This document shows positions 1 to 64,000 of a stretch of DNA of 64,000 bases, piece after piece. The translations under genes were made by a program, and so were the position numbers. Origin of the DNA: Actinoallomurus soli. Lineage in GTDB: Bacteria; Actinomycetota; Actinomycetes; Streptosporangiales; Streptosporangiaceae. Position 1 is the stretch's first letter; every line of letters starts with the position of its first letter. The stretch lies in the NCBI RefSeq assembly GCF_024055715.1, contig NZ_JAMXMV010000002.1, forward strand, positions 310,001-374,000. Direction: 5' to 3'. The notes beneath the pieces were generated by a model, which was not told the origin of the DNA, did no database searches, and saw only the letters and a list, made by a program, of their open reading frames with translations.

Positions 1-1
1 G

Positions 2-1267
2 GGCGGCCAAGACGCGTGGGACCTGGACCTCGCGCCGATCGACTACCGGGTGCGCTACTGCGCACGGGGAATGGACGAGGGAAACGCCCTGGACACACGG
101 GTGAAAGGGCCGCAGGCGGACCGCTATCTGCTCCAGTTCTGGGCGGCCCCACCCGGACCCGATCGGATCGTGCGGCAGACGTCCGAGATCGCCGCCTACT
201 GGCACCGATTCGCCCGTGCGCTTCCGCCGCCGCCCACGGCGGCCGAACGCGCCGGGGCCGAACGGCAGGCCCGCGCCGAGCGCAAGCGCGCCGACCACGA
301 ACGGCGACGCGAGGCCGAGCGGTACGCCTGGGGCGGCCGGTTGCCGACCGACGCCCTGCGCGCCGTCCCGAGCGCGTTGGGCCTGATGCGTTATGACGCC
401 GACCTCGTGCACGCGCTCGATGCCGCGGGACCGGGCGTCCAGCGCAGGGTGGCCGCGTTCGCCGCCCGGAGCGCCGCCACGGCGGCCGGTCTCGCCGACC
501 TCGACTGGGTCGCCCCGGCCCTCGCCGCGCTCGAAGGGGGACGTGCGCTCCCCTCCCCCTTCGACGACTGGGATCGCATGTTCCGGTCCCTGAGCGCCGA
601 CCCGAACGTCCCGAACCGCATGGTCGGCGAGGCCAAACCGGCTCCGGGCCGTCAGCGCGGGCTCGGCGTCGAGACCGCCGTCGTGTCCTCGGTGAAGAGC
701 CCTCCGAAGAGGCGGCGGATCTCGCAACCGCACATGGCGCTGCCCGCGGTCTTCCACGCGGGTCGGCCCAACGCGCTCGAGGCGGCGATCGGAGCCGTGT
801 CGGCCGCCGCGCACACGTACGGCGAGGACTACCCGGCGTTCCTCCGGGAGGTCCGGCAGGTCTGCGCCTCCCCCTCCCACGGTGATGCTTCCGGGGAAGA
901 CCCCGACGACGTCCCCGTGCCCGTCCAGGGCTCCGACGAGTCCGGCGTTCTGCCCGCGCCCGTCGTCCCCGAGGCCGTCGACGGGCTTCTCGACACGGAG
1001 CTCATCGACGGCGTCACCGTACGGATTCCGGCGCATCACGCCATGACGGTCGGCTGCGTGGTCCAGGTGGAGTGGGTCGTCGACCGTTCCACCACCGTCC
1101 GATGGGATCCGATCTCACAGCCGGAGACCCCGATGGAGTTCACCTTCGACGTCCAGGACGCCTACGCCGCCGCGTATCGGGGCGGTGTGGAGATCTCCTA
1201 CACCCTGTTCCGTGACGAGGACACCGTCATCGCCAGGTCGAAGACGCTCAGCCTGAGCGTCCGCTAG
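2..1267 (+). CDS. hypothetical protein, 5' end outside window
   Basis: The open frame runs from the first bases of the window (codons ...GGQDAWDLDLAPIDYRVRYC...) through the first internal ATG at 50, so the true start probably lies upstream and the gene is partial. I recognise no family. The visible part has a charged Arg/Glu/Ala-rich stretch (about 225-340) that could form a helix or coiled coil, a middle Ala-rich helical part, a low-complexity acidic/proline linker, and a C-terminal segment of alternating beta-like hydrophobics ending at LSLSVR. No signal peptide or membrane helix is seen. It ends four bases before the convergent membrane-protein gene. Function unknown. Confidence 0.6.
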   Translation, partial: GGQDAWDLDLAPIDYRVRYCARGMDEGNALDTRVKGPQADRYLLQFWAAPPGPDRIVRQTSEIAAYWHRFARALPPPPTAAERAGAERQARAERKRADHERRREAERYAWGGRLPTDALRAVPSALGLMRYDADLVHALDAAGPGVQRRVAAFAARSAATAAGLADLDWVAPALAALEGGRALPSPFDDWDRMFRSLSADPNVPNRMVGEAKPAPGRQRGLGVETAVVSSVKSPPKRRRISQPHMALPAVFHAGRPNALEAAIGAVSAAAHTYGEDYPAFLREVRQVCASPSHGDASGEDPDDVPVPVQGSDESGVLPAPVVPEAVDGLLDTELIDGVTVRIPAHHAMTVGCVVQVEWVVDRSTTVRWDPISQPETPMEFTFDVQDAYAAAYRGGVEISYTLFRDEDTVIARSKTLSLSVR

Positions 1268-1270
1268 AAC

Positions 1271-1849
1271 CTAGTCCACCATGACGACGCCGAGCACGAC
1301 GATGATCGTTATGAGCAGTCCCAGGATGAGTCCGACCGCTTGGGGCGTCAGCTTGTACCGCATCCGCTCCGGCGGCCGGAACCGCGCGGCCGGCTCCGTG
1401 CTCGACTCCCACCAGGTGACGACCCGCTGAAAATCCACCTGGAAATCGGGGTCGGGGTACTGGGTGCTGTGCTGGAGCGCGGGCAGTGAGCGACGCCGCC
1501 CGTCCGCGAGGGTGATACGAGCCGAGAGCGCCGTCCCCTGTTGGCTCTTGGTCTCGCGTACGTCGATCCACCGGATCTCCTGCCAAGAGTAGAGACGACC
1601 GCGCCCGAGGCCCCAGGAGATGGTTATTCCGGCCGCCCCGACCGTGGTTCCGCTCCGGCGTGCCATGGAGACGCCGAGACCGACGAGCGCGGCCGTCCCG
1701 CCCAGCAGCCAGCAGGAGCCCACGACGCCGAGTCGATAGAAGGCGAAAGCCCCTTCGACGGCCAACCAAAGACCCAGCGCCGCAAAATGCGGCCAGGACG
1801 GGTGATACCGATCTCTCCCCCGGAAACGCAGCTCGTTCACGGAGTGCAC
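1271..1849 (-). CDS. small PH-domain-like membrane protein
   Basis: A 192-residue protein with two hydrophobic helices near the N-terminus (about residues 21-62), a central soluble part of about 100 residues, and a C-terminal membrane helix (about 170-191, LGLILG..VVLGVVMVD). The soluble part contains ISWGLGRGRLYSWQEIRWID, a pattern common in bacterial PH-like (bPH) domains that follow paired helices. No catalytic motif is visible. It is convergent with the upstream hypothetical gene and 46 bases downstream of the Ser/Thr kinase gene on the same strand, so co-transcription with the kinase is possible. Function unknown; a membrane-associated accessory protein is the most that can be said. Confidence 0.6.
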   Translation of the reverse strand: MHSVNELRFRGRDRYHPSWPHFAALGLWLAVEGAFAFYRLGVVGSCWLLGGTAALVGLGVSMARRSGTTVGAAGITISWGLGRGRLYSWQEIRWIDVRETKSQQGTALSARITLADGRRRSLPALQHSTQYPDPDFQVDFQRVVTWWESSTEPAARFRPPERMRYKLTPQAVGLILGLLITIIVVLGVVMVD

Positions 1850-1895
1850 GCTACATCTCCGGTCCTCGCACGGATGAGCTGCCTTCGGGCGGGTG

Positions 1896-4800
1896 TCAGC
1901 AGGTCCGGCGGTAGGGAACGTCGGGGATGTACTTGTGCCATTCGGCCGGTGACAGTGGTCCGGTCTCGGTGCAGAGCCGCTGTCGCAGTCCCTGGGAGCC
2001 GATCAGGTAGGTGTGGAGCCGGCCGAGGCTGTCGACGCTGTAGAGGGTGGAGCCGTCGGCGGAATAGCCCATGGCCGCGACGAATCCGGCGGGAGGTGGG
2101 ACGCGCGGGTCGGGGCTGGCCGGGGGGACGTAGAAGCCGGTGAGCGGTGCCCCGAGGGGCTGCCTGCTCTCCAGGTCCCAGATCTGGACGTCGCCGGCGT
2201 CGTCGGCGTCGGCGATCAGGCGGCCGTCGGGTGAGAACCGTGGTGAGCCCAGCTGGAAGGCCGTGCCGACGGTGATGTCGAACAGGTGCCGCCCCGTGGT
2301 GGTGTCCCACATCCCGAGCTTGTCGGGATAGTCCACCGAGGCGCCGACGCCGCCGGCCCCGAGGTCGTCGATTCTGATGGTCGCGTCGCCCGGCCGGATC
2401 AGGCGGCGGCCGGTGGGAATCTGGATCCGGCCCTGGTCGGGGCCGGACAGGACGTATCCGCCGTCCGGGCTGATCAGTATCCGGTCCTGGCCGAAGAACC
2501 CCAGGCCGCCTTTGACGCCGGGAGATGTGGCCAGGAGCCGCCCGGACCGCGCGTCCCAGAACCGGAGCACCGACGGGTACGAGAAGTCGAGGGTGACGAG
2601 GATCTTCCCGTCCGGCGTGAAGGCGGGGGGTTTGTCGGCGGGGGCGAAGGACGACGCGACCTTGATCGAGGCCTGCCTGGCGCCGGTGCGGGTGTTCCAG
2701 ACCTCGATCTGGCCGCTGGAGCGCATGTCGGCCAGCAGTGTGCCGTCTCGGGAGAGTGTGTACGGGAGTTCTTGGTCGTGGCCTCGGGGCACGGTCAGGG
2801 TGGTGCGCCGGGTCCTGGAGGCGGTGTCCCAGATGTCCACGTGGTCGCCGTTTCGCACCGCGAGTGTCGAGCCGTCGCCGCTGAAGTTGAGCTTGAGGGC
2901 GTAGGCCTGGGTGGTGCCGAGCGGGATCGGGTCCAGGATCGTGCGCAGGGAGATGACGTTGACGAACCCTTGGGGGTCCACGCAGCGCATCGACTTGCCG
3001 GCGAGGTCGATGCGCTGGTCCAGGCAGGCGGGGTCGGTGTAACGGAACACCGGGACACCGCGCCTGTCGGCGGTGTCCCAGATCATGCTGTCGAGCAGGA
3101 GGTAGCGGCCGTCGCCGCTGAAGGCGGGCTCGCCGCCGCGCTGCTGGTCCTGCGGCACCGTGAGGTTCAACTCGGTCCTGCCGTCGCGCAGGAGTCTCAG
3201 CCGGTTCCCGTCGGAGAGTGCCAGGCGTCGGCCGTCGGGGCTGTAGGCGGCGCCCTGGTAGGCGCGGTCGAGGCGGGTCGACCTCGCCTTCCGCCCGGTG
3301 TGCAGGTCCCACAGGTCCATACGGCGGCCGGTGACGATGAGCAGGTGCCGTTCGTCGGGTGTGAACGTGAGCGCTGCGATGTCGGCCGGGGAGGTGTCGG
3401 CGGCCGGGATCCGCAGGACGGCTGCGCCGGTTCGGGTGTCCCAGGCCGCCGACCCGGTCTGGGACGGGGTGTAGAGGTAGCGGCCGGTGCGGCTGATGCT
3501 GATGTACGGACTGTCCGACAGCGGGATGGCGGCGCCGGTCGGCTGTCCGGAGGTGACGTCCCAGGTCCGTACGGTCCCTCCGCGGCTGGAGGAGACCCCG
3601 TCCCATTGGGCCAGCGCCGCCGTCCTGCCGTCCGCGGACAGACTCACCTGCTGAACGGCCGGGCCGGGAACGGTGATGGCGCGCCGTATCGTCCGGGTGT
3701 CGGTGTCGGTCACCAGGAGCCGGTGGTCTTTGGCGAAGATGATCGTGCGGCCGGTGGCGTCGACCGAATAGTGCCAGTCGCCGCTGGTGTCCCGGCGGTA
3801 GATGCCGGTGACGCCGTCGGGGCGGTACCGGCTCTCTTCCCACTGCTGGTACACCGTCTCCAGGGCGTTGCGGGTGTCGAAGGCACCGGGATCAAGGCCG
3901 GCGGCGGCCACGGCGAGGCGGCGGGCGGTGACCGGATCGCTGCGGCGCATGGTCATGGCGAGCGCGGTGACCTGGGTGGCGACGGCGTGGTCGCGTTGCC
4001 GGGTGACCGTCCGGTTTCGCGCGGCCAGGGTCTGCCGTTGAACGAAGACGACGGCGCCGGCGCCGGTCACGGCCACGAGCAGGACCGCCAGGGCGATGCT
4101 GAGCAGCGTACGGTTGCGGCGACGGCGCTTGTCCGCGGCCACTGAGGCGTCGAGATAGGCCCGCTCCACGGCGTTGGGCGTCGCGTGCCGCGGCCCGGAC
4201 ACCACCCAGGCGATCGCCCGGTCGAGCCGGGTGCCCTGAAGCAGGTCACCCGCCTTCCTGCCGTTGTCGGACCACGAGCGCGCCGCGTCGGCCAGGTCGT
4301 GGTGGGAGTTCAGCGCGGCGCCGTCATCGGCGGTCCACGCGCGCAATCTCGGCCAGGCGCGCACCAGCGCCGGAGTGGCCAGCGCGGAGTGGTTCTCGCC
4401 GCGGACCACCAGGCCGCCGCGCCGCAGCGCCTCCAGCAGCGCTCCCAGGACCTCCTCGTCGATCTCGCCGTCCAGGAAATCCGTGTCGGGGACCTTGCGG
4501 AGCGTGTGCCGCGCGTCGGGTGCCACTGAGATCATCCGTAGCAGGACCCGAGGCACCAGCACGCGATACTCGTCGGAAAGGTCCTGGTAGAGCTGCTCGG
4601 CGCGCTCGCCGAGGGCCGGCCGGTCGGCATCGGTCACCGTACGGTCCGGGTCGTCGGCCCGCCGCAGGCCGACGGCCAGCACCTGCTCCAGCGGCTGGTC
4701 GCCTTCCGAGGCGGGCGGGCCCACCAGGCCGGCGAGCAGCGTGGCGGCGGCGGGCCGGGCGGCCGGGTCGTGGGAGAGGGCGGCGCCGACCAGTGGCCGC

Positions 4801-5513
4801 AGCCGGTCCGGCAGGTCGTCCAGTAAGGGGCGGTGCGTGCGGACCTGGTGTTCGATCTCGTCGAGCTCCCTGCCGCCGAACGGTGGAGTCCCGGTCGCGG
4901 CGTACAGCACGATCGCGGCCCATGCCCACACGTCGACGGCCGCGGTGACCGGCCTGTGATCGAAGGACTCGGGCGCCATCCAGCGAGGCGTGCCCTTGAC
5001 GTTGAGTGCGCTCAGCGACATGTCCGCGGCTCGGGCGATCCCGAAGTCGATGACGCGTGGCCCGTCCGGGCCGATGATCACGTTCTCCGGTTTCAGGTCG
5101 CGGTGGATGACACCGGCCTGGTGGATCGAGGCCAGGGCGGTGGCGATCCCGATGGCCAGGCGGATCAGAGCCTGCGGATCGTAGGCCCCGTTTCCGTCGA
5201 CCTGGCTGCGCAGGGTCGGCCCCGGGATGTACTCGCTGACCACGAACGGCGGGGTGTGGTCGAGGTCGGCGCCGATGATCCGTGCCGTGCAGAACGGCTC
5301 CAGCCGCCGCAGCACCGCCACCTCGCGACGCATCTGGTGACGCGCCGCATCCGACAGGACGTCCACCCGCAACGCCTTGACCGCCACCCGGTGACCGGCG
5401 TCGTCATATCCCTCGTAGACCACACCCTGCGCTCCGGCGGCTATCCGCCGGGCCAGCCAGTAGTCCCCGAGCTGAGGCGGATCCCCCGCGAGCAACGGCT
5501 CCGCCACGGGCAC
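1896..5513 (-). CDS. Ser/Thr protein kinase with STAND-like linker, membrane helix and WD40 propeller
   Basis: The 1205-residue protein starts with a Hanks-type kinase: glycine-rich loop GAQGVVYEG, catalytic Lys46 (VAVKAL), HRD at 137-139 (VIHRDLKPEN), DFG at 156-158 and GTPRWMAPE in the activation segment. Residues of about 280-460 resemble the helical segment that in actinobacterial STAND/WD40 proteins follows the NTPase (LVRAWPRLRAW, ...AWVVSG..., ERAYLDAS); no P-loop is present. An Arg-rich stop-transfer signal and a membrane helix follow (about 465-492), then about 700 residues of WD40-type repeats ending in a Cys-containing tail (...RLCTETGPLSPAEWHKYIPDVPYRRTC). The predicted topology puts the kinase inside and the propeller outside. 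The substrate is unknown. Confidence 0.9.
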   Translation of the reverse strand: MPVAEPLLAGDPPQLGDYWLARRIAAGAQGVVYEGYDDAGHRVAVKALRVDVLSDAARHQMRREVAVLRRLEPFCTARIIGADLDHTPPFVVSEYIPGPTLRSQVDGNGAYDPQALIRLAIGIATALASIHQAGVIHRDLKPENVIIGPDGPRVIDFGIARAADMSLSALNVKGTPRWMAPESFDHRPVTAAVDVWAWAAIVLYAATGTPPFGGRELDEIEHQVRTHRPLLDDLPDRLRPLVGAALSHDPAARPAAATLLAGLVGPPASEGDQPLEQVLAVGLRRADDPDRTVTDADRPALGERAEQLYQDLSDEYRVLVPRVLLRMISVAPDARHTLRKVPDTDFLDGEIDEEVLGALLEALRRGGLVVRGENHSALATPALVRAWPRLRAWTADDGAALNSHHDLADAARSWSDNGRKAGDLLQGTRLDRAIAWVVSGPRHATPNAVERAYLDASVAADKRRRRNRTLLSIALAVLLVAVTGAGAVVFVQRQTLAARNRTVTRQRDHAVATQVTALAMTMRRSDPVTARRLAVAAAGLDPGAFDTRNALETVYQQWEESRYRPDGVTGIYRRDTSGDWHYSVDATGRTIIFAKDHRLLVTDTDTRTIRRAITVPGPAVQQVSLSADGRTAALAQWDGVSSSRGGTVRTWDVTSGQPTGAAIPLSDSPYISISRTGRYLYTPSQTGSAAWDTRTGAAVLRIPAADTSPADIAALTFTPDERHLLIVTGRRMDLWDLHTGRKARSTRLDRAYQGAAYSPDGRRLALSDGNRLRLLRDGRTELNLTVPQDQQRGGEPAFSGDGRYLLLDSMIWDTADRRGVPVFRYTDPACLDQRIDLAGKSMRCVDPQGFVNVISLRTILDPIPLGTTQAYALKLNFSGDGSTLAVRNGDHVDIWDTASRTRRTTLTVPRGHDQELPYTLSRDGTLLADMRSSGQIEVWNTRTGARQASIKVASSFAPADKPPAFTPDGKILVTLDFSYPSVLRFWDARSGRLLATSPGVKGGLGFFGQDRILISPDGGYVLSGPDQGRIQIPTGRRLIRPGDATIRIDDLGAGGVGASVDYPDKLGMWDTTTGRHLFDITVGTAFQLGSPRFSPDGRLIADADDAGDVQIWDLESRQPLGAPLTGFYVPPASPDPRVPPPAGFVAAMGYSADGSTLYSVDSLGRLHTYLIGSQGLRQRLCTETGPLSPAEWHKYIPDVPYRRTC

Positions 5514-5673
5514 CGCTCCTCTGACAACCTGTCACCCCGAATCGAAAGAACACTAACGGCCGTCCGCCCCTCACCGGAAGAGACGATCCACAGGGCGTAC
5601 CTGAGCCGCCGAGAACACGCCGGGCCGGATCACGAGAACGCCCATCGCGGCGGGAGAGTGCGTCCACGGCCTC

Positions 5674-6681
5674 TCAGCCTGGACCTCGTCGCCGGACGGC
5701 CGGGCGCCGTCGTGGACACGGCTTCGGTGCGTCCGGCGGAGCCTCCGGTGCGTTCCGGTCCGACGCGAGGCGTGGTGCGCTGCCGGCGATCAGTGCCGCG
5801 ACGAGCGCGAGCACGAGCCCGGCCGCGGTGACGAGGGTGAGGGGCTCCCCGAACATCACGGCGCCCCAGACGGAGGTGACGGGGGCGATGAAGAACATCA
5901 GGCCGTTGACCGGAGTGACACCGATGCGCCGGACCAGGAGCCAGTAGAGGCCGTAGCCGCCGAAGGTCGCAAGCAGGATCAGCCACACCATGGCGGTCCA
6001 GAACAGGGGCGAGGAAGGCGGGGTGGCGGTCCCCGTGGCGACGGCGAGGACGGTGAACACGATGGCCGAGGTGGTGCAGTGGATCGCCAACGCCTGCAAG
6101 GGTGGAGTGAGTACGTCGGCGCGGCGTTCGAGGATCGTGGACGCGATGAGGCTGAGCATCCCGGCGAAGGGGATCAGATAGGCCCACCGGGGAGCCTGAG
6201 CAGCGGGCAGGGCGGCGTCGGCCCAGGTGACCAGCACCGCCCCGACGAGCCCGAGCACCAGCCCCGCCCACTGACGGCCCGCCACGGCCACGCCGAGCAG
6301 CGGACCTACGAACGCGGCTGCGACGAGTGGCTGCACTCCGTCGATGAGAGCCGTGGTGCCCGTACTCACTCCGAGAGCGATGGCCCAGTAGACGGTGAGC
6401 AGGTAACCGGACTGTGAGAGAAGGCCGATGAGCACATGGCGTGCCGTGTCGCGGCCCGAGGGCAGTGGAGACCCTCCTCTGAGTCGTGTCAGCACGGTCG
6501 CGAGGAGAAGAACCACCGCCAGTGGCACGAACCGCCACATCAGGATCGTGGTGACCGGAGCTTCGGCCGCGCCGAGCTTCGCGCCGACGAACCCCGAGGA
6601 CCAGCACAGGACGAACAAGGCCGCGAGGACGCCCGTCGACCAGGCCCGCGGTCCGCTCGGTATACCGATCTGTATACCCAT
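5674..6681 (-). CDS. EamA/DMT-family membrane transporter
   Basis: This 335-residue protein has about ten hydrophobic helices in two similar halves (FVLCWSSGFVGAKLGA opening, GLVLGLVGAVLVTWADAAL mid-way, ITSVWGAVMFGEPLT in the second half), the drug/metabolite transporter pattern. The C-terminus is a basic Arg/Pro-rich tail. The role is probably export of a small metabolite or drug; the substrate is not readable. It is divergent from a TetR regulator, and the operator between them overlaps the first codons of this gene (residues GIQIGIP are encoded by a repeat arm). The ATG at 6681 is the only good start, but transcription may be near leaderless. Confidence 0.87.
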   Translation of the reverse strand: MGIQIGIPSGPRAWSTGVLAALFVLCWSSGFVGAKLGAAEAPVTTILMWRFVPLAVVLLLATVLTRLRGGSPLPSGRDTARHVLIGLLSQSGYLLTVYWAIALGVSTGTTALIDGVQPLVAAAFVGPLLGVAVAGRQWAGLVLGLVGAVLVTWADAALPAAQAPRWAYLIPFAGMLSLIASTILERRADVLTPPLQALAIHCTTSAIVFTVLAVATGTATPPSSPLFWTAMVWLILLATFGGYGLYWLLVRRIGVTPVNGLMFFIAPVTSVWGAVMFGEPLTLVTAAGLVLALVAALIAGSAPRLASDRNAPEAPPDAPKPCPRRRPAVRRRGPG

Positions 6682-6709
6682 GCCCTGTGACTATACAGGT
6701 CGGTATACC
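6659..6709. promoter_or_regulatory. inverted-repeat operator between DMT exporter and TetR gene
   Basis: Two 18-base arms, GGTATACCGATCTGTATA (6659-6676) and TATACAGGTCGGTATACC (6692-6709), are inverted copies with one mismatch. Each arm also contains the perfect octamer palindrome GGTATACC. The left arm lies inside the first codons of the transporter; the right arm lies 22 bases before the TetR ATG. Autorepression plus control of the exporter is the natural reading. Confidence 0.75.
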
Positions 6710-6730
6710 GAGGGCCGTATCCTGGATCCC

Positions 6731-7297
6731 ATGAGCGAGGCCATCGACTGGACTCCCAAGGCGCACGCGGTACTCAAGGCCGCCTCCGAGCTCTTCTACG
6801 AGCACGGCATCCACGCCGTCGGAGTCGATGTCATCGCCAAACGCGCCGGAGTCACCAAGAAGACGCTGTACGACCGGTTCGGTTCCAAGGACCGCCTGGT
6901 CGTGGAGTACCTGACGGAGCGCGACAACCAATGGCGCGGCTTCCTCGACGCCCACCTGGCCCAGGCCGACCCGTCGCCGCGCGGCCAGATCGCCGCCGTC
7001 TTCAGCGCCTCGGCAGCATGGGCGCAGGAACGAGGGCGGAAAGGATGCAGCATGATCAACGCACACGCCGAGATCAGCGACCCCGCGCATCCGGCGTACT
7101 CCGTGATCGTGGGACAGAAGCGCAGGATGCTGGCCCTGTTCACCGATCTGGCCACCGCAGCCGGCGTCGCCGATCCTCGACAGGCCGGCGAGCACATCAT
7201 GCTGCTCCACGAAGGAGCCGTCGTGACCGCCGGCATGCACGCCATCGAGGACGCCTTCACCAGCGCGGCCGTCGCCGCCTCCGCCCTCCTCAAGTGA
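6731..7297 (+). CDS. TetR/AcrR-family transcriptional regulator
   Basis: A 188-residue protein with an N-terminal TetR DNA-binding domain (about residues 10-60: ASELFYEHGIHAVGVDVIAK..GVTKKTLYDRFGSKD) and a helical ligand-binding domain that includes the GCSMINAHAEI segment common in AcrR/TetR members. The ATG at 6731 is chosen because the helix-turn-helix begins only a few residues later; an upstream frame extension would run through the operator. It is divergent from the DMT transporter and probably represses it, with an unknown inducer that may be the exported compound. Confidence 0.9.
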   Translation: MSEAIDWTPKAHAVLKAASELFYEHGIHAVGVDVIAKRAGVTKKTLYDRFGSKDRLVVEYLTERDNQWRGFLDAHLAQADPSPRGQIAAVFSASAAWAQERGRKGCSMINAHAEISDPAHPAYSVIVGQKRRMLALFTDLATAAGVADPRQAGEHIMLLHEGAVVTAGMHAIEDAFTSAAVAASALLK

Positions 7298-7409
7298 TGC
7301 GGCCCGCCTCGTCACGAGCTCCCCACCGGTGACGAGTGGTGCGGCCAGAAGGACCGCTCCGTGATTGACGACCGGCCTCGGTGAGCGGATATCGCCAGCG
7401 CCGGCACAA

Positions 7410-7436
7410 GGCCCCTTCCGAAGATCGGAAGGGGCC
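7410..7436. terminator. bidirectional hairpin terminator
   Basis: Perfect 11-base arms GGCCCCTTCCG / CGGAAGGGGCC enclose the loop AAGAT, between the 3' ends of the convergent TetR and lectin genes. There is no clear T-run, as is usual for high-GC actinomycetes. Confidence 0.75.
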
Positions 7437-7445
7437 GGATGGTCG

Positions 7446-7952
7446 TCAGTAGATGCTCCACTCCTGCGACGGCGCCGGAGGGTAGTTCGCGTTCCACAGC
7501 GTCAGATACGTTCCGAGGGCGAAGCTGTCACCACGGTTGGTGATCATCAGGCCGCCGACCGAGGTGATGTTGTTGACGTAGATGGAGTACGTCTGAGAGG
7601 CGGCAGAAGTGGCACACGTCCACAGGGTCAGGACGGTGCCGGGGGTGGCGTACGCGTCGCCCTTTGCCGTAAGGCACTTGCCACTATGAGGGTTGTAGAT
7701 CCGTCCGTCGCCGAGGTCGGTCCAGACCTGGCTGGGCGCCCCGGTACACGACCACACCGTGATGACGGTGCCGTTGGCGGTGCCATCGCCCTGGGGAGTC
7801 GCGCAGTAGTTCAGATTGCGCATATAAGTGACGGACGCGTTGGCCGTTCCCGCACCTTGCACGCTCAGGCCGGCGATGGCGCCGATGGCGCAAAGCGCTG
7901 CTGCGAGTTTGCGCGTCAAGGAACCAACACTCGCGCGCTTGAATGAGATCAT
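7446..7952 (-). CDS. secreted ricin B-type (beta-trefoil) lectin
   Basis: The 168-residue product begins with a Sec signal peptide (MISFKRAS...LAAALCAIGAIAGLSVQGAGTANA, cleavage near residue 39). The mature part of about 130 residues carries three beta-trefoil units marked by NGTVITVWSCTGAPSQVW, TPGTVLTLWTCATSAASQ and LGTYLTLWNANYPPAPSQEW, the QxW-type signature of ricin B lectins. There is no catalytic domain, so it is a stand-alone carbohydrate-binding exported protein; the sugar ligand is unknown. A perfect Crp/GlxR-type site lies 69-84 bases upstream of the ATG. Confidence in the fold is high, in the biological role low. Confidence 0.85.
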   Translation of the reverse strand: MISFKRASVGSLTRKLAAALCAIGAIAGLSVQGAGTANASVTYMRNLNYCATPQGDGTANGTVITVWSCTGAPSQVWTDLGDGRIYNPHSGKCLTAKGDAYATPGTVLTLWTCATSAASQTYSIYVNNITSVGGLMITNRGDSFALGTYLTLWNANYPPAPSQEWSIY

Positions 7953-8020
7953 GCTTTCTCCGCTCGTCGTGCTGTCACATCAAAGAGTCCGAGCGGGCCC
8001 CGAACGTAACGAACCCAGAA

Positions 8021-8036
8021 TGTGACGTGCATCACA
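8021..8036. promoter_or_regulatory. perfect Crp/GlxR-type binding site
   Basis: TGTGACGTGCATCACA matches the cyclic-AMP receptor consensus TGTGA-N6-TCACA without a mismatch. It sits 69-84 bases upstream of the lectin start, a position suited to activation. The regulator itself is not in this window. Confidence 0.65.
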
Positions 8037-8137
8037 GTCGCCCGCGCGGCAGGTCAGCGCGGGAACGTGCGGAGACAAAAAGGGTCGGCGAGCGACTCGT
8101 AGCCTGAAGCCGGGCGGACAGGTGAGCACCCGACACC

Positions 8138-8198
8138 CGCTCGTCGGCACGAGCGCACGTTCAGGACGAGCGTGAGAGCGGCCGGCGGATCACTACGC
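8138..8198. repeat. dispersed two-hairpin repeat, copy A
   Basis: Hairpin 1 is CGCTCG-tcggca-CGAGCG (8138-8155). Hairpin 2 is CACGTTC-aggac-GAGCGTG (8156-8174). A tail ending GGCGGATCACTACGC follows. The same layout recurs at 16,133 and 20,869 with compensating changes in the stems. Copy A lies between the lectin promoter region and the 3' end of the hydrolase operon. Confidence 0.7.
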
Positions 8199-8274
8199 CT
8201 GGTGGCGCGAGGAGCGAACCGACCCCAGTACAGCGAGTGGAATACTTCACACGCGGACTACGGAATCTGTCGGA

Positions 8275-9177
8275 TCACTCCCCGCCGGTCGCCTGAACGA
8301 AATCACGCAGGCGCCGTAGGAGCGTTTCCGGCTGTTCCTCAGCGATCCAATGGCCCGAATTCTCGATCGGTCGGACAGTAACGGTTTCTGCGACCTCCGA
8401 GAGCATCTCCTCGGCCATCGGCAGATAGAAGCTCGCGGTCCCGCCGAGCCCGAGCACGGGCATCTTGAGCTTGCCCTTCTCTGACAGGATGCGCCGATTG
8501 TCATCTGCGTCCTTCTCGAAAGCCCGAAAGAGCTCGAGGCCCGCTCGCATGGCTCCGGGAGCCGTGTAGTCGGCCACATATCGCTCCGCGTCCGACAGCG
8601 AAATCGCATCGGGGTTCGCACTCAACTTGACATAGAAAGATCGCAGATACGGAAACTCGCTGCCGGCGATGAGCGTCTCGGCGACGTTGTCCGGTGCGCC
8701 GTGGAAGTGAAAATGCCAAAGCCTGGCCTTACTGAACCTGGTCGTCGCCACACTCTGGAATGCTTCTGTGCCCGGAATCGGCGCCTCCATGAGCACGAGA
8801 CGCTCGACGTCTTCCGGGTAGAGGGAAGCGAACGCATAGGCGACCAGCATCCCGAGGTCGTGACCGACAAGGGTGATCGGGTTCTCCACCCCGAGATGAT
8901 CGAGCAACGCCCTGAGATCGCCTGCCATCGTCTGCTTGTCGTAGCCGCCCTCGGGCTTCGACGACCCGCCGGCCCCTCGATAATCAGGAGCCACGACGAA
9001 CCAGCCATCGGAACGAAGGGGCTCCATGATGAGACGCCATTCCCACCAGGTTTGGGGCCAACCATGCAACAACATGATCGTTCGACCATCCCCACCATTG
9101 CCCGGCGGTGTGCCCGCGGTCACGTAGTGGATTCGGACACCCTCCCCCTCGAACATGTCGTGATGGAGTTCCTGCAT
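8275..9177 (-). CDS. alpha/beta hydrolase, epoxide-hydrolase type
   Basis: A 300-residue alpha/beta hydrolase. It shows the oxyanion motif LLHGWPQTWWEW, the nucleophile elbow TLVGHDLGMLVAYAF with Asp in place of Ser (as in epoxide hydrolases and haloalkane dehalogenases), and the catalytic-His region ENSGHWIAEE near the C-terminus. Asp nucleophile plus HGWP favours a soluble epoxide hydrolase. The ATG at 9177 is preferred because AGGAGGTGCGGCA precedes it; a longer frame to 9261 would overlap the intergenic ribosome site. It follows a second hydrolase of similar type by 40 bases on the same strand, so the two probably form an operon. Substrate unknown. Confidence 0.87.
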   Translation of the reverse strand: MQELHHDMFEGEGVRIHYVTAGTPPGNGGDGRTIMLLHGWPQTWWEWRLIMEPLRSDGWFVVAPDYRGAGGSSKPEGGYDKQTMAGDLRALLDHLGVENPITLVGHDLGMLVAYAFASLYPEDVERLVLMEAPIPGTEAFQSVATTRFSKARLWHFHFHGAPDNVAETLIAGSEFPYLRSFYVKLSANPDAISLSDAERYVADYTAPGAMRAGLELFRAFEKDADDNRRILSEKGKLKMPVLGLGGTASFYLPMAEEMLSEVAETVTVRPIENSGHWIAEEQPETLLRRLRDFVQATGGE

Positions 9178-9217
9178 TGCCGCACCTCCTACCAAGAACC
9201 GGCCGCCCAGATGCCGG

Positions 9218-10087
9218 CTACGCCTCGCGCACACGCTCCAGGATGTGATCGGCCCAGACATCAGGTGCTTCCAGCGGGCTGAAATGCCCGACGTTCTTCA
9301 TGAAATGGAGTGTGTAGTCACTGTAGAAGTCGGACAGCGTATCGCTCCATTCCGGCGGAAAGAGCGGATCCTTGTCGGGCCAGAGGATGGTGATGGGCTT
9401 AGAGAACCTGTCAGCGGGATCCGGCTTTTTCTCGTTGGCGTAATAGGTGATGGGGTTCCCCTCCGGGAAGCGGAACCACATGACGCCGGCCACGAAAGCA
9501 CCCGGGGCAGAGTGGTTCTCGGTCAGATGGTCCAGCAGTTCGTCCACGACGTGGGAGCCTGGAGCCGACCAGTTCTGCAGGTTCTCCTTCAACGCGGCGC
9601 GGACGGCATCCGGCTTGCCGTCGATGAGATCCTCCACCAGCGTCGTCTTGTAGAGGATCGCGTGGAGGAAGGCGTTGACCGCCTCCTCCTCCAGAATCCG
9701 CCGGCCGACCCCCATCGTCGGTGGCGCGATCACCAGAGATCTAGCGAGATCGGGTCGCTTCACCGCGATCGTCTGGACGGTGAAGCTGCCCACGTCGTAT
9801 CCGCACAAGACCGCGTTGCTGATGCCGAGTTCGTCGATCAGAGCGATGACGCCGTCCACCTGCCCGGACAAGGCGTAGGCGTTGCCCACGTCCTCCAGGT
9901 GTTTGTCCGACTTGCCGTAGCCTCTCAGATCGGGGACGACCACGTCAGCGGAGGGGGTCAGCAGGGGCAGCAGCTTGGAGTACTCCTTGTTGTCGCCCGG
10001 ATTGCCGTGTACGAGGACTACCGGCCGGCCTTCTCCAGATCGCAGGTAGTGCAGGCGGAAACCATTCGTCGGCTTCGAGAACGGCAT
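9218..10087 (-). CDS. alpha/beta hydrolase, dehalogenase/epoxide-hydrolase type
   Basis: This 289-residue protein has the oxyanion loop VVLVHGNPGDN, the nucleophile elbow AVLCGYDVGSFTVQ (Asp nucleophile, GYDxG), the cap region, and the catalytic His in NVGHFSPLEAPDVWADHI. The Asp nucleophile excludes a simple esterase and points to an epoxide hydrolase, haloalkane dehalogenase or fluoroacetate dehalogenase relative. It is the first gene of the two-hydrolase operon. The two enzymes are diverged and do not look like a recent duplication. Substrate and pathway are not shown by the neighbours. Confidence 0.85.
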   Translation of the reverse strand: MPFSKPTNGFRLHYLRSGEGRPVVLVHGNPGDNKEYSKLLPLLTPSADVVVPDLRGYGKSDKHLEDVGNAYALSGQVDGVIALIDELGISNAVLCGYDVGSFTVQTIAVKRPDLARSLVIAPPTMGVGRRILEEEAVNAFLHAILYKTTLVEDLIDGKPDAVRAALKENLQNWSAPGSHVVDELLDHLTENHSAPGAFVAGVMWFRFPEGNPITYYANEKKPDPADRFSKPITILWPDKDPLFPPEWSDTLSDFYSDYTLHFMKNVGHFSPLEAPDVWADHILERVREA

Positions 10088-10636
10088 GCTCCGACCTCCG
10101 AACTCCTACAGCCGTATCGGCTCTGTGTGGTGGTGATCGCTAGGAAAGAGTCGCCGGGGCACCATTGGCCTCCCCCGTCCAGATCCCGCAGGAACCGGCA
10201 AGTCCACCAAATCGCCGCAGATCTTCTCGGGCCTCCGCCGCTCTACGCGGTCCTGCGATCCAGTTCACTGGCCTCGACATGACGAAGGCCCTGCCACAAC
10301 CAGCCGCGCGCCCGGCCCGAGGGCCGAGTGGTCGCCCGGCGGCCCGCACGGCGGGGCGCCCTTGAAGACGTAGACGGCTACAGACGATGATCGGGCGGGG
10401 TGCGGTACGCCCTGGCAGATAGGCTGCGAGCGTCCGTGGATGCCTGGAGCGAGCTTCGGATCAGGAGCGGCTTGATGCGCTGACGGCGTCGTGGAGTGAC
10501 CGGTGGGGCGGGGCACCGTCTGCTCAACTCGGGCTGATCCCTTCTGGCTCAGGCGTTCGGGGGCATCGACTGCGCGCATTCGGCGACTCTGGTCGTGATC
10601 CGCACGTCGTCCTCGACGGACACCGGATAGTGCCCC
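10088..10636. other. 549-base gap without a convincing gene
   Basis: The gap lies between the hydrolase operon and the 3' end of the amidase. A 104-codon open frame on the minus strand (10,265-10,579) has no family resemblance, a Pro/Ser-rich random composition and no ribosome-binding site I can defend. No tRNA, strong hairpin or repeat was recognised. It may hold the promoter of the hydrolase pair. Confidence 0.5.
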
Positions 10637-12088
10637 CTAGTTCGGTCGCTGAAAGCCGCCGATCTTCTGCTCGAGCAGTTCGGCCAGCCGCAGCGGGGTG
10701 CGGTCCTCGAACATCGGACCGATGAGCTGCACTCCCACCGGCAGGCCCTCAGGGGACCGGCCCGCTGGTATGGCGGTGGCGGGCAGGCCGGGCATGGTGG
10801 CCAGGCCGGCCCAGACGAGCTGGTCGAAGAAGGGGTACTCGACGCCGTCGATGTCGATCCGGCGTCCCAACAGATCGGGATCGTGGTCGTGCGGGAACGC
10901 GGGAGTGGGCGTGATCGGACACACCACGGCATCGAACTCGGCGAAGAGCCGCCGCCAGCCGTGACGGTGGAGCTCGCGACGGTTGTCCGCCTCCATCCAG
11001 TCGCGGTGGCTGAACACCATCCCGCGCAGCCGCGCCGCGTCGAGGCTCTGGTCGTCCGCGCTCAGTCCGGCGGCGCGGGCCCGCAGCTGCTCGTACGCTT
11101 CGACGGGAAAGCGCGCAACCGAGCCCGAGAACAGCAAGTGCGTGTAGAGCACCGCGGCTTCGGCCAGATCGGGCAGCAGCGGACTGCGCCGTTCGACGCG
11201 GGCACCGCCGTCGGCAAGCGCGTCGGCCACCCGGTTCACGCCCGCCCGCACAGCCGACCCGGTCGGAATGCACGGATGCTCGTCGAGGAGCAGGACCCGA
11301 AAATCGCTGAGCCGCTCGTGGCGCGCGGGCGGCAGCGTCAGCTCGTACGCCACGCCGAGCGTCAGCGGGTCCGGTCCGGCCATGACGTCGAGCAGGACCG
11401 TGAGGTCGCGGGCGCTGCGCGCCATCGGACCGACGACGGCGAGATCGAGGTCGACCGGCAATGCCCGCCCGGTCGGCGGGACCATACCGCGATTCGCCAC
11501 CAGCCCGAGCGTCGGCTTGTGCGCGTAGACACCGCAGAAATGCGCGGGGGTGCGCAACGAGCCGCCGATATCGGAGCCGATGGACAACGCGCCGAACCCG
11601 GACGCCAGGGCCGCCGCCGATCCGCCGGAGGACCCACCCGACGTACGATCGCGATCCCACGGGTTGTTGGTGGTGCCATAGATCGCGTTGAAGCTCTGCA
11701 GATCCTGCAGCCCCAGGGGCACATTGGTCTTACCGAGCACCACCGCCCCGGCGGCCTTGAGCCGTGACACCTGGACCGCGTCCTCGGCCGGCACATAGTC
11801 CCGGTGCTGCGGCATGCCCCAGGTCGTGGGCAGCCCGGCCATGTCGTAGGACTCCTTGACCGTCACCGGGATACCGAGCAGCGGCCGGGCCTCACCGCGG
11901 GCGCGCGCCTGGTCGGCATCGCGCGCGGCGGCCCGCGCCCGGTCGAAGTCCGGCACACAGATCGCGTTGATCGCCTCGTCCTCCCTCTCGATACGGGCGA
12001 TCGCCTCGTCGGTCAGCTCCGCCGAGGTCACTTCACCGGCGCGCAAGGCAGCCGTGAGCTCTTCTGCCGTCTGAAAGTTCCACTCCAT
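10637..12088 (-). CDS. amidase-signature family hydrolase
   Basis: A 483-residue enzyme of the amidase-signature family, which hydrolyses carboxamides with a Ser-cisSer-Lys triad. Lys78 is in GIPVTVKESYD, the cis-Ser pair 153-154 in the SGGSSGGSAAALASG signature, and the nucleophile Ser177 in GSDIGGSLRTP. Length and motif order match GatA-like amidases, but there is no gatB/gatC next to it, so a catabolic amidase is more likely than the tRNA amidotransferase subunit. The substrate is unknown. Its promoter region holds a short AT-rich palindrome. It stands alone between the hydrolase pair and a decayed gene. Confidence 0.9.
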   Translation of the reverse strand: MEWNFQTAEELTAALRAGEVTSAELTDEAIARIEREDEAINAICVPDFDRARAAARDADQARARGEARPLLGIPVTVKESYDMAGLPTTWGMPQHRDYVPAEDAVQVSRLKAAGAVVLGKTNVPLGLQDLQSFNAIYGTTNNPWDRDRTSGGSSGGSAAALASGFGALSIGSDIGGSLRTPAHFCGVYAHKPTLGLVANRGMVPPTGRALPVDLDLAVVGPMARSARDLTVLLDVMAGPDPLTLGVAYELTLPPARHERLSDFRVLLLDEHPCIPTGSAVRAGVNRVADALADGGARVERRSPLLPDLAEAAVLYTHLLFSGSVARFPVEAYEQLRARAAGLSADDQSLDAARLRGMVFSHRDWMEADNRRELHRHGWRRLFAEFDAVVCPITPTPAFPHDHDPDLLGRRIDIDGVEYPFFDQLVWAGLATMPGLPATAIPAGRSPEGLPVGVQLIGPMFEDRTPLRLAELLEQKIGGFQRPN

Positions 12089-12105
12089 GAATTCGACCGT
12101 AACGA

Positions 12106-12118
12106 CCTTTTGAAAAGG
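12106..12118. promoter_or_regulatory. short palindrome upstream of amidase
   Basis: CCTTTTGAAAAGG (arms CCTTTT/AAAAGG around one G) lies 18-30 bases before the amidase ATG, in an otherwise GC-rich region. A repressor site is possible; no regulator is adjacent. Confidence 0.35.
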
Positions 12119-12182
12119 CCATGAAATTTTTCTTCGCGCAACTCATCGCGGCATGTGAGTGAACTGGTCCGGTGCCGTGCCA

Positions 12183-12555
12183 TCATGCGGCGAGCCACTG
12201 GCGGATCAGTGAGAAGTCCGACTCGGTAAGGCCGGCATGCGGGTCGATTCGGTGCAGTAACGCTCTGCCCGCATGGTGAGTCGCGACCCACCGCCGATCG
12301 GCATCGGTCATCTCGTCATCGAGCCAGTGCTGAAGAGCACCGGACGGCGGCCGTCAGCACCACCTGGAAGATGTCAGTATCGGACAGGCCATGGCGGTGC
12401 AGCTCAGCGAAATCGGCGGCGATGACTTCCACCGTCTCGGCATGGCACCGTCCTTCGGGCTCCTCGAGGTCGGACACGTAGGTGGCGTACTCCTCGCGCC
12501 CAAGGGGACGCGTCGCTCCCGATCTCAGGGTCCGCCGACTCTCAGACCGCCACAA
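12183..12555 (-). pseudogene. decayed carboxymuconolactone-decarboxylase/AhpD-like gene remnant
   Basis: On the minus strand one frame (12,555-12,316) encodes VIAADFAELHRHGLSDTDIF followed by QVVLTAAVRCSS, which resembles the C-terminal helix pair of carboxymuconolactone decarboxylase/AhpD-family proteins (...HGLSDEDI...VLAAAARCFFS...). The frame stops at 12,316. In an overlapping frame the text continues as LQHWLDDEMTDADRRWVATH and ends at LIRQWLAA with a stop at 12,183. The N-terminal half of the family, including the CxxC motif, is missing. I read this as a truncated and frameshifted remnant. The second frame could instead be the end of an unrelated short gene. Confidence 0.4.
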
Positions 12556-12655
12556 CGGCTTGGCGCCTGAGGTGTTCGATCAGCCGCCCTCCGATGACGG
12601 ATCGAACCGCGCCCCGCGCGTACGGCATCATGAGCGCGCCCACGGCACCTTCGCC

Positions 12656-13258
12656 TCAAGGGCGGTGTGCGCGGAGACCGTCGACGAGGATCGACAGGAG
12701 CCGCGCCCCTCGTGCGTCGAGTTCGGCATCGTCCAGCCGTGACAACCAGCTGATGAGCACGATGACGTCGCGGGCTTCGGCATCGGCGCGGACGCTGCCG
12801 ACCGAGCGACCGGCAGCCAGCAGCAGTTCCACCGCCTCACCGATCGGGCCGAGGCTGTGGGCAGCGAGGTCACGCCACGTCGCCGCCTCGACGGCGGCGA
12901 AGACGTCGCGCTTGACCCGCGCGTAGGCGGCCACCCGGTCGAACCACGCCGCCAACGCATCCAGCGGCTGGTGAGTCTCCAGCAGACGCGGAGCCGCGGC
13001 GACCAGATCCTCCACCTCATGCCGGTACACCTCGACAAGGAGGTCCTCACGTGTGGGGAAGTGCCGATACAACGTGCCCTGCCCGATGCCGCAGGCCTTC
13101 GCGACCGCGTTGAGCTTCAGCTCTCCCGGCTCGTGCACGAGATCGCGCGCCGCTTGAAGGATCCGTTCGCGGTTGCGCTGTGCGTCGGCACGTCGCGTTC
13201 CGCCGCTCTTGACAGAAGCGGACACATGTCCGCTATGGTCATCGATGTAACCGGACAT
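12656..13258 (-). CDS. TetR-family transcriptional regulator
   Basis: A 200-residue TetR-type repressor: the DNA-binding domain at about residues 22-70 (RNRERILQAARDLVHEPGE...AVAKACGIGQGTLYRHFPTREDLL) and a C-terminal domain with LDALAAWFDRVAAYARVKRDV, typical of the SbtR-like subset. The ATG at 13,258 lies inside one operator arm. A GTG at 13,225, just inside the other palindrome, would remove 11 residues without touching the helix-turn-helix, so the true start is uncertain. It is divergent from a short-chain dehydrogenase, and the palindromes between them suggest it represses both genes. Confidence 0.9.
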   Translation of the reverse strand: MSGYIDDHSGHVSASVKSGGTRRADAQRNRERILQAARDLVHEPGELKLNAVAKACGIGQGTLYRHFPTREDLLVEVYRHEVEDLVAAAPRLLETHQPLDALAAWFDRVAAYARVKRDVFAAVEAATWRDLAAHSLGPIGEAVELLLAAGRSVGSVRADAEARDVIVLISWLSRLDDAELDARGARLLSILVDGLRAHRP

Positions 13259-13264
13259 GTGTCC
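13220..13264. promoter_or_regulatory. paired operator for TetR/SDR divergon
   Basis: GGACACATGTCC (13,220-13,231) and its reverse complement GGACATGTGTCC (13,253-13,264) are separated by 21 bases. Each is also a near-perfect palindrome in itself. They overlap the TetR start region and lie 21-65 bases before the dehydrogenase ATG. Probable binding sites of the adjacent TetR protein. Confidence 0.75.
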
Positions 13265-13284
13265 ATTCTAGGCGGAGGATCCTC

Positions 13285-14025
13285 ATGACCATCCACAGCA
13301 AGGTCGTCGCCATCACCGGCGCAAGCAGCGGAATCGGTGAAGCAACGGCTCGCCACCTCGCCTCACTCGGTGCGACCGTCGTCCTCGGCGCCCGCCGCAC
13401 CGACCGGCTGGACCGGCTGGTCGCCGAGATCGAAGCCGCCGGCGGCGAGGCGGCCGCCACGCGCGTGGACGTCACCGATCCCGACGACCTCCAGTCGCTC
13501 GTCACCCTCGCCGTCGAGCGCTTCGGCCGTCTGGACGTCTTGGTGGGCAACGCCGGGATCAGCAGGATCAGCTCCATCGCCGACCTGGACGTCGAGGGCT
13601 GGTCCGCGATGGTCGACGTGAACGTCAAGGGGATCCTGCACGGGATCGCCGCAGCCCTGCCGGTGTTCCGCCGTCAGGGCAGTGGTCACCTCGTCACCGT
13701 CGTCTCGACCTCCGGCCTGAAGATCGTCCCCACTCAGGCGGTGTACGCCGGGACGAAGAACGCGGTACGCACCCTCCTGGAGGGCCTGCGGCAGGAGAGC
13801 ACCGACGGGGTTCTGCGGACGACGTCGATCTCCCCGGGGTACGTCCGCACCGAGCTCATCGACAACGCCGTCGACGATCCCGCCGTGCTCGAGCAGGCCA
13901 GGCGGAACATGGCCGATCTCGGTATCGACCCCACGGCGGTGGCTCGGGCGATCGCATTCGCCATCGACCAACCCGACGACGTCGAAATCGGGGACCTGAC
14001 CATTCGACCGACTCGCCAGGGCTGA
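13285..14025 (+). CDS. short-chain dehydrogenase/reductase
   Basis: A classical SDR of 246 residues. The NAD(P)-binding motif GASSGIGEATARHLASLG is at about residues 12-29, ARR after beta-2 suggests NADP, NAGIS is at about 90-94, a Ser is at STSG and the catalytic YAGTKNAV (YxxxK) follows. It reduces or oxidises a small carbonyl or alcohol substrate in the cytosol; the substrate is not inferable. GGAGGATCCTC precedes the ATG. Control by the divergent TetR is likely from the paired operators. Confidence 0.92.
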   Translation: MTIHSKVVAITGASSGIGEATARHLASLGATVVLGARRTDRLDRLVAEIEAAGGEAAATRVDVTDPDDLQSLVTLAVERFGRLDVLVGNAGISRISSIADLDVEGWSAMVDVNVKGILHGIAAALPVFRRQGSGHLVTVVSTSGLKIVPTQAVYAGTKNAVRTLLEGLRQESTDGVLRTTSISPGYVRTELIDNAVDDPAVLEQARRNMADLGIDPTAVARAIAFAIDQPDDVEIGDLTIRPTRQG

Positions 14026-14117
14026 CTGTCGGCGCTACCGCCTGGCTACGAACCGCGCGCTGGACCTCAACGGTGTCCGCGATCAGAGCGTCTGGGGTCT
14101 GGATGCCCAACTCGATA

Positions 14118-15116
14118 TCAGGTGTTGAGCAGCTCCGGGGTGAAGACGTCCTCGATCTTCCACTGCCGAGAGGAGAGGCCCTGCTCGTGGTGGTAGCGCA
14201 GGTAGGTGTCGAGGGTGGCGCGGTTGGCCGCGATGCCATAAGGCCACCAGTCCTCAGGGAACTGTTCGTTGTTGCGTTCGACCAGGGCGTTCATCCACGG
14301 CACCATGCTCGGTACCTGGTAGAGCCTGCGGTTGCGGCGGTAGCGGTCGGCAGCGGCGTCCTTCGCGCCGGAGAAGGCGCGGTAGAGGTCGTGTGCGAGG
14401 TCAGGACGATCTCGGAGGAGATCTCGCCGGGCGACGATGGTGTGCATGATCGGGAAGATCCCGGTTCGTCGGTGGTAGTCACGCTCCAGCGGCTCGAAGT
14501 CGGGGAACAACCGGGCGACGTTCGGGGACCCGTCGAGCACGCACTGCGGGACGTTCGCCGAGAACAGGGCGTCGATCTCGCCAGTGTCGAGCATCGCGTT
14601 CAGTGTCTTTCCCTCCGGCGCGACGGTCACGTCGACGTCGGCGGGGTGCGGATGGGGGATGAAGTCGAAGGGGGCCGCGGGGTGCTCCAGGCCACCGATC
14701 ACCCAACGGCTGTCTTCGGGTTTGAACCCGTACTCGTCCATCAGGATCCCTTTGGCCCACACGCCGGAGTCCTGGCCGTAGGTGCCGAACTCACCGATGG
14801 TCTTGCCCGCGAGATCACCCGGTTCGACGATTCCGCTATGGGTGTTCACGAAGATGCACGAGTGCCGGAATACCCGGTTCGGGAAGATCGGCAACGCGAC
14901 GAACGGCAGACCGGTCTCCAGTAGCCGCAGATAGAACGTGAGCCCGAGTTCGCCGACGTCGAACTCGTTTCCGCGGATCAGCCGGTCGAAGATCTCCGGC
15001 AGGGTGGCCCCGGTCTCCATCGCGACGTCCATTCCGCCGACGGTGATGCTCCCGTCGAACAGCCGCCGCGTCGTGTCGTATCGGAAGCACCCGATCGTCA
15101 CTGCGGGGTCGGTCAT
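14118..15116 (-). CDS. 4,5-dihydroxyphthalate decarboxylase-like protein
   Basis: The 332-residue product starts TDPAVTIGCFRYDTTRRLFD and continues with ITVGGMDVAMETGATLPEIF and DVGELGLTFYLRLLETGLPF, the pattern of the 4,5-dihydroxyphthalate decarboxylase group with a type II periplasmic-binding (NMT1/ABC-binding) fold. No signal peptide is present, which favours a cytosolic enzyme over a transport receptor. The C-terminal half (PEDWWPYGIAANRATLDTYL) also fits that group. The ATG at 15,116 is chosen over far-upstream in-frame ATGs because the conserved domain starts there. It is divergent from a LysR regulator, a common layout for aromatic catabolism genes. The exact substrate is uncertain. 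Confidence 0.75.
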   Translation of the reverse strand: MTDPAVTIGCFRYDTTRRLFDGSITVGGMDVAMETGATLPEIFDRLIRGNEFDVGELGLTFYLRLLETGLPFVALPIFPNRVFRHSCIFVNTHSGIVEPGDLAGKTIGEFGTYGQDSGVWAKGILMDEYGFKPEDSRWVIGGLEHPAAPFDFIPHPHPADVDVTVAPEGKTLNAMLDTGEIDALFSANVPQCVLDGSPNVARLFPDFEPLERDYHRRTGIFPIMHTIVARRDLLRDRPDLAHDLYRAFSGAKDAAADRYRRNRRLYQVPSMVPWMNALVERNNEQFPEDWWPYGIAANRATLDTYLRYHHEQGLSSRQWKIEDVFTPELLNT

Positions 15117-15195
15117 GGGTCTCACTCCTCGTCCGCTCTGGTCCTCATCGTTTCCCATCGTTGGGCCGTCGCGGACCGGCTGTCCAAGACCATCT

Positions 15196-15228
15196 CGGCA
15201 CATCCGATACCGCACGGGTATCGTGCCG
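15196..15228. promoter_or_regulatory. nested inverted repeat, LysR-type operator
   Basis: CGATACC-gcacg-GGTATCG (15,205-15,223) is flanked by a second pair CGGCA / TGCCG (15,196-15,200 and 15,224-15,228). It ends two bases before the LysR start and lies about 80-110 bases upstream of the divergent decarboxylase-like gene, the usual place for a LysR recognition site. Confidence 0.65.
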
Positions 15229-15230
15229 GG

Positions 15231-16085
15231 GTGGACCTTCGCGCGCTGCGGTACTTCATCGCCGTAGCCGAAGAGCGCCACGTCGGCCGGGCGGCGAGCC
15301 GCCTGCACATGACCCAGCCGCCGCTGAGCCGGGCGATCCGCCACCTCGAAGACGAACTCGGCGCCGCCCTGTTCGAGCGCACCGCGAAGGGAGTCACTCT
15401 CACGCCCGCCGGAACCGCGTTGTACGACGAAGCGAGTGCACTGCTGCGGCAAGCCGACCGGATCCGCGGCCGTGTGACCATCGCGGCGGGGGCAGCGACC
15501 CTCACCGTCGGGACGCTGGCGGATACGGCCGAACAGGTCGGCGGCCGGTTGGTCCCGCTCTTCCGGGCACGTCATCCGCACGTGAATGTCACCATCCACG
15601 AAGCGGACCTCGGCGAGCCGACGGCCGGGCTCCGCGCCGGGCTGGTCGACGTGGCGCTGACCCGAACCCCCTTCGACGAGACCGGGATCAGCGTGCGCGT
15701 CCTGCGTTCGGTTCCCGTCGGCGTGGTGATGCGTGACGATGACCGATTGGCGGGTCGTGCTTCGGTGTCTTCGGCTGACCTGGCCGGCCGTCGGTGGGTC
15801 CGGCTCCCGGACGGCACCGATCCGATATGGACCGCCTACTGGGCCGGCGGCACGCACGACGGCCCATCGCCGGTCATGCGAACGATCCAGGAGTGCCTGC
15901 AAATGGTCCTGTGGAACGGCACCTCGGCGCTCGCCCCGATCGACCAACCACTGCCCGCCGGCCTCATCGCAATCCCGTTCGCCGATCGCCCGCCGAGCGA
16001 TCTCGTCGTGGCATGGCCGAAGACAGGGCGGAGCTCGTTGGTCCGCAGCTTCGTCGACGTGGCCGACAACGCCTGGAGTCCCTGA
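15231..16085 (+). CDS. LysR-family transcriptional regulator
   Basis: A 284-residue LysR protein: N-terminal winged helix (MDLRALRYFIAVAEERHVGR, ...HMTQPPLSRAIRHLEDELGAALFER) and a substrate-binding domain of periplasmic-binding fold from about residue 90. It resembles the CbnR/CatR/BenM type group in the RxxRHLE and ALFERTAKGVTLTPAG segments. The GTG at 15,231 is taken as the start because LysR proteins begin a few residues before the first helix. It probably activates the divergent dihydroxyphthalate-decarboxylase-like gene and represses itself through the nested inverted repeat. Confidence 0.92.
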   Translation: MDLRALRYFIAVAEERHVGRAASRLHMTQPPLSRAIRHLEDELGAALFERTAKGVTLTPAGTALYDEASALLRQADRIRGRVTIAAGAATLTVGTLADTAEQVGGRLVPLFRARHPHVNVTIHEADLGEPTAGLRAGLVDVALTRTPFDETGISVRVLRSVPVGVVMRDDDRLAGRASVSSADLAGRRWVRLPDGTDPIWTAYWAGGTHDGPSPVMRTIQECLQMVLWNGTSALAPIDQPLPAGLIAIPFADRPPSDLVVAWPKTGRSSLVRSFVDVADNAWSP

Positions 16086-16132
16086 ACGGGAGACGGCCGC
16101 ACTGACCCCACCCGCCCCAGCAGCCCGCCATC

Positions 16133-16191
16133 CGCTCGCCGGCGAGAGCGTACTCAGGGCGAGCATGAGAGCGGTCGGCGGATCACTACGC
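16133..16191. repeat. dispersed two-hairpin repeat, copy B
   Basis: CGCTC-gccggcga-GAGCG (16,133-16,150), then GTACTC...GAGCATG with one mismatch, then the conserved tail GGCGGATCACTACGC. It abuts the leftmost att scar directly and follows the LysR gene by 47 bases. Confidence 0.7.
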
Positions 16192-16192
16192 A

Positions 16193-16291
16193 GAATGAAA
16201 CAAAACGACCCTGGGTGCCTCTCCAAGGGGAGAGACGCCCAGGTCAACGTGGGAGCCGCCTGTCGGATCGAACCGACGACCTATTCGTTAC
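16193..16291. mobile_element. degenerate att scar with integrase-tail remnant (oldest)
   Basis: Bases 16,254-16,291 match the tRNA-Thr att core AGCCGCCTGTCGGAATCGAA..., with one deleted base (TCGGATCG for TCGGAATCG) and one substitution (ATTCGTTAC for ATTCATTAC); the match is lost after TTAC. The preceding 60 bases match the DNA at 21,156-21,215 and the end of the intact integrase gene, including the hairpin GGGTGCCTCTCC...GGAGAGACGCCC (16,213-16,240). It is therefore the vestige of an earlier integration at the same tRNA gene. Confidence 0.7.
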
Positions 16292-16361
16292 TCAGCACGT
16301 CCACCACTGTCCAGTGCACAAGCGAGATGGGACCCGGCTTTGACTCGCCGCCTGGGGGCGG

Positions 16362-17354
16362 TCAGCGCAAGGGCCGCACGGTGACGTCCCCGCTGTACGT
16401 GCTAATGGCGATCATCGCGGTGCCGTCGAGGTCGTAGGCGGCTGCGACGGCCAACCCGGGGATCGGGTCACCGATCAAGCCGCCGGTCAGCGGGTCGATC
16501 CGGCGGATGACCTTGTCTTCGCCAGCGGCGAGGAGACAGGGGCGTCCTTCCGCTGCGGTGATCGCGATCAAATCATGGACCGAGGAGCCGGTGGGGGTAG
16601 GGTGACCGATCGGTTCCCCGGTGATCGCATCCCAGCCGCGGATGACACCGTCAGAGTCGGCGCCGGCGAGCAGGATTCGCCCGTCCGGCAGTGCTGCCGA
16701 GGCCAGTTCGGAGACCTGCCCCTCATGATCGTCCAGCGGCGTCCCGAGCGGCGCTCCACTGACCGCGTCCCAACGGCGGATCGCGGCGTCCTCTCCACCA
16801 GAAGCGATCATGGTCGACCCATCGGGGAGGGCGATGACGTCGATGGACTTGACGGAGATGCCGTGACCGCGCAGCGGCGCCCCCACCGGTTCACCGGTCA
16901 CGACGTCCCAGCGGTCGACCTGGTCCTGGCCGGCGGCGACCAATATCGATCTTCCATCGGGTACGGTCCCGGACGCCACCGACCAGACGTTGGTGCCCGG
17001 GCACAGGTGGCCTGGTAGCGCTTCACCGGTCAGCGCGTCCCACCGGCAGACCCCGTCCTCTCCGCCCGAAGCCACCAGCATCCGGCCCTCCGGCAGACAC
17101 ACCGCCGTGAGGCTGAAGCTGTAGGAATCGTCGGGGACCCGCCACAGTTCTGCGCCCGACTCAACCTCCCAGCAGGCGATCGTGTCGTCACGCAGACTCG
17201 CCACCAGCAACAACCGGCCGCGAGGCGACAGCGTGAGCAGCATCGGCCACGGCGTTCCACCCCTGGATATCGGGATGACGCGTGTACCGGTTCGGTCCCG
17301 TCCCTCTTGCGACATCACGTCCCGAATGATCGGCAGGTGGACGATTGTAGGCAT
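16362..17354 (-). CDS. WD40-repeat protein
   Basis: A 330-residue protein made almost entirely of WD40-like blades. Repeated units of about 45 residues read ...LPDGRxxxxxGGEDxxxRRWDAxxGxPxGxPLxxHxxxV..., with RWDALTGEALPG, RWDVVTGEPVGAP, RWDAVSGAPLGTP and GWDAITGEPIGHP as clear repeats. There is no signal peptide, kinase or NTPase domain, so this is a stand-alone propeller, perhaps a fragment of a larger STAND/WD40 protein. Two starts are possible: ATG 17,354, or ATG 17,318 (residue 13). It lies inside the old integration zone between the first and second att scars. A protein-interaction scaffold is the only supported role. Confidence 0.8.
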   Translation of the reverse strand: MPTIVHLPIIRDVMSQEGRDRTGTRVIPISRGGTPWPMLLTLSPRGRLLLVASLRDDTIACWEVESGAELWRVPDDSYSFSLTAVCLPEGRMLVASGGEDGVCRWDALTGEALPGHLCPGTNVWSVASGTVPDGRSILVAAGQDQVDRWDVVTGEPVGAPLRGHGISVKSIDVIALPDGSTMIASGGEDAAIRRWDAVSGAPLGTPLDDHEGQVSELASAALPDGRILLAGADSDGVIRGWDAITGEPIGHPTPTGSSVHDLIAITAAEGRPCLLAAGEDKVIRRIDPLTGGLIGDPIPGLAVAAAYDLDGTAMIAISTYSGDVTVRPLR

Positions 17355-17509
17355 CGCTCGAAGGGCGTTTCATCAAGGACAGCCGTGAACAGCGTCCTAA
17401 CTCCAGACCGCCGAACTCCTTGGTCACCTCTGCACGTTCGTCCGTGCCTGGCTCTGCACGAAAACCCGTACGCCGACAGCCCCTGCTCTACCGCAGCAGA
17501 AGCACCGGT

Positions 17510-17577
17510 CCGGAGTGCTCGCCCGCGCGAACGGCGAGACGGTGTGACAGACGGTTTCGCGCGGGCGAGTGCTCCGG
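17510..17577. repeat. long imperfect palindrome in a gene-free gap
   Basis: Left arm 17,510-17,531 (CCGGAGTGCTCGCCCGCGCGAA) and right arm 17,556-17,577 pair over 22 bases with two mismatches around a 24-base loop. Flanking GCACCGGT (17,502-17,509) and ACCGGTGC (17,624-17,631) form an outer pair. A separate perfect hairpin GGGGGTC-GCGA-GACCCCC follows at 17,590-17,607. The whole gap 17,355-17,715 (361 bases) has no gene. It could be a strong termination structure, a mobile-element end or a replication/transfer-related structure. Confidence 0.6.
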
Positions 17578-17715
17578 CTCGCGGGGGCTGGGGGTCGCGA
17601 GACCCCCGCTTCGGGCTCGCTCAACCGGTGCGGCTGCCTCGTGTTGCAAGGGGTTGAACAGCCGATTGCCACGCTGGTTCGGTAGGCAGCTTGCGATCGT
17701 TTCGTCGACGGCAGT

Positions 17716-18138
17716 TCATTGAGCGCCGCTGAGCTTGGGACTGACCTCACGAAACCTCGCTAGCCGATCGAACTGGTCGTCTAGCCAGTACTGGTCCGGT
17801 TCCACTCGCACCCGCAACGTTGGCAAGCAACCGCCCACTCTGTCCTTGATCGTGACCCAGATGTAACCGTCGTCGTGCTCTTCGTCCCACTCAATGGTGA
17901 GCACAGTCCTGCTGGCAGCCTCCATCCAGCAGCCGATCTCCTCGCCGTCGAGAGCTTCGAGAACCTCCCCCCACTCTTCGATGTCGTCCGGGTGGAGCCA
18001 GATCTTCTGGCTGCCCTTCACGAATTCCGTGTCGACGACAATCTCGCCTTCGAGGTTGGTGGGGTTCACTCTCACCACGATGGTCGGAGTGGCAGCCCAC
18101 GTTGACCGTAGGCTGACAAGATCGAATAGTTCAGACAT
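17716..18138 (-). CDS. DUF5959-like hypothetical protein
   Basis: A 140-residue acidic cytosolic protein. MSELFDLVSLRST, VVVRVNPTNLEGEIVVDTEF, LHPDDIEEWGEVLEALDGEE and the beta-rich C-terminal half (RTVLTIEWDEEHDDGYIWVT) resemble small actinobacterial DUF5959-type proteins of unknown function. The ATG at 18,138 has GAGAGG six bases upstream; the in-frame extension to 18,345 overlaps an integrase remnant and is rejected. No partner is evident, and it sits in the decayed integration zone. Family assignment is from memory and moderate. Confidence 0.65.
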   Translation of the reverse strand: MSELFDLVSLRSTWAATPTIVVRVNPTNLEGEIVVDTEFVKGSQKIWLHPDDIEEWGEVLEALDGEEIGCWMEAASRTVLTIEWDEEHDDGYIWVTIKDRVGGCLPTLRVRVEPDQYWLDDQFDRLARFREVSPKLSGAQ

Positions 18139-18224
18139 CCTGTACCTCTCGAATCCGCCGGGCGCGACCATCAACGAAGCTTTACCGGGACCTCTTCGCC
18201 AAAGGTGACCGAAATGGACAGCTC

Positions 18225-18497
18225 CTAGCAGCAGACAGGGTTGGCGTGCACATCGCTGAACCGGTGGATCTCCCGCAGCCACCGCACGTACATCTCCACA
18301 TGCGCGCGCCGCACCGCCAAGGGTTCCAGGTGCCGTTCGGCGCACCAGGCCAGGTAGATCCGCAGGTCCGACTCGGCGTGCATGCGGGAGTCACCCTTGT
18401 ACCGCGCCAGGTAGGCGAGCGTCGCCAACCGCCGCACGTTCCCACCGGCGGTCCCGGCACCAGGCGTCGCTCGCGGAAGCTCATCGAACGAAGTCAT
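18225..18497 (-). pseudogene. truncated tyrosine recombinase (N-terminal core-binding domain only)
   Basis: The 90-residue frame contains LAYLARYKGDSRMHAESDLR followed by IYLAWCAERHLEPLAVRRAH and VEMYVRWLREIHRF, the SAM-like core-binding domain of actinobacterial XerC/XerD-type site-specific recombinases. The text breaks off where the conserved SRR(L/F)SVV helix would follow, and ends DVHANPVCC. The catalytic domain (R...HxxR...Y) is absent. It is a remnant that supports former mobile DNA between the first and second att scars. The following 179 bases to the hydrolase gene hold no recognisable gene. Confidence 0.7.
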
Positions 18498-18676
18498 ACC
18501 TGCGACGCCGCGCCCGCATCAGGCGCAAGACCAGAACGACCACACGCGGCATGAACGCGCGTTGTGATCCTCCGCCGGCTGACGCTGCGGTACAGCGAGC
18601 GAGGCGGTCAGACGGGCGAGTTTCTCGTTGAACGCGGGGATGTCGTCGTGTCAGCGGCCGGTGAGGAGGCCGCCGG

Positions 18677-19465
18677 TCAGGTGAGTACCTGGCTGAGGGT
18701 GTGGGCGAACTCGGCCGGGTGGGTGTGGAATCCGGCGTGGTGACCGGGAAACTCGATGAGGTCGGTGTCCAGGTGCCGCGCCAGCGCCACTGCGCAGCGG
18801 TGGCCGACGTACTCGCGTCCGGTCCGGCCACCGGCCGGGACGACACGGACCGGCGAGTTCCGCAAGGCCGCGATGTCGAGGTCGTGGCGTGCCCACATCC
18901 TCGATCCGATCTCCTGTTTGAGGAAGTACTCGACGTTCGCCGCGAACCGGCTACCGTCCCCGGAGAAGGGCCCGGCAGCCTCGGGGACGCCGATGCGCGC
19001 GGCGAACATCCGCCATGCGCTGGCCGTGCCCTCGCGCCGGTAGATCTCACGGATGTCCCCCGTCCCGCGCTCGCCCTCCGGCAGCAACTGCCGCAGCGGC
19101 GGCTCGTGGGCCACCAGGGTCCGCACCTGCCTGGGGTAGCGCAGGGCGAGATCGAGACCGATCACCGCGCCGCCGCTGCTACCGAATACGTGCGCCGGCG
19201 TCATGGTCAGCGCCGCTAGTAACCGACTGGCGTCGTCGACGTGGGTTTCGATCCGGGGCGTCTCCGCCGGGGCGTCGAGCGGGCTGCGCGCGTAGCCGCG
19301 GCGGTCGTAGGTCACGACGGTGAACCGCTCGGCCAGCGACGCGGCGATCCTGTGGAAACTGTCGACGTCGCCGCCGCCTGGGGAGATCAGGAGCAGCAGC
19401 GGTCCCGATCCGCGGGTCTCGTAGTAGAGATGTGCCCCGGGCACAGGCAGCATGCCGGCGGTCAT
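18677..19465 (-). CDS. alpha/beta hydrolase, serine type
   Basis: A 262-residue hydrolase with the oxyanion region LLLLISPGGGDVDSFHR, the Ser nucleophile elbow HVFGSSGGAVIGLDLALRYP, and the catalytic-His region FPGHHAGFHTHPAEFA. It resembles Ser-dependent alpha/beta hydrolases of the TAP/non-haem peroxidase-like group; no substrate can be named. The ATG at 19,465 overlaps the TGA of the upstream membrane-protein gene (ATGA), so it is the last gene of a translationally coupled four-gene operon led by a MarR regulator. Confidence 0.85.
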   Translation of the reverse strand: MTAGMLPVPGAHLYYETRGSGPLLLLISPGGGDVDSFHRIAASLAERFTVVTYDRRGYARSPLDAPAETPRIETHVDDASRLLAALTMTPAHVFGSSGGAVIGLDLALRYPRQVRTLVAHEPPLRQLLPEGERGTGDIREIYRREGTASAWRMFAARIGVPEAAGPFSGDGSRFAANVEYFLKQEIGSRMWARHDLDIAALRNSPVRVVPAGGRTGREYVGHRCAVALARHLDTDLIEFPGHHAGFHTHPAEFAHTLSQVLT

Positions 19466-20100
19466 TCGGCCTGCCCTGGCTGGTGCCGGACGTGCCGGTG
19501 CCACGCCAGTGCGGCCGCGCCGAGCCCGAGAATGGGCAACCCGACCGGATGGCGCAGCAGCATGTAGTTGTCAAGGGATACGGTCAGCGCGAGGACGACG
19601 AGCGTGGCGGCGTGCACGAGCAGGGTTCCGCCGACCAGTGCGGTGACCACAGTGGACAGTCGCCGCCGGGCCGGATCGTCAGCCGTGGTCGGCAGGCCGG
19701 GATTGCGGCGCGTCAATATGTGCAGCAGTACGCCGTGCAGCGGCCGCCGTACGACGACGGAGAGCAGGCACGCCAGCCCGAGTAGACCGGTCAGCGCGGG
19801 CTCGTGCAGTTCGAGCGCGATCGGACTGCCGTTGGTCAGGATCGAAACGAGCACGGCCAGCCCGTAGCCCGCCGCGACGAGTACCCCGACTGGATCGACG
19901 GTCCGCCGCACGGCGAACCGGCCCAGCGTCCAGGCGATCGGGATGCCCGTCGCGACAGCCAGCGCCAGTACGTCGTCTTTCCGCCAGCGGGCGAGTCCAA
20001 AGTAGACCGCGGACGCGCCGACCGCGTTGACCAGCAGGCTCGGCAGAAGCCTGCGCAGCAACACTGCCCGGGCCGGTGCCGGGCCCGGAACGGTTTTCAT
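19462..20100 (-). CDS. VC0807-type multi-spanning membrane protein
   Basis: A 212-residue protein with about six hydrophobic helices (LLPSLLVNAVGASAVYFGLA, ALAVATGIPIAWTLGRFAVR, GVLVAAGYGLAVLVSILTNG, LLGLACLLSVVVRRPLH, VVTALVGGTLLVHAATLVVL, LGLGAAALAWHRHV). The pattern of a VC0807-like septation/transport-related membrane family is visible in LARWRKDDVLALAVATGIPI. The substrate is unknown. Its start overlaps the stop of the 52-residue gene before it, and its stop overlaps the start of the hydrolase after it, so the three products are probably made in fixed proportion. Confidence 0.75.
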   Translation of the reverse strand: MKTVPGPAPARAVLLRRLLPSLLVNAVGASAVYFGLARWRKDDVLALAVATGIPIAWTLGRFAVRRTVDPVGVLVAAGYGLAVLVSILTNGSPIALELHEPALTGLLGLACLLSVVVRRPLHGVLLHILTRRNPGLPTTADDPARRRLSTVVTALVGGTLLVHAATLVVLALTVSLDNYMLLRHPVGLPILGLGAAALAWHRHVRHQPGQAE

Positions 20101-20255
20101 CGCCGTGCCCGGCTCAGCGCCCCGATGACACCCGCGATCAGCCCGACCGCGCCCAGCGCATCGAGGATCGCGGTACCGCTGGCGACGCCGACAGCGAGCA
20201 AGAGCACGCCAAGCGCGATGGTCAGCCCAGGTAGCCGGGCACCGAGACGCATCAT
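20097..20255 (-). CDS. 52-residue membrane protein
   Basis: A short frame reads MMRLGARLPGLTIALGVLLL followed by AVGVASGTAILDALGAVGLI and AGVIGALSRARR. It has two hydrophobic helices with short basic ends and looks like a hairpin membrane peptide. The stop TGA overlaps the next ATG (ATGA), and the start follows the MarR stop by one base, which strongly supports translation. Its role is unknown; it is probably a partner of the VC0807-type protein. Confidence 0.7.
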   Translation of the reverse strand: MMRLGARLPGLTIALGVLLLAVGVASGTAILDALGAVGLIAGVIGALSRARR

Positions 20256-20256
20256 G

Positions 20257-20718
20257 TCAGCTCCTCCGTGCAGCAGGTTGTCGCGGTCGCGGGGCGTGCT
20301 TACGGAGCAGCCGATCGGCCAGCACCTCCAGCGCGGCGACCACCTCGGCGACCTGTTCCGGATCCGTCACACCCGCGATCTCGGTCAGCGCCGCCTCGAT
20401 CGGCGCGCCCTTGCGCCTCGCGACCCGTTTCCGAAAGTCCGCGGCGACCCGGACCAGCGTGCGGCGCCGGTCGGCCGCATCGGGTGTCGTCTCGACGAGA
20501 CCGCGCTCCCGCAGGCGCGCCACCGTGGTGGACACATGCCCCTGCGGGAACCCGGTCCGGCTCGCGATGTCCCCGATCGGGCTGTCCGGATGCTCGACCA
20601 CGTCCATCAAGATCACGGCCACCCCGGCCGGCGCCCGTCCCTGATCGCCCCCTTTGAGCGAAGCCTCACCCACTCGCATCAACACGCGCCCGAGCCGGTA
20701 CGCCGCCAGACCATCCAT
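20257..20718 (-). CDS. MarR-family transcriptional regulator
   Basis: A 153-residue MarR protein: winged helix with VEHPDSPIGDIASRTGFPQG, HVSTTVARLRERGLVETTPD and the wing AADRRRTLVRV. A C-terminal helix and basic tail (RKHAPRPRQPAARRS) follow. It heads a four-gene operon (MarR, 52-residue membrane protein, VC0807-type protein, hydrolase) with one- to four-base spacing or overlap throughout. A perfect 20-base palindrome lies 11-30 bases upstream of its ATG, so autorepression of the whole operon is likely. Confidence 0.9.
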   Translation of the reverse strand: MDGLAAYRLGRVLMRVGEASLKGGDQGRAPAGVAVILMDVVEHPDSPIGDIASRTGFPQGHVSTTVARLRERGLVETTPDAADRRRTLVRVAADFRKRVARRKGAPIEAALTEIAGVTDPEQVAEVVAALEVLADRLLRKHAPRPRQPAARRS

Positions 20719-20728
20719 ATCCGAAAGA

Positions 20729-20748
20729 ATACATCTCTAGAGATGTAT
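20729..20748. promoter_or_regulatory. perfect 20-bp palindromic MarR operator
   Basis: ATACATCTCTAGAGATGTAT is a perfect palindrome, strikingly AT-rich for its surroundings, placed directly upstream of the MarR start. The size and symmetry fit a MarR dimer site. Confidence 0.8.
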
Positions 20749-20868
20749 CTCCAAGAATAGGTCGAGGACATCGTCGCCGCAGCACCTGGCCAGAGGCGAG
20801 CCGCGCGCATGCCGTCATGTCGACTGTTCCCGACGGACACGTGACAGCCTCGTCGCTCGTCCGCTATC

Positions 20869-20929
20869 CGCTCATCGGCATGAGCGGATGCTCAGCGAGC
20901 ATGAGGGCGCGACGGGCGGATCACTACGC
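20869..20929. repeat. dispersed two-hairpin repeat, copy C
   Basis: CGCTCAT-cggc-ATGAGCG (20,869-20,886), then ATGCTC-agc-GAGCAT (20,888-20,902), then a tail ending GGCGGATCACTACGC. Both stems are perfect here but differ in sequence from copy A at paired positions. Confidence 0.75.
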
Positions 20930-21105
20930 CGCGCGAAGGAATCAGGCGAGCGAGCCTGCCCCAGGTGGCAAGCCGCTCCGCAGGACCACCGCCGTCGCCA
21001 ACACCGCCGCCGCGCCGGCGACCACATGGACGCAGAGCGCACCGGAGCGGAGACCCGGCGACACTCTTAGCGCAACCCTGGCACCCGCGCTAGAAGGGCC
21101 GGCGC

Positions 21106-21215
21106 ATGCCGACCGCCGAGTGGGCCGTGGACTCATCAGCGGCGAATGAGACCAAAAATGAACCAGAACGACCCTGGGCGCCTCTCCGAGGGAGAGACGC
21201 CCAGGTCAACATGGG
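21106..21215 (+). pseudogene. integrase C-terminal remnant beside att
   Basis: SSAANETKNEPERP in one frame and RLSEGETPRST in another match the end of the intact integrase at 36.7 kb (FTANETENETRND...RLSEGETPTS), so a frameshift lies between them. The hairpin GGGCGCCTCTCC..GGAGAGACGCCC (21,176-21,202) is conserved. It is what is left of the integrase gene of an older element that used the same tRNA site. Confidence 0.65.
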
Positions 21216-21258
21216 AGCCGCCTGTCGGAATCGAACCGACGACCTATTCATTACGAGT
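21216..21258. mobile_element. attL core (43 bp, identical to tRNA-Thr 3' part)
   Basis: This 43-base segment beginning AGCCGCCTGTCGGAATCG and ending CATTACGAGT is identical to 36,821-36,863, which spans the tRNA-Thr gene from its discriminator base to the anticodon loop. It is the left boundary of the integrated element. Confidence 0.92.
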
Positions 21259-21440
21259 TCCGGTACCAGTAGTTCGGCACCGTCCGCCGAGGTGCACCTG
21301 ACCGGCCTATATGGCGAAAGGCGCACCTCGGCGGACGTAGGCGTATCACAGCCTACGCAGAACCAAATGAGACCATGTTTGAGACGCCTGGTCATTCTCT
21401 CCCGGGTAGCATTCGCGCCCCAGCATGACCATCCACACTG

Positions 21441-22529
21441 CTAGGTGCGTGGTCGCCGCGGCTCAGGTAGCAACGGCTGAGCCCGACAGAGTGGCTTGCC
21501 AACGCGCGTTTCCACGAAAAGCCTATGTTGGGCTAGTGGCGGGTCAAAAACGAGCTTATCTGGTTCCCACCCGACGGTGATTGTTCCGGCGCAGCAGCGC
21601 CCCAACGGTTTACCAGAAGCTACTCGCGCTGCTAGATGACTACCCGAACCCGGAGAAGTATTCCCATGACAATGAACAGACAACTGCGTACACGCGATAT
21701 GAGCATCCGGGGCCCCTTGTCGCACACCTGCGACTATCCGAGGATCTGGGTTTGCGGGACGCCGACTACTCTTTATAGAGAAGATCACAAGTTCCGGCTG
21801 AATCAGCTCGGATAGCTCGACGGCAAACTCATAGGGATCCGCGTTTCCGGGGAGTCCACCGTGATGCGGGAATACCAAGACAGGCGCGTTTAGGACTTTC
21901 CCGTTCTCCCGAATGTGATCAAGGGCGGTTCTGTCCATGTCTGCAGCGAGCAGCACAGCAGGCCGCTCGGCGAGATGCACCCTAATGACCACGGAAACAG
22001 CGTTGGTGGTTAGCCGGCCATACGCTGAAGACCGCCCGGTAGGACCGGTACCCGCAAGCAGGATACTGGGATGGGCAACTTCCAGGACGGCACGCCCACA
22101 CGTCAGCGTCTGACTAATCTCCGTATGTATCGACTGATGACCTTCTAAACCGCCCTTGCGCTTCCGAGTCCAGACCGCCCGAAGAAGTCGATTCCAGATC
22201 TCACTACCCTTCTCGCCGTCAGCGTTGAACCATACGGTACCGATGGTTCGGGCATCGTCGAGTAGCAGCGTAGGGCCGCCACCGGCGTGATCCTTATCCG
22301 AGTGAGAGATTATCAAATGCTCAATATGCTCACAGTTAACTCGTTCGAGCTCATCAAGCACAGCATCACCAGGGGCAGCATCGACGATAGCGCAATTCCT
22401 ACCGTCTCTCACAAGAGCACAATTACCGTGCCCCACATCGAAGATCGTCACCTCGAGGTCAGCATCTTCAGCGTGTTCGATTACGGTAGCCGCGTCGGGG
22501 GCCGCGGGTTTAGTCACTCCTCTAGCCAT
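21441..22529 (-). CDS. ComEC-like metallo-beta-lactamase-fold protein
   Basis: A 362-residue soluble MBL-fold protein. FDVGHGNCALVRDGRNCAIV (about 30-49) and the metal motif ISHSDKDHAGG (His76, Asp78, Asp80, His81) match the competence-type ComEC/Rec2 hydrolase subfamily; VLLAADMDR and VFPHHGG supply later metal/active-site residues. The membrane part of ComEC is absent, and the last about 80 residues are not recognised. A role in DNA or nucleotide hydrolysis is known for some members but unproven here. It is the last gene of a three-gene overlapping cassette (start overlaps the receiver gene by 16 bases). Base composition is lower in GC than the flanks. Confidence 0.8.
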   Translation of the reverse strand: MARGVTKPAAPDAATVIEHAEDADLEVTIFDVGHGNCALVRDGRNCAIVDAAPGDAVLDELERVNCEHIEHLIISHSDKDHAGGGPTLLLDDARTIGTVWFNADGEKGSEIWNRLLRAVWTRKRKGGLEGHQSIHTEISQTLTCGRAVLEVAHPSILLAGTGPTGRSSAYGRLTTNAVSVVIRVHLAERPAVLLAADMDRTALDHIRENGKVLNAPVLVFPHHGGLPGNADPYEFAVELSELIQPELVIFSIKSSRRPANPDPRIVAGVRQGAPDAHIACTQLSVHCHGNTSPGSGSHLAARVASGKPLGRCCAGTITVGWEPDKLVFDPPLAQHRLFVETRVGKPLCRAQPLLPEPRRPRT

Positions 22530-23230
22530 CCTTCAGGGAGATCGGGAGCAAGAACTATGTTCCTATAGAATAGCTCAGACGCTTCCTTTGCGTGGCAGTT
22601 AACGTCGGCCTCCAGCCAACGACCCGGAAGATTCTCCGCCGACAACCCCGTCGCAGCAACTATCGGCTGCAGAGGCATCCACACGGAGGTTGCGATACGC
22701 CAACCAACCACAATCACTTTTGCGGCCGGCACTTCGCTTTCTGTTACTACATCAAGCACCTCAATGGGAGTAGTAAACGCGCGCCTCTCGCGAGAAACCT
22801 TCCCACTGAGCTCATCGATGGTATAACTAAGGGCATCAATAACGCTGTCGGATAGCTCACTCTTATCGACAACGGCCGGGATACCCTCTCTCCACCTTCG
22901 GATCGAGCCCGTCTGGTCAGTCTGCACGTGGCTGCTGATGAGCACTGCGGGTAGTGGAGACCGAGTCAGGCGATTGGCTTTACTTACCAACTCGGCACCA
23001 GTGAACCGCACGGCCCCGCGACCACTAAGAATATGGTCGCAGACAAGTGCATCGTACCGGCCTGATAGTTGAGCCAGGAAGGCATCGGCATCCAGTGTTG
23101 GATCAAACTCAGTTATCGTCTCCGCGTGAAAACCAGCGTCCACCAAGGGATGGGTCCAAGTCCTCGCGTCCAGTGGATCATCGTCCACAACGACGACCGA
23201 TGCGCCTTCCTCTAGGATCAGTGCACTCAA
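22514..23230 (-). CDS. response-regulator receiver domain protein with unknown C-terminal domain
   Basis: A 238-residue protein. The N-terminal about 130 residues form a receiver domain: acidic cluster Asp16-18 (VVVVDDDP), phospho-acceptor Asp65 (DALVCDHIL), Ser99/100 (VLISS) and Lys123 (VVDKSE). The C-terminal about 100 residues (VIVVGWRIATSVWMPLQPIV..., ...EASELFYRNIVLAPDLPEGW) match no output domain I know; there is no DNA-binding motif. Its ATG overlaps the stop of the dual-GHKL ATPase gene by four bases and its end overlaps the MBL gene, so all three are co-translated. It probably receives a phosphate from the neighbouring kinase-like protein and passes a signal to the MBL effector (inference). 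Confidence 0.78.
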   Translation of the reverse strand: MSALILEEGASVVVVDDDPLDARTWTHPLVDAGFHAETITEFDPTLDADAFLAQLSGRYDALVCDHILSGRGAVRFTGAELVSKANRLTRSPLPAVLISSHVQTDQTGSIRRWREGIPAVVDKSELSDSVIDALSYTIDELSGKVSRERRAFTTPIEVLDVVTESEVPAAKVIVVGWRIATSVWMPLQPIVAATGLSAENLPGRWLEADVNCHAKEASELFYRNIVLAPDLPEGWLEE

Positions 23231-25380
23231 CTTTCGACTCCCTGCCTAGCCGGAAGCCAGATAGTGATATGAGCCCCCCCGAGGTCCCCATTACTCTTTG
23301 CTTCCTGAATGCCTTTCAGATCCGCGACGATGTCACGCACGATCGTTAGCCCAAGACCAGTCCCGTTATCTCGAGTTGTCTTTCCAGGCAGCCATATGGC
23401 ACTCAGTGAAAGCCCTCGAATGCCCGGCCCGGAATCATCGACATCTATCACGATCCCAGACTTACCATTTCGACTATCCTGCTTAGTCTTGATTCGGATG
23501 ACGCGTCTGCCCGGGAGAGCATCCTGCCGAGTAAACGCGTGAGCAGAATTTGCGATTAGATTCGATAGAATAGATTCAATATCAGCGATAGTCGTCCGAA
23601 CCACCACGCCGGGTGCATCGAGATCAAAGTCTACCTCAATTGCACGCTCCTGAAGATAGCGCGAGAACAGCTGAACAACCGCCTGGCAGGCCACGTCTAC
23701 TTCGATATCAGCCACTGAGCGCTTACTTTTCTCAAGCAAGCTGAGAGGTAGTTTGGCGAAGGTTTCTAGCGTCTTCGCACTGTCCAGCGACGTGTCGACA
23801 GAGTCTCGAAAGTAACGGGTGTAGTCTTCGGGTGCGATACGACCAGTAAGGCGCCTGCTAACCGTTTTTATCTCATTGATGATCCGTTTCGCCGGCTTCA
23901 GCGCCTCATGTGCGAATACAGCCGTGCTCGTACCGACCGTGGCCAGAGATCGGTAAAGCAATAGGTCTTCACGCAGAGCCCTGTTCTCATCATGCAGAGT
24001 CGAGAATACTTCGGTCGCACTTTCGGTAAGGTGTGCGAGCACTGCAGGGTCACCCTGGTCCAGGGGTAGCATATCTGCGTCTTTCGGCGAAATCGCATTC
24101 AACAGGTTCTGGAACTTGGTCTCAGCCTCCTGAACGCGATCTCTAGCCTTCGCCGAAGCACCAACTCGTCGCTGCTCTCTTTCGTCCATCCGCTGCTCGG
24201 CGGCCCAATCGAGTGCACACTTGGCGAACTCCTGCAGCTCCAGGAACGCGACGTTATCCAGGAACCCACTACGGTCGGTCTTGGGCTTAAGAAGGTTCTC
24301 CGGATCGTCCACCTGGATACGTCCGAGAGAATTGTTGGTAGATGGCCGAACCTCAGGTGAGGCCGCTCGCCTAAGGTTTATACCCAACCAATCATTGCCA
24401 ACATCTCCGTAGGGCTGAACACGGAGACCTCGATGATAGAGGTGAATGCCGCCGACTTGCCTAAGCCATCCCCTGAGGGATTTTGTGTCCTGACTACTAT
24501 GGCGGACCTCTTTGGATGCACCGGGGTTTAGATTGAACATCCACATCTCGAACGTCGCTGAAGGCGCCTCAAATGCGAGCACGGGATCCGCTTTCTTGCC
24601 TCGCCCAGAGCGCTTGCGCGCAACCTGATCGTGCTCTCCTCTGAATTGCTCTTCGTTGCGCCAATTGAACAGCGATGCCGTAACTTTACCCGTATCATCG
24701 AGCCGAGCAACGAGTCGATATTCGAACCACTCGAGCAATGGTCGATTTATCAGCTGCTGAAGACTTGTAAACTCCGGAGCGTCGCACGTTACTCTGAAGG
24801 CAGATTCGTCCGGGAAAGGGCCCGTCAGCAAGAGCAACGATCGAGCTAGACGTTCGGCGTCTTTCTCTTGCAGCCCTTGACGTAGTCCAGTGATAGTGAC
24901 GTCAGTCCCCGGCCCTTTATGACTGGGCGTACTATCGATTACAAGCGGAACGTCCTCCACGGCTTCGGACTCATCGACCTTGTTCCAGTCAATCGCCAGG
25001 ACGTGTTCGACCCCAGGATCTTCCACTGATCGACTACAGACCGTCACCTGAGTGCCCAAGCGAAGTGCCGCCAGACGACCGAGCCCCTTTTCGCCCACTT
25101 TGCGCCGACCATGGGGAGTATGGCTCGTCGAGATTTTCCCCGACTTGCCGATGAGCAAAAAACCCGAGGCCAGCTGTGCTGAGGTCATACCGTCGCCGTC
25201 GTCGCTGACGACCAGAGTTCCTCCAGGTTCGACAGCGCTACTTAGCTCGATGTGGCAGGTTGCGGCGTCGGCGTCGTAGGCGTTGCGAACGAGCTCCATG
25301 ATCCCAAGGTCCGCATGAGGGACCAGCTCTTCGCCTAGCCGTACGAGGACCTCAGGAGCGAAGCGGAGTCGATGCGCCAT
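23227..25380 (-). CDS. dual-GHKL ATPase: Hsp90/MORC-like domain plus histidine-kinase domain
   Basis: A 717-residue protein with two ATP-binding GHKL modules. The N-terminal one has the N-box ELVRNAYDADA (Glu29, Asn33, Asp36), G1 DDGDGM (60-65) and G2 EKGLGRLA (97-104), like HATPase_c_3 of MutL/Hsp90/MORC proteins. A middle region of about 250 residues resembles the transducer part of those ATPases. A helical segment (405-475) leads to a kinase-like end: FAHEALKP with candidate phospho-acceptor His491, N-box ILSNLIANSAHAF (607/611), DDSGPG (648-653) and GTGLGLTIV (673-681). No membrane helix is seen, so sensing is cytosolic. It is the first gene of the cassette, divergent from a DNA methylase, with lower GC than the chromosome. 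Confidence 0.85.
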   Translation of the reverse strand: MAHRLRFAPEVLVRLGEELVPHADLGIMELVRNAYDADAATCHIELSSAVEPGGTLVVSDDGDGMTSAQLASGFLLIGKSGKISTSHTPHGRRKVGEKGLGRLAALRLGTQVTVCSRSVEDPGVEHVLAIDWNKVDESEAVEDVPLVIDSTPSHKGPGTDVTITGLRQGLQEKDAERLARSLLLLTGPFPDESAFRVTCDAPEFTSLQQLINRPLLEWFEYRLVARLDDTGKVTASLFNWRNEEQFRGEHDQVARKRSGRGKKADPVLAFEAPSATFEMWMFNLNPGASKEVRHSSQDTKSLRGWLRQVGGIHLYHRGLRVQPYGDVGNDWLGINLRRAASPEVRPSTNNSLGRIQVDDPENLLKPKTDRSGFLDNVAFLELQEFAKCALDWAAEQRMDEREQRRVGASAKARDRVQEAETKFQNLLNAISPKDADMLPLDQGDPAVLAHLTESATEVFSTLHDENRALREDLLLYRSLATVGTSTAVFAHEALKPAKRIINEIKTVSRRLTGRIAPEDYTRYFRDSVDTSLDSAKTLETFAKLPLSLLEKSKRSVADIEVDVACQAVVQLFSRYLQERAIEVDFDLDAPGVVVRTTIADIESILSNLIANSAHAFTRQDALPGRRVIRIKTKQDSRNGKSGIVIDVDDSGPGIRGLSLSAIWLPGKTTRDNGTGLGLTIVRDIVADLKGIQEAKSNGDLGGAHITIWLPARQGVES

Positions 25381-25627
25381 GGCACTGTCCTTCCAGACGA
25401 GGCAGCAACCCGGAGTTACCTCCGTGACACGCCTGCCTAGAGCATGCTAGCCGGATAAATCGAGTAGCCGGCAGAGCTAGCGGTGGATACGAGCGGTCTG
25501 GACCAGAGACCCTGCCTGACAACCCGTAACGATCTATCCACTGAAGTTGTCGCGTAGGGCCGTCTTGTCCTGCAGAATGACACTCGGCGACCGGGCTGTC
25601 CTAAAGAACCGCAGGTGAGGAGCAACA

Positions 25628-26947
25628 GTGGGATCAACTGCCTACGAGCAGTATGCAAGGGACCTCTCGCTCCTGGCCGCCAGCATCAGACGCGACCCCT
25701 GGGACCGAGTAGAGCAAGACGTTCACGCTGCTCTTAACGGCCATGCGGCGAGGATGCTGCGCACGTTGGTGCCTCTTGAGTTCCGGCGCCAGACGGGCGC
25801 CTTCTTCACGAGCGGGCCTGCCCGGGACCGGTTTGCCGACCTCCTAGCCCCCGCGGATGACGCAGAGCAGACCGCCGTGTTCTGGGATCCGACATGCGGC
25901 GCCGGGGACCTGCTACTCGCCGCGGCCGATACCTTCCCGATCCGTAACACGCTGAGCGCGACGCTACGGGCTTGGAACAGATCGCTGCATGGGCATGAGC
26001 TGCAGCCAGCTTTTGCAGAGGTCGCTCGCCTACGGCTGTTCATCGCCGCTGCAGCCCGCCACAGAGCACGGGGCGACAAGGTAAGAACGAATCCTGAAGC
26101 TGGAAGCCGCGCGTTCAATAACGTACATGTTAGCGATGGCCTCGCGGCTTTGCGCACCCATAAGCGGTTTAAGGGACATATAGTTCTTAACCCTCCATTC
26201 GGCCCTGTTCAGGCCGATGCTGGATGCGATTGGTCTAGCGGAATGACTTCTCAGGCGGGCATTTTTTTCCTTGAGGCAGCCATGACGCTTGCTTTCGGCG
26301 GCACGATCACCGCAATCCTGCCAGACGTCCTTCGCAGTGGTAGTCGTTACCGCTATTGGCGTGAACGAGTTAGCAAGCTGCTGGAGATCAAAAAGATTTC
26401 ACCTTTCGGAAGGTTCGATCGATACACTAACGTTGACGTTTTTCTACTACAAGGGAGACGGCTTTTCGCAAGCGAAACGCCGAGCGCCGAGACTCAGTGG
26501 TGGAGGTCTCTGAACGCGTCTGCCTACCTAGAAGACCTGTTCAACGTCCGTGTCGGCTCGGTCGTTGACAACCGCGATCCTCACGAGGGTCGAGAAGCGC
26601 CGTTCCTCACAGCACGCTGCATGCCACCTTCTGGCCAGATGGAGGTGCCTGAGCGCCGACGGAAATACTCTGGCAGACTTATTACGCCGCCTTTCGTCGC
26701 CGTCAGGAGAACTTCACGTCCGAATTCTGATGGCAGCTCACGCGTACGCGGAGTATTGCTGACCGGCGATGAGCCGATTGCTGTCGACAATCATTTGATC
26801 ACTCTAAGCCCGAAAAGCGGAAACGTTGACGAATGCTTCCGCCTCCTAGAGATTCTTGCATCTGACGAGGTGGCGATGTGGCTAGACGAGCGAATTCGCT
26901 GTCGTCACTTGACTGTTGGCATCATCCGCTCGATTCCATGGCGATAA
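25628..26947 (+). CDS. N6-adenine DNA methyltransferase (N6_Mtase-like)
   Basis: A 439-residue class I methyltransferase. The region RRQTGAFFTSGPARDRFADL resembles motif X of type I-like adenine methylases. SAM-binding motif I is FWDPTCGAGDLLL (86-97) and catalytic motif IV is VLNPPFG (186-192). A C-terminal half of about 200 residues may act in target recognition. No restriction subunit or HsdS follows. The GTG start at 25,628 follows the sequence GAGGAGCAAC. It is divergent from the dual-GHKL gene across a 247-base gap and may mark self DNA for that cassette, or be an orphan protective methylase of the element. Target sequence unknown. Confidence 0.85.
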   Translation: MGSTAYEQYARDLSLLAASIRRDPWDRVEQDVHAALNGHAARMLRTLVPLEFRRQTGAFFTSGPARDRFADLLAPADDAEQTAVFWDPTCGAGDLLLAAADTFPIRNTLSATLRAWNRSLHGHELQPAFAEVARLRLFIAAAARHRARGDKVRTNPEAGSRAFNNVHVSDGLAALRTHKRFKGHIVLNPPFGPVQADAGCDWSSGMTSQAGIFFLEAAMTLAFGGTITAILPDVLRSGSRYRYWRERVSKLLEIKKISPFGRFDRYTNVDVFLLQGRRLFASETPSAETQWWRSLNASAYLEDLFNVRVGSVVDNRDPHEGREAPFLTARCMPPSGQMEVPERRRKYSGRLITPPFVAVRRTSRPNSDGSSRVRGVLLTGDEPIAVDNHLITLSPKSGNVDECFRLLEILASDEVAMWLDERIRCRHLTVGIIRSIPWR

Positions 26948-27008
26948 GGGTCGGCGAGCAACCGCTTCGAGTTCAAACGAAGTATCGCGAAAGGCTTGGA
27001 TTGGAGGG

Positions 27009-27737
27009 CTACAGGGGGTGAGCTCTCCACCAGACACGCTCAAAGCTATCGGCGTATATGCTGGCCATGTCATCTTGCTCAAGGTGTCGCACATGGAGCA
27101 CCGGCGCGTTTGAGGCTGTGATGCCATAGGCGTGCGGGTTGATAAGGAGATCGTCATCGGCGCGATATATCGAGGCGTACAGGATGGTTTTGTGTAGCCG
27201 CATTTCGACACCGTCAACATCTCGAAGCGCCTGGTACAAAACCATACTATTTCTGATCTTGGCTGCCATCGCCTCGTCCACGCCCTCGTCGGCACCGCGC
27301 TCGGCGACATGCGGGCTATTGGGGTCACCGAGCAAGATCCGTACAGCGACGCCCGCGTTCGCCTTTGCGGCAAGGATACGGAGGATTCCGATATCCTCAG
27401 CGAGGAAGAGACCTGAGTAGACGAGGATGCCGATCTCTCGTTCAGCTTGGCTGAATAGCCATTGCCATACGTTTCGGGGAACGGCCCATCGGTGCGCGTA
27501 GGATGCTTCGATCTCAGCGCCGCCGTTTTGTGGCGATGGTGACGCAGGAACCTCAGCACGCCAGATCTTCGCCTGCTCGATACCAAGGAGAGTGGCGAGT
27601 TGAGAGCGGTGACGCGGGTATGGACGTCGCCCGTCCAACCAGCGTCGCACGGTCTTCACATCCACGCCCAAGCGGACGGCTACGTCCTGCTCAGTCAGGC
27701 CGGCCTCAGCGAATGCACGCCTCAACACCTCGTTCAC
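27009..27737 (-). CDS. XRE-family regulator with DUF5919 PLD-like domain (copy 1)
   Basis: A 242-residue protein with an N-terminal XRE helix-turn-helix (RRAFAEAGLTEQDVAVRLGV, DVKTVRRWLDGRRPYPRHR) and a C-terminal DUF5919 domain (REIGILVYSGLFLAED, VRILLGDPNSP, LHKTILYASIYRADDDLLIN). The latter resembles phospholipase D folds, but the HxK catalytic motif is degenerate (HKT), so ligand sensing is more likely than hydrolysis. The GTG at 27,737 is chosen because GGAGG lies six bases upstream and the helix-turn-helix begins there; the longer frame to 27,953 adds no domain. It is paralogous to the gene at 30,353-31,096. Two direct GACGTC repeats lie just upstream. Confidence 0.82.
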   Translation of the reverse strand: MNEVLRRAFAEAGLTEQDVAVRLGVDVKTVRRWLDGRRPYPRHRSQLATLLGIEQAKIWRAEVPASPSPQNGGAEIEASYAHRWAVPRNVWQWLFSQAEREIGILVYSGLFLAEDIGILRILAAKANAGVAVRILLGDPNSPHVAERGADEGVDEAMAAKIRNSMVLYQALRDVDGVEMRLHKTILYASIYRADDDLLINPHAYGITASNAPVLHVRHLEQDDMASIYADSFERVWWRAHPL

Positions 27738-27778
27738 CGCGATCCTCCAAACCGCGCTGTCTGGGCCGACGCTAACAC

Positions 27779-27802
27779 AAGACGTCCCTAGACGTCCCCT
27801 AG
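27779..27802. promoter_or_regulatory. direct GACGTC repeats upstream of XRE-DUF5919 copy 1
   Basis: AGACGTCCCT and AGACGTCCCC are direct repeats ten bases apart, 42-65 bases upstream of the GTG. Read on the gene's strand they are GGGACGTCT twice, followed by TTGTGTTAGCGT, a possible -10 region. The motif recurs in the other regulatory gaps of the element. Confidence 0.55.
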
Positions 27803-27904
27803 CTGCCCATGAGAGGTCCTCGCTCTCACGCGAGCCTGTGTGGACATGTGGCGGATCGATCCGGTCCGCCGCTCGCGGACGGACCGCAGGCTGCGAGGCG
27901 CAAG

Positions 27905-28345
27905 ATGACTGAATGCTCTCGATCGAGCTGCATGCTGATGCCGGCCCTGCCACACACGGCCGGGAAGGCGCGGCAGTACGTGCGATGGCTGCTCAATGCA
28001 TGGAAGCTGCCTTCGATGGTGGAGACCGTCGAGCTGCTGGTCAGCGAGCTGGTGGCGAATGCCATCAACGCGACCGGCGTTACCGAGGTACCGGAAGACA
28101 TCAACCGGCTCGTCGGCAAGGCGCAGCCCATCTACGTCTGCATCTCGGTACGGCCTGAGGCCGTGCTGATCGAGGTCTGGGATTCCAGCAGCACGCTGCC
28201 GCTACAGCGTGCGGCAGCGGACGACGAAGAGAACGGCCGCGGGCTGGTGCTCGTGCAAGCGCTGTCGAAGGAGTGGGGCTGCGTCCTCCTACCGACGGGC
28301 GGAAAGATCGTCTGGTGCGAGTGCCTGATCGAGGGGTCGGCATGA
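27905..28345 (+). CDS. RsbW-like ATP-binding protein (HATPase_c_2)
   Basis: A 146-residue single-domain GHKL protein of the anti-sigma/RsbW type. It shows ETVELLVSELVANAINAT (N-box), LIEVWDSSSTLP (G1 reduced to DSS) and ENGRGLVLVQALSKEWG (G2). Such proteins are abundant in actinomycetes, where some bind anti-anti-sigma factors; the partner here is unknown. The ATG at 27,905 has GAGG upstream and cuts off a non-conserved N-terminal extension. Its stop overlaps the ATG of a GntR regulator (ATGA), so the pair is co-translated. Confidence 0.8.
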   Translation: MTECSRSSCMLMPALPHTAGKARQYVRWLLNAWKLPSMVETVELLVSELVANAINATGVTEVPEDINRLVGKAQPIYVCISVRPEAVLIEVWDSSSTLPLQRAAADDEENGRGLVLVQALSKEWGCVLLPTGGKIVWCECLIEGSA

Positions 28346-28587
28346 GGACACGGCGGAAGAGCTACGAAGAGGTCGCGGACGTCATCCGTGATCGGATCGC
28401 ACGTGGCGATTGGCGGCCTCGGAGCCAGCTTCCTTCTCAAGCGAAGATGGCCGAGGAGTTCGGCGTATCGAGCAGCACGGTTTCCGACGCCATCGCCCAT
28501 CTCCGGAAGCGCGGGTACGTCTGGACGCTGCCGCACAAGGGCAGCTACGCGCGGCCAGCTGAGGACTGGCGCGAGGAGTCCTCGTGA
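28342..28587 (+). CDS. short GntR-type winged-helix protein
   Basis: An 81-residue protein that is just a GntR DNA-binding domain: YEEVADVIRDRIARGDWRPR, SQLPSQAKMAEEFGVSSSTV, SDAIAHLRKRGYVWTLPHKG. The usual UTRA/FadR ligand domain is absent, so it may bind constitutively or depend on a partner. It overlaps the upstream ATPase gene by four bases and the downstream 61-codon gene by four bases (GTGA). In pSAM2 a GntR protein (KorSA) represses transfer genes; a similar role is inferred. Confidence 0.8.
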   Translation: MRTRRKSYEEVADVIRDRIARGDWRPRSQLPSQAKMAEEFGVSSSTVSDAIAHLRKRGYVWTLPHKGSYARPAEDWREESS

Positions 28588-28769
28588 ATCCGCGCGAGGA
28601 GCGGCTACAGCGCTCGCTGGCGGAGTTCTACGCCATGCTCGACAACATGCGGTTCACTGGCGCCTCTCAGGTCGTCGAGGTTCAGCAGCTCAAGGTCCTG
28701 GTCGGCAAGTATCCGGAGCAAGCACGGCGCTTCCTCGCCGATCAGGACGAGCGGCGACGCCCAGAGTGA
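28584..28769 (+). CDS. 61-residue hypothetical protein
   Basis: A charged helical protein (NPREERLQRSLAEFYAMLDN..., QVVEVQQLKVLVGKYPEQAR) that starts at a GTG overlapping the stop of the short GntR gene, which supports real translation. No family is recognised and there is no membrane helix. It looks like a small accessory or adaptor protein of the regulator operon. Confidence 0.55.
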   Translation: MNPREERLQRSLAEFYAMLDNMRFTGASQVVEVQQLKVLVGKYPEQARRFLADQDERRRPE

Positions 28770-28820
28770 TACGACTGCCATGGCCGCGCAGTGCGAGAGA
28801 CGCGTAGTGAGAGGAGCCCG

Positions 28821-29270
28821 GTGAGCCCACGAGAGACCGCATGGGGCGCGTACGCGCAGATTGCCGAGGTCCTGCGGCAGCGCATCAGCGGCGGAGAGCT
28901 CGTGCCCGGTTCTCCGATGCCTTCCGAAGCGGCCTTGTGCGATGAGTTCGCCGTTGTTCGTAACACCGTCCGTCGTGCTCTCGCCGCTTTGGAGGATGAG
29001 GGACTGATCGAGACACTTCCGGGCAAGGGGCGTGTCGTGCGTGGCGAGGCACCGACGCAGTATGAGTACCGCCGCATCGCTGCGGAACTACGGGAGCGGA
29101 TCGAGGGCGGTGACCTGGCAGTCGGCGACGCCCTGCCGAGTGAGGCCGCGATCGTCGAGACGTACGGGGTCGCACGAGGCACCGCGCGCCAGGCGCTCGC
29201 CGCCCTTGAGCAAGATGGCCTGATCGAGGCGCGGCATGGCAAGGGGCGCTTCGTTCGTAGACGTCCGTAG
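28821..29270 (+). CDS. tandem-repeat GntR regulator (two winged helices)
   Basis: A 149-residue protein with two successive GntR DNA-binding domains: residues of about 10-70 (YAQIAEVLRQRISGGELVPG...EAALCDEFAVVRNTVRRALA) and 80-148 (YRRIAAELRERIEGGDLAVG...EAAIVETYGVARGTARQALA). There is no ligand-binding domain, so the single chain carries what is normally a dimer's DNA-binding surface. GTG 28,821 is chosen since GAGAGGAG precedes it. It is the last gene of the regulator run. Its final codons overlap a cluster of GACGTC motifs that precedes the HD gene. Confidence 0.8.
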   Translation: MSPRETAWGAYAQIAEVLRQRISGGELVPGSPMPSEAALCDEFAVVRNTVRRALAALEDEGLIETLPGKGRVVRGEAPTQYEYRRIAAELRERIEGGDLAVGDALPSEAAIVETYGVARGTARQALAALEQDGLIEARHGKGRFVRRRP

Positions 29271-29302
29271 ACGCCTCGCCCGCGTCCGTGGACGTCCCTG
29301 AG
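29258..29302. promoter_or_regulatory. GACGTC motif cluster before HD gene
   Basis: TAGACGTCC, TAGACGCC and GGACGTCC occur within 45 bases, followed by TAGCGTCGG (about 29,312), which is the same putative -10 context as upstream of XRE copy 1. The cluster lies 22-66 bases before the HD gene ATG. Confidence 0.5.
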
Positions 29303-29323
29303 TCACCACGTAGCGTCGGAGAC

Positions 29324-29881
29324 ATGAGACAAGCCGACTGGGCCGAAGAGATCGCTCGCAAGCTCCTCGAAGTGCCGCTTCCCCGTCGTTGGGCACACAG
29401 TCAAGGCGTTGCCCGGCAGGCCCGGAGCCTCGCGCCAATCCTCGGCGATGACGCCGATCTCCTCGAAGCCGCCGCGTGGCTGCACGACGTCGGCTACTCC
29501 CCTGACCTTGTGGACACCGGCCTGCACTCTCTCGACGGCGCCCGTCACCTTCGGGACGTCGAGCACGCCGACGACGCGTTGTGCAGCCTCGTCGCCTACC
29601 ACTCTTGCGCCATCAACGAAGCCAGCGAACGTGGTCTGATCGCCGAGTTGACCAGCGAATTCAAGCCTGCTGATCCGTTCTTCTCCGACGCCCTGACCTA
29701 CTGCGACATGACCACGACGCCGGACGGGGAACCCATCGAGGTAGAGGACCGTCTTGCCGAGATCCAGTCACGATATGGCGCCGACCATCTCGTGGCGCGC
29801 TCGATAAGGCGCTCGTCACCGCACATCGTCGGATCCGTTCGGGCGATCGAAAGAGCTCAGGCCGAGGCGCCGATCAGCTGA
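29324..29881 (+). CDS. HD-domain phosphohydrolase
   Basis: A 185-residue HD-superfamily protein: His25 (RRWAHSQGVARQA), the HD pair 54-55 (AAWLHDVGYSPDLVDTGLH) and a later Asp near 130 (DALTYCDMTT), as in nucleotide phosphohydrolases and HDIG proteins. The substrate is unknown. This gene is common in actinomycete integrative elements next to GntR/XRE regulators. ATG 29,324 follows a GACGTC cluster and a possible -10. The 3' end overlaps the convergent Nudix gene by eight bases. Confidence 0.82.
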   Translation: MRQADWAEEIARKLLEVPLPRRWAHSQGVARQARSLAPILGDDADLLEAAAWLHDVGYSPDLVDTGLHSLDGARHLRDVEHADDALCSLVAYHSCAINEASERGLIAELTSEFKPADPFFSDALTYCDMTTTPDGEPIEVEDRLAEIQSRYGADHLVARSIRRSSPHIVGSVRAIERAQAEAPIS

Positions 29882-30356
29882 TCTCCGGAGCGGTCTGCCC
29901 GGAGAGGTAACGCTCGACGCGCAGCCGCATCGAGCGGTCCATCGTGTAGCCGCGGACGTCATCTGGCGCGACCCAGCGCACTTCGCTCGACTCGCTGCTC
30001 GGTGTCGGTGTGCCACCGACCGGCCGAGCCGTCAGGACGATTGAGAACTCCTGTCGGACCTCGTCGTTACTCGTGTAGTGCATGACGTGCTTCGGGTCGG
30101 TGTAGATGCCGACGAGGCCGGTTATCTCGCAGTCGATCCCGGTCTCTTCCTTCGTCTCCCGGACGGCTGCCTGTGCGAGCGATTCGCCGAGATCGATGGC
30201 ACCCCCAGGGACCGCCCAGTTGTCGTTGTCGGTGCGGCGGATGAGCAGGATCTCGCCCTGGGCGTTGGCGACGACGACGTTGACCGACGGGACGATGCTG
30301 TTTGCGGCCGGCGCGTCGGGGTCGTCGTAGTAGTCGATCCGTCGCCCCAACGTCAC
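29874..30356 (-). CDS. Nudix hydrolase (Pif-like?)
   Basis: A 160-residue Nudix protein with a canonical box at residues 51-74 (GGAIDLGESL...RETKEETGI). It hydrolyses a nucleoside-diphosphate derivative, not identified. The pSAM2 transfer-immunity factor Pif also carries a Nudix motif, and this gene occupies the regulator block of a pSAM2-like element, so an entry-exclusion role is a reasonable inference but unproven. Its ATG overlaps the stop of XRE-DUF5919 copy 2 (ATGA), so the pair is translationally coupled. Confidence 0.82.
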   Translation of the reverse strand: MTLGRRIDYYDDPDAPAANSIVPSVNVVVANAQGEILLIRRTDNDNWAVPGGAIDLGESLAQAAVRETKEETGIDCEITGLVGIYTDPKHVMHYTSNDEVRQEFSIVLTARPVGGTPTPSSESSEVRWVAPDDVRGYTMDRSMRLRVERYLSGQTAPEIS

Positions 30357-31096
30357 GCCTCCGGTATCGGTGTCGCGCCGTCCCAGACGCGCTCGAAGCT
30401 TTCGAGGTAGGTGTTCACGATGTCGCCGCCAGCAACCTTACGAAGGTAGAGAACCGGCGCGCGCGGCGCGGTCACGCCATAGACGTGCGTGTTGACCAGC
30501 AACTCGTCGTCGGCCCGGTAAATCGAGTTGTACAAGATCGTCTTGTGGAAGCGAAATTCGATGCCCTCGACGGTGCGCAGCGGCCGGTACATGACGAGGG
30601 CGTTGCGGATCTTGGCCGCCATGGCGTCGTCCACGCCCTCGTCGGCGCCACGTTGTGCCACTTCAGGGCTGTCCGGGTCGCCGAGCAGGATGCGCACTCG
30701 TACGCCTGCCCGTGCCTTCTCCATAAGGATCTTCTGTATGCCGCCATCTTCGGAGAGGAAGAGGCCGGCGTAGACAAGGATCCCGATCTCGCGCTCGGCC
30801 CGTGAGAACAGACGTCCCCATCCGTCCCGCGGCACGGCCGTACGCTGCGGATAGACGGTGATGAGCTCGCTCTGAGATGCCGCGGTGACCTGCTCATTCG
30901 AGAGCGCTTCGGGCCACAGGTAGGTCTCGTCCACGCCGAGGCGCGTTGCCACTGCATAGCGGTGTCGACGGTACGGCGTGCGTCCCTTACTGATCCAGCG
31001 CTCAACGGTCTTCTCATCGACGTCGATCGCCTCGGCGAGTGCGGCAACGGTGATTCCCTGCTCTAGCAGGACCGCTCGTAGCCGTTCGTTCGCCAT
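30353..31096 (-). CDS. XRE-family regulator with DUF5919 PLD-like domain (copy 2)
   Basis: A 247-residue paralogue of the gene at 27,009-27,737: XRE domain (VLLEQGITVAALAEAIDVDE, KTVERWISKGRTPYRRHRYA) and DUF5919 domain (REIGILVYAGLFLSED, VRILLGDPDSPEVAQRGADE, FHKTILYNSIYRADDELLVN). The DUF5919 parts are much more alike than the DNA-binding parts, which suggests shared ligand but different operators. It leads a two-gene operon with the Nudix gene. Several GACGTC motifs lie upstream of its ATG, so it may be autoregulated. Confidence 0.84.
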   Translation of the reverse strand: MANERLRAVLLEQGITVAALAEAIDVDEKTVERWISKGRTPYRRHRYAVATRLGVDETYLWPEALSNEQVTAASQSELITVYPQRTAVPRDGWGRLFSRAEREIGILVYAGLFLSEDGGIQKILMEKARAGVRVRILLGDPDSPEVAQRGADEGVDDAMAAKIRNALVMYRPLRTVEGIEFRFHKTILYNSIYRADDELLVNTHVYGVTAPRAPVLYLRKVAGGDIVNTYLESFERVWDGATPIPEA

Positions 31097-31112
31097 CTAC
31101 CCGACCGGATCG

Positions 31113-31172
31113 CAGGACGTCTTGGGACGCCAACACCCTAGTCAGGACGTCATGAACACGTCCAGTCATGTA
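31113..31172. promoter_or_regulatory. GACGTC motif cluster upstream of XRE copy 2
   Basis: AGGACGTC (31,114), GGGACGCC (31,124), AGGACGTC (31,144) and ACACGTCC (31,157) lie in the 17-76 bases before the ATG of XRE copy 2, in the 263-base divergent gap to the transfer module. Confidence 0.5.
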
Positions 31173-31261
31173 GGTGCTCGTCACGGCTGATCGGCGCATC
31201 CTCGATGGCGTAAGGAAATCCCGATAAGCCAGAGCCACCGTTCCGGCGAACAACCCAGACC

Positions 31262-31291
31262 TTGACAGGTGCTAAGACGTCGCACTGTAAT
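31262..31291 (+). promoter_or_regulatory. sigma70-type promoter of transfer module with GACGTC in spacer
   Basis: TTGACA (31,262-31,267) and TGTAAT (31,286-31,291) are separated by 18 bases. The spacer contains AAGACGTC, so a protein bound there would block RNA polymerase. The promoter is 69 bases upstream of the first gene of the transfer block. Confidence 0.6.
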
Positions 31292-31359
31292 CGTGCACAT
31301 GACTAGTCCTGTTCACTTCTTAGGTGGTGCCGGGACGTGGGCTCGGAGAGGAGCCCTCG

Positions 31360-31551
31360 ATGCATCTTCGCCCCCTCCCCCTGGACGACTGGCAGCGCCA
31401 GTGCCCGTGCGGGGCGCGCTCGGAGTACCGGTTCGGCCTGTGCCGCAAGTGCCGTGCCCGCGCCGCTTGGTTCCGCCGTACCGCCCGCGCTCGGCGCGAT
31501 ACCCGCGTCCGTCGCATCTTCCGCCGCGACGCCGAGGCGGTGAGCCGGTGA
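31360..31551 (+). CDS. 63-residue zinc-binding-like basic protein
   Basis: A very basic small protein with the Cys pattern CPCGARSEYRFGLCRKCRAR (CxC...CxxC), a probable zinc knuckle, followed by an Arg-rich tail. ATG 31,360 has GGAGAGGAG upstream and is the first gene after the transfer promoter. Its stop overlaps the start of the next gene (GTGATG). Nucleic-acid binding is plausible; no family name is recognised. Confidence 0.6.
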   Translation: MHLRPLPLDDWQRQCPCGARSEYRFGLCRKCRARAAWFRRTARARRDTRVRRIFRRDAEAVSR

Positions 31552-31817
31552 TGGCCATCGTGATCGCCGGACTCGCCCTCGTCCTCGCCGCCACGGCGCT
31601 CGTACTCATCGGCCTCGTCATCGTCGGTACTCATCGCGAGGCGCCCTGGGCCGGACTGGACTCCGCCGCCCCCACGCCGCTCGCCGCCTTCGCTCGCTCC
31701 GTCCTCGGCGTACACGTCCGCAAGCCCGACACCGACCACACCCGCGGCAACGACCTCCAGGCGGTCGGCTCCGACCGTCGCGAGCCCGTTCCCCTGGCCC
31801 GATCGGAAGGAAGGTGA
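31551..31817 (+). CDS. 88-residue single-helix membrane protein
   Basis: It begins MAIVIAGLALVLAATALVLI (membrane helix about residues 2-27) and continues with a polar tail rich in charged residues. A GTG at 31,548 is an alternative start one codon earlier. Its place in a run of short membrane proteins before DUF2637 and FtsK resembles the spread (Spd) genes of actinomycete elements, which act in intramycelial transfer. Specific function unknown. Confidence 0.6.
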   Translation: MAIVIAGLALVLAATALVLIGLVIVGTHREAPWAGLDSAAPTPLAAFARSVLGVHVRKPDTDHTRGNDLQAVGSDRREPVPLARSEGR

Positions 31818-31824
31818 TCTCCGC

Positions 31825-32019
31825 TTGGCGCTGTCCGTCTCGCTCGTCATCGTGCTCGGCGCGCTGGTCTACGGCCTGTACCGCTACGCCGGCCTCCGCG
31901 CCTGGCACGCCATCGTCTGCACGCTCTTCGGCTTCTACCTCGCCTCGACCTCTCTCGCGCCGCAGATCCGCCAAGGCGTCCGGTCCTTCGCTCATTTCCT
32001 GTCCGGCATCAAGATCTGA
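31825..32019 (+). CDS. 64-residue membrane protein, Spd-like
   Basis: A TTG start at 31,825 preceded by GGAAGGAAGG gives MALSVSLVIVLGALVYGLYR, one strong N-terminal helix, then AWHAIVCTLFGFYLASTSLA as a second helix, and a short C-terminus. It lies eight bases after the previous gene. It is probably one of the small Spd-type pore or spread proteins. The start codon is uncertain. Confidence 0.6.
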   Translation: MALSVSLVIVLGALVYGLYRYAGLRAWHAIVCTLFGFYLASTSLAPQIRQGVRSFAHFLSGIKI

Positions 32020-32029
32020 GAGGACCCCC

Positions 32030-32701
32030 GTGACCACGCCCCCAACGAACGCCGACCGTGACTGGTGGGTCATGGCAGGGATGAGCGTCGCCGCCGCCTC
32101 CGCAGCCATCGCCAGCTTCTCCGGGCTGCAAGGGCTGGCGCACATCGCCGGCTGGCCTTCACGGCTGTCGTGGCTGCTGCCCGTCACCCTGGACGCCTAC
32201 GCGATGACCTCGGCGCGTGTATGGCTGGCCATCTCGACGCGGTCGGCCGCCGCTCGGCGCTTCGCCCGCTTCAACGCCTTGGGCGCCATCGCGGCCAGCA
32301 TCGCGGGCAACGCGACGTACCACGCAGCCCGTACCGGACTCCTGTCGGTGTCCTGGCCCATCGTCGTCCTCGTGGGCGCCGTCCCCGCCGCCGTCCTCGG
32401 GCTCACCGCTCACCTTCACGCTCTGCAGGGACGGATCGAAGCCGCCGCCGAGGACCGGACCGGCGACCGCGACCGGCACTCCCGCCGTACTCGCCGCAAG
32501 CGCCACCGCCGGTACCGGACCGAGGACGAACTGATCCACGCCGCCCGCGCGGCCGACGCGCGGCACCGGGAAGTCAACGACGGCCGCCCCATCACCCGTG
32601 ACGCGCTCCGAACGACGCTGCGCGTCAGCAACGCCCGCGCCACCGAACTCCGACGCCAACTGATCGAGAAAGGCACCGCCGATGAGCAAGCCGACCTATG
32701 A
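32030..32701 (+). CDS. DUF2637 membrane protein (Spd-type)
   Basis: A 223-residue protein with four hydrophobic helices (SVAAASAAIASFSGLQGLAH, LSWLLPVTLDAYAMTSARVW, ALGAIAASIAGNATYHAART, VSWPIVVLVGAVPAAVLGLT) characteristic of DUF2637 proteins of Streptomyces elements. The rest is a basic cytosolic tail that ends in a short winged-helix-like segment (ALRTTLRVSNARATELRRQL). GTG 32,030 is chosen as the start (frame extension to 31,814 would overlap the previous gene entirely). It probably forms part of the transfer or spread apparatus with the FtsK-like protein. Confidence 0.8.
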   Translation: MTTPPTNADRDWWVMAGMSVAAASAAIASFSGLQGLAHIAGWPSRLSWLLPVTLDAYAMTSARVWLAISTRSAAARRFARFNALGAIAASIAGNATYHAARTGLLSVSWPIVVLVGAVPAAVLGLTAHLHALQGRIEAAAEDRTGDRDRHSRRTRRKRHRRYRTEDELIHAARAADARHREVNDGRPITRDALRTTLRVSNARATELRRQLIEKGTADEQADL

Positions 32702-32891
32702 CCCATACGCCCTGGTTGACCTCCTCATGAAGGAGCTGGCCCGCCAGGGCGTCAAGACCCGCTACACGCTCGTCCAGCTCGGCGACGCCGTGCCGGCCGC
32801 CGAGGCGCTGCTGTCCGCGCTCGGTGTGAGGCCCGCCGCGCCGCTCCCCAAGGACGTCCCCGACCGAAAGGAGGTGCCGGACTGCCCATGA
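32682..32891 (+). CDS. 69-residue hypothetical protein
   Basis: A small acidic/neutral protein (MSKPTYDPYALVDLLMKELA..., ...GDAVPAAEALLSALGVRPA) that overlaps the end of the DUF2637 gene by 20 bases and the next gene by four (ATGA). No family or motif is recognised. Translational coupling supports it being real. Confidence 0.55.
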   Translation: MSKPTYDPYALVDLLMKELARQGVKTRYTLVQLGDAVPAAEALLSALGVRPAAPLPKDVPDRKEVPDCP

Positions 32892-33241
32892 CACGCCCTC
32901 AACGGGCTCCACGCCCGACCCTCGACCTCAACGCTGTCCGTACTCACCTGCACGAAGCACGATCCGCGCGCGTACCCGTCGCGCTGTGGGTCGCCGTCGC
33001 CGACCTCCCGATGCTCATCGCCGAGGTCGAACGTCTCCGGTCCCTGCTCGCACTCGCCCGCGCCCAGTACGCCGCTCTGCTCGCCGCTGCCCGCGCCACC
33101 GTCGCCGCCGAACGAGACGGCGAGGGTGACCCGCTGCTCTATCTCCGGGACGAACTGGACGAGCACGGCCAGCTTCCGGACGAGGACCTGCACGCCGCCG
33201 AACTCCTCGCCCTCGTCGACCTTCGGGAGGGCGGCCGATGA
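32888..33241 (+). CDS. 117-residue helical hypothetical protein
   Basis: An Ala/Leu/Arg-rich, mainly helical protein: LPMLIAEVERLRSLLALARA has coiled-coil heptads, followed by an acidic C-terminus (DELDEHGQLPDEDLHAAELL). It overlaps both neighbours by four bases, so it belongs to the transfer operon. It is not recognised further. Confidence 0.55.
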   Translation: MTRPQRAPRPTLDLNAVRTHLHEARSARVPVALWVAVADLPMLIAEVERLRSLLALARAQYAALLAAARATVAAERDGEGDPLLYLRDELDEHGQLPDEDLHAAELLALVDLREGGR

Positions 33242-34998
33242 GGCAGCGCTACCCGACTCGCCGACGCCGGTGGGGCCGCTCCGAGCCCATGCCGCTGTAC
33301 GTCGTCACGGACGACCGCCAGGCGGGCGAGGCCATCGCAGTACTCACCCGATGGCTGTTCCGCTACCGCTCCGAACTGGCGCCCCTCACCACGGCGCTGT
33401 TCCTCGCCGGAACCGCAGCGTTCCTCCACCACGGCCACCGCGGACTCTGGCCAGACGTCCTCGCGCTCACCGTCGTTGCCGTAGCCGTCATCGTGGCGAG
33501 CGGTAAGCGCTGGCTCGATCCAGGCATCGAGCGCGCCTACGCCGCCGTCGTCGCAATCGCTGCTGGGGGATGGCTCGCCACGGCGACCGCGCACGGACCG
33601 ACCTCACCGCCGCTCCCCGGCCTGCTCGTCGCCGCCACTCTCATCTGCGGCGCGCCGTGGTGGTCGCACCGCCGACGCCGTTCCCGCGTCCGCATCGAAC
33701 GCACCGTGAACGCCTGGCCCGACCTCGCCGAGACGATCGGTCTTGCCGGATCACGCGTCCTGTCCGCCGTCGTCGACCTGTGGGGCTGGCGCGCCCGTCT
33801 GGCCCTCAAGCGCGGTCAGACCGTCACCGACGTCATCAGCAGACTCCCGGCGATCGAATCCGGTCTCGGTACGCGCCCCGGATCCGTCCGTGTCGAACCT
33901 GACCCCACTCGCGCGGATCACTGCGTCTTGCATGTCCTCGAAAAGGACCCGCACGCCCGTCCGATCCCCTGGCCCGCGCCGACCGGCACGAGCGTCGCCG
34001 ACGCCGTGGAACTCGGCGTCTTCGAGGACGCCACACCCGTGCGGGTCAGGCTCCTGCATCGGCATGCCCTCGTCGCTGGCATCGCCGGATCCGGCAAGAG
34101 CGGAATCCTCAACGTCATCCTCGCCGCCCTCACCGCCTACCCGGACGTGGTGATCTGGGGCATCGACCTCAAGGGCGGGATGGAACTCCAGCCCTGGGCG
34201 TCCTGCCTTGACCGGATCGCCACAGACCCGCGTCAGACCGCCGAACTCCTCGCCGACGCCGTCACCGTCCTCGACGCCCGCGCGGTCACCCTGACCCGCC
34301 AGGGCGCTCGCCTGTGGATACCGACTCCGGAAGAGCCAGCGCTGATCATCGTGGCCGACGAGTACGCCGAACTCGCCGACGAGTCGCCCGACGCGATGGC
34401 TCATGCGGACTCGATCGCCCGCCGAGGCCGTGCCGTCGCCGTAACGCTCCTCGCCGCCACGCAACGCCCGACACAGGCCGCCATGGGCAAGGGCGCCGTC
34501 CGTTCCCAGATGGACATCCGCATCTGTCTCCGCGTCCGCGAACGCCGCGACACCGATCTCATCCTCGGCCAGGGCGCCCACACCGCGGGCTGGCACGCTC
34601 ACACCCTCGACGCGCCCGGCAAGTTCCTTATCTCCGCACCGGGCTTCGACGTCCCTCGCCGAGCCCGTGCCTACCTGCTCACCGACGAGCGCGTACGCGC
34701 CACCACCCGCGCCCACCGCAACCGCCGCCCCCGTCTCGACGCCCTGTCCGCGGACGCCATCGCCCACACGACCACCGAGGTAGAGGTGATCGACGCCGAG
34801 ATCATCACCGACGACCCCGAACAGGCTTTCTGGACGGCACTGCTCGAAGCGCCCGATGAAGGGCTGTCTGTCTCCCAGCTCATGAAGATCACCGGCATGG
34901 GCCGCACCTGGGTCTACAGCCGACTCCAAGAGCACGCCCACGCAGGACGCGTCCAGCAGGTCTCCCGAGGCCGCTGGCGCGCCGCCCAACGTCCGTGA
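33238..34998 (+). CDS. FtsK/SpoIIIE-type DNA translocase (TraB/TraSA-like)
   Basis: A 586-residue protein. Two to three membrane helices lie near residues 45-130; a FtsK/SpoIIIE motor follows with Walker A GIAGSGKSGILN (about 282-292), the PDVVIWGIDLKGGMELQPW segment, and Walker B LIIVADEYAEL (about 369). The C-terminal 60 residues (GLSVSQLMKITGMGRTWVYS) form a winged helix like the FtsK-gamma DNA-reading domain. In actinomycete elements a single such protein moves double-stranded DNA between hyphae by recognising short repeats (clt). It overlaps its neighbours by four bases on each side. Confidence 0.88.
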   Translation: MRQRYPTRRRRWGRSEPMPLYVVTDDRQAGEAIAVLTRWLFRYRSELAPLTTALFLAGTAAFLHHGHRGLWPDVLALTVVAVAVIVASGKRWLDPGIERAYAAVVAIAAGGWLATATAHGPTSPPLPGLLVAATLICGAPWWSHRRRRSRVRIERTVNAWPDLAETIGLAGSRVLSAVVDLWGWRARLALKRGQTVTDVISRLPAIESGLGTRPGSVRVEPDPTRADHCVLHVLEKDPHARPIPWPAPTGTSVADAVELGVFEDATPVRVRLLHRHALVAGIAGSGKSGILNVILAALTAYPDVVIWGIDLKGGMELQPWASCLDRIATDPRQTAELLADAVTVLDARAVTLTRQGARLWIPTPEEPALIIVADEYAELADESPDAMAHADSIARRGRAVAVTLLAATQRPTQAAMGKGAVRSQMDIRICLRVRERRDTDLILGQGAHTAGWHAHTLDAPGKFLISAPGFDVPRRARAYLLTDERVRATTRAHRNRRPRLDALSADAIAHTTTEVEVIDAEIITDDPEQAFWTALLEAPDEGLSVSQLMKITGMGRTWVYSRLQEHAHAGRVQQVSRGRWRAAQRP

Positions 34999-35297
34999 CC
35001 ACTCGTTCGTCCGCGTCCTCGTGCGCGCCTGCGCGCGTAGAGCCGCACAACGTCCGGACGTCCGCGCGGACGAACGACCCACGAAAGGAGGTGATCGCCA
35101 CGACGACCGCACCTGACACGCCGCTCCTCTACACGCTCCCCGAAGCCGCCGCACTCCTTCGAATCAGCAGGACGAAGCTCTATGAACTCCTCACCGCGAA
35201 CGAGATCGAATCCGTCTACATCGGCCGAAGCCGCAAGATCCCCGCCACAGCGCTCAACGCCTACGTCAACCGTCTCCGCACCACAGGAAAGGAGTGA
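34995..35297 (+). CDS. xis: excisionase / helix-turn-helix DNA-binding protein
   Basis: The conserved part (LYTLPEAAALLRISRTKLYE, LLTANEIESVYIGRSRKIPA) is the MerR-like winged helix of actinomycete excisionases. The GTG at 34,995 overlaps the FtsK-like stop and gives 100 residues. The ribosome-binding sequence AAAGGAGG at 35,087, next to GTG 35,094 (about 67 residues), suggests a shorter product may be the main one. It is followed with a four-base overlap by the integrase, the standard xis-int order; together they direct excision. Confidence 0.82.
   Translation: MTTRSSASSCAPARVEPHNVRTSARTNDPRKEVIATTTAPDTPLLYTLPEAAALLRISRTKLYELLTANEIESVYIGRSRKIPATALNAYVNRLRTTGKE
35048..35070. promoter_or_regulatory. 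GACGTCC motif before the short xis start
   Basis: ACAACGTCCGGACGTCCGCG contains two overlapping CGTCCGGACG/GACGTCC units, about 25-46 bases before the second possible start of xis. It matches the motif found at other control points of the element. Confidence 0.4.
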
Positions 35298-36865
35298 TCA
35301 GCTTGGCCGACAAATCGAGTAAGCCGAAGGGCAGAACGAAGCCCACACGGGCGCCCGATGGCCGCTCGACCATCTACGAGGGCAGCGATGGCCGCTGGCA
35401 CGGCCGCGTCACGATGGGCGTGAAGAACGACGGCAGCCCCGACCGGCGCCACGTCACCGCCAAGACCGAAAGGGAGGTGACGAAGAAAGTCCGCGAACTG
35501 GAAGCCAAGCGCGACGCCGGAAAGGTCGACAAGCCTGGTCGTCCACCGACTGTGGAAAAGTGGATGACGTACTGGCTCACGACCGTACTGCCGCTCAAGC
35601 AGACGGCGCCGAACACGATCAGCGCGTACTGGTCGGACTGCCGAAACTGGATCTTCCCCAACATCGGCCGTCACCGGATCGATCGATGCCAGCCCGAACA
35701 TCTCGAAGCGCTCTACTCGAAAATGTTCGCCGCCGGCAAGAAGCCGAGCCACGTCCGCAAGGTCCACGCGATCATCTCCAGCGCCTACAGCGTCGCGGTA
35801 CGACGGCAACGCGTCGGCCGGAATCCCGCCGAACTCGTCCAGCCGCCCCGGCTCGACAATCCCGAGCTGAAGTCCCTCACCCGCGACGAGGCGCGAAAGG
35901 TCCTCGCCGAGGCTCAGCAGCGTCCCAACGGGGCGCGCTGGTCGGTCGGGCTGTCCTGTGGCCTCCGTCAGGGCGAGGTCCTGGGGCTGCGCTGGCAGTA
36001 CCTCGTCGCGACCTGCCTCGGCTGCGATCACAGTGGGTCGGTGATCGGCTGGTGGGTCACCGACTCGCCGAAGTGCCCGAGGTGCGGTGACGACCGCTAC
36101 CGCGCCGAGGCGCGAGTGTGGTTTCAGCTCCAGCGGACCACATGGCAGCACGGCTGCGACGATCCCGCCGAATGCACGAAGGACAAGCACCGCCACCCCT
36201 GCCCCGACGACTGCCCGAAGGCCAAGCGGACGTCCGGCCGCCGCCACAAGTGCGTCCCCGAGGACGCCAAGGACCTCTGTCCGAAGAACTGCGTCAAGCA
36301 CGCGTCCACGTGCCCGAAGCGCACAGGCGGAGGGTTGGTCTTCCGGTCGATCAAGGAACGCCGGAAGAAGACGATCGCTCTCGCCGACGAGTTGGTAGAG
36401 GTCCTCCGCCATCACTTCGCCTGGCAGGAGCGGCAGCGCCAGCGAGCCGGCAGCGTCTGGGAGGGACACGATCTCGTGTTCTGCCAGCCGAACGGCCGCC
36501 CGATCGACCCGCGCCGCGACTGGGACGCCTGGGCGGATCTCCTCCGCGCCGCCGGCCTCCCGCACTACCGCGTCCACGCCGCCCGCCACACGGCCGCGAC
36601 ACTCCTCCTCGAACAGGGCGTAGCCCTCGCCGTGGTTCAAGAGATCCTGGGCCACTCCGACATTCGCGTCACCCGCGGCTATACCCACGTCGCCTCACCC
36701 CTGGTCCACGACGCCGCGCAGCGCATCGGACGCGCGCTCTTCACGGCGAATGAGACCGAGAATGAGACCAGGAACGACGAAGGGCGCCTCTCCGAGGGAG
36801 AGACGCCCACGTCACAGACGAGCCGCCTGTCGGAATCGAACCGACGACCTATTCATTACGAGTGA
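35294..36865 (+). CDS. int: tyrosine integrase with cysteine-rich insertion
   Basis: A 523-residue site-specific recombinase. It has an AP2-like arm-binding N-terminus (RSTIYEGSDGRWHGRVTMGV), a core-binding domain (about 85-190), and a catalytic domain with Arg in LSCGLRQGEVLGLRW (about 222), HAARHTAATLL (His/Arg about 428-431), LGHSDIRVTRGYTH and the Tyr nucleophile near 464. Between the Arg block and the rest is an insertion of about 100 residues with some 15 cysteines (LGCDHSG...CPRCGDD...HGCDDPAEC...CPDDCPK...CPKNCVK), which looks like zinc ribbons. The last 15 codons run antisense into the tRNA-Thr gene (att core), so the stop depends on the integrated state. Confidence 0.93.
   Translation: MISLADKSSKPKGRTKPTRAPDGRSTIYEGSDGRWHGRVTMGVKNDGSPDRRHVTAKTEREVTKKVRELEAKRDAGKVDKPGRPPTVEKWMTYWLTTVLPLKQTAPNTISAYWSDCRNWIFPNIGRHRIDRCQPEHLEALYSKMFAAGKKPSHVRKVHAIISSAYSVAVRRQRVGRNPAELVQPPRLDNPELKSLTRDEARKVLAEAQQRPNGARWSVGLSCGLRQGEVLGLRWQYLVATCLGCDHSGSVIGWWVTDSPKCPRCGDDRYRAEARVWFQLQRTTWQHGCDDPAECTKDKHRHPCPDDCPKAKRTSGRRHKCVPEDAKDLCPKNCVKHASTCPKRTGGGLVFRSIKERRKKTIALADELVEVLRHHFAWQERQRQRAGSVWEGHDLVFCQPNGRPIDPRRDWDAWADLLRAAGLPHYRVHAARHTAATLLLEQGVALAVVQEILGHSDIRVTRGYTHVASPLVHDAAQRIGRALFTANETENETRNDEGRLSEGETPTSQTSRLSESNRRPIHYE
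36821..36863. mobile_element. attR core within tRNA-Thr
   Basis: The 43-base segment is identical to 21,216-21,258. It lies within the tRNA gene from the discriminator base to the anticodon loop, so integration rebuilds a complete tRNA. Confidence 0.92.
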
Positions 36866-36893
36866 ATCGCTCTGCCGACTGAGCTAAGGCGGC
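36821..36893 (-). tRNA. tRNA-Thr (anticodon CGU)
   Basis: A 73-base cloverleaf on the minus strand: acceptor GCCGCCT/AGGCGGC, D arm GCTC...GAGC, anticodon stem ATTCA/TGAAT with loop CTCGTAA (anticodon CGT), T arm GTCGG-TTCGATT-CCGAC, discriminator T. No CCA is encoded. The 3' half is supplied by the integrated element. Confidence 0.95.
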
Positions 36894-36955
36894 CTGCCAC
36901 ACACCGTGTGACGCGATGAGTCTACCGGGTTCTCCGGGCTCCTCGTACACCCATA

Positions 36956-38461
36956 TCAGTGGCACATGGTGTTCTTCCTCGGTGGAGTCCCGGTGAGCAG
37001 GTAGCGGTCGACGGCCGTGGTGATGCAGGGGTTGCCCTGGAGGTAGGCGGTGTGGCCGTCGCCGTCGAGGCTGAGCAGGACGCCGGACTTCAGCTGTGCG
37101 GCCAGGCCCTGGGCCCACTTGTACGGCGTGGCGGGGTCGCGGGTGGTGCCGACGACGACGATGGGCTTCGCGCCGTTGGCGGCGAAGGCCCGGGGCTTGG
37201 TGTTGTCCTGGACGGGCCAGTAGGCGCACGGCAGGGTGCCCCAGACCACGAACTGGCCGAAGAGCGGGGCTTCCTTCTTGGCGCGGGCTGCCTGGTCCTT
37301 CCAGGCATTGAGGTCGCGGTCGTACGGCTTGTCGATGCAGTTGATGGCCATGTTGGCCTCGGTCTGGTTCGAGTAGGACCCGTCCTTGTTGCGCTCGATG
37401 AGGAGGTCGCCGAGGCGGAGGAGGGTGGTGCCGTCGTTCTGGTCGATGGCGCTCCTCAGGGCCAGTTTCAACACCGGCCAGGTCTGCTTGTTGTAGAGCG
37501 CGGCGGCGACGCCGAGTTCGACCATGGAGCCGTCGACGACGCGGCCGTCCTTGAGGCCGTTGTAGAGCGGCTTCTTCCTCGCCTCGTCGAACAGCCGGCC
37601 GAGCCGGTCGAGGGCCTCGTCGGTGCTGCCGCTGCCGAGGGGGCAGTCCTTGGTCTTGACGCAGTCGTCGGCGAACGCCCTGGTGGCGGTGTCGAAGCCC
37701 TTGGCCTGCTCGATGTTGATCTCGTCGGCGCTGAGCTTGGGGTCGATGGCGCCGTCGAGGACGAGGGCGCGGACGTGCTTGGGGAACTCCTGGGCGTAGT
37801 ACGCGCCGAGGTAGGTGCCGTACGAGGCGCCGTAGTAGGTGAGGCCCTTGTCGCCGAGGGCGGCGCGCAGGACGTCGATGTCGCGGGCGGCGTTGGCGGT
37901 GCCGACGTACGGGAGCAGCGTGGGGATGCGGGTCTTGCACTCGTCGGCCCACATCTTGCTGACGTCGACGAGGTTGTTCAGCTCGGCCTGGTCGGTGGGC
38001 GAGGTGTCGGCTTCGAAGAACCGGTCGAGTTGCTTGCCGGTCAGGCAGCGGACCGCGGGACGGCTCTGGCCGACGCCGCGCGGGTCGAAGCCGACGATGT
38101 CGAAGTTGCGTCGCAGGTCGGCGCCGAACGAGCGGGCGGAGCCGCGAGCGAACTCGACGCCGGAGCCGCCGGGGCCGCCGGGGTTGAGGACGAGCGATCC
38201 CTTGCGCTGGCCGCCCTCGGCGGGCAGGCGGATCACCGCGAGACCGAGGGAGCGGCCGGTCGGGTGGGCGTAGTCGAGGGGGACCCGGATGCTGCCGCAC
38301 TGGAATCCGCCGCCGCAGTCCCGCCAGGAGATCCGCTGGCCGTAGACGGGCGTGCTGCCGCTCGGCGTGGGGGCCGACGCCGTGGACTTCGGGGCGTCCG
38401 TGCAGGCCGTCACCACGATCGCGGCCGCCGCCAGCACGGAGACCGTACGGAACTTGTTCAC
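36956..38461 (-). CDS. secreted TAP-type alpha/beta hydrolase lipoprotein (tripeptidyl aminopeptidase family)
   Basis: A 501-residue exported enzyme. A lipoprotein signal with lipobox VVTAC (Cys20) is followed by LVLNPGGPGGSG (oxyanion region), GFDPRGVGQS, the nucleophile elbow YYGASYGTYLGAYYA, the acid Asp in TTRDPATPYKWA and the His in GDGHTAYLQGNP, plus C-terminal cysteines (GTLPCAYW, NPCIT, NTMCH). These match the SlpD/SlpE/TAP mycelium-associated peptidases, which remove N-terminal di- or tripeptides outside the cell. It stands directly downstream of the tRNA-Thr gene and is not part of the element. Confidence 0.9.
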   Translation of the reverse strand: MNKFRTVSVLAAAAIVVTACTDAPKSTASAPTPSGSTPVYGQRISWRDCGGGFQCGSIRVPLDYAHPTGRSLGLAVIRLPAEGGQRKGSLVLNPGGPGGSGVEFARGSARSFGADLRRNFDIVGFDPRGVGQSRPAVRCLTGKQLDRFFEADTSPTDQAELNNLVDVSKMWADECKTRIPTLLPYVGTANAARDIDVLRAALGDKGLTYYGASYGTYLGAYYAQEFPKHVRALVLDGAIDPKLSADEINIEQAKGFDTATRAFADDCVKTKDCPLGSGSTDEALDRLGRLFDEARKKPLYNGLKDGRVVDGSMVELGVAAALYNKQTWPVLKLALRSAIDQNDGTTLLRLGDLLIERNKDGSYSNQTEANMAINCIDKPYDRDLNAWKDQAARAKKEAPLFGQFVVWGTLPCAYWPVQDNTKPRAFAANGAKPIVVVGTTRDPATPYKWAQGLAAQLKSGVLLSLDGDGHTAYLQGNPCITTAVDRYLLTGTPPRKNTMCH

Positions 38462-38546
38462 GCCGTCACCGTTCTCGTCGCTGTTCAGTGTCCCTGGCAG
38501 CGTACGCGGATCGGGCCTTGTTTTCGCTACTCAGCGTACGGGTGAG

Positions 38547-39374
38547 TCATCCCAGAGTGTCGCCATAGCGCTGGTCGTGCTGTTTGCGGGGTGAGCAGAC
38601 GGACGCGGACGGGCAGGCGCAGCGGCCGCCGCCGTCGAGCCGTACGGCGACCGTGTCGGAGGGGACGTTGCGGCCGACGACCTGGCCGGGGCCGGACTCG
38701 GTCTGCACGCGCGCGCCGAGGCGGGGCATGCGCTGGTGCGCCTCGACGTACAGCGGGTGCTCGTACTTCAGGCAGCACATGAGCCGCCCGCAGGCGCCGG
38801 CGATGCGCAGCGGGTTGACCGGGAGGTCCTGCTCCTTGGCCATCCGCACCGAGACGGGCTCGAAGTCCTTGAGGAAGGTGGCGCAGCACAGGTCGCGGCC
38901 GCAGGGGCCGATGCCGCCCTGCAGGCGCGCCTCGTCGCGCGGGCCGACCTGGCGCAGCTCGACGCGGGCCTTCATCGCGCGGGCGAGGTCGCGGACGAGC
39001 GCGCGGAAGTCGACGCGGTGCGGCGCGGTGAAGTAGATCTTGTAGACGTTGTCCTGGTCGAGGTAGTCGACGCCGATGACCTTCATCGGGAGCTCGTGCT
39101 TGCGGATGAGCCGCTTGGCGATGGACCGCGACTCCGCGCGCCGTCGCCGGTTCGCCTCGTCGCGGGCGAGGTGCTCCTCGTCGGCGATGCCGGCGCAGAC
39201 CGGCAGGTCGACGTCTTCGGAGACGTACTGCGGGGCCCAGATGCACTCGGCGACCTCGGCGCCGGCGTCGGTGGGGACGAGCACCTTGTCGCCGACCTTC
39301 GGGGAGTACGGACCGGGGTCGAGGTAGTAGAGACGTCCGTACCGCGTGAAGCTGACGGCCATCATCATGCCCAT
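38547..39374 (-). CDS. ricT: PSP1/RicT-family protein
   Basis: A 275-residue cytosolic protein with the PSP1 C-terminal domain (EEHLARDEANRRRRAESRSI, PMKVIGVDYLDQDNVYKIYF, VDFRALVRDLARAMKARVEL) and the two cysteine clusters GGIGPCGRDLCCATFLKDF and AGACGRLMCCLKYEH. In Bacillus RicT (YaaT) works with RicA/RicF, with Fe-S clusters, in RNA maturation; in actinobacteria the gene typically lies near holB, as here. ATG 39,374 has GGAG upstream; an in-frame extension to 39,743 overlaps the next gene and has no conserved sequence. A Crp-like site lies 66-81 bases upstream. Confidence 0.9.
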   Translation of the reverse strand: MGMMMAVSFTRYGRLYYLDPGPYSPKVGDKVLVPTDAGAEVAECIWAPQYVSEDVDLPVCAGIADEEHLARDEANRRRRAESRSIAKRLIRKHELPMKVIGVDYLDQDNVYKIYFTAPHRVDFRALVRDLARAMKARVELRQVGPRDEARLQGGIGPCGRDLCCATFLKDFEPVSVRMAKEQDLPVNPLRIAGACGRLMCCLKYEHPLYVEAHQRMPRLGARVQTESGPGQVVGRNVPSDTVAVRLDGGGRCACPSASVCSPRKQHDQRYGDTLG

Positions 39375-39439
39375 GACTCGCTCCGTCCGCCGGGGGGTCG
39401 ACCTGCCCGTCAGCCTACGCGCAACCGGTATCGCTCCGT

Positions 39440-39455
39440 CGTGAGGGAGATCACA
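39440..39455. promoter_or_regulatory. Crp-like site upstream of ricT
   Basis: CGTGAGGGAGATCACA has one mismatch to TGTGA-N6-TCACA. It lies 66-81 bases before the ricT ATG, nearly the same spacing as the perfect site before the lectin gene. Confidence 0.4.
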
Positions 39456-39460
39456 ATCGT

Positions 39461-40318
39461 TCAGGCGGACAGTACGGAGCGCGCCGCCGCGAGGGCCTGG
39501 CCCCGGTACGAGCGGCCGAACAGGACGACGTGGACGAGCAGCGGATGCAGCTGGTGCAGCGGCACGCGCGCCCGCCAGCCGTCCGTGAGCGGGGCCGCCT
39601 CGTCGTACGCGGCGAGGATCCGCTCGAGCCCCGGCGCGCCGAACAGCGCCAGCATCGCCAGGTCGGTCTCGCGGTGCCCGGCGTGCGCGGCCGGGTCGAC
39701 GAGCCAGGCCCGGTCGCGGCCCCACAGGACGTTGCCGGACCACAGGTCGCCGTGGATCCGCGCGGGCGGCTCGGCGGGGCCGACGGCGTCCGGTATCCGG
39801 GCGGCGGCGCGCTCGATCTCGGCCGCGTCACCGGCCGACAGCGCGCCGCGGTCCACCGCCATCCGGACGTACGGCAGGACGCGGCGTTCGGCGTACCACT
39901 CCGGCCAGGAGGGGCCGGTGGCGTTGTCCAGCGGCAGCTCGGCGATGTAGCCGCGCCACGGCGCGCCGTACGACTCGGCGCCCGCGCCGTGGAGGGCGGC
40001 CAGCTCCCGCCCGAACCGCTCGGCCGCCTCCGGCGTCGGCGCGGCCGTGTCGATCCAGGGCAGGACGAGGGTCGTCTCGTCGGCGTCGAGGACCTCGGGG
40101 ACGGGGCCCGGCGCGTCGTCGCCGGCGACCCGCCGCCAGCCCTCCCCCAGCCAGCGCAGCCCCGCCGCCTCGGCCGCGAACAGCCCGTCGATGCGCCGCC
40201 GGGCCTCCTTCACGAAGACCCGGCGTCCGTCGGTGAGGGTGGCCCGCCGCAGCGACCACTCGTGGCTCGTCCCGAGGTCGGTGACCTCGGCGACGGGGGT
40301 GCCGAGGAGCCGGTCCAT
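39461..40318 (-). CDS. fructosamine/ketosamine-3-kinase family protein
   Basis: A 285-residue aminoglycoside-phosphotransferase-fold kinase. The nucleotide-binding Lys is in RVFVKEARR, the ELAALHGAGAESYG segment follows, then the catalytic loop RIHGDLWSGNVLWG and the metal-binding WLVDPAAHAGHRETDLAML. DPAxxxGHRExDLAM is diagnostic of fructosamine-3-kinases, which phosphorylate glycated amines so that they decay (protein deglycation). It starts two bases after the stop of the LMW phosphatase gene on the same strand, so the two form an operon. Confidence 0.9.
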   Translation of the reverse strand: MDRLLGTPVAEVTDLGTSHEWSLRRATLTDGRRVFVKEARRRIDGLFAAEAAGLRWLGEGWRRVAGDDAPGPVPEVLDADETTLVLPWIDTAAPTPEAAERFGRELAALHGAGAESYGAPWRGYIAELPLDNATGPSWPEWYAERRVLPYVRMAVDRGALSAGDAAEIERAAARIPDAVGPAEPPARIHGDLWSGNVLWGRDRAWLVDPAAHAGHRETDLAMLALFGAPGLERILAAYDEAAPLTDGWRARVPLHQLHPLLVHVVLFGRSYRGQALAAARSVLSA

Positions 40319-40319
40319 G

Positions 40320-40799
40320 TCAGCCGGCGTCCTTGAGCCGCCCGCGTACGTGGTCGAGCAGGCCCGGGACGGCCGCCTCGATCTGCTCGCGGACCTCCTC
40401 GAAGGCGGAGTTGCGGCTGTAGTACGGGTCGGCGACGTCCAGGTGCCGCGCGTCCGGATCGAACTCGCGCAGCAGCCGGATCTTGCCTGTGGCCTCCTCG
40501 TCCGGCGCGAGGTACCGCAGGTCGCTCTGGTGCCCCTGGTCCAGCGCGATGATCAGGTCGTACCGGTCGAACCAGGCGGCCTCGAACTGCCGTGCCCGGT
40601 GGGCGGAGGTGTACCCGGCGCGGCGCAGCGTGGCGACCGCGCGCTCGTCGGCGGGGTCGCCGACGTGCCAGTGCCCCGTGCCGGAGCTGTCGACCTCGAC
40701 GTCGAGGCCCTCCTCTTCGACGTGGCGGCGGAAGATGTGCTCGGCCATCGGGGAGCGGCAGATGTTGCCCGTGCAGACGAACGTGACGCGGTACGGCAT
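40320..40799 (-). CDS. low-molecular-weight protein tyrosine phosphatase
   Basis: A 159-residue LMW-PTP: P-loop VCTGNICRSPMAE (nucleophile Cys9, Arg15) at the N-terminus and the general-acid Asp in VADPYYSRNSAF. Length is typical. It dephosphorylates phosphotyrosine proteins or small phosphate esters; the partner is unknown. It may use a substrate related to the fructosamine kinase, since the genes are two bases apart. It is divergent from the PQQ-like propeller gene. Confidence 0.92.
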   Translation of the reverse strand: MPYRVTFVCTGNICRSPMAEHIFRRHVEEEGLDVEVDSSGTGHWHVGDPADERAVATLRRAGYTSAHRARQFEAAWFDRYDLIIALDQGHQSDLRYLAPDEEATGKIRLLREFDPDARHLDVADPYYSRNSAFEEVREQIEAAVPGLLDHVRGRLKDAG

Positions 40800-40965
40800 G
40801 CGGAAAGACTATTCAGCGCCCGCCGATTCGGCATCCACAGCTTGTGGACGAGCCCTCCGATCGCGGCAACCGAAAACGCGCTTCGGGAGTCTCAGGTTCA
40901 GCGCTTCGGCTGCTGTCGGACCGGCCGTTCCATCCCAGCCGCGAGCGGAGAAGGGAAACGCTGGG

Positions 40966-42483
40966 ATGTCCGTGGACATGGGATTCCAGATCGTGCCGCC
41001 GCCGGAGCCGGCGAAGAAGCCCCGCAGGAGCATCACCCCGATCGTCATCGGCGTCATCGGCGCCGTCCTGGTGGGGATGGTGCTCACCCTCCTCGTGTCG
41101 AGCTTCTGGACCCTGGCGGTCGAGGCCGGCGGGTCGTGCGGAACGAGCAGCGAGGGGATCTCACACGGGCCGTGCCCCCGCGGCACGGCCTGGATGCTGC
41201 CGGTCTCGATCATTTCGCTGTTCGTCGTGGTGCCGGCCGCGCTGCTCGGGCTGGCGAAGATCGGGTCCCGCCGGGTCGGCTGTCTCGGCGCCGTCGTCCT
41301 CGCCCTGGTGGGGATCTTTCCGGGGCTGGCCGTCTTCCGCTGGTCGCACGGCAGGACGCTCGCCGCGGTGTGGCAGGCGCCGCCCGACCGGCCGGCCACG
41401 GTCGAGGGCCTCGGCGGCTGGCTCTCCGGAACGACGGTGGTCCGCGCCCGCTTCGACCGCCTCGTCGGCTACGACGTCGCCACCGGCGCCGTCCGCTGGA
41501 CGTACACGGTGCCCGGACGCGACGTCCTGTGCGCGATGAGCCGTACGGCCGCCGACGGCATCGGCCTGATCGCGCACGGCGCCGAGACACAGCCGTGTGA
41601 CCGGGTCACGGCCGTCGACCTGACCACCGGCCGCGTCCTGTGGGAGCACGCCGTGCCCGCCGCCGGCATCGCGTCGTCGGTCAGCGCGGACGTCATCGCG
41701 GTCACGGACGGCATGGCGGTGATCCAGACCCCGCAGGTGCTCATGGCCGTACGGCTGCGCGAGGGCACGCCCCTCTGGCAGGACAGGGCGGCCGACCGGT
41801 GCCGCCTGGCGACCGTCGCCGCCGGGCACGACCAGGTCCTGACCACGGTGTCGTGCTTCCAGCAGGTGCCCCGGATCCGGGCCCTGGACGCCGCGACCGG
41901 GCACGTCCGGTGGACGACCAAGGCCCCGATCCAGAGCGACGCCGCCAACATCCGGCCGCTGTCGGCGGACCCCGCGGTCCTCTGGATCCAGGAGGGCGGG
42001 CAGCGCGGCGTCAACGTCGTGGCCTCCTTCGACGAGACCGGCCGGGCGCAGGCGACGATCCCGGTCGACGACGGACAGCGGCGGCTGGACCTCGGCGACC
42101 ACACGTTCCGCGCGACGCCCGCCCGCAACATCGTCCTGCGGGACGGCCTTCTCGTCGCCAAGGCGCAGCTGCCCGGCGGCAGGTACCGCGTGGTCGGCTA
42201 CGGCCTGGCCGACGGCCGGCCGCGCTGGTCGACCAAGGTCGGCGACTTCGCCGCGATGCAGGCCGAGCCCGGTCGCGTCCACCTCCTCGGCGACGCCACC
42301 TGGCACCCCGGTCTGTGGGCGCTGTCCCTGCGTGACGGGAAGCTGAGCTACGTCGGCCTCCCCCGCATCGCGGACCCCGACGACGACCCGCTCTTCTACT
42401 CCACCGGGAACCGCTACGTCGTCCTCGCCGAGCGGGCGACCAATCCGGGCGACGCCCCGGTCGCCGTCTTCCGCGCCCGCTGA
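40966..42483 (+). CDS. membrane-anchored PQQ-like beta-propeller protein
   Basis: A 505-residue protein. A short cytosolic N-terminus is followed by three or four hydrophobic helices (SITPIVIGVIGAVLVGMVLT, SIISLFVVVPAALLGLAKIG, LGAVVLALVGIFPGLAVFRW). An extracytoplasmic propeller of PQQ-like repeats then runs from about residue 150 (YDVATGAVRWTYTVPG, VDLTTGRVLWEHAV, LDAATGHVRWTTKAP, YGLADGRPRWSTKV). No enzyme active site is evident, so it is probably a surface or envelope scaffold. ATG 40,966 follows GGAGAAGGGAAACG. Confidence 0.8.
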   Translation: MSVDMGFQIVPPPEPAKKPRRSITPIVIGVIGAVLVGMVLTLLVSSFWTLAVEAGGSCGTSSEGISHGPCPRGTAWMLPVSIISLFVVVPAALLGLAKIGSRRVGCLGAVVLALVGIFPGLAVFRWSHGRTLAAVWQAPPDRPATVEGLGGWLSGTTVVRARFDRLVGYDVATGAVRWTYTVPGRDVLCAMSRTAADGIGLIAHGAETQPCDRVTAVDLTTGRVLWEHAVPAAGIASSVSADVIAVTDGMAVIQTPQVLMAVRLREGTPLWQDRAADRCRLATVAAGHDQVLTTVSCFQQVPRIRALDAATGHVRWTTKAPIQSDAANIRPLSADPAVLWIQEGGQRGVNVVASFDETGRAQATIPVDDGQRRLDLGDHTFRATPARNIVLRDGLLVAKAQLPGGRYRVVGYGLADGRPRWSTKVGDFAAMQAEPGRVHLLGDATWHPGLWALSLRDGKLSYVGLPRIADPDDDPLFYSTGNRYVVLAERATNPGDAPVAVFRAR

Positions 42484-42613
42484 CGCGGCCTTGGACGATC
42501 ACGGCCCCCCACGCCGCGGGTGGGCCGTGCTCATCCGCCGGCCGTGCTCATCCGCCGCTCGTGCTCGACCACCGGGCGGGGCGCGGTTTTGCGGAAGGAA
42601 CGCCGGGAATGTA

Positions 42614-42630
42614 CTTTCCAAAATGGAAAG
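42614..42630. promoter_or_regulatory. inverted repeat before small membrane protein / winged-helix operon
   Basis: CTTTCCA-AAA-TGGAAAG is a perfect 7+7 inverted repeat in an otherwise GC-rich gap, 28-44 bases before the GTG. It is a likely binding site for the winged-helix protein encoded second in the operon. Confidence 0.6.
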
Positions 42631-42657
42631 AGGATTCCAGACGGAAGGAGAGTCGTC

Positions 42658-43125
42658 GTGAACGCTACGCCGCAGGATCTGGAGCAGCTTCGTCGACAGC
42701 GCGCCACGCTGGCCGAGCGGATCCGGCTGCCCTGGTGGTACCTGACAGTGGCCGCGGTGATGATGGCGACGGTGATGACCGCCCCGTTCCTCTCGGAGTA
42801 CTTCTCGCCGGTGGTGAGTGAGTGGGCGGCGCTCGTACCCCTGCTGGTGATGATCGGCCTTGATCGGCTCTGGTCTCGCACGACCGGCGTGAAACTCCCC
42901 CGCCGGATGACACGGAGCTACCCGTCGGTCCGGCCGATCCGATGGGTTACGCTCGCCGTGGCGATCGTCGGGTACGTCACGGAGCGCCTGCTCCTCGCTC
43001 ATGGTCAGACGGCGCTCGCGGTCGTCGTGGTCGTCATCATGGCGGCCGTAACCGTGGGCCTCCTCGTACGCCGGACCGCCGCGGTCCGGAAGGACATCAC
43101 CGAAGGGCGGGCGACCTCACGATGA
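42658..43125 (+). CDS. 155-residue membrane protein
   Basis: A protein with a short helical start (LEQLRRQRATLAERIRLPWW) and four hydrophobic helices in two pairs (about residues 24-46, 58-72, 98-116, 118-138). No family is recognised with certainty; similar genes in actinomycetes are paired with a small winged-helix regulator. The GTG at 42,658 has GGAAGGAG upstream. Its stop overlaps the ATG of that regulator. Function unknown. Confidence 0.7.
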   Translation: MNATPQDLEQLRRQRATLAERIRLPWWYLTVAAVMMATVMTAPFLSEYFSPVVSEWAALVPLLVMIGLDRLWSRTTGVKLPRRMTRSYPSVRPIRWVTLAVAIVGYVTERLLLAHGQTALAVVVVVIMAAVTVGLLVRRTAAVRKDITEGRATSR

Positions 43126-43457
43126 ACCGCCCCGAGGGTCGCGGACGGCCGGACGAGCTCATTCATCCCATGACCCGGTTGTCGATCTGCGGAGTGCTCG
43201 CGGCCGGCGCGGAGTGGGTGGAGTTCGCGGTCGTTCGCGACACCGTGGGGATCAGTGATTCGGTCTTGTCGAAACACTCCCGCGTGCTTGAGGACGCCGG
43301 CTACCTGGAGGTGCGCAAGGGCGCGGTCGGGCGCCGCCCACGCACGTGGTTCCGGCTCACGCCCAAGGGCCGTACCGCCTTCACCGATCACCTCACCTGG
43401 CTGCAGAACCTCGCCCAGGCACCCGACCGGCCCGCCCCCGCCCCACAGGACGCGTAG
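43122..43457 (+). CDS. winged-helix transcriptional regulator (MarR-like, HTH_27 type)
   Basis: A 111-residue protein: LIHPMTRLSICGVLAAGAEW, VEFAVVRDTVGISDSVLSKH, SRVLEDAGYLEVRKGAVGRR and TWFRLTPKGRTAFTDHL form the winged helix typical of small regulators of this class. It overlaps the membrane-protein gene by four bases. The inverted repeat upstream of the operon is the probable operator. Confidence 0.85.
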   Translation: MNRPEGRGRPDELIHPMTRLSICGVLAAGAEWVEFAVVRDTVGISDSVLSKHSRVLEDAGYLEVRKGAVGRRPRTWFRLTPKGRTAFTDHLTWLQNLAQAPDRPAPAPQDA

Positions 43458-43526
43458 CCACGGCGCGGGCGAGGCCACCACGCCGACGGCGACGTGGACC
43501 GAGACGGCGGTGTGGACCGACCGGAC

Positions 43527-43589
43527 GGCGTCGTAGAACGGACGGCGACGTGGATCGGGACGGCGTCGTAGAACGGACGGCGACGTGAA
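43527..43589. repeat. short direct repeats
   Basis: GTCGTAGAACGGACGGCGAC occurs at about 43,528 and again at about 43,568, and GACGGCG units recur several times in the 171-base gap before the holB 3' end. Probably a local slippage repeat; no structure was identified. Confidence 0.5.
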
Positions 43590-43628
43590 CCGGACGGCGG
43601 CGATCGGCTCGCGCCGAGGGCGGCGGGG

Positions 43629-44783
43629 TCAGCCGGTGCGCAGGGCCATCGCCATGGCCTCGACCGCAAGCTGGGGATTGACGTTCGCCTCCAGGCGCTC
43701 CCGGCAGACCATGATGGCCTCGAGGCGGCGGAGCGTGGCCTCCGGCGGCCCGGACACCGACCGCAGCTCCCGGGCCCGGTCGGCGTTGACCAGCTCGACT
43801 CCGGCGCCGAGCTGGACGACGAGCAGGTCACGGTAGTACGAGGCCAGGTCGAGGAGCGCGCGATCGAGCGCGTCGCGCTTCATCCGGGTCGTTCGTGACT
43901 TCTGCCGGTCCTCCAGCTCCTTCAGGGCTCCCGCCGTGCCGCGCGGCATGCGGCCCTTGGCGCTCTCGCCGAGCGCCTGGCGCAGCGCCGCGGTCTCCTC
44001 CGCGTCGAGGCTCGCGCCGAGCTCCTTGGCCTCGGCCTCCGCGGCCTTCACGAGCGCCTCGGCGGCCTCGACGGCGGGCCCGACCCCGTTCAGCCGGCCC
44101 GGAATCGCCAGCACCTCGGCCCGGCGACGGCGCGCCTGCTCGTCGGTGGCCAGGCGCTTCGCCCGCCCGACATGGCCCTGCGCGGCCCGGGCCGCCACGG
44201 CGGCGACGTCCGGGTCGATCCCGTCCCGGAGCACGAGGACGTCGGCGACCGCCCGCGCGGGCGGCGTCCGCAGTGTCACGAGCCGGCAGCGGGACCGGAT
44301 CGTCACGACCAGGTCGTCCGGCGACGGCGCGCACAGCAGCCAGACCGTACGGGCCGGGGGCTCCTCGATGGCCTTGAGCAGGGCGTTCGCGGCCTGCTCG
44401 GTGGACCGGTCGGCGTCCTCGAACAGCACGATCCGCCACCGCCCGCCGGTCGGCGAGGAGGCGGCCCGCAGCACCAGCGCGCGGGTCTCCCGGACGCCGT
44501 ACGAGAGGCCGGCGGGACGGACGACCTCGACGTCGGCGTGGCTGCCGGACAGCACCTGGTGGCAGGACGCGCAGTGCCCGCACCCCTGGTCGGGGCACAG
44601 CAGCGCGGCGGCGAACGCCCGGGCGGCCGTCGAACGGCCCGATCCGGGCGGTCCCGTGAACAGCCACGCGTGCGTCATGCCGCCACCGCCCGTACCGGCC
44701 AGGGCCCGGGCTCCGGCGGCCGCGGCGGAGCGCAGCTGCTCGATGACGGGCTCCTGCCCGACCAGGTCGTCGTACACCGTCAC
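43629..44783 (-). CDS. holB: DNA polymerase III subunit delta'
   Basis: A 384-residue AAA+ clamp-loader subunit. TGPPGSGRSTAARAFAAALL carries the modified P-loop (Arg in place of Lys). The zinc module CPDQGCGHCASCHQ follows, then FEDADRSTEQAANALLKAIE and EEPPARTVWLLCAPSPDDLV with the SRC box IRSRCRLVTL. The C-terminal collar domain contains the helical AEAEAKELGASLDAEETAAL. It is downstream of tmk on the same strand after a 338-base gap, the actinobacterial order topA-tmk-holB. Confidence 0.93.
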   Translation of the reverse strand: MTVYDDLVGQEPVIEQLRSAAAAGARALAGTGGGGMTHAWLFTGPPGSGRSTAARAFAAALLCPDQGCGHCASCHQVLSGSHADVEVVRPAGLSYGVRETRALVLRAASSPTGGRWRIVLFEDADRSTEQAANALLKAIEEPPARTVWLLCAPSPDDLVVTIRSRCRLVTLRTPPARAVADVLVLRDGIDPDVAAVAARAAQGHVGRAKRLATDEQARRRRAEVLAIPGRLNGVGPAVEAAEALVKAAEAEAKELGASLDAEETAALRQALGESAKGRMPRGTAGALKELEDRQKSRTTRMKRDALDRALLDLASYYRDLLVVQLGAGVELVNADRARELRSVSGPPEATLRRLEAIMVCRERLEANVNPQLAVEAMAMALRTG

Positions 44784-45121
44784 GCGTCGATCTCCTCCAG
44801 CCCCATGGCGCCTTCGATGCTATGGCCTGACGCGAGCATCCGCCGCCCGAGCCGGCGACTCGGTGACGTGAGGAGGACCGTTCCTCCGCCGTGCCGCCAC
44901 CGTGGTCACCTGACCGCCGCCGTGGTCACCTTGCCGCCGCGTTGACCGACGGATGACCGGTTCGCCCGGACCGCGGCGTCACCATCGACGTCACGGTGGC
45001 CGGTCCCTCCGGCCCGGCCGCCTCCCGCCGGGGCCCCGCCGCGACGCGGCCGGGCACCGTCCTGCGGCCGGTCCGCTGCTGCGGGCTCGGGTACCGCGCG
45101 GGGCGACGCAGGACGGAGGGG
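44784..45121. other. 338-base gap between tmk and holB
   Basis: The gap is GC-rich with no coding frame I can defend. It has many CCGCCG and GTGGTCACC-type short repeats (CCGTGGTCACCTGACCGCCGC near 44,901). It probably holds the holB promoter. Confidence 0.5.
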
Positions 45122-47140
45122 TCAGTCGGTGATGACCGGCATCGTGCTCGTGACGGCCTCGGCGGTGGCCGGGACGGGGTCCGGCAGGATGGCGCGGACC
45201 CGGTCGCGGATCTGCCGGGTGATGTCCTCCTGCGGCTGCGCGGCGTCGATCACGAGGTAGCGGTGCGGTTCGGCCTCGGCGAGGGCGCGGAAGCCGCGGC
45301 GTACGCGCTCGTGGAACTCCCGGGGCTCGGACTCGATCCGGTCGGCCGGGGAGGCGAAGCGGTTCAGTCCGACCTCGGACGGCACGTCCAGGACGATGGT
45401 CAGGTCGGGGGTGAGCCCGCCGGTGGCCCAGCGGTTCACCTCGGCGATGTCCTTGACCTTCAGCTCGCGTCCGGCGCCCTGGTAGGCGAGGGAGGAGTCG
45501 ACGTACCGGTCGGTGACGACGATCGCGCCGCGTTCCAGCGCCGGCCGGATGACCTCGGCGACGTGCTGCGCGCGGTCCGCGGCGTACAGCATCGTCTCGG
45601 CGCGGGCGGACAGGCCGGAGGTCTCCTTGTCGAGCAGCAGCGCGCGCAGCCGCATGCCGATCTTCGTGGAGCCGGGCTCGCGGGTCGTGACGACGTCGAA
45701 GCCCTGGTCGCGGAGCCAGATCGCCAGGAGCCGGGCCTGCGTGGTCTTCCCGGCGCCCTCCCCGCCCTCGAACGCGAGGAACACACCGCGCTCCCCGTGC
45801 CCCGGCTCCTCGGGGACGTACTCCTCGCCGCGCAGCGCCGCCATCAGGTCCCGCGACAGCGGGATGCCCTTGCGGTCGTCCATCTGCCGGTAGGCGAGGA
45901 GGCCCACGATGACGGCGACCACGGCGCCGAGCAGCAGCACGGCGTTCGGGCCGTCGAAGTGGTAGACGGCGTCCGCGACCTTGATCCGGTGCTCGCCGAC
46001 CGCGCCCGCGATGAACGGCACCGCGGCGACCGTGAGCAGCAGCACGACCCGTACCAGCGACTGCAGGAACGCCCACGTACGGCCGCGCAGGCTGTCCTCG
46101 ACCTCCAGGCCGACCAGCGTGTAGCCGACCACCCAGGCGATGCCGGCGCCCGCCCCGAGCAGCGCGGTCAGCAGCGCCACGATGACGAGGTTCTCGATGA
46201 CGGCGATCAGCACGAGGGCGACACCGGCCCCGATGATCGCCAGGCCGAACAGCCGGCGGCGGCTGAAGTCCTTCAGGATGCGGGGGGCCAGGAACATCCC
46301 GACCGCCATGCCCACGAACACCATGCCGAAGACGACACCGTACGCGGCGTCGCCTCCGCCCAGGGCCTTGACGTAGACCTTGGCGATGCCGATCACGGCG
46401 CCGCCCGCGGCGAACGCGCCGACGATCCCGACCGTCAGGCCGCGCACCATCGGCGTCGAGCCGACGAACCGCCAGCCGGCGACGATCTGCTTGAGGACCG
46501 ACGGGACCGAGACCTTGCCGTCCTGCCGGGGGATCTCGCGCAGCGAGAAGATCGTGACCGCGGAGACCAGGAACGTCACCGCGTTGATGTACAGCGCGAG
46601 GTTCGCCTGCTGCCGGTGCGTCGAGAAGACCACCCCGGAGATCAGCGCCAGCACCGAGAACGTCGCCGCCGCCACCGGCGCCGAGCCGTACGTCGAGATG
46701 AGGCTGATCTGGTTGGCCCGCTCCAGCCGGTCCTTGGGCACCAGGTTCGGGACCGTGGCCTCCTTGGCCGGGATCCAGAACAACGTCACGACCTCGACCA
46801 GGAAGGTCGCGACGTACAGCCAGTCGAGCCGGCCGACGATCGGGATCGACAGGAACAGGCTGAACCGCAGGATGTCCGCGATCACCATCGTGGTGCGGCG
46901 GTCGAAGCGGTCGGCCACCGCCCCGGCCAGCGGCCCGAAGACCAGCGCCGGCAGCAGTTTGACGACGAGGACGCCGCCGATCGCGTAGTTCTCCGCCGAC
47001 CCCTTGGTCAGCGAGCCGGCCAGCGCGGTCAGCGCCAGAATGCTGAGCCAATCGCCGAAACTCGACAACGACAGGGCGATCCAGAGCCGACGGAACGGCT
47101 TGATCGACAGCACGCCGGAAGAGCTGCCCGTTCTGGTCAT
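45122..47140 (-). CDS. tmk: MFS-type membrane protein fused to dTMP kinase
   Basis: A 672-residue fusion. Residues of about 1-430 are an MFS_3-like twelve-helix transporter region (SLSSFGDWLSILALTALAGS, LLPALVFGPLAGAVADRFDR, NVAAATFS-type helices). Residues of about 450-650 are thymidylate kinase: P-loop FEGGEGAGKTTQARLLA, TTREPGSTKIG, the lid/DR motif VTDRYVDSSLAYQGAGRELK and LTIVLDVPSEVGLNRF. It makes dTDP from dTMP. The fusion is known in actinobacteria, where it is tied to holB and topA. The membrane part's substrate is unknown. It is 26 bases downstream of topA. Confidence 0.93.
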   Translation of the reverse strand: MTRTGSSSGVLSIKPFRRLWIALSLSSFGDWLSILALTALAGSLTKGSAENYAIGGVLVVKLLPALVFGPLAGAVADRFDRRTTMVIADILRFSLFLSIPIVGRLDWLYVATFLVEVVTLFWIPAKEATVPNLVPKDRLERANQISLISTYGSAPVAAATFSVLALISGVVFSTHRQQANLALYINAVTFLVSAVTIFSLREIPRQDGKVSVPSVLKQIVAGWRFVGSTPMVRGLTVGIVGAFAAGGAVIGIAKVYVKALGGGDAAYGVVFGMVFVGMAVGMFLAPRILKDFSRRRLFGLAIIGAGVALVLIAVIENLVIVALLTALLGAGAGIAWVVGYTLVGLEVEDSLRGRTWAFLQSLVRVVLLLTVAAVPFIAGAVGEHRIKVADAVYHFDGPNAVLLLGAVVAVIVGLLAYRQMDDRKGIPLSRDLMAALRGEEYVPEEPGHGERGVFLAFEGGEGAGKTTQARLLAIWLRDQGFDVVTTREPGSTKIGMRLRALLLDKETSGLSARAETMLYAADRAQHVAEVIRPALERGAIVVTDRYVDSSLAYQGAGRELKVKDIAEVNRWATGGLTPDLTIVLDVPSEVGLNRFASPADRIESEPREFHERVRRGFRALAEAEPHRYLVIDAAQPQEDITRQIRDRVRAILPDPVPATAEAVTSTMPVITD

Positions 47141-47166
47141 TGTGTCAGCGTATCCACCTGAGAGCG

Positions 47167-49800
47167 TCAGGACCGAGACTTCGCGGTACGCCGCTTGGCG
47201 GGCTTCTTCCCGCCGCCCGCGGCGACCTTCTCGCGGCGCTCGGCGAGCAGTTCGAGCGCCCGCTGCATGGTGATCGACTCGATCTCGTCGCCCTTGCGCA
47301 GGCTGGCGTTGGTCTCGCCGTCCGTCACGTACGGGCCGAAGCGCCCTTCCTTGATGACGATCTTGCTGCCGGTCCCCGGGTCGTCGCCCAGCTCGCGCAG
47401 CGGCGGCGCGGCGGCGGCCCGGCCGCGCCCGCGCTGCTTCGGCTGCGCGAAGATCTCCTTGGCCTCCTCGATGGTGACCGTGAAGAGCTGGTCCTCGCTC
47501 TGCAGCGACCGGCTGTCGGTGCCCTTCTTCAGGTACGGGCCGAACCGGCCGTTCTGCGCGGTGACCGGCTCGCCGTCCAGCTCGCCGACGACGCGGGGCA
47601 GCGACAGGAGCTTGAGCGCGTCCTCGAACGTCACGGTCTCCGGCGACATGGTCTTGAACAGCGACGCCGTACGCGGCTTGGCGCTCTTTGGAGCGTCATC
47701 CGGGAGGATCTCGGTGACGAACGGGCCGAACCGGCCGGTCTTCACCACGATCGGGTGGCCGCTCTCCGGGTCGACGCCCAGCTCGCGCTCGCCGCTCGGC
47801 TGCGCGAACAGCTCCTCGGCCTTCTCCTTCGTCAGCTCGTCGGGCGCGATGTCCTCGGGGATGTTCACCCGCTGGCCGTCGCGGTCGAGGTACGGTCCGT
47901 AGCGCCCGACCCGGACCACGATGTCGCTGTCGGGAAGCGGGAAGGAGCTGACCTCCTTGGCGTCGATCTCGTCGAGGTGGCTGACGAGCTCCTTGAGACC
48001 GGTCCGGTCCTCGCCGAAGTAGAACCGCTGCAGCCACCGGACCCGCTCGGCCTCGCCACGCGAGATGGCGTCCAGCCCGTCCTCCATGCGCGCGGTGAAG
48101 TCGTAGTCGACGAGCTCGCCGAAGTGCTTCTCCATCAGGTTCACGACGGCGAACGCCAGGAAGGACGGCACCAGCGCGGTGCCCTTCTTGAAGACGTACC
48201 CGCGATCCAGGATCGTCCCGATGATGCTGGCGTACGTGGACGGCCGGCCGATCTCTCGATCTTCCAGCTCCTTGACCAGGCTCGCCTCGGTGTACCGGGC
48301 CGGCGGCCGGGTCGAGTGACCCTCGGCGCCGAGCTCGGTCGCGGTCAGCGGGTCGTCCTCCTCCAGCTGCGGCAGGCGGCGCTCCTGGTCGTCGCGGTCC
48401 GACGACGGGTCGTCCGCGCCCTCGACGTACGCCTTGAGGAAGCCGTAGAAGGTGATGATCTTTCCGGAGGCGCCGAACTCGGCCCGCTCGCCGGTCGTGG
48501 ACTCGCCGCCGACGCGCACCGACACCGACTGCCCGGTGGCGTCCTTCATCTGGCTGGCGACCGTGCGCTTCCAGATCAGCTCGTACAGCTTGAACTGGTC
48601 GCCGGACAGGCCCGTCTCACCGGGCGTGCGGAAGGTCTCGCCGGCCGGGCGGATCGCCTCGTGCGCCTCCTGGGCGTTCTTCACCTTGCTCTGGTACACG
48701 CGCGGCTTGTCGGGGATGTAGTCGGCGCCGTACAGCGCCTTCGCCTGCTGCCGCGCGGCGTTGATGGCGATCTCCGACAGCGTGATGCTGTCGGTACGCA
48801 TGTAGGTGATGAAACCGTTCTCGTACAGCCGCTGCGCGATCTGCATCGTGTACTTCGCCGAGAAGCCCAGCTTGCGGCTGGCCTCCTGCTGCAGCGTCGT
48901 CGTACGGAACGGGGCGTACGGGCTGCGGCGGTACGGCTTGCGCTCCACGGACGTGACGGCGTACGGCCGGTCGCGCAGGCGCTCGGCGAGACCCCGTGCG
49001 GCGGCCTCGTCGAGGTGCAGGACGTCCTTGCTCTTCAGCGTGCCCTGCGCGGTGAAGTCACGGCCCTGCGCGACGCGCTTGCCGTCGAGGGAGACGAGGG
49101 TGGCCGCGAAGGCAGAGGGTTCTTCCGGCTTACCGGTGTCGAAGGTGGCCGACAGGTCCCAGTAGTGCGCCGGGACGAACGCGATGCGCTCACGCTCGCG
49201 CTCGACGACGAGGCGGGTCGCGACGCTCTGCACCCGGCCCGCCGACAGCTTCGGCATGACCTTCTTCCACAGGACCGGGCTGACCTCGTAGCCGTACAAC
49301 CGGTCGAGGATGCGCCGGGTCTCCTGTGCGTCGACGAGCTTGAGGTTCAGCTCGCGGGGGCTCTCCGCGGCGGCACGGATGGCGTCCTTGGTGATCTCGT
49401 GGAACACCATCCGGCGCACGGGCACCTTCGGCTTCAAAACCTCGCGCAGGTGCCAGGCGATGGCCTCGCCCTCGCGGTCCTCATCCGTCGCGAGGTAGAG
49501 CTCGTCGGCCTCCTGCAGCAGCTTCTTGAGCTTGGCGACCTGCTGCTTCTTGTCGGCGTTGACGACGTACAGCGGTTCGAAGCCGTGGTCGACGTTCACG
49601 CCAAGGCGAGCCCAGATTTCACCCTTGTACTTCGAGGGAATATCAGCGGCTTTCTCCGGCAAATCACGGATGTGGCCGATACTGGACTCCACGACGTAGC
49701 CACGGCCGAGATAACCCGCGATCGTCTTGGCCTTGGCGGGCGACTCGACGATCACCAGGCGGTTGCGGCTGGACCTCGTTGTGCCGTTGCTGTCGGGCAC
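47167..49800 (-). CDS. topA: DNA topoisomerase I
   Basis: An 877-residue type IA topoisomerase that relaxes negative supercoils. The Toprim domain has LVIVESPAKAKTIAGYLGRG and LATDEDREGEAIAWHLREVL; the active-site Tyr is in the segment GFITYMRTDSITLS (about residue 335). The C-terminal half has the actinobacterial repeated domains (GRFGPYLKKGTDSRSLQ, GRFGPYVTDGETNASLRKGD) in place of zinc ribbons, and the chain ends in a Lys/Arg tail KKPAKRRTAKSRS. The length is about 870-950 in this phylum, so it is complete. Confidence 0.95.
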   Translation of the reverse strand: MPDSNGTTRSSRNRLVIVESPAKAKTIAGYLGRGYVVESSIGHIRDLPEKAADIPSKYKGEIWARLGVNVDHGFEPLYVVNADKKQQVAKLKKLLQEADELYLATDEDREGEAIAWHLREVLKPKVPVRRMVFHEITKDAIRAAAESPRELNLKLVDAQETRRILDRLYGYEVSPVLWKKVMPKLSAGRVQSVATRLVVERERERIAFVPAHYWDLSATFDTGKPEEPSAFAATLVSLDGKRVAQGRDFTAQGTLKSKDVLHLDEAAARGLAERLRDRPYAVTSVERKPYRRSPYAPFRTTTLQQEASRKLGFSAKYTMQIAQRLYENGFITYMRTDSITLSEIAINAARQQAKALYGADYIPDKPRVYQSKVKNAQEAHEAIRPAGETFRTPGETGLSGDQFKLYELIWKRTVASQMKDATGQSVSVRVGGESTTGERAEFGASGKIITFYGFLKAYVEGADDPSSDRDDQERRLPQLEEDDPLTATELGAEGHSTRPPARYTEASLVKELEDREIGRPSTYASIIGTILDRGYVFKKGTALVPSFLAFAVVNLMEKHFGELVDYDFTARMEDGLDAISRGEAERVRWLQRFYFGEDRTGLKELVSHLDEIDAKEVSSFPLPDSDIVVRVGRYGPYLDRDGQRVNIPEDIAPDELTKEKAEELFAQPSGERELGVDPESGHPIVVKTGRFGPFVTEILPDDAPKSAKPRTASLFKTMSPETVTFEDALKLLSLPRVVGELDGEPVTAQNGRFGPYLKKGTDSRSLQSEDQLFTVTIEEAKEIFAQPKQRGRGRAAAAPPLRELGDDPGTGSKIVIKEGRFGPYVTDGETNASLRKGDEIESITMQRALELLAERREKVAAGGGKKPAKRRTAKSRS

Positions 49801-49947
49801 GGTGCTTGAACCTCACAAATCTCGACTGCGGCGGGAGTCGTCAAGTGCCACCCCGAAGCCGGTCGACCTGGGACGTCGGCAGACCGGATCCGCGGAAGAG
49901 GATCACCCGCTCCCCGTGAGGACCCTAGACGGAGCAGAATAAGGCCA

Positions 49948-50133
49948 ATGTTGGAGTACTCCTACCTAGTACTGCATCTACCACGCGGCACGACACGGGA
50001 CGCCGCGAGGCAGGTGATGGTCGAGCACGCCGAACATGGCGGGTGGGAACTCGTCCGCGTGCGGGTGTACCCCGACGGGCGCCGCCGAATCCAGCTCCGC
50101 CGCAAGGTCATCCGCGCTACGCGAACCTTGTAG
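49948..50133 (+). CDS. DUF5703-family protein
   Basis: A 61-residue protein reading MLEYSYLVLHLPRGTTRDAA..., HAEHGGWELVRVRVYPDGRR and RIQLRRKVIRATRTL, the compact actinobacterial DUF5703 pattern with a GGWELxRxRxYPDGRR core. Function unknown. It is divergent from topA across 147 bases. Confidence 0.85.
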   Translation: MLEYSYLVLHLPRGTTRDAARQVMVEHAEHGGWELVRVRVYPDGRRRIQLRRKVIRATRTL

Positions 50134-50271
50134 AGGCGGCCACTACTCGACCTCCTCGACGCTACAGCAATGTGCCCCACGCGTGAACGCAGGGCACACC
50201 TTGGTCCAAACTTTTCCATTTACCGGGCTTTGCCGTCGGCTCGAAGTCAACCCCGGGCAGACGAACCCGGA

Positions 50272-50328
50272 CGTCCGTGACCGCCGACCACGTCAGCGGT
50301 CACACGGTCGCGTCAGCGGTCACGGACG
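50272..50328. terminator. 13+13 inverted repeat, possible bidirectional terminator
   Basis: CGTCCGTGACCGC and GCGGTCACGGACG are perfect inverted arms around a 31-base loop, between the convergent DUF5703 and chaplin genes. Confidence 0.5.
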
Positions 50329-50340
50329 CGTTCCCTGGGG

Positions 50341-50425
50341 CCACGCGAGCCGTCAGGCCACGCGAGCCGTCAGGCCACGCGAGCCGTCAGGCCACGCGAG
50401 CCGTCAGGCCACGCGAGCCGTCAGG
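50341..50425. repeat. five tandem 17-bp units
   Basis: CCACGCGAGCCGTCAGG is repeated five times head to tail without spacers (50,341, 50,358, 50,375, 50,392, 50,409). A variable-number repeat is possible. Confidence 0.85.
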
Positions 50426-50539
50426 ACCTCCGCGAGATCGCGTCGGCCCACCCGGTCCGCGCCGACCCCTCGGTCCGCGCGGGTCGCAGGGTCTCTTCGG
50501 CGGCCGTGCGGGCGCCGAAGAGAGCCTGCGAGTCCCGCG

Positions 50540-52258
50540 TCAGCGGTCGCGGAACCGGCGGACCATCGCGACGACGCCGGAGGAGGCCGCGAGCAGCGCC
50601 GCGAGGGCCAGTGCGGCCACCGCTCCGCGCTGCGCCTGGGCCGGCTCCTGGACCGCGACCGTACGCATCGCGGGGATCCCCTTCACCGGCTCGCCCACCG
50701 GCGGCAGACCCTGCCGCGCGGGGAGAGGCAGCACCGCGGCCGCGGCCGGGACCGACCGGGTGATCGGGGTGTTCGGCAGGTTGGGCAGCGCCCGCGCGCC
50801 CGGGACCGTGTCGGCGACTCCCGAACCGACGGGAGCGTCCGTCCGCTTCGTTCCGGCGGCCGTCTCGGAGGTGCCCGAGCCGGACTGCGGGACGTTCACC
50901 ACGTCGCCGAGCCCGGTGGTGCCGGGCAGCGTCGTGCCCGGCAGCGCCGGGATCGCGTCGGCGGGGGCGGCCGGACCGTCGTACGCGGCGAGGGCGGCGT
51001 TCTGCGGGAGCGGCGGCACCGAGACCGGCGGGACGGGCGGGAGCGGCGGGACCGGGACGGGCGCCGGCGGCCGCGGCGCGCCGGGGATCGCCGCGGACGC
51101 GGGCGCGCTCATGGTCCGGGCCGCCATGGCGTGCTGCGGGGAGACGCAGTGGTGCCCGCCGTGCCCGCCGTGGCCGCCGTGGCCCCCGTGGCCGCCGGAG
51201 ACGGAGGAGCCGCCGACGCAGCCGGCCAGTGCGTGGCCGATGACGGCGACCGCGTTGCCGCAGGCGTTGATCGGCGCAGTGATGGGGGCGGTGACCTGGT
51301 TGCCGCCGCCGATGCTGTGCCGGCCGTTCGTACGGCCGCCGGAGGCGGAGCCACCGTGCACCGGGGGGATCACGCCCGCGCATCCGGCGGCCGCGCCGCC
51401 GATGACGGCGACCGCGTTGCCGCAGATGTCGACCGGCGCGGTGATGGGAGCGGTGACCTGGTTGCCGCCGAGGATGCTGTGCCGGCCGTTGGTGCGGCCC
51501 CCGCCGGTGGTGGTCCCGTGGCCGGTCACCGACGCGCCGCCCGCGCACCCGGCGAGGGCGTTGCCGACGGCGTTCCCGCAGACGTTGATCGGGGCGGTGA
51601 TCGGGGCGGTGACCTGGTTGCCGCCGCCGATGCTGTGCCGGCCGGAGGTCGACCCCGCGCCGCCGCGGCCGTGACCGTGGCCACCGGACTTGACCGCGGC
51701 GCCGCCCTTGCACCCGGCGAGGGCGTCGCCGATCACGGCCACCGAGTTGCCGCAGATGTTGATCGGCGCGCTGATCGGGATGTTGACCTGGTTGCCGCCG
51801 AGCACCGAGCCCGCTCCGGTCGTGCGCCCGCGGTGGCCGCTCCCGTGACCGCCGTGGTGGCCGCCGGAGACGGAGGCGCCGCCCTCGCACCCGGCCGCGG
51901 AACGGCCGATGACGGCGACGGCGTTGCCGCAGACGTTCACCGGCGCGGTGATGGGGGCGTCGACCTGGTTGCCGCCGCCGATGCTGTGCCGGCCGGAGGT
52001 CGACTGCCGGCCGCCACCGGCGCCGCCGCCGCGGTGCACGGACGCGCCGCCGGTGGAGCCGGCGAGCGCGTGGCCGATGACCGCCACGGCGTTGCCGCTG
52101 ACGTTGACGGGGGCCGAGACGGGCGCCTTGACCTGGTTGCCGCCGAGCACGCTGCCCGAGCCGTCGGTGACGTCCGCGAGGGCCGGACCGGCACCGAGCG
52201 CGACGAAGCTCGCGGTGAGCAGCGTGGCACGCGCGGTGCTCTTCGCCCACGTAGGCAT
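50540..52258 (-). CDS. six-repeat chaplin, membrane-anchored type
   Basis: A 572-residue surface protein. A signal peptide (about 28 residues, ...GAGPALA) is followed by six chaplin domains with pattern GGNQVxAPIxAPxNxCGNAVAV...AGCxGG, each about 55 residues, separated by Gly/His/Ser-rich linkers. The first repeat lacks both Cys (NVSGNAVAV..AGSTGG); repeats 2-6 keep them. A long Pro/Ala region and a C-terminal membrane helix (AVAALALAALLAASSGVVAM) with RRFRDR end the protein. No LPxTG/LAxTG sortase motif is seen. Chaplins coat aerial hyphae as amyloid films; one with six domains is unusually long. AAAGGAG precedes ATG 52,258. Confidence 0.85.
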   Translation of the reverse strand: MPTWAKSTARATLLTASFVALGAGPALADVTDGSGSVLGGNQVKAPVSAPVNVSGNAVAVIGHALAGSTGGASVHRGGGAGGGRQSTSGRHSIGGGNQVDAPITAPVNVCGNAVAVIGRSAAGCEGGASVSGGHHGGHGSGHRGRTTGAGSVLGGNQVNIPISAPINICGNSVAVIGDALAGCKGGAAVKSGGHGHGRGGAGSTSGRHSIGGGNQVTAPITAPINVCGNAVGNALAGCAGGASVTGHGTTTGGGRTNGRHSILGGNQVTAPITAPVDICGNAVAVIGGAAAGCAGVIPPVHGGSASGGRTNGRHSIGGGNQVTAPITAPINACGNAVAVIGHALAGCVGGSSVSGGHGGHGGHGGHGGHHCVSPQHAMAARTMSAPASAAIPGAPRPPAPVPVPPLPPVPPVSVPPLPQNAALAAYDGPAAPADAIPALPGTTLPGTTGLGDVVNVPQSGSGTSETAAGTKRTDAPVGSGVADTVPGARALPNLPNTPITRSVPAAAAVLPLPARQGLPPVGEPVKGIPAMRTVAVQEPAQAQRGAVAALALAALLAASSGVVAMVRRFRDR

Positions 52259-52398
52259 AGAGGAACTCCTTTGATACAGGGGGGTTGGGGGGTACGTCTC
52301 GCAGGAGTCGGAGAACGTCCCTGGGGGGATGCACGGCGTGGCCGCGGGCATGCGGGCACGCCTCGACGGCCCGGCGGGGGCCGGGCCGCGGTGGGGGC

Positions 52399-53163
52399 CT
52401 AGTCAGGTGAGAAGGAGGGCTCGTCCGCCGCGGTGCGGACGGCCGGGGGGACCGTCCGCACGATCAGAGCGGACGCGCGCGAGCGGCCCGAGGCCGCCCC
52501 GAACCCGGGGGCACGCCATAGCCCCGTCTGAGTGACGCCGTCGCCGATGGACGGAAGGAGCGCCTGTGCCCGATGCGGCAACTGCTGCGGCATGCGTGGC
52601 ATGACCGGCGCGGGGACCCGGGAACGGGTCGCGTGATCGACGGAGACCTTCTCGGACGCCCCCGTTGCGGCGACCGGACCGGTGCTCGTCACCGGCCCGC
52701 GACCGGCCGCGACGCGATGGCCGTGACCGGAGTGCCGCGGTGCCCGAGAAGGATCCGCCGTGACCTCCGACGTGCCGGGCCGTACGGCTCCGGCCGATCC
52801 GCCCGCCGCAGGTGCCGGCGAGACGGGGATCAACGGCGGGTGAGAGTGCCGAAGGGCCGTCCGGGGAACGTGCACGGCCGGTACGGCGGCGCGCAGCGGC
52901 GGCAGGTCACCGGGAAGCCTGGTGACCTGCGAGCCCGCGTGCGCGACGACGCTGGGAAGGCGTGCGCCCGGAACGGTGTCGGCGTGTGCCTGCCCGGTGG
53001 CTCCGAACATCCAGCCGGCGACCGCGATGCCCGCCATGGTCAGCAGGCGCCGGGTGGCCGGCCGTGCGAGGAGACCGTGCAGGCGCCGGGCGAGTGCGCG
53101 GAGACCAGGGCGACGCGGGGCGGCGGAGGTGCACCTCCGTGACCGCGACCACCTGGGAACCAC
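52399..53163 (-). CDS. secreted hypothetical protein beside chaplin
   Basis: A 254-residue protein: an Arg-rich N-terminus, a hydrophobic helix (LLTMAGIAVAGWMFGATGQAHA) that is probably a signal peptide, then a low-complexity Pro/Ala/Arg-rich body. The sequence DTVPGAR after the signal site also occurs in the C-terminal region of the chaplin (VADTVPGARALP). GTG 53,163 is preferred as start since GAGGAGG lies just upstream. It is 140 bases upstream of the chaplin on the same strand and may be co-expressed as a surface-layer partner. No catalytic motif. Confidence 0.6.
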   Translation of the reverse strand: MVPRWSRSRRCTSAAPRRPGLRALARRLHGLLARPATRRLLTMAGIAVAGWMFGATGQAHADTVPGARLPSVVAHAGSQVTRLPGDLPPLRAAVPAVHVPRTALRHSHPPLIPVSPAPAAGGSAGAVRPGTSEVTADPSRAPRHSGHGHRVAAGRGPVTSTGPVAATGASEKVSVDHATRSRVPAPVMPRMPQQLPHRAQALLPSIGDGVTQTGLWRAPGFGAASGRSRASALIVRTVPPAVRTAADEPSFSPD

Positions 53164-53268
53164 GCGCCCTCCTCGGCATCGACCCACCGCGCGGAACGCA
53201 AAGGCGTTCCGTACGGTGAGTCACGCTATCACCACGGAGCGCATTGAATCGACAATCGCCGAGAATTC

Positions 53269-54576
53269 TCAGGCGTGATCAAGAAAATGGTCGAGAACCC
53301 GCACGCCGAAGCGAAGTCCCTCGACGGGAACGCGCTCGTCGATGCCGTGGAACATTCCGGAAAAGTCCAGATTCTTCGGCAGTTTGAGCGGCGCGAAACC
53401 GAAGCAGCGAATGCCCAGAGTGGCGAACGACTTCGCGTCGGTGCCGCCCGACAGGCAGTACGGCACCGGCCGCGCGTGCGGATCGTGCGCCTTCAGCGCC
53501 GAGGCCATCGCCTCGACCAGCGGCCCGTCGAACTCCGTCTCGACCGCGATGTCGTGGTGGACGAACTCCCGCCGTACGTGCTCGCCGAGCAGTTCGTCGA
53601 CGGTCGCGAAGAACTCCTCCTCGTACCCCGGAAGGAATCGTCCATCGACCTGAGCGGTGGCGGTTTGTGGAATTACGTTGGCTTTGTAGCCTGCGTCCAG
53701 AACAGTCGGATTAAGGGTGTTCCTGAGGGTTGCGCCGATCATCCGGGACAGGGGACCGAGCTCTTCCACGGTCTTCTCGATGTCGTCCGGATCGAACTCC
53801 ACACCCGTCGCGTCGCAGACCTCCTCGAGGAACGCCCGCACCGTCTTCGTCAGCCGCACCGGGAACCGGTGCTCCCCCAGCCGGCCCACCGCCGCCGCCA
53901 GCGCCGTCACCGCGTTGTCCGGGTGCACCATCGACCCGTGCCCCGCCGTGCCCTCGGCGATCAGCCGCATCCAGGCCAGGCCCTTCTCCGCCGTCTCGAT
54001 CAGGTACAGACGGTCGTCGTTCGGCAGGGTCAGACTGAACCCGCCGACCTCCCCGATCGCCTCCGTGCACCCCTCGAACAGCTCCGGATGGTTGTCGACC
54101 AGCCAGTGCGCGCCCCACTTGCCGCCCGCCTCCTCGTCCGCGAGGAAGGCCAGGACGACGTCGCGCTCCGGCCGCCGGCCCTGGCGCAGCCGCTCCCGGA
54201 TCGTCGCGAGGACCATCGCGTCCATGTCCTTCATGTCGACCGCGCCGCGCCCCCACACGCAGTCGTCGGCGACCTCCCCGCCGAACGGGTCGCGCGTCCA
54301 GTCCTCCTTGCGCGCCGGAACGACGTCGAGGTGCCCGTGGATCAACAGCGCGTCCCGCTGCGGATCGGTCCCCTCGATCCGTACGACCACGCTCGACCGC
54401 TTCGCGTGCGACTCGTAGATCTTCGGCTCGAGGCCGACCTCGGCGAGCTTCTCCGCGACGTACTCCGCCGCCACCCGCTCCCCCGGTCCGCTGTGATCAC
54501 CCGGATTCGAGGTGTCGATGCGGATGAGGTCACTGCACAGCTGGACGACCTCGTCCTCCGCCGAAGGATTGCTCAC
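53269..54576 (-). CDS. M20-family metallopeptidase
   Basis: A 435-residue zinc peptidase/deacylase of the M20 (ArgE/DapE/CPG2) family. Metal and active-site residues lie in LIHGHLDVVPA, WGRGAVDMKDMDAM (His, Asp), LADEEAGGKWGAHW (Glu-Glu), and a late His in FHGIDERVPVEGL. The dimerisation domain is present in the middle (TAGHGSMVHPDNAVTALAAA). It hydrolyses an N-terminal amino acid or acyl group from a small substrate. GTG 54,576 with GAGGAGG upstream is the start; the longer frame to 54,801 has no conserved sequence. It is the last gene before tRNA-Leu. Confidence 0.9.
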   Translation of the reverse strand: MSNPSAEDEVVQLCSDLIRIDTSNPGDHSGPGERVAAEYVAEKLAEVGLEPKIYESHAKRSSVVVRIEGTDPQRDALLIHGHLDVVPARKEDWTRDPFGGEVADDCVWGRGAVDMKDMDAMVLATIRERLRQGRRPERDVVLAFLADEEAGGKWGAHWLVDNHPELFEGCTEAIGEVGGFSLTLPNDDRLYLIETAEKGLAWMRLIAEGTAGHGSMVHPDNAVTALAAAVGRLGEHRFPVRLTKTVRAFLEEVCDATGVEFDPDDIEKTVEELGPLSRMIGATLRNTLNPTVLDAGYKANVIPQTATAQVDGRFLPGYEEEFFATVDELLGEHVRREFVHHDIAVETEFDGPLVEAMASALKAHDPHARPVPYCLSGGTDAKSFATLGIRCFGFAPLKLPKNLDFSGMFHGIDERVPVEGLRFGVRVLDHFLDHA

Positions 54577-54803
54577 GTTGCCTCCTCGCAGACACGGCGC
54601 CGAGCCGGCGGGCCATCCCGCCCCTGCGGGTCGCCCCTGACCGGCGTCTCGGCTCGTTACACCCGGGTTGTTCCGGCACCCCCATCCTCCCCCAGCCCTG
54701 GCCCGATGGCCTCCGGACCCACCCCGCCGAAACCGACTTCGCGCCATCACCAGGGATTTGCTAATCTGTGGCAGCCGACGCGGACAGCCGCGTAGGCGCA
54801 CCA

Positions 54804-54889
54804 GTCCGGGTGGCGGAATAGGCAGACGCGCTAGCTTGAGGTGCTAGTGCCCTTCACGGGGCATGGGGGTTCAAGTCCCCCCTCGGACA
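54804..54889 (+). tRNA. tRNA-Leu (anticodon GAG)
   Basis: An 86-base type II tRNA: acceptor GTCCGGG/CTCGGAC, D arm GGC...GGCAGACG, anticodon stem CTAGC/GCTAG with loop TTGAGGT (GAG), long variable arm TGCCCTTCACGGGGCA, T loop TTCAAGT. No CCA is encoded; discriminator A. Confidence 0.95.
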
Positions 54890-54900
54890 CTTCGGTCCTG

Positions 54901-54942
54901 GGGCCAGTGTGGTCGGAAGCTTCGCTTCCTCCCCGCTGGCCC
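54901..54942 (+). terminator. terminator hairpin after tRNA-Leu
   Basis: GGGCCAG (54,901-54,907) pairs with CTGGCCC (54,936-54,942), and the inner GGAAGC-TTC-GCTTCC adds a second stem. It begins 12 bases after the tRNA 3' end. Confidence 0.7.
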
Positions 54943-55280
54943 TTCGTCATTTCCCCCGGGGGGCGACCCCCGGACCCCCGGGGCAGGGGGCTCCGCCCCT
55001 CGTACCCCCCCGCTTGCGTTGCCTCTGGATCCGTTACACGTCGGACGGGACCCTCAGCAGTCATCGCGATCAGCGGTGTCCTGGCCGAATGTGCTCACGA
55101 CCACGCCAACCGGCATGCTGACTGTCGTGGGGTGGCGGCGAGCAGGCCCCCGTCCAGCGCGGTCGGGCGCTCCCGCGACTGCGGCCCGACGCCCTGGCCC
55201 TGAGCGTGCGGCGACACCGCGAGTTCACGACGCACCGTGACCCGAGCCCGGGCGGGAGGCGCTCATCCACATCGTCACCG
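54943..55280. other. 338-base gap after tRNA-Leu, GC-rich repeats
   Basis: No gene is supported. The first part is a run of CCCCCGGGGGGCGACCCCC and GGGGCAGGGGGCTCCGCCCC, the kind of GC-rich hairpin that recurs downstream of actinobacterial genes. The rest is unremarkable; convergent space towards the deacetylase. Confidence 0.5.
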
Positions 55281-56069
55281 TCAGAGGGCGACGAAGGTGA
55301 GGCCGCGTTGTTTCAGGGCGGGGATGACCGTCCGCAGCGCTCGGATCGTCTCCGAACGGTCGCCGCCGCCGTCGTGGCAGAGCAGGATGTCGCCCGCCTG
55401 GGCGCGCAGCAGCCGGTCTGTGATCGTCGTGGTGCCGGGGCGGGCCCAGTCACGCGGGTCGACCTGCCAGTCGATGCAGATCATGGACTGCTCGGCGGCG
55501 ACGTCGATGATCCGCTGTGACCAGGCGCCGCCCGGAGAACGGAAGAACTTCGGCGCGACTCCGGAGATCTGGGCGATCCGATCATGGCCACCGCCGATCT
55601 CCGCACGGACCCGGGTGTCCGCGAGCTCGGGGAGGTTCAGCGGGTGCGTCACCGTGTGGTCGGACACCTGATGCCCGGCCGCGACGATCCGCCGGACCAG
55701 CCGCGGGTATTCGGTGACCTGCACGCCGATGAGCGAGAACGTCGCCGGAACCTCCAGTTCGGCCAGCAGGTCCAGCATCATCGGTGTCCACTCCGGATGC
55801 GGGCCGTCGTCGATGGTCAGCGCCACCGCGTTGGGCGGCGCCGCCGGTTGGAGATCGTGCAGGCTGTGGATCGGCCGGCGCAGCGCCTGCAACGGCCGCC
55901 CGTGGGCATAGCCGGGATCGGGCCGGGAGGTGGGGGCCGGCCTGCGTACGTGGCGTGCCGCCTTCGGCGCACCGGTGCCACGGAGGAATTCCGGCACCGC
56001 GCCCGCCACGAGGCCGGCGCCGGCGGCACCGAACGTCCACAGCGCCTGACGCCGGTCCAGCTTCCTCAT
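55281..56069 (-). CDS. polysaccharide deacetylase, exported
   Basis: A 262-residue protein with a Tat-like N-terminus (KLDRRQALWTFGAAGAGLVA) and a NodB-type deacetylase domain: ALTIDDGPHPEWTP (catalytic Asp and metal Asp), SDHTVTHPLNL (metal His pair), FRSPGGAWSQ and ILLCHDGGGD. It removes acetyl groups from peptidoglycan, chitin or another surface polymer. It is translocated folded if the twin-Arg signal is functional. It stands alone between tRNA-Leu and the LLM oxidoreductase. Confidence 0.9.
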   Translation of the reverse strand: MRKLDRRQALWTFGAAGAGLVAGAVPEFLRGTGAPKAARHVRRPAPTSRPDPGYAHGRPLQALRRPIHSLHDLQPAAPPNAVALTIDDGPHPEWTPMMLDLLAELEVPATFSLIGVQVTEYPRLVRRIVAAGHQVSDHTVTHPLNLPELADTRVRAEIGGGHDRIAQISGVAPKFFRSPGGAWSQRIIDVAAEQSMICIDWQVDPRDWARPGTTTITDRLLRAQAGDILLCHDGGGDRSETIRALRTVIPALKQRGLTFVAL

Positions 56070-56103
56070 AGTGATCCCATCCGCCGATATGACCGTCGAT
56101 CCA

Positions 56104-57168
56104 TCAGCTAGGACTCTGGGGATCTTCGAGAAGTTCGGATCCTGGTCCGCGGTCTCGGCCTCTGAAACGGGCGCGGAGGTGAGGGAGGACCTCGGCGCCG
56201 AGCCGGGCGATGTTCTCCTGGGTCCGGCGCGGGGATCCGGCGCCCTCCACCATGAGCATCAGGTGGCGGACGCCGGTGCGCTCGACCGTCGCCGCCATGG
56301 TCTGCACGCAGTCCTCGGCGGTGCCGACCGGGTGGATGCGGCACAGCAGATCGGCGTACGCGTCCGCGTCGCGCGGGGTGTAGGGCCGGTCGTCGACCGG
56401 CACGTACCCGGACAGCCCCGGCCGCAGCCAGCGTGGCAGCTCCGCACGCAGCATTCCCTGGGCCTCGGCCCGGGTGTCGGCGACGTAGGCCATGACGGCG
56501 GCCACATGCTCCGCGTGTGCGCTCCCGGACGCGGCGGTGTACGCGTCGACCATCCGCCGCCTGCCCTCGTCGTCGACGTGCATCCCGAGGAGCATCGGCA
56601 GGCCCCGCTCGGCGGCCAGCGCGGCGGTGGCGGCCGAGGTGCAGGCGACCACGACCGGCGGAGACGGGCGGGTGCGCGGGCGCGGCACCATCGGGACCTC
56701 TCGGAACGCGAAGGTCGGCCCGGCCGCCGAAAGCCGGGGACGGGTCAGTCCGGCGAGCAGCAGATCGAGACTCTCGGCGAAACCGGACTCGTACCGCGCG
56801 AGCCCGGTCCCGAACACCTCCAGGTCCACCCACGGGCCGCCTCGCCCGACACCGAGCCGGAATCGCCCTCCGGACACCTGGTCCAACAGCGAGGTCTGCT
56901 CGGCCAGCGCGACCGGGTGTGCGGTGGACAGCACGCTCACCGCCGTCCCCACCGCGATCCGTTCCGTACGGCCCAGGACGTAGGACGCGAGCGTGACCGC
57001 AGATGGGCAGATCCCGTACGACATGAAGTGGTGCTCGGCGAACCACACGTCGTCGAACCCTGCCCGCTCCGCGGCGACCGCCGCCTCGACCGTGGCGGTC
57101 AGCACCTCGCCGTCGCTCTGACCGGGGAACCGCGCCGCCAGCAAGAACACCCCCACCCGCATGCCCAT
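56104..57168 (-). CDS. LLM-class flavin/F420-dependent oxidoreductase
   Basis: A 354-residue luciferase-like monooxygenase fold: MRVGVFLLAARFPG, EAAVAAERAGFDDVWFAEHH, AVSVLSTAHPVALAEQTSLL, DQVSGGRFRLGVGRGGPWVD. It uses FMN or F420; which one cannot be told, and the substrate is unknown. ATG 57,168 is chosen as the fold starts there; a frame extension to 57,276 would overlap the His-rich gene. Confidence 0.85.
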   Translation of the reverse strand: MGMRVGVFLLAARFPGQSDGEVLTATVEAAVAAERAGFDDVWFAEHHFMSYGICPSAVTLASYVLGRTERIAVGTAVSVLSTAHPVALAEQTSLLDQVSGGRFRLGVGRGGPWVDLEVFGTGLARYESGFAESLDLLLAGLTRPRLSAAGPTFAFREVPMVPRPRTRPSPPVVVACTSAATAALAAERGLPMLLGMHVDDEGRRRMVDAYTAASGSAHAEHVAAVMAYVADTRAEAQGMLRAELPRWLRPGLSGYVPVDDRPYTPRDADAYADLLCRIHPVGTAEDCVQTMAATVERTGVRHLMLMVEGAGSPRRTQENIARLGAEVLPHLRARFRGRDRGPGSELLEDPQSPS

Positions 57169-57220
57169 ACTCTGCCGGAAATCGGCAGGCTCAAGGCCCC
57201 TCAGCGGGGATGTGCGAGGG

Positions 57221-57523
57221 TCAGTGCTCGTCCCAATGATCTCCGTGGGCGGCATGCCGGCATCCATCATGGACATAGTCGACGTGATCGCCGTGCGGCA
57301 CGCTCACGTGGCCACAGTCCTCACCGTGCCGATGTGGATGGTCGCCATGCTGGACATGGCCGGTGGGTTCGCATTCGTCGACATGGTCGCCGTGCGGCCG
57401 GTGCAGATGCCCGTCGTGGGCATAGTCGACATGGTCGCCGTGCGGCACGGCGACATGCCCGCATCCCTGCCCGTGCGCATGGGCGTGGCCGGTGTGCTGT
57501 CGGTGTTCTGTCATCGCTGTCAT
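57221..57523 (-). CDS. histidine-rich metal-binding protein
   Basis: A 100-residue protein with 26 His and four Cys. The unit CGHVAVPHGDHVDYAHDGH is repeated as CGHVSVPHGDHVDYVHDGC, with HRPHGDHVDE between the two copies. No membrane helix or signal peptide is seen. It belongs to a conserved actinobacterial family often annotated as zinc-transport-related. Its site beside the zinc transporter and Fur-family genes supports a zinc buffer or chaperone role. ATG at 57,523 or 57,514. Confidence 0.8.
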   Translation of the reverse strand: MTAMTEHRQHTGHAHAHGQGCGHVAVPHGDHVDYAHDGHLHRPHGDHVDECEPTGHVQHGDHPHRHGEDCGHVSVPHGDHVDYVHDGCRHAAHGDHWDEH

Positions 57524-57675
57524 CAGTAGTTACCCCCTCGGTCCCCTCCTTTCCCGTTGGCGACCCCGGTCAAGAGTTCCGACTGCGCGGACGCCCGTAC
57601 GGCACGCGGGGATCACCGCGTCATTCGTAGGGGTCGGCGGGTCGGGCGATGTGCTCCAGGCCGGTGGCGGTGAGC

Positions 57676-58043
57676 TCAGGGGAAGGCGATGTCGTCGATG
57701 CTCGCCCACACCGGCGCACGGGCGGTGAACTCGGTCAGCGAGATCCGCGCAGGGCCGTCTGCGGACAACGCCGCCAGAGCAGGTCCGGCTTGCGGGCCAG
57801 GAACGGCAACGCCTGCACGCAGATCGCCACGAAGACCGTCGCCCACCCCTGCACCCTGGCCTCGCGCAGGTGCGGGGCGGCCAGCACTCGGCCCGCCACC
57901 AGCACACCGGCCACCGCGACGGCCCCGAGCACCGCGCGGGGCCCTGCGGCCATCGGCGGTCGCCGGCCCCACTCGGCGGGCGGGAGCTCCGCCTCCTCCT
58001 CCCATGCCGCCTCAGTGGCGCGCCACCTGGGCGCGCTCGGCAT
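57676..58043 (-). pseudogene. broken permease (DUF318/YraQ-type) fused to an unrelated gene end
   Basis: The frame 58,043-57,735 begins MPSAPRWRATEAAWEEEAEL and continues with RVQGWATVFVAICVQALPFL, the N-terminal membrane helix of DUF318 permeases (metal or sulphur-compound export). It then breaks off into ARKPDLLWRRCPQTALRGSR. In the overlapping frame the text ends DGPARISLTEFTARAPVW and ASIDDIAFP with a stop at 57,676, which looks like the true end of another gene. A deletion that joined two genes out of frame is the simplest reading. The remaining six or seven permease helices are missing. Confidence 0.5.
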
Positions 58044-58073
58044 CGTGCCGGACCTCCGGCCCTGTGCCCGCCG

Positions 58074-59051
58074 TCAGCGGACGGCCGGCAGCGCCGCCGT
58101 CATGGCCTCGTGGCCGAGGACGAATCCCGGGTCGATCTGAGCCTTCAGATCCTCACCGGTCGCCGCGTTCGCCCAGGCGTCGGCGTTCTTGAGATGGAAC
58201 TCGATCGCCTGGCGGGTGAACTTCGGCCAGTCCTTCGGGCGGGCGTCGACCGCCTCTCGCATCGCGGCGAGCATCCGCCGGTCGGGGTCGGCGAGGTCGG
58301 TCAGGGTGAAGGGCCGGCCCTGTTCCATCGCGCGGACGGCGCTGGAGTCCCCCACGCAGCCGAGCAACGCGTCACCGACCTGCTCGCGCAGGAAGGCGAC
58401 GTCCTCGGGGCCGTGGACCTTGTTGCCGATGACCTTGAGGGCCACGTCGTAGTCGGCGGCGTAGTCGGTCCACTGCCGGTAGACGCTCACCCCCTTACGG
58501 GTGGGCTCGGCGACCAGGAACGTCAGGTCGAACCGGGTGAACATGCCGGACGCGAATGATTCGGCCCCGGCCGTGCAGTCGACGACGACGTACTCCCCGG
58601 GCCCGTCCACCAGATGGTTCAGGTAGAGCTCGACCGCGCCGGTCTTGGAGTGGTAGCACGCCACGCCGAGGTCGTCGTCGGTGAACGGGCCGGTGACCAT
58701 GAGCCGGGCCCCGGACGCCTCCACCGTCAGACCTTCGTGGATCGGATCGTCACCACCGATGCGCAGGAGCCGGGAGCCGTGGCCGGGTGGGGTGGTCTTG
58801 ACCATCGCCGCGGCGGAGGAGATCCGCGGATTGGCGCCACGCAGGTACTCCTTGATCTCGGGCAGGCGCTCCCCCATCGCCGGGATCGCGGCGGCCTCGA
58901 ACTCTTCCAGCCCGAGCGCCACCCCCAGATGCTGGTTGATATCGGCGTCGACGGCCACCACCGGAGCACCGGAAGCCGCCAGATACCGGACGAACAGCGA
59001 TGACAGCGTCGTCTTGCCGCTTCCGCCCTTACCGACGAACGCGATCTTCAT
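58074..59051 (-). CDS. CooC/MinD-like P-loop ATPase
   Basis: A 325-residue protein of the CooC type: deviant Walker A FVGKGGSGKTTLSS (about 5-18), VVAVDADINQHLGVALGLEE, EYVVVDCTAGAESFASGMFT and FLVAEPTRKGVSVYRQWTDY, the signature of the CO-dehydrogenase maturation ATPase, which delivers nickel. No CODH gene is here; instead it lies behind a Zur-box-like palindrome and beside zinc genes, so a role in metal insertion under zinc limitation is inferred. ATG 59,051 with GAGAGGGATCC upstream. Confidence 0.82.
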   Translation of the reverse strand: MKIAFVGKGGSGKTTLSSLFVRYLAASGAPVVAVDADINQHLGVALGLEEFEAAAIPAMGERLPEIKEYLRGANPRISSAAAMVKTTPPGHGSRLLRIGGDDPIHEGLTVEASGARLMVTGPFTDDDLGVACYHSKTGAVELYLNHLVDGPGEYVVVDCTAGAESFASGMFTRFDLTFLVAEPTRKGVSVYRQWTDYAADYDVALKVIGNKVHGPEDVAFLREQVGDALLGCVGDSSAVRAMEQGRPFTLTDLADPDRRMLAAMREAVDARPKDWPKFTRQAIEFHLKNADAWANAATGEDLKAQIDPGFVLGHEAMTAALPAVR

Positions 59052-59167
59052 GGATCCCTCTCGTACTCGTGCCAGCGATAGTGACACAGAGTGAACAGAT
59101 GCGCACCGAATGTTATATCGATATCACTGACGCAGCGCCCTGGCGCGCACGGAGAGCTTATCGGTAT

Positions 59168-59182
59168 CGAAAACGGTTTTCA
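59168..59182. promoter_or_regulatory. Zur-box-like palindrome
   Basis: CGAAAACGGTTTTCA; on the other strand TGAAAACCGTTTTCG, close to the actinobacterial Zur consensus TGAAAANNNTTTTCA. It lies 17 bases after the first Fur-family stop and 117-131 bases before the CooC-like ATG. Confidence 0.6.
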
Positions 59183-59198
59183 GTGGCTTCCCGGTAAG

Positions 59199-59684
59199 TC
59201 AGCTGCGCTCGCGCGCACAGTCGGGGCACAGGCCGAAGATCTCCACGGTGTGGTCGACGTCGGTGAAGCCCGCCTCGGTCGCGACGCGTTCGGCCCAGCG
59301 CTCGACCGCACGTCCTTCGACCTCGACGCTGCGCCCGCACGATCGGCAGGTGACGTGATGATGGTGGGCGCTGGTCTCGCAGCGGCGGTAGAGCGTCTCG
59401 CCGGTCTCATCGCGCAGGGTGTCGACGGCGCCGTCCTCGCTGAGAACCTGGAGATGACGGTAGACCGTGGTCAGTCCGACGCGCTCGCCCCGGCGGCGCA
59501 ACTCGGCGTGGATGTCCTGAGCGCTGCTGAATCCCGGCAGGTCCGCCAGGACGTGGCTCAACGCCTCGGCCTGCCGCGTGCCCCGCACGCGTGTCCCCCG
59601 GCCGGTGGCGGCGGTCCGCTGCGCGGGTCGGGCGGTCGAGTGCGAGGTCATGGTCGGTGCTCCGGCCGGTCGAGGTCTGGTCAT
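59199..59684 (-). CDS. Fur-family metalloregulator 1 (Zur-like)
   Basis: A 161-residue Fur-family repressor: winged helix FSSAQDIHAELRRRGERVGL and TTVYRHLQVLSEDGAVDTLR, the metal segment HHHHVTCRSCGRSVEVEG and the second CxxC in LCPDCARE. The two CxxC pairs form the structural zinc site. With zinc genes on both sides it is probably Zur. ATG 59,684 has GAAAGG upstream; ATG 59,651 is possible. It is 19 bases downstream of a second Fur-family gene. Confidence 0.88.
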   Translation of the reverse strand: MTRPRPAGAPTMTSHSTARPAQRTAATGRGTRVRGTRQAEALSHVLADLPGFSSAQDIHAELRRRGERVGLTTVYRHLQVLSEDGAVDTLRDETGETLYRRCETSAHHHHVTCRSCGRSVEVEGRAVERWAERVATEAGFTDVDHTVEIFGLCPDCARERS

Positions 59685-59703
59685 CGGTCGCCTTTCGACC
59701 GTA

Positions 59704-60183
59704 TCAACCTCCGAGGCCGTCAGGCCCGGTTCGCAGGCACGAGCCGCAGACGCCGTACACCTCCGCCTGGCGCGGGTCGGGTTCGAAGTCGGCCTCGGCC
59801 GCGATGGCGTCCAGCCAGGCGCCGTCGTCGGCGGCCGGGTGCTCCTGGACGTCGCCGCAGCGGCGGCACACCAAGTGGTAGTGACGGCCGGGAGCGCACG
59901 GCCGGTACCGGGTCTCACCGTCGCGGATGAAGACGTGCAGGAGCCCGGCGTCGGCGAGAGCCGCCAGCGTCCGGTAGACCGTCGACATCCCGACCCGATG
60001 CCCCTGGCCGGCGAGTTCGACGTACAGCTCGTGCGCGCCGATCGGGCGCCGCCGGCCGTCGAGCGCTTCCAGCACCTGACGTCTGCGCCGGGTCGGCGAC
60101 AGTCCTGCGGCGCGGAGCCGTGCGGACGGCTCATCGACGCCTCCACCGCCGGAACGGCCGGCGGTGGCGGGGTGGGAGCGCAT
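59704..60183 (-). CDS. Fur-family metalloregulator 2
   Basis: A 159-residue Fur-family protein: LRAAGLSPTRRRRQVLEALD, RPIGAHELYVELAGQGHRVG and MSTVYRTLAALADAGLLHVF form the winged helix; HYHLVCRRCGDVQEHPA and YGVCGSCLR carry the CxxC pairs. It differs in the wing and metal loop from regulator 1, so the two may sense different metals or form a heterodimer. ATG 60,183 is taken as start because the frame upstream crosses the promoter. It is divergent from the zinc transporter. Confidence 0.88.
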   Translation of the reverse strand: MRSHPATAGRSGGGGVDEPSARLRAAGLSPTRRRRQVLEALDGRRRPIGAHELYVELAGQGHRVGMSTVYRTLAALADAGLLHVFIRDGETRYRPCAPGRHYHLVCRRCGDVQEHPAADDGAWLDAIAAEADFEPDPRQAEVYGVCGSCLRTGPDGLGG

Positions 60184-60204
60184 GCGCCGAGCGTACGGAT
60201 ATCC

Positions 60205-60260
60205 GCCGATATTGACAACCATTACCGTTAAGAACGAACATGGGACCGGTTTTCATTCGC
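60205..60260. promoter_or_regulatory. divergent promoter/operator between Fur-family gene 2 and zinc transporter
   Basis: TTGACAACCATTACCGTTA (about 60,212-60,230) and CCGGTTTTCATTC (about 60,246-60,258) are AT-rich parts of Zur-like half-sites, TGACAANNATT and (reverse) ATGAAAACCGG. A partial match only. Confidence 0.4.
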
Positions 60261-60283
60261 ATGACACCCTCCGAGGAGACACG

Positions 60284-61234
60284 TTGCGCACCCGATCCCC
60301 CCGGCCGGCCCTCCCGGTCGTCGCGGGCTGCCTGCTCGCCGCCGCGGCCTGCGGCTCGAGTTCCGCGAAAGACGCCGGAGCCTCGGCGAGCGGCGGCAAG
60401 AAGCTGAACGTGGTCGCCACGACCACGCAGGTCGCCGACTTCGCCCGCAACGTCGGCGGCGACAAGGTCAAGGTGTCCCAGATCCTCAAGCCGAACGTCG
60501 ACCCGCACGACTACGAGCCCTCCCCCGCCGACATCCAGGCCATCGCGCAGGCCGACGTGGTCGTGGAGAACGGCGTCGGCCTGGAGAGGTGGCTGGACCA
60601 GACGATCAAGTCCGCCGGCTTCCACGGCACGTTGGTCGACACGAGCAAGGGCGTGGCCGTCCGCAAGGGCAACGGGTCCGACGAGGAGGCCGCCGGCGAC
60701 CCCCACATCTGGCACAACCCGAAGAACGCCGAGATCATGAGCCGCAACATCGCGACGGCGTTCGAGGCCAAGGACTCCGCCGACAAGGCGGCCTACGAGG
60801 CGAACCTCACCTCCTACACCACCAAGCTCGACCAGCTGGACTCCTGGATCACCCAGCAGATCGACACCCTGCCGGCGGACCAGCGCAAGCTCGTCACCAA
60901 CCACGACGCGTTCGGCTACTACATCGACCGCTACCACCTGACGTTCGTCGGCTCGATCATCCCGAGCTTCGACACCTCCGCCGAGCTGTCCGGCAAGCAG
61001 CTCAACTCCCTGATCTCCAAGATGAAGTCGACCGGGGTCAAGGCGATCTTCTCCGAGTCCTCACTGCCGCCCAAGACCGCCGAGGCGATCGGGAAGCAGG
61101 CCGGCGTGAAGGTCGAGGCCGGCGAGGACTCCCTGTACGGCGACACGCTCGGACCCGCCGGCTCGGCCGGCGCCACCTACCTCGACATGGAGCGGCACAA
61201 CACCACCACCATCGTCACCGCACTGAAGGGCTGA
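60284..61234 (+). CDS. znuA: zinc ABC transporter substrate-binding lipoprotein
   Basis: A 316-residue exported lipoprotein (lipobox LAAAAC, Cys near residue 24). The cluster A-I solute-binding fold has the metal ligands His in NVDPHDYEPSP, His in GDPHIWHNPKNA, His in VTNHDAFGYYIDRYH and a late acidic residue in EDSLYGDTLGP. It captures Zn(II), or possibly Mn(II), outside the membrane; the neighbours favour zinc. The TTG at 60,284 is chosen since GAGGAGACACG lies just upstream and the signal peptide starts there. Confidence 0.85.
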   Translation: MRTRSPRPALPVVAGCLLAAAACGSSSAKDAGASASGGKKLNVVATTTQVADFARNVGGDKVKVSQILKPNVDPHDYEPSPADIQAIAQADVVVENGVGLERWLDQTIKSAGFHGTLVDTSKGVAVRKGNGSDEEAAGDPHIWHNPKNAEIMSRNIATAFEAKDSADKAAYEANLTSYTTKLDQLDSWITQQIDTLPADQRKLVTNHDAFGYYIDRYHLTFVGSIIPSFDTSAELSGKQLNSLISKMKSTGVKAIFSESSLPPKTAEAIGKQAGVKVEAGEDSLYGDTLGPAGSAGATYLDMERHNTTTIVTALKG

Positions 61235-61236
61235 GC

Positions 61237-62016
61237 ATGGAGACGACCCCTGAACCGCAGGTCCCGCCCCCGGCGCTGGACCTTGACGAGGTCACCGTCG
61301 CGTACGGCCCGGCCCTCGCCCTGGAGAACATCGACGGCATGGTCGCCCCCGGCGAGGCCGTCGCCCTGATCGGCCCGAACGGCGCCGGCAAGTCCACCCT
61401 GATCAAGGCGATCCTCGGCCTGGTCCCGCTCGCCGGAGGACGGATCAGCGTCCTCGGCCGGTCCCCGGCCGCGGCGCGGCGCGACGTCGCGTACGTGCCC
61501 CAGGCCGACACCCTCGATCCGGAGTTCCCGATCTCGGTCGGGCAGGTCGTGCTGATGGGCCGCTATCGGCGGATCGGGTGGCTGCGCCGGGCGAAGGCCG
61601 CCGACAAGGAGGCCGCCCGCCGGGCCCTGGAGCAGGTCGGCCTGGCCGACCGCGCCCGCCACCGGTTCGGCACTCTGTCGGGCGGGCAGCGCCAGCGCGT
61701 GTTGCTGGCCCGCGCCATCGCCGCCGAACCCCGACTGCTGCTGCTCGACGAGCCGTTCAACGGCGTCGACGCCGTCAGCGAGCAGGCCCTGCTGGACGCC
61801 ATCGCGCTGTTGAAGCAGGACGGCGCCGCGGTGGTGGTCTCCACCCACGACCTGGCGCTGGCCCACCTGGCCTGTGAGGAGGTCTGCCTGCTCAACCGCC
61901 GGCAGTACGGCTTCGGCCCCACCCAGGCCACGCTCACCCCCGACCGGCTCCGCGCCACCTACGGCGGACACGCCCTCGAACTGCGCGGCGACCGCGTCAT
62001 CGTCGCCCACTCCTAG
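61237..62016 (+). CDS. znuC: zinc ABC transporter ATPase
   Basis: A 259-residue ABC ATPase: Walker A GPNGAGKSTLIKAIL, Q-loop VPQADTLDPEFPISV, signature LSGGQRQRVLLARAIA, Walker B LLLLDEPFNGVD, and H-loop VVSTHDLALAH. It starts two bases after the znuA stop and powers import by the adjacent permease genes. Confidence 0.9.
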   Translation: METTPEPQVPPPALDLDEVTVAYGPALALENIDGMVAPGEAVALIGPNGAGKSTLIKAILGLVPLAGGRISVLGRSPAAARRDVAYVPQADTLDPEFPISVGQVVLMGRYRRIGWLRRAKAADKEAARRALEQVGLADRARHRFGTLSGGQRQRVLLARAIAAEPRLLLLDEPFNGVDAVSEQALLDAIALLKQDGAAVVVSTHDLALAHLACEEVCLLNRRQYGFGPTQATLTPDRLRATYGGHALELRGDRVIVAHS

Positions 62017-62018
62017 CC

Positions 62019-62888
62019 ATGTACCAGATCTTCATCGAACCGTTCCGGTTCCCCTTCATGGCCCGGGCGCTCGCCGAGCTGATGATCCTCGGGGCGCTGG
62101 CCGGGACCGTCGGGGTGCTGATCCTCCTGCGCCGCCTGGCCTTCATGACCGACGCCCTCACCCACACCGTCTTCCCCGGCGTCGTCATCGGCTACCTGCT
62201 GAGCGGTGAAGGGGGCATCTTCTGGGGCGCACTCATCGCCGGCGCCGCGACCGCGGTCCTGCTGACCCTGCTCACCCGCCACCGCGCCGTCACCGAAGAC
62301 GCCGCGCTCGCGGTCCTGCTGACCACCTTCTTCGCCGTCGGCGTCGTCCTCGTCTCACGGGAATCCGGCTACACGGCGGACCTGACGGCGTTCCTGTTCG
62401 GCCGGATCCTCACGGTCACCCCCGCCCAGCTGACCCAGACCCTCGCCGTGACCGCCCTGGTCATCGCCATGATGGTGATCCTGCGACGGCCGTTGCTCGC
62501 CCGGTCGTTCGACCCGGAGGGCGCCCGGGCGAGCGGATACCGGATCGGTCTGCTCGACCTCGCCACCAACACGGTCGTCGCCCTGGTCGTCGTCGCCTCC
62601 GTACGCGCCGTCGGAACCGTCCTGGTCATCGCGCTGCTCATCGTGCCCGCCGCCGCGGCCCGCGTGGTGTCGGACCGGCTCGCGCTCATCGTTCCGATCG
62701 CCGCCGTCCTCGGCGCTTTCGCCGGCTGGGCCGGACTCGCCGTCAGCTACGACGCCTCCATCCACCACGGGCTGCGGCTGGCCTCCGGCGGCACCGTCGT
62801 CCTCGTCCTCATCGCCGGCCACCTGGTCGCGCTCGCGGCGGCCGCGGTGATCCGGCGACGACCGCGCCCGGTACGGAGAGCGGCATGA
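62019..62888 (+). CDS. zinc ABC transporter permease 1
   Basis: A 289-residue protein of the ABC-3 permease family with about eight or nine helices (ALAELMILGALAGTVGVLIL, ALTHTVFPGVVIGYLL, ALAVLLTTFFAVGVVL, VGTVLVIALLIVPAAAARVV). It starts two bases after znuC and overlaps permease 2 by four bases (ATGA). Confidence 0.88.
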   Translation: MYQIFIEPFRFPFMARALAELMILGALAGTVGVLILLRRLAFMTDALTHTVFPGVVIGYLLSGEGGIFWGALIAGAATAVLLTLLTRHRAVTEDAALAVLLTTFFAVGVVLVSRESGYTADLTAFLFGRILTVTPAQLTQTLAVTALVIAMMVILRRPLLARSFDPEGARASGYRIGLLDLATNTVVALVVVASVRAVGTVLVIALLIVPAAAARVVSDRLALIVPIAAVLGAFAGWAGLAVSYDASIHHGLRLASGGTVVLVLIAGHLVALAAAAVIRRRPRPVRRAA

Positions 62889-63760
62889 CCGCCGTCGACC
62901 GCGCGTTCCTCGAAGCCGTGCTCCTCGGCACGGTCGGCGGCCTGATCAGCGTGCAGATCCTGCTGCGGCGGCTGCCGTTCTTCACCCTCGCCATGACACA
63001 CGCGACCTTTCCGGGCGTCGTGCTGGCCGCCATCGCCGGAGCCGACCTGTACGCCGGCGGCGGGCTGTTCGGCGTGCTCGTCGTGCTGGGCGTCCTGGCC
63101 CTGTCCCGCCGCCCGGAGCAGGGCACGACCACGGCGATCGGGATCGTGCTGTCGGCCGGGTTCGCGCTCGGCGTCGTCCTGCTGTCGGCGCGCGACGGGT
63201 TCTCCAAGGACCTGACCGCCTACACGGTCGGGCAGATCCTCACCGTCGGCCCCGGCGACCTGACCGCCGTCGCGGTGGTCGGCGTCATCGTCCTGGCGCT
63301 CCTGTCCGTCGCGGGCCGGCAGCTCACGTTCCGGGCGTTCGACCCCGGCGGCTACGCCGCCGCCGGATACCGGCCGACCGTCATCGACATGGCACTCCTG
63401 CTCACCGTCGAGGCCGTCATCATCGTCGCCGTCCCCGCCGTCGGCGCGATCCTCGCCGTCGCCGTACTCGTCGCCCCGGCCGCCATCGCCCGCCTGTGGA
63501 CTCACAACGTCACCGCGATGACCGCCATCGCCGTGGCCGCGGGCATCGGCAGCGGGCTGGCCGGTGTCCTGATCTCCACCCGGTACGACGTCGCCACCGG
63601 AGGCACCATCACCGTCGTCACCGGAACCCTCTTCGCGCTGTCCTTGGCGGCGACCACGACCTGGACCGCCATCACCGGCTCACGACGAGGCCGCCGGCAG
63701 GCGGCGGATCGGCCCGCTTCGGCCGTCACCGGGCCGTCGCACCTCGAGGAGGTCGGATGA
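62885..63760 (+). CDS. zinc ABC transporter permease 2
   Basis: A 291-residue ABC-3 family permease (LEAVLLGTVGGLISVQILLR, LAMTHATFPGVVLAAIAGAD, VEAVIIVAVPAVGAILAVAV). It overlaps the stop of permease 1 and the start of permease 3 by four bases each. Two or three related permease subunits may form a heteromeric channel. Confidence 0.87.
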   Translation: MTAVDRAFLEAVLLGTVGGLISVQILLRRLPFFTLAMTHATFPGVVLAAIAGADLYAGGGLFGVLVVLGVLALSRRPEQGTTTAIGIVLSAGFALGVVLLSARDGFSKDLTAYTVGQILTVGPGDLTAVAVVGVIVLALLSVAGRQLTFRAFDPGGYAAAGYRPTVIDMALLLTVEAVIIVAVPAVGAILAVAVLVAPAAIARLWTHNVTAMTAIAVAAGIGSGLAGVLISTRYDVATGGTITVVTGTLFALSLAATTTWTAITGSRRGRRQAADRPASAVTGPSHLEEVG

Positions 63761-64000
63761 GCGCACTCACCGAGCGGGCGCTGGCCGAACTCCTCCTGAC
63801 CGGAGGGATCTGCGGCGTCCTCGGCGTCCAGGTCGTGCTGCGGCGCCTGGCGTTCTTCACCGAGACCCTCGGCCACGTCACCTTCCTCGGCGTCGTCACG
63901 GCCGCCGTCACGGGAACCGACATCACGATCGGTGCCGGGATCGCGGCGATGGGCGCGGTGGCGGTGATGGGCCGCGGCGGCGTCGCATCCCGACCGCATC
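63757..64000 (+). CDS. zinc ABC transporter permease 3, 3' end outside window
   Basis: The frame starts at ATG 63,757 (overlapping the permease 2 stop) and is still open at the window edge: SALTERALAELLLTGGICGV, LGVQVVLRRLAFFTETLGHV, TFLGVVTAAVTGTDITIGAG. It is the third ABC-3 type permease in a row. Its N-terminus resembles permease 2, so duplication is likely. Confidence 0.85.
   Translation, partial: MSALTERALAELLLTGGICGVLGVQVVLRRLAFFTETLGHVTFLGVVTAAVTGTDITIGAGIAAMGAVAVMGRGGVASRPH

Follow-up and report, generated by a model that had tools for sequence, protein, structure and literature searches.

A mobile four-gene cassette pairing a dual-GHKL kinase and a receiver with a ComEC-like MBL protein and an N6-adenine methylase: a candidate phosphorelay-controlled restriction system

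The main finding of this study is that four genes of Actinoallomurus soli, encoding a dual-GHKL ATPase/kinase, a receiver, a metallo-beta-lactamase (MBL) protein and an N6-adenine DNA methylase, belong to a conserved and mobile unit, which is probably a restriction system gated by methylation and controlled through a two-component phosphorelay. The observations behind this explanation are the gene set and its conservation, the active-site residues, a ComEC-type fold, linkage to a methylase, presence on mobile elements and in viral contigs, and the swapping of effectors. The genes lie in a window of 64,000 nucleotides (the whole stretch of DNA that was analysed), with the following features.

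21215..21258, no strand: attL, a perfect direct repeat (44 bp) of the end of tRNA-Thr
21441..22529, minus strand: ComEC-like protein of MBL fold, predicted to be a metal-dependent DNase effector (Pfam Lactamase_B, 2.4e-7)
22514..23230, minus strand: response-regulator-like protein, TTG start overlapping the kinase stop (Pfam Response_reg, 0.026, sub-threshold)
23227..25380, minus strand: dual-GHKL ATPase/kinase (Pfam HATPase_c_3, 1.5e-19, and HATPase_c, 8e-18, in a single protein)
25381..25627, no strand: 247-bp intergenic region separating the methylase from the divergent kinase operon, with presumed promoters
25628..26947, plus strand: N6-adenine DNA methyltransferase, GTG start, motifs DPTCGAG and NPPF (Pfam N6_Mtase, 8e-4, sub-threshold)
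33238..34998, plus strand: FtsK/SpoIIIE-like transfer protein of the carrier element (FtsK_SpoIIIE, 2e-9)
35294..36865, plus strand: tyrosine-type integrase of the carrier element (Phage_integrase, 3.6e-23)
36820..36893, minus strand: tRNA-Thr gene; positions 36820-36863, at its 3' end, form the second copy of att

ORF positions and Pfam matches bear out the arrangement given in a preliminary description of this DNA, namely three overlapping minus-strand genes (overlaps of 4 and 16 bp) and a divergent N6-adenine methylase gene, and the residues it named, H491, D65 and H76, were correctly placed. Its low-GC block is also real, with 54-62% GC per 1-kb bin between 22 and 27 kb vs 60-78%, mostly above 65%, in the other bins of the window. 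Within a 15.6-kb tRNA-Thr element, the cassette begins some 180 bp in from attL, at the cargo position that had been proposed. The perfect 44-bp repeat (21215-21258 and 36820-36863) supports the attL/attR assignment, and the integrase gene adjoins the tRNA-Thr gene.

The kinase consists of an N-terminal MutL/Hsp90/MORC-like ATPase half (E29, N33, D60 and K98), a middle domain and a histidine-kinase half (H491, N607, N611 and D649). The four N-terminal residues are kept in all 94 kinases scoring above 100 bits, H491-E492 is kept in 44/44 MBL-type loci examined, and all 44 kinases match HATPase_c_3 at the N-terminus and HATPase_c at the C-terminus. The receiver has a receiver domain (residues ~1-141, predicted phospho-acceptor Asp65) followed by a beta-rich C-terminal domain (152-227), which we call OB-like from its strand order alone (beta-beta-beta-alpha-beta-beta), because Foldseek gave only receiver-type matches among the 50 listed. 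D65 is kept in 44/44 MBL-type loci examined, and Asp65 and Asp17 in 41/41 related receivers. The description of Asp65 and Lys123 as intact is right for the window, but only Asp65 extends to the relatives, in which position 123 is Lys in 10 of 41 and Arg in 19, so phospho-signalling may be atypical. Of the two-component hallmarks, the family thus has the acceptor His and Asp while lacking a conserved Lys after beta5, and phosphotransfer, as judged from these residues, is putative.

The MBL protein has the active-site residues H76-D78-D80-H81 (HxDxDH), D197 and H222/H223, and motif residues are present in 42 of 43 MBL proteins compared. In its AlphaFold model (pLDDT 89), the top PDB match is the ComEC domain 9ic4 (TM 0.78 by target, 0.59 by query). 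The available text of PMC12455585 reports a ComEC domain with the same HxDxDH motif to be an endo- and exonuclease. The earlier proposal of a nuclease effector is therefore upheld at the level of predicted activity, the ComEC fold and HxDxDH indicating a DNA-nuclease kind and DNA being the presumed substrate. A C-terminal module (C280, C287, C313, H335 and C348) extends beyond the ComEC-like part; its cysteines are present in 43/43 MBL proteins, and among the matches listed the best-scoring ComEC-matching stretches end by position 252 of the 333-position MBL profile.

Conservation of the gene set was assessed in 97 loci, which are no census since the genome scan kept the best 80 of 418 relatives. 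Kinase and receiver occur together in 44 of these loci (window included), and 43 of the 44 have the MBL gene, so that the neighbourhood check suggested earlier reveals a conserved unit; neighbours never conserved together had been named in the preliminary description as grounds for abandoning the idea. The window's own entry (L001) was dropped from the locus set, L097 gave no kinase match, and L035 and L037 were counted as MBL-type even though neighbour clustering placed them under "other". Some loci are not independent: L044 and L047 come from one genome, L094 and L095 appear similar, and L005 and L044 are close relatives. The set is spread over about ten bacterial phyla, plasmids and viral contigs (labelled as such by their source collection). 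All four genes are present in five viral contigs, of which L132 and L133 are near-identical; in L132, portal, terminase, scaffold and major head genes adjoin the cassette, and L133 has the same genes by sequence. These matches came from alignment-based viral scans, whereas scans with the window kinase or MBL as a single query returned nothing. Mobile carriage, as previously claimed, is thus seen both in the integrative element of the window and in viral contigs.

Taken singly, each of the genes is rare. Within the phylum, the MBL profile matches one of 396 genomes, the window's own, and a dual-GHKL kinase of any branch is found in three of 396, again including the window's. Among 72,556 plasmids, the MBL profile matches six records; three hold the three closest kinase relatives, in one the MBL immediately follows an N6 methylase, and two are annotated as ComEC. 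Covariation is stronger among the core genes (Spearman 0.67-0.75) than with the methylase (0.31-0.41); in each of six comparisons, none of 999 permutations reached as high a value, although shared ancestry alone may contribute. The window by itself would be insufficient to dismiss chance neighbours in a cargo region, but recurrence of the same rare genes across about ten phyla, plasmids and viral contigs makes chance an extremely improbable explanation, which we rejected. PADLOC found defence-model matches both among 65 neighbour proteins of eight loci (CBASS cyclase, TIR effector, TGT, QueC and HEC-03B, for example) and among 67 control proteins (such as mad3, PtuA and Cas12f) taken elsewhere in those genomes, from eight stretches, six of the fourteen intended ones being nonexistent.

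The window's methylase has a C-terminal region that is presumably for target recognition. Outside cyanobacteria, 29 of the 30 loci examined have a methylase no more than 3.5 kb away (27 of the window's family, another N6 type in L043 and a C5 type in L046), and the sole exception, L051, lacks the MBL too. In contrast, no methylase was found in 14 cyanobacterial loci using clusters and four methylase profiles over the stretches examined (only 175 bp upstream in L023), and a search of 12 cyanobacterial genomes for the window's methylase family gave no match in 11 and a weak partial match in one. The suggestion that the methylase serves self/non-self discrimination may hold outside cyanobacteria, but methylation-based self-recognition is therefore not universal in that form, and methylation sensing in cyanobacteria would need another methylase. 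This leaves some room for an abortive-infection alarm, in which the kinase would sense a phage protein or a DNA state other than methylation, the MBL would destroy host DNA, RNA or nucleotides, and the methylase would protect host DNA or only add stability. Besides cyanobacterial loci that apparently manage without a methylase, such an alarm would be in keeping with the defence roles of other MBL proteins (LmuA, RTasMBL, Avs1a and 6A-MBL, all weak matches) and with the amplification that a kinase relay can provide, as in Detocs. We nevertheless regard it as unlikely, given the methylase near 29/30 non-cyanobacterial loci and the nucleases described below. Selfish addiction, with the methylase as antidote to a kinase-armed nuclease toxin, post-segregational killing stabilising the element and phage defence incidental, would suit a cassette that sits at the border of an integrative element, also occurs in plasmids and viral contigs, and combines methylase and nuclease as in type II restriction-modification (R-M). 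However, a phosphorelay is superfluous for simple addiction and no methylase was found in the stretches examined of the 14 cyanobacterial loci, which makes this reading quite improbable.

Effectors are also swapped around the dual-GHKL protein. Methylases also lie beside other branches of this family, including two C5 branches (16/16 and 4/5), an N6 branch (14/14) and an HNH branch (2/2), while 8 of 16 loci fitting no branch are without a recognised methylase cluster, two such contigs being shorter than 5.1 kb. Four Streptomyces-group loci combine a dual-GHKL protein with a methylase, distantly related to that of the window, and a BsuBI/PstI-type restriction enzyme (Pfam PF06616, 2e-57, on one; family profile for the remaining three), and no receiver or MBL match was found in the stretches examined. 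They form one clade (100/100) inside the MBL-type kinase tree, which was built on an alignment restricted to the reference columns, without insertions, and whose long branches are mainly outside this clade. Their acceptor His is, respectively, His, Tyr, Arg and deleted, i.e., lost in three. In the survey of kinase residues, this His is uncertain in L029, whose kinase is cut off by the contig end. Retention of the kinase half without a receiver suggests that the GHKL protein may itself act on nucleases. Furthermore, two plasmids pair the window's methylase family with receivers and HNH genes, and in a Pseudanabaena plasmid an N6 methylase gene overlaps a related MBL gene by 4 bp with no kinase between. 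Restriction is favoured over abortive infection both by the BsuBI/PstI-type enzyme that occupies the effector position in one clade and by the HNH nucleases beside the window's methylase family. Vsr-cluster genes near 7/16 loci of one C5-type branch (Vsr by Pfam on one member), like the MutL/Hsp90/MORC resemblance of the GHKL half, could instead hint at DNA repair or processing, with the MutL-like half recognising damaged or mismatched DNA, the MBL as repair nuclease and the methylase giving strand identity. Sporadic distribution (3/396 genomes of the phylum) and carriage by viral contigs misfit such a housekeeping role, which we consider very unlikely.

Comparison with known systems places the cassette within a class already recognised in part. 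Detocs uses a kinase and two receivers in phage defence, its effector being a nucleoside phosphorylase (PNP) fused to a receiver; to our knowledge, it has no methylase and no MORC-like half. It differs from the cassette, which has one receiver and an MBL effector. Detocs is not supported as the nearest relative, and a closer kind is the paraMORC-like HEF_HK/Response_reg_2 class described in 2021 (Bellieny-Rabelo et al., PMC8011034). As set out in the available text of that paper, the class comprises soluble kinases with N-terminal HATPase_c_3 and C-terminal HATPase_c, an adjacent receiver-like gene and R-M neighbours, which are mainly C5 methylases, Vsr and HNH, with N6/N4 methylases named as well in a figure legend. 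The one HEF_HK protein compared, a partial sequence, matches the window-type kinase profile (E 2.4e-34) at positions 212-420 and 393-658 of 686, thus outside generic ATPase domains too. Yet the HEF_HK family PF19191 has no match at E<=1 in the window kinase nor any in its genome and is absent among matches listed for the 44 kinases (25 of 42 families, a single weak match being possible elsewhere), and PF19192 (Response_reg_2) matches 0/41 receivers at E<=1, where all 10 matched families were listed. Moreover, C5 methylases predominate in that class while the window has the N6 type (C5 cluster in 1/44 loci, L046), and the word MBL, the effector here, is absent from PMC8011034. The general class is therefore not wholly new; the MBL/N6 branch falls outside the 2021 Pfam models. 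We found no paper on this branch in the open PMC literature (preprints and most subscription journals being outside its scope), and the available texts of PMC12839542, PMC7159879, PMC7824862 and PMC3710099 do not describe the four-gene set.

Other relatives share parts of the cassette. In MORC/paraMORC R-M operons (Iyer et al. 2008, PMC2292703), too, a GHKL ATPase carrying catalytic motifs is tied to DNA methylases and nucleases. About 70% of MORC operons have a superfamily II helicase neighbour, and an S5-fold domain following the GHKL domain is a further feature of the group; neither receiver nor two-component is a word used in the 2008 paper, and the cassette differs in having a receiver. 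In the Shedu protein VcSduA, anti-phage activity is lost with E27A, a change said to disrupt ATP hydrolysis (PMC12137116, in the available text). By motif, we take E29 to be the counterpart of E27, although in VcSduA nuclease and ATPase are fused rather than separate. BbrUII/HgiDII-family type II enzymes (NF050001) have a similar N-terminal GHKL region (residues 10-200, 9.3e-21), but 74 bits against a cut-off of 550 mark the window kinase as a different protein family. LmuA, RTasMBL, Avs1a and 6A-MBL share the MBL fold and local similarity with the window MBL, but the matches are weak, far below cut-offs for the NCBIfam models; the partners differ, and the window MBL has the extra C-terminal Cys module.

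The restriction system that we favour is a prediction as regards what is sensed, phosphotransfer, the sequence of steps, the DNA substrate and a role against phages, and would work as follows. The methylase would mark a target motif in host DNA, and the MORC/MutL-like half would be an ATP-driven clamp engaging unmodified invading DNA (phage or plasmid). Engagement would switch on the kinase half, leading to phosphorylation of H491, from which the phosphate would pass to receiver Asp65. The phosphorylated receiver might then recruit or unlock the ComEC-like MBL nuclease via its C-terminal beta-domain, and the nuclease would degrade the DNA of the invader or, with lower probability, all DNA of the cell. 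In classical type II restriction enzymes, recognition and cutting of DNA are performed by the same enzyme. We tentatively raise the broader idea, at somewhat under even chances, of a restriction class in which a MORC-like clamp reads modification and a His-Asp relay drives interchangeable nucleases (MBL, HNH or PstI-type), so that signalling rather than nuclease recognition decides cutting, the relay decaying once a self-recognising nuclease takes over, as in the Streptomyces-group PstI-type loci.

If this is true, sensing, phospho-signalling and cutting would reside in separate, swappable proteins, two-component signalling would be joined to restriction, and a role would be offered for the fusion of MORC-like and kinase GHKL halves in one protein. 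A mutant series in the methylase, E29, H491, D65 and H76 could probe the function left open in 2021. Finally, the presence of these cassettes in integrative elements and viral contigs suggests that they may have a role in competition between mobile elements.

Our analysis establishes the parts, conservation, key residues, folds and linkage of a low-GC cassette that is carried as cargo adjoining attL of an integrative element:

21215-36893: integrative element spanning some 15.6 kb, recognised by its 44-bp att repeats, integrase, FtsK/SpoIIIE-like protein and tRNA-Thr target
21441-26947: cassette of three overlapping genes on the minus strand (metallo-beta-lactamase (MBL), receiver and dual-GHKL kinase) and one divergent gene (N6-adenine methylase)

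The repeat is perfect over 44 bp (21215-21258, matched by the tRNA-Thr end at 36820), the integrase and FtsK/SpoIIIE-like protein lie at the element end opposite the cassette, and the gene content points to an element of the AICE kind. The preliminary description had placed a low-GC cassette of this composition just inside attL, in agreement with the GC, the repeat and the gene arrangement that we find. The element also encodes two related HTH-containing proteins (27009-27953 and 30353-31096); by protein clustering, another cassette carrier, L021 from [Actinomadura] parvosata subsp. kistnae, has a relative of these, together with relatives of a further two genes that lie near 29.3-30.4 kb in the window. 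Elsewhere in the window there are tandem 17-bp repeats (50326-50442) and six 139-nt direct repeats (51188-52163).

The kinase combines an N-terminal HATPase_c_3 with a C-terminal HATPase_c domain (Pfam). Its C-terminal half is similar to ordinary sensor kinases, while its N-terminal half shows a weak likeness to Hsp90 and MORC and a clearer one to GHKL-containing type II restriction enzymes. Structure prediction of the receiver C-terminal domain, suggested earlier, revealed a small beta-rich domain following a standard receiver fold (whole-model pLDDT 93). The MBL model (pLDDT 89) best matches the ComEC nuclease domain (9ic4), and ComEC chains rank first with a profile built on 40 relatives, the top-scoring stretches among those listed stopping by profile position 252 of 333. 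Beyond this ComEC-like part is a C-terminal module whose cysteines C280, C287, C313 and C348 are invariant in 43/43 proteins. The HxDxDH residues are kept in 42/43, the odd row being the downstream piece of a Pseudanabaena ABRG5-3 plasmid gene (L005:9818-11771) split by an IS982 insertion. For the methylase, the nearest PDB entries are type I M subunits and M.BseCI.

Kinase, receiver and MBL form a conserved set. A search using the N-terminal region of four kinases yielded 80 genome loci (the best 80 of 418 relatives) and 8 viral loci; with two phylum-search loci, seven plasmid loci and the window added, and L097 left out, 97 had a kinase hit. A receiver lies within 3.5 kb of the kinase in 44 of these, 43 of which have the MBL and 27 the window's methylase family. 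Any methylase of three recognised clusters is found in 29/44, or 29/30 outside cyanobacteria. Neighbours never conserved together, the outcome that the preliminary description named as refuting, are clearly not what we see. The 44 loci span Actinomycetota, Cyanobacteriota, Pseudomonadota, Bacteroidota, Rhodothermota, Planctomycetota, Armatimonadota, Chloroflexota, Acidobacteriota and Thermodesulfobacteriota, plus one viral contig. In 14 cyanobacterial kinase-receiver-MBL loci (e.g., L024, L030 and L036) no methylase of the three clusters is visible, and four methylase profiles found none among all ORFs in the examined stretches. Co-variation is 0.67-0.75 among the core genes and 0.31-0.41 for methylase versus core, this looser tracking being compatible with specificity exchange and equally with weaker coupling. 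Singly, the genes are uncommon: among 396 phylum genomes, a kinase of any branch occurs in three, including the window's own, and the MBL in the latter only. At 1e-12, the MBL profile matches 17/244 cyanobacterial genomes: six near full length, all with kinase and receiver adjoining (three are already represented by L023, L024 and L075), and 11 confined to the first 258 profile positions, the ComEC-like part.

An MBL scan of viral contigs gave ten loci. Five have the four genes in order (L132, L133, L135, L136 and L138), L132 and L133 being near-identical and L138 the same contig as L091. In L131 and L137, receiver and MBL lie at the contig edge; L134 combines an intact MBL with a kinase and a receiver whose ORFs are broken; the L139 and L140 loci are weak. 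Profiles place a C5-type methylase near the cassette genes in L134 and L137. In L132 the cassette borders on genes for a portal protein, terminase, scaffold/protease and major head protein; other neighbours include a spanin (L135), an origin-nicking protein (L134) and a replication-initiation protein (L131). In both L132 and L133 the cassette adjoins the portal gene amid head and packaging genes, in an order that we take to be P2-like.

The nearest published class that we found is HEF_HK/Response_reg_2, which, in the available text of its description, shares architecture and R-M linkage with the window, is associated chiefly with C5 methylases (N6/N4 are named too) and is presented without tested function (PMC8011034). 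The MBL sets the window cassette apart, as that text makes no mention of one (PMC8011034). Neither the window kinase nor any of 41 receivers matches the class Pfam models, which are also absent among the listed families matched by 50 proteins of other branches. However, one HEF_HK protein that we compared is homologous to the kinase beyond the ATPase domains. Together with the shared architecture and R-M linkage, this places the window in a new branch of the broader class, outside the class as its Pfam models define membership. Among the 53 loci outside the 44, 37 belong to four branches whose receivers are of other kinds, and 36/37 have a methylase no more than 3.5 kb away (16/16, 14/14, 2/2 and 4/5). 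Of the 16 leftover loci, eight have a methylase and eight do not. L062, L079, L092-L096 and L098 are dual-GHKL-type loci with neither a recognised receiver cluster nor a methylase of recognised clusters. A protein of ~240 aa (cluster C7, e.g., L058:11240-11950) occurs in 14/14 loci of the Eco57I-methylase branch and is possibly the effector there; the one member tested matches nothing in Pfam or NCBIfam.

Effector swaps are seen as well. Four Streptomyces-group loci (L016, L017, L018 and L056) encode the kinase together with a BsuBI/PstI restriction enzyme and a methylase that is only a distant relative of the window's, with no receiver or MBL match. Since their kinases form a single clade (100/100) nested among MBL-type actinobacterial kinases, the most likely history is loss of both receiver and MBL. 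The acceptor His position is His in L016, Tyr in L017, Arg in L018 and deleted in L056; it is kept in 88/94 kinases, the remaining exceptions (L066, L081 and L093) being shortened ORFs, and the N-terminal ATPase residues are intact in 94/94. Four plasmid matches to the window's methylase family were obtained. Two adjoin the MBL type (Hymenobacter and Burkholderia), and the other two adjoin receiver-like and HNH genes with a fragmented kinase (Rhizobium phaseoli and Klebsiella variicola, the HNH match of the latter being slightly below the Pfam cut-off, with an annotated Ppl defence gene near). On a Pseudanabaena galeata plasmid (L103:3191-7035), a 934-aa N6 methylase overlaps by 4 bp a related ComEC-like MBL gene having HxHxDH in place of HxDxDH. 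No kinase lies between the two, which may represent a two-gene R-M-like pair. These PstI-type, HNH and kinase-less arrangements suggest that the MBL fills the restriction-nuclease slot and that the acceptor His is maintained for the sake of the receiver. Defence-like annotations near plasmid copies include a patatin-like phospholipase and ThiF (L006), a Piwi domain (L007), AbiJ-NTD4 (L009) and Ppl (L101).

On balance, we think it fairly probable that the cassette mediates methylation-gated restriction via a phosphorelay. The cyanobacterial loci without a visible methylase and the variable receiver Lys count against a simple mechanism, and a neighbour test for defence genes (PADLOC) gave hits among 65 neighbour and 67 control proteins alike. 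A role for the ATPase half as an active defence part is favoured by VcSduA, which, as stated in the available text, loses its activity when a mutation disrupts ATP hydrolysis (PMC12137116). DNA would be the MBL substrate, a reading favoured because the ComEC domain sharing the HxDxDH motif is described, in the text available, as degrading DNA as an endo- and exonuclease (PMC12455585). In the proposed mechanism, unmodified DNA would be the signal, phosphotransfer would proceed through the relay, and the outcome would be defence.
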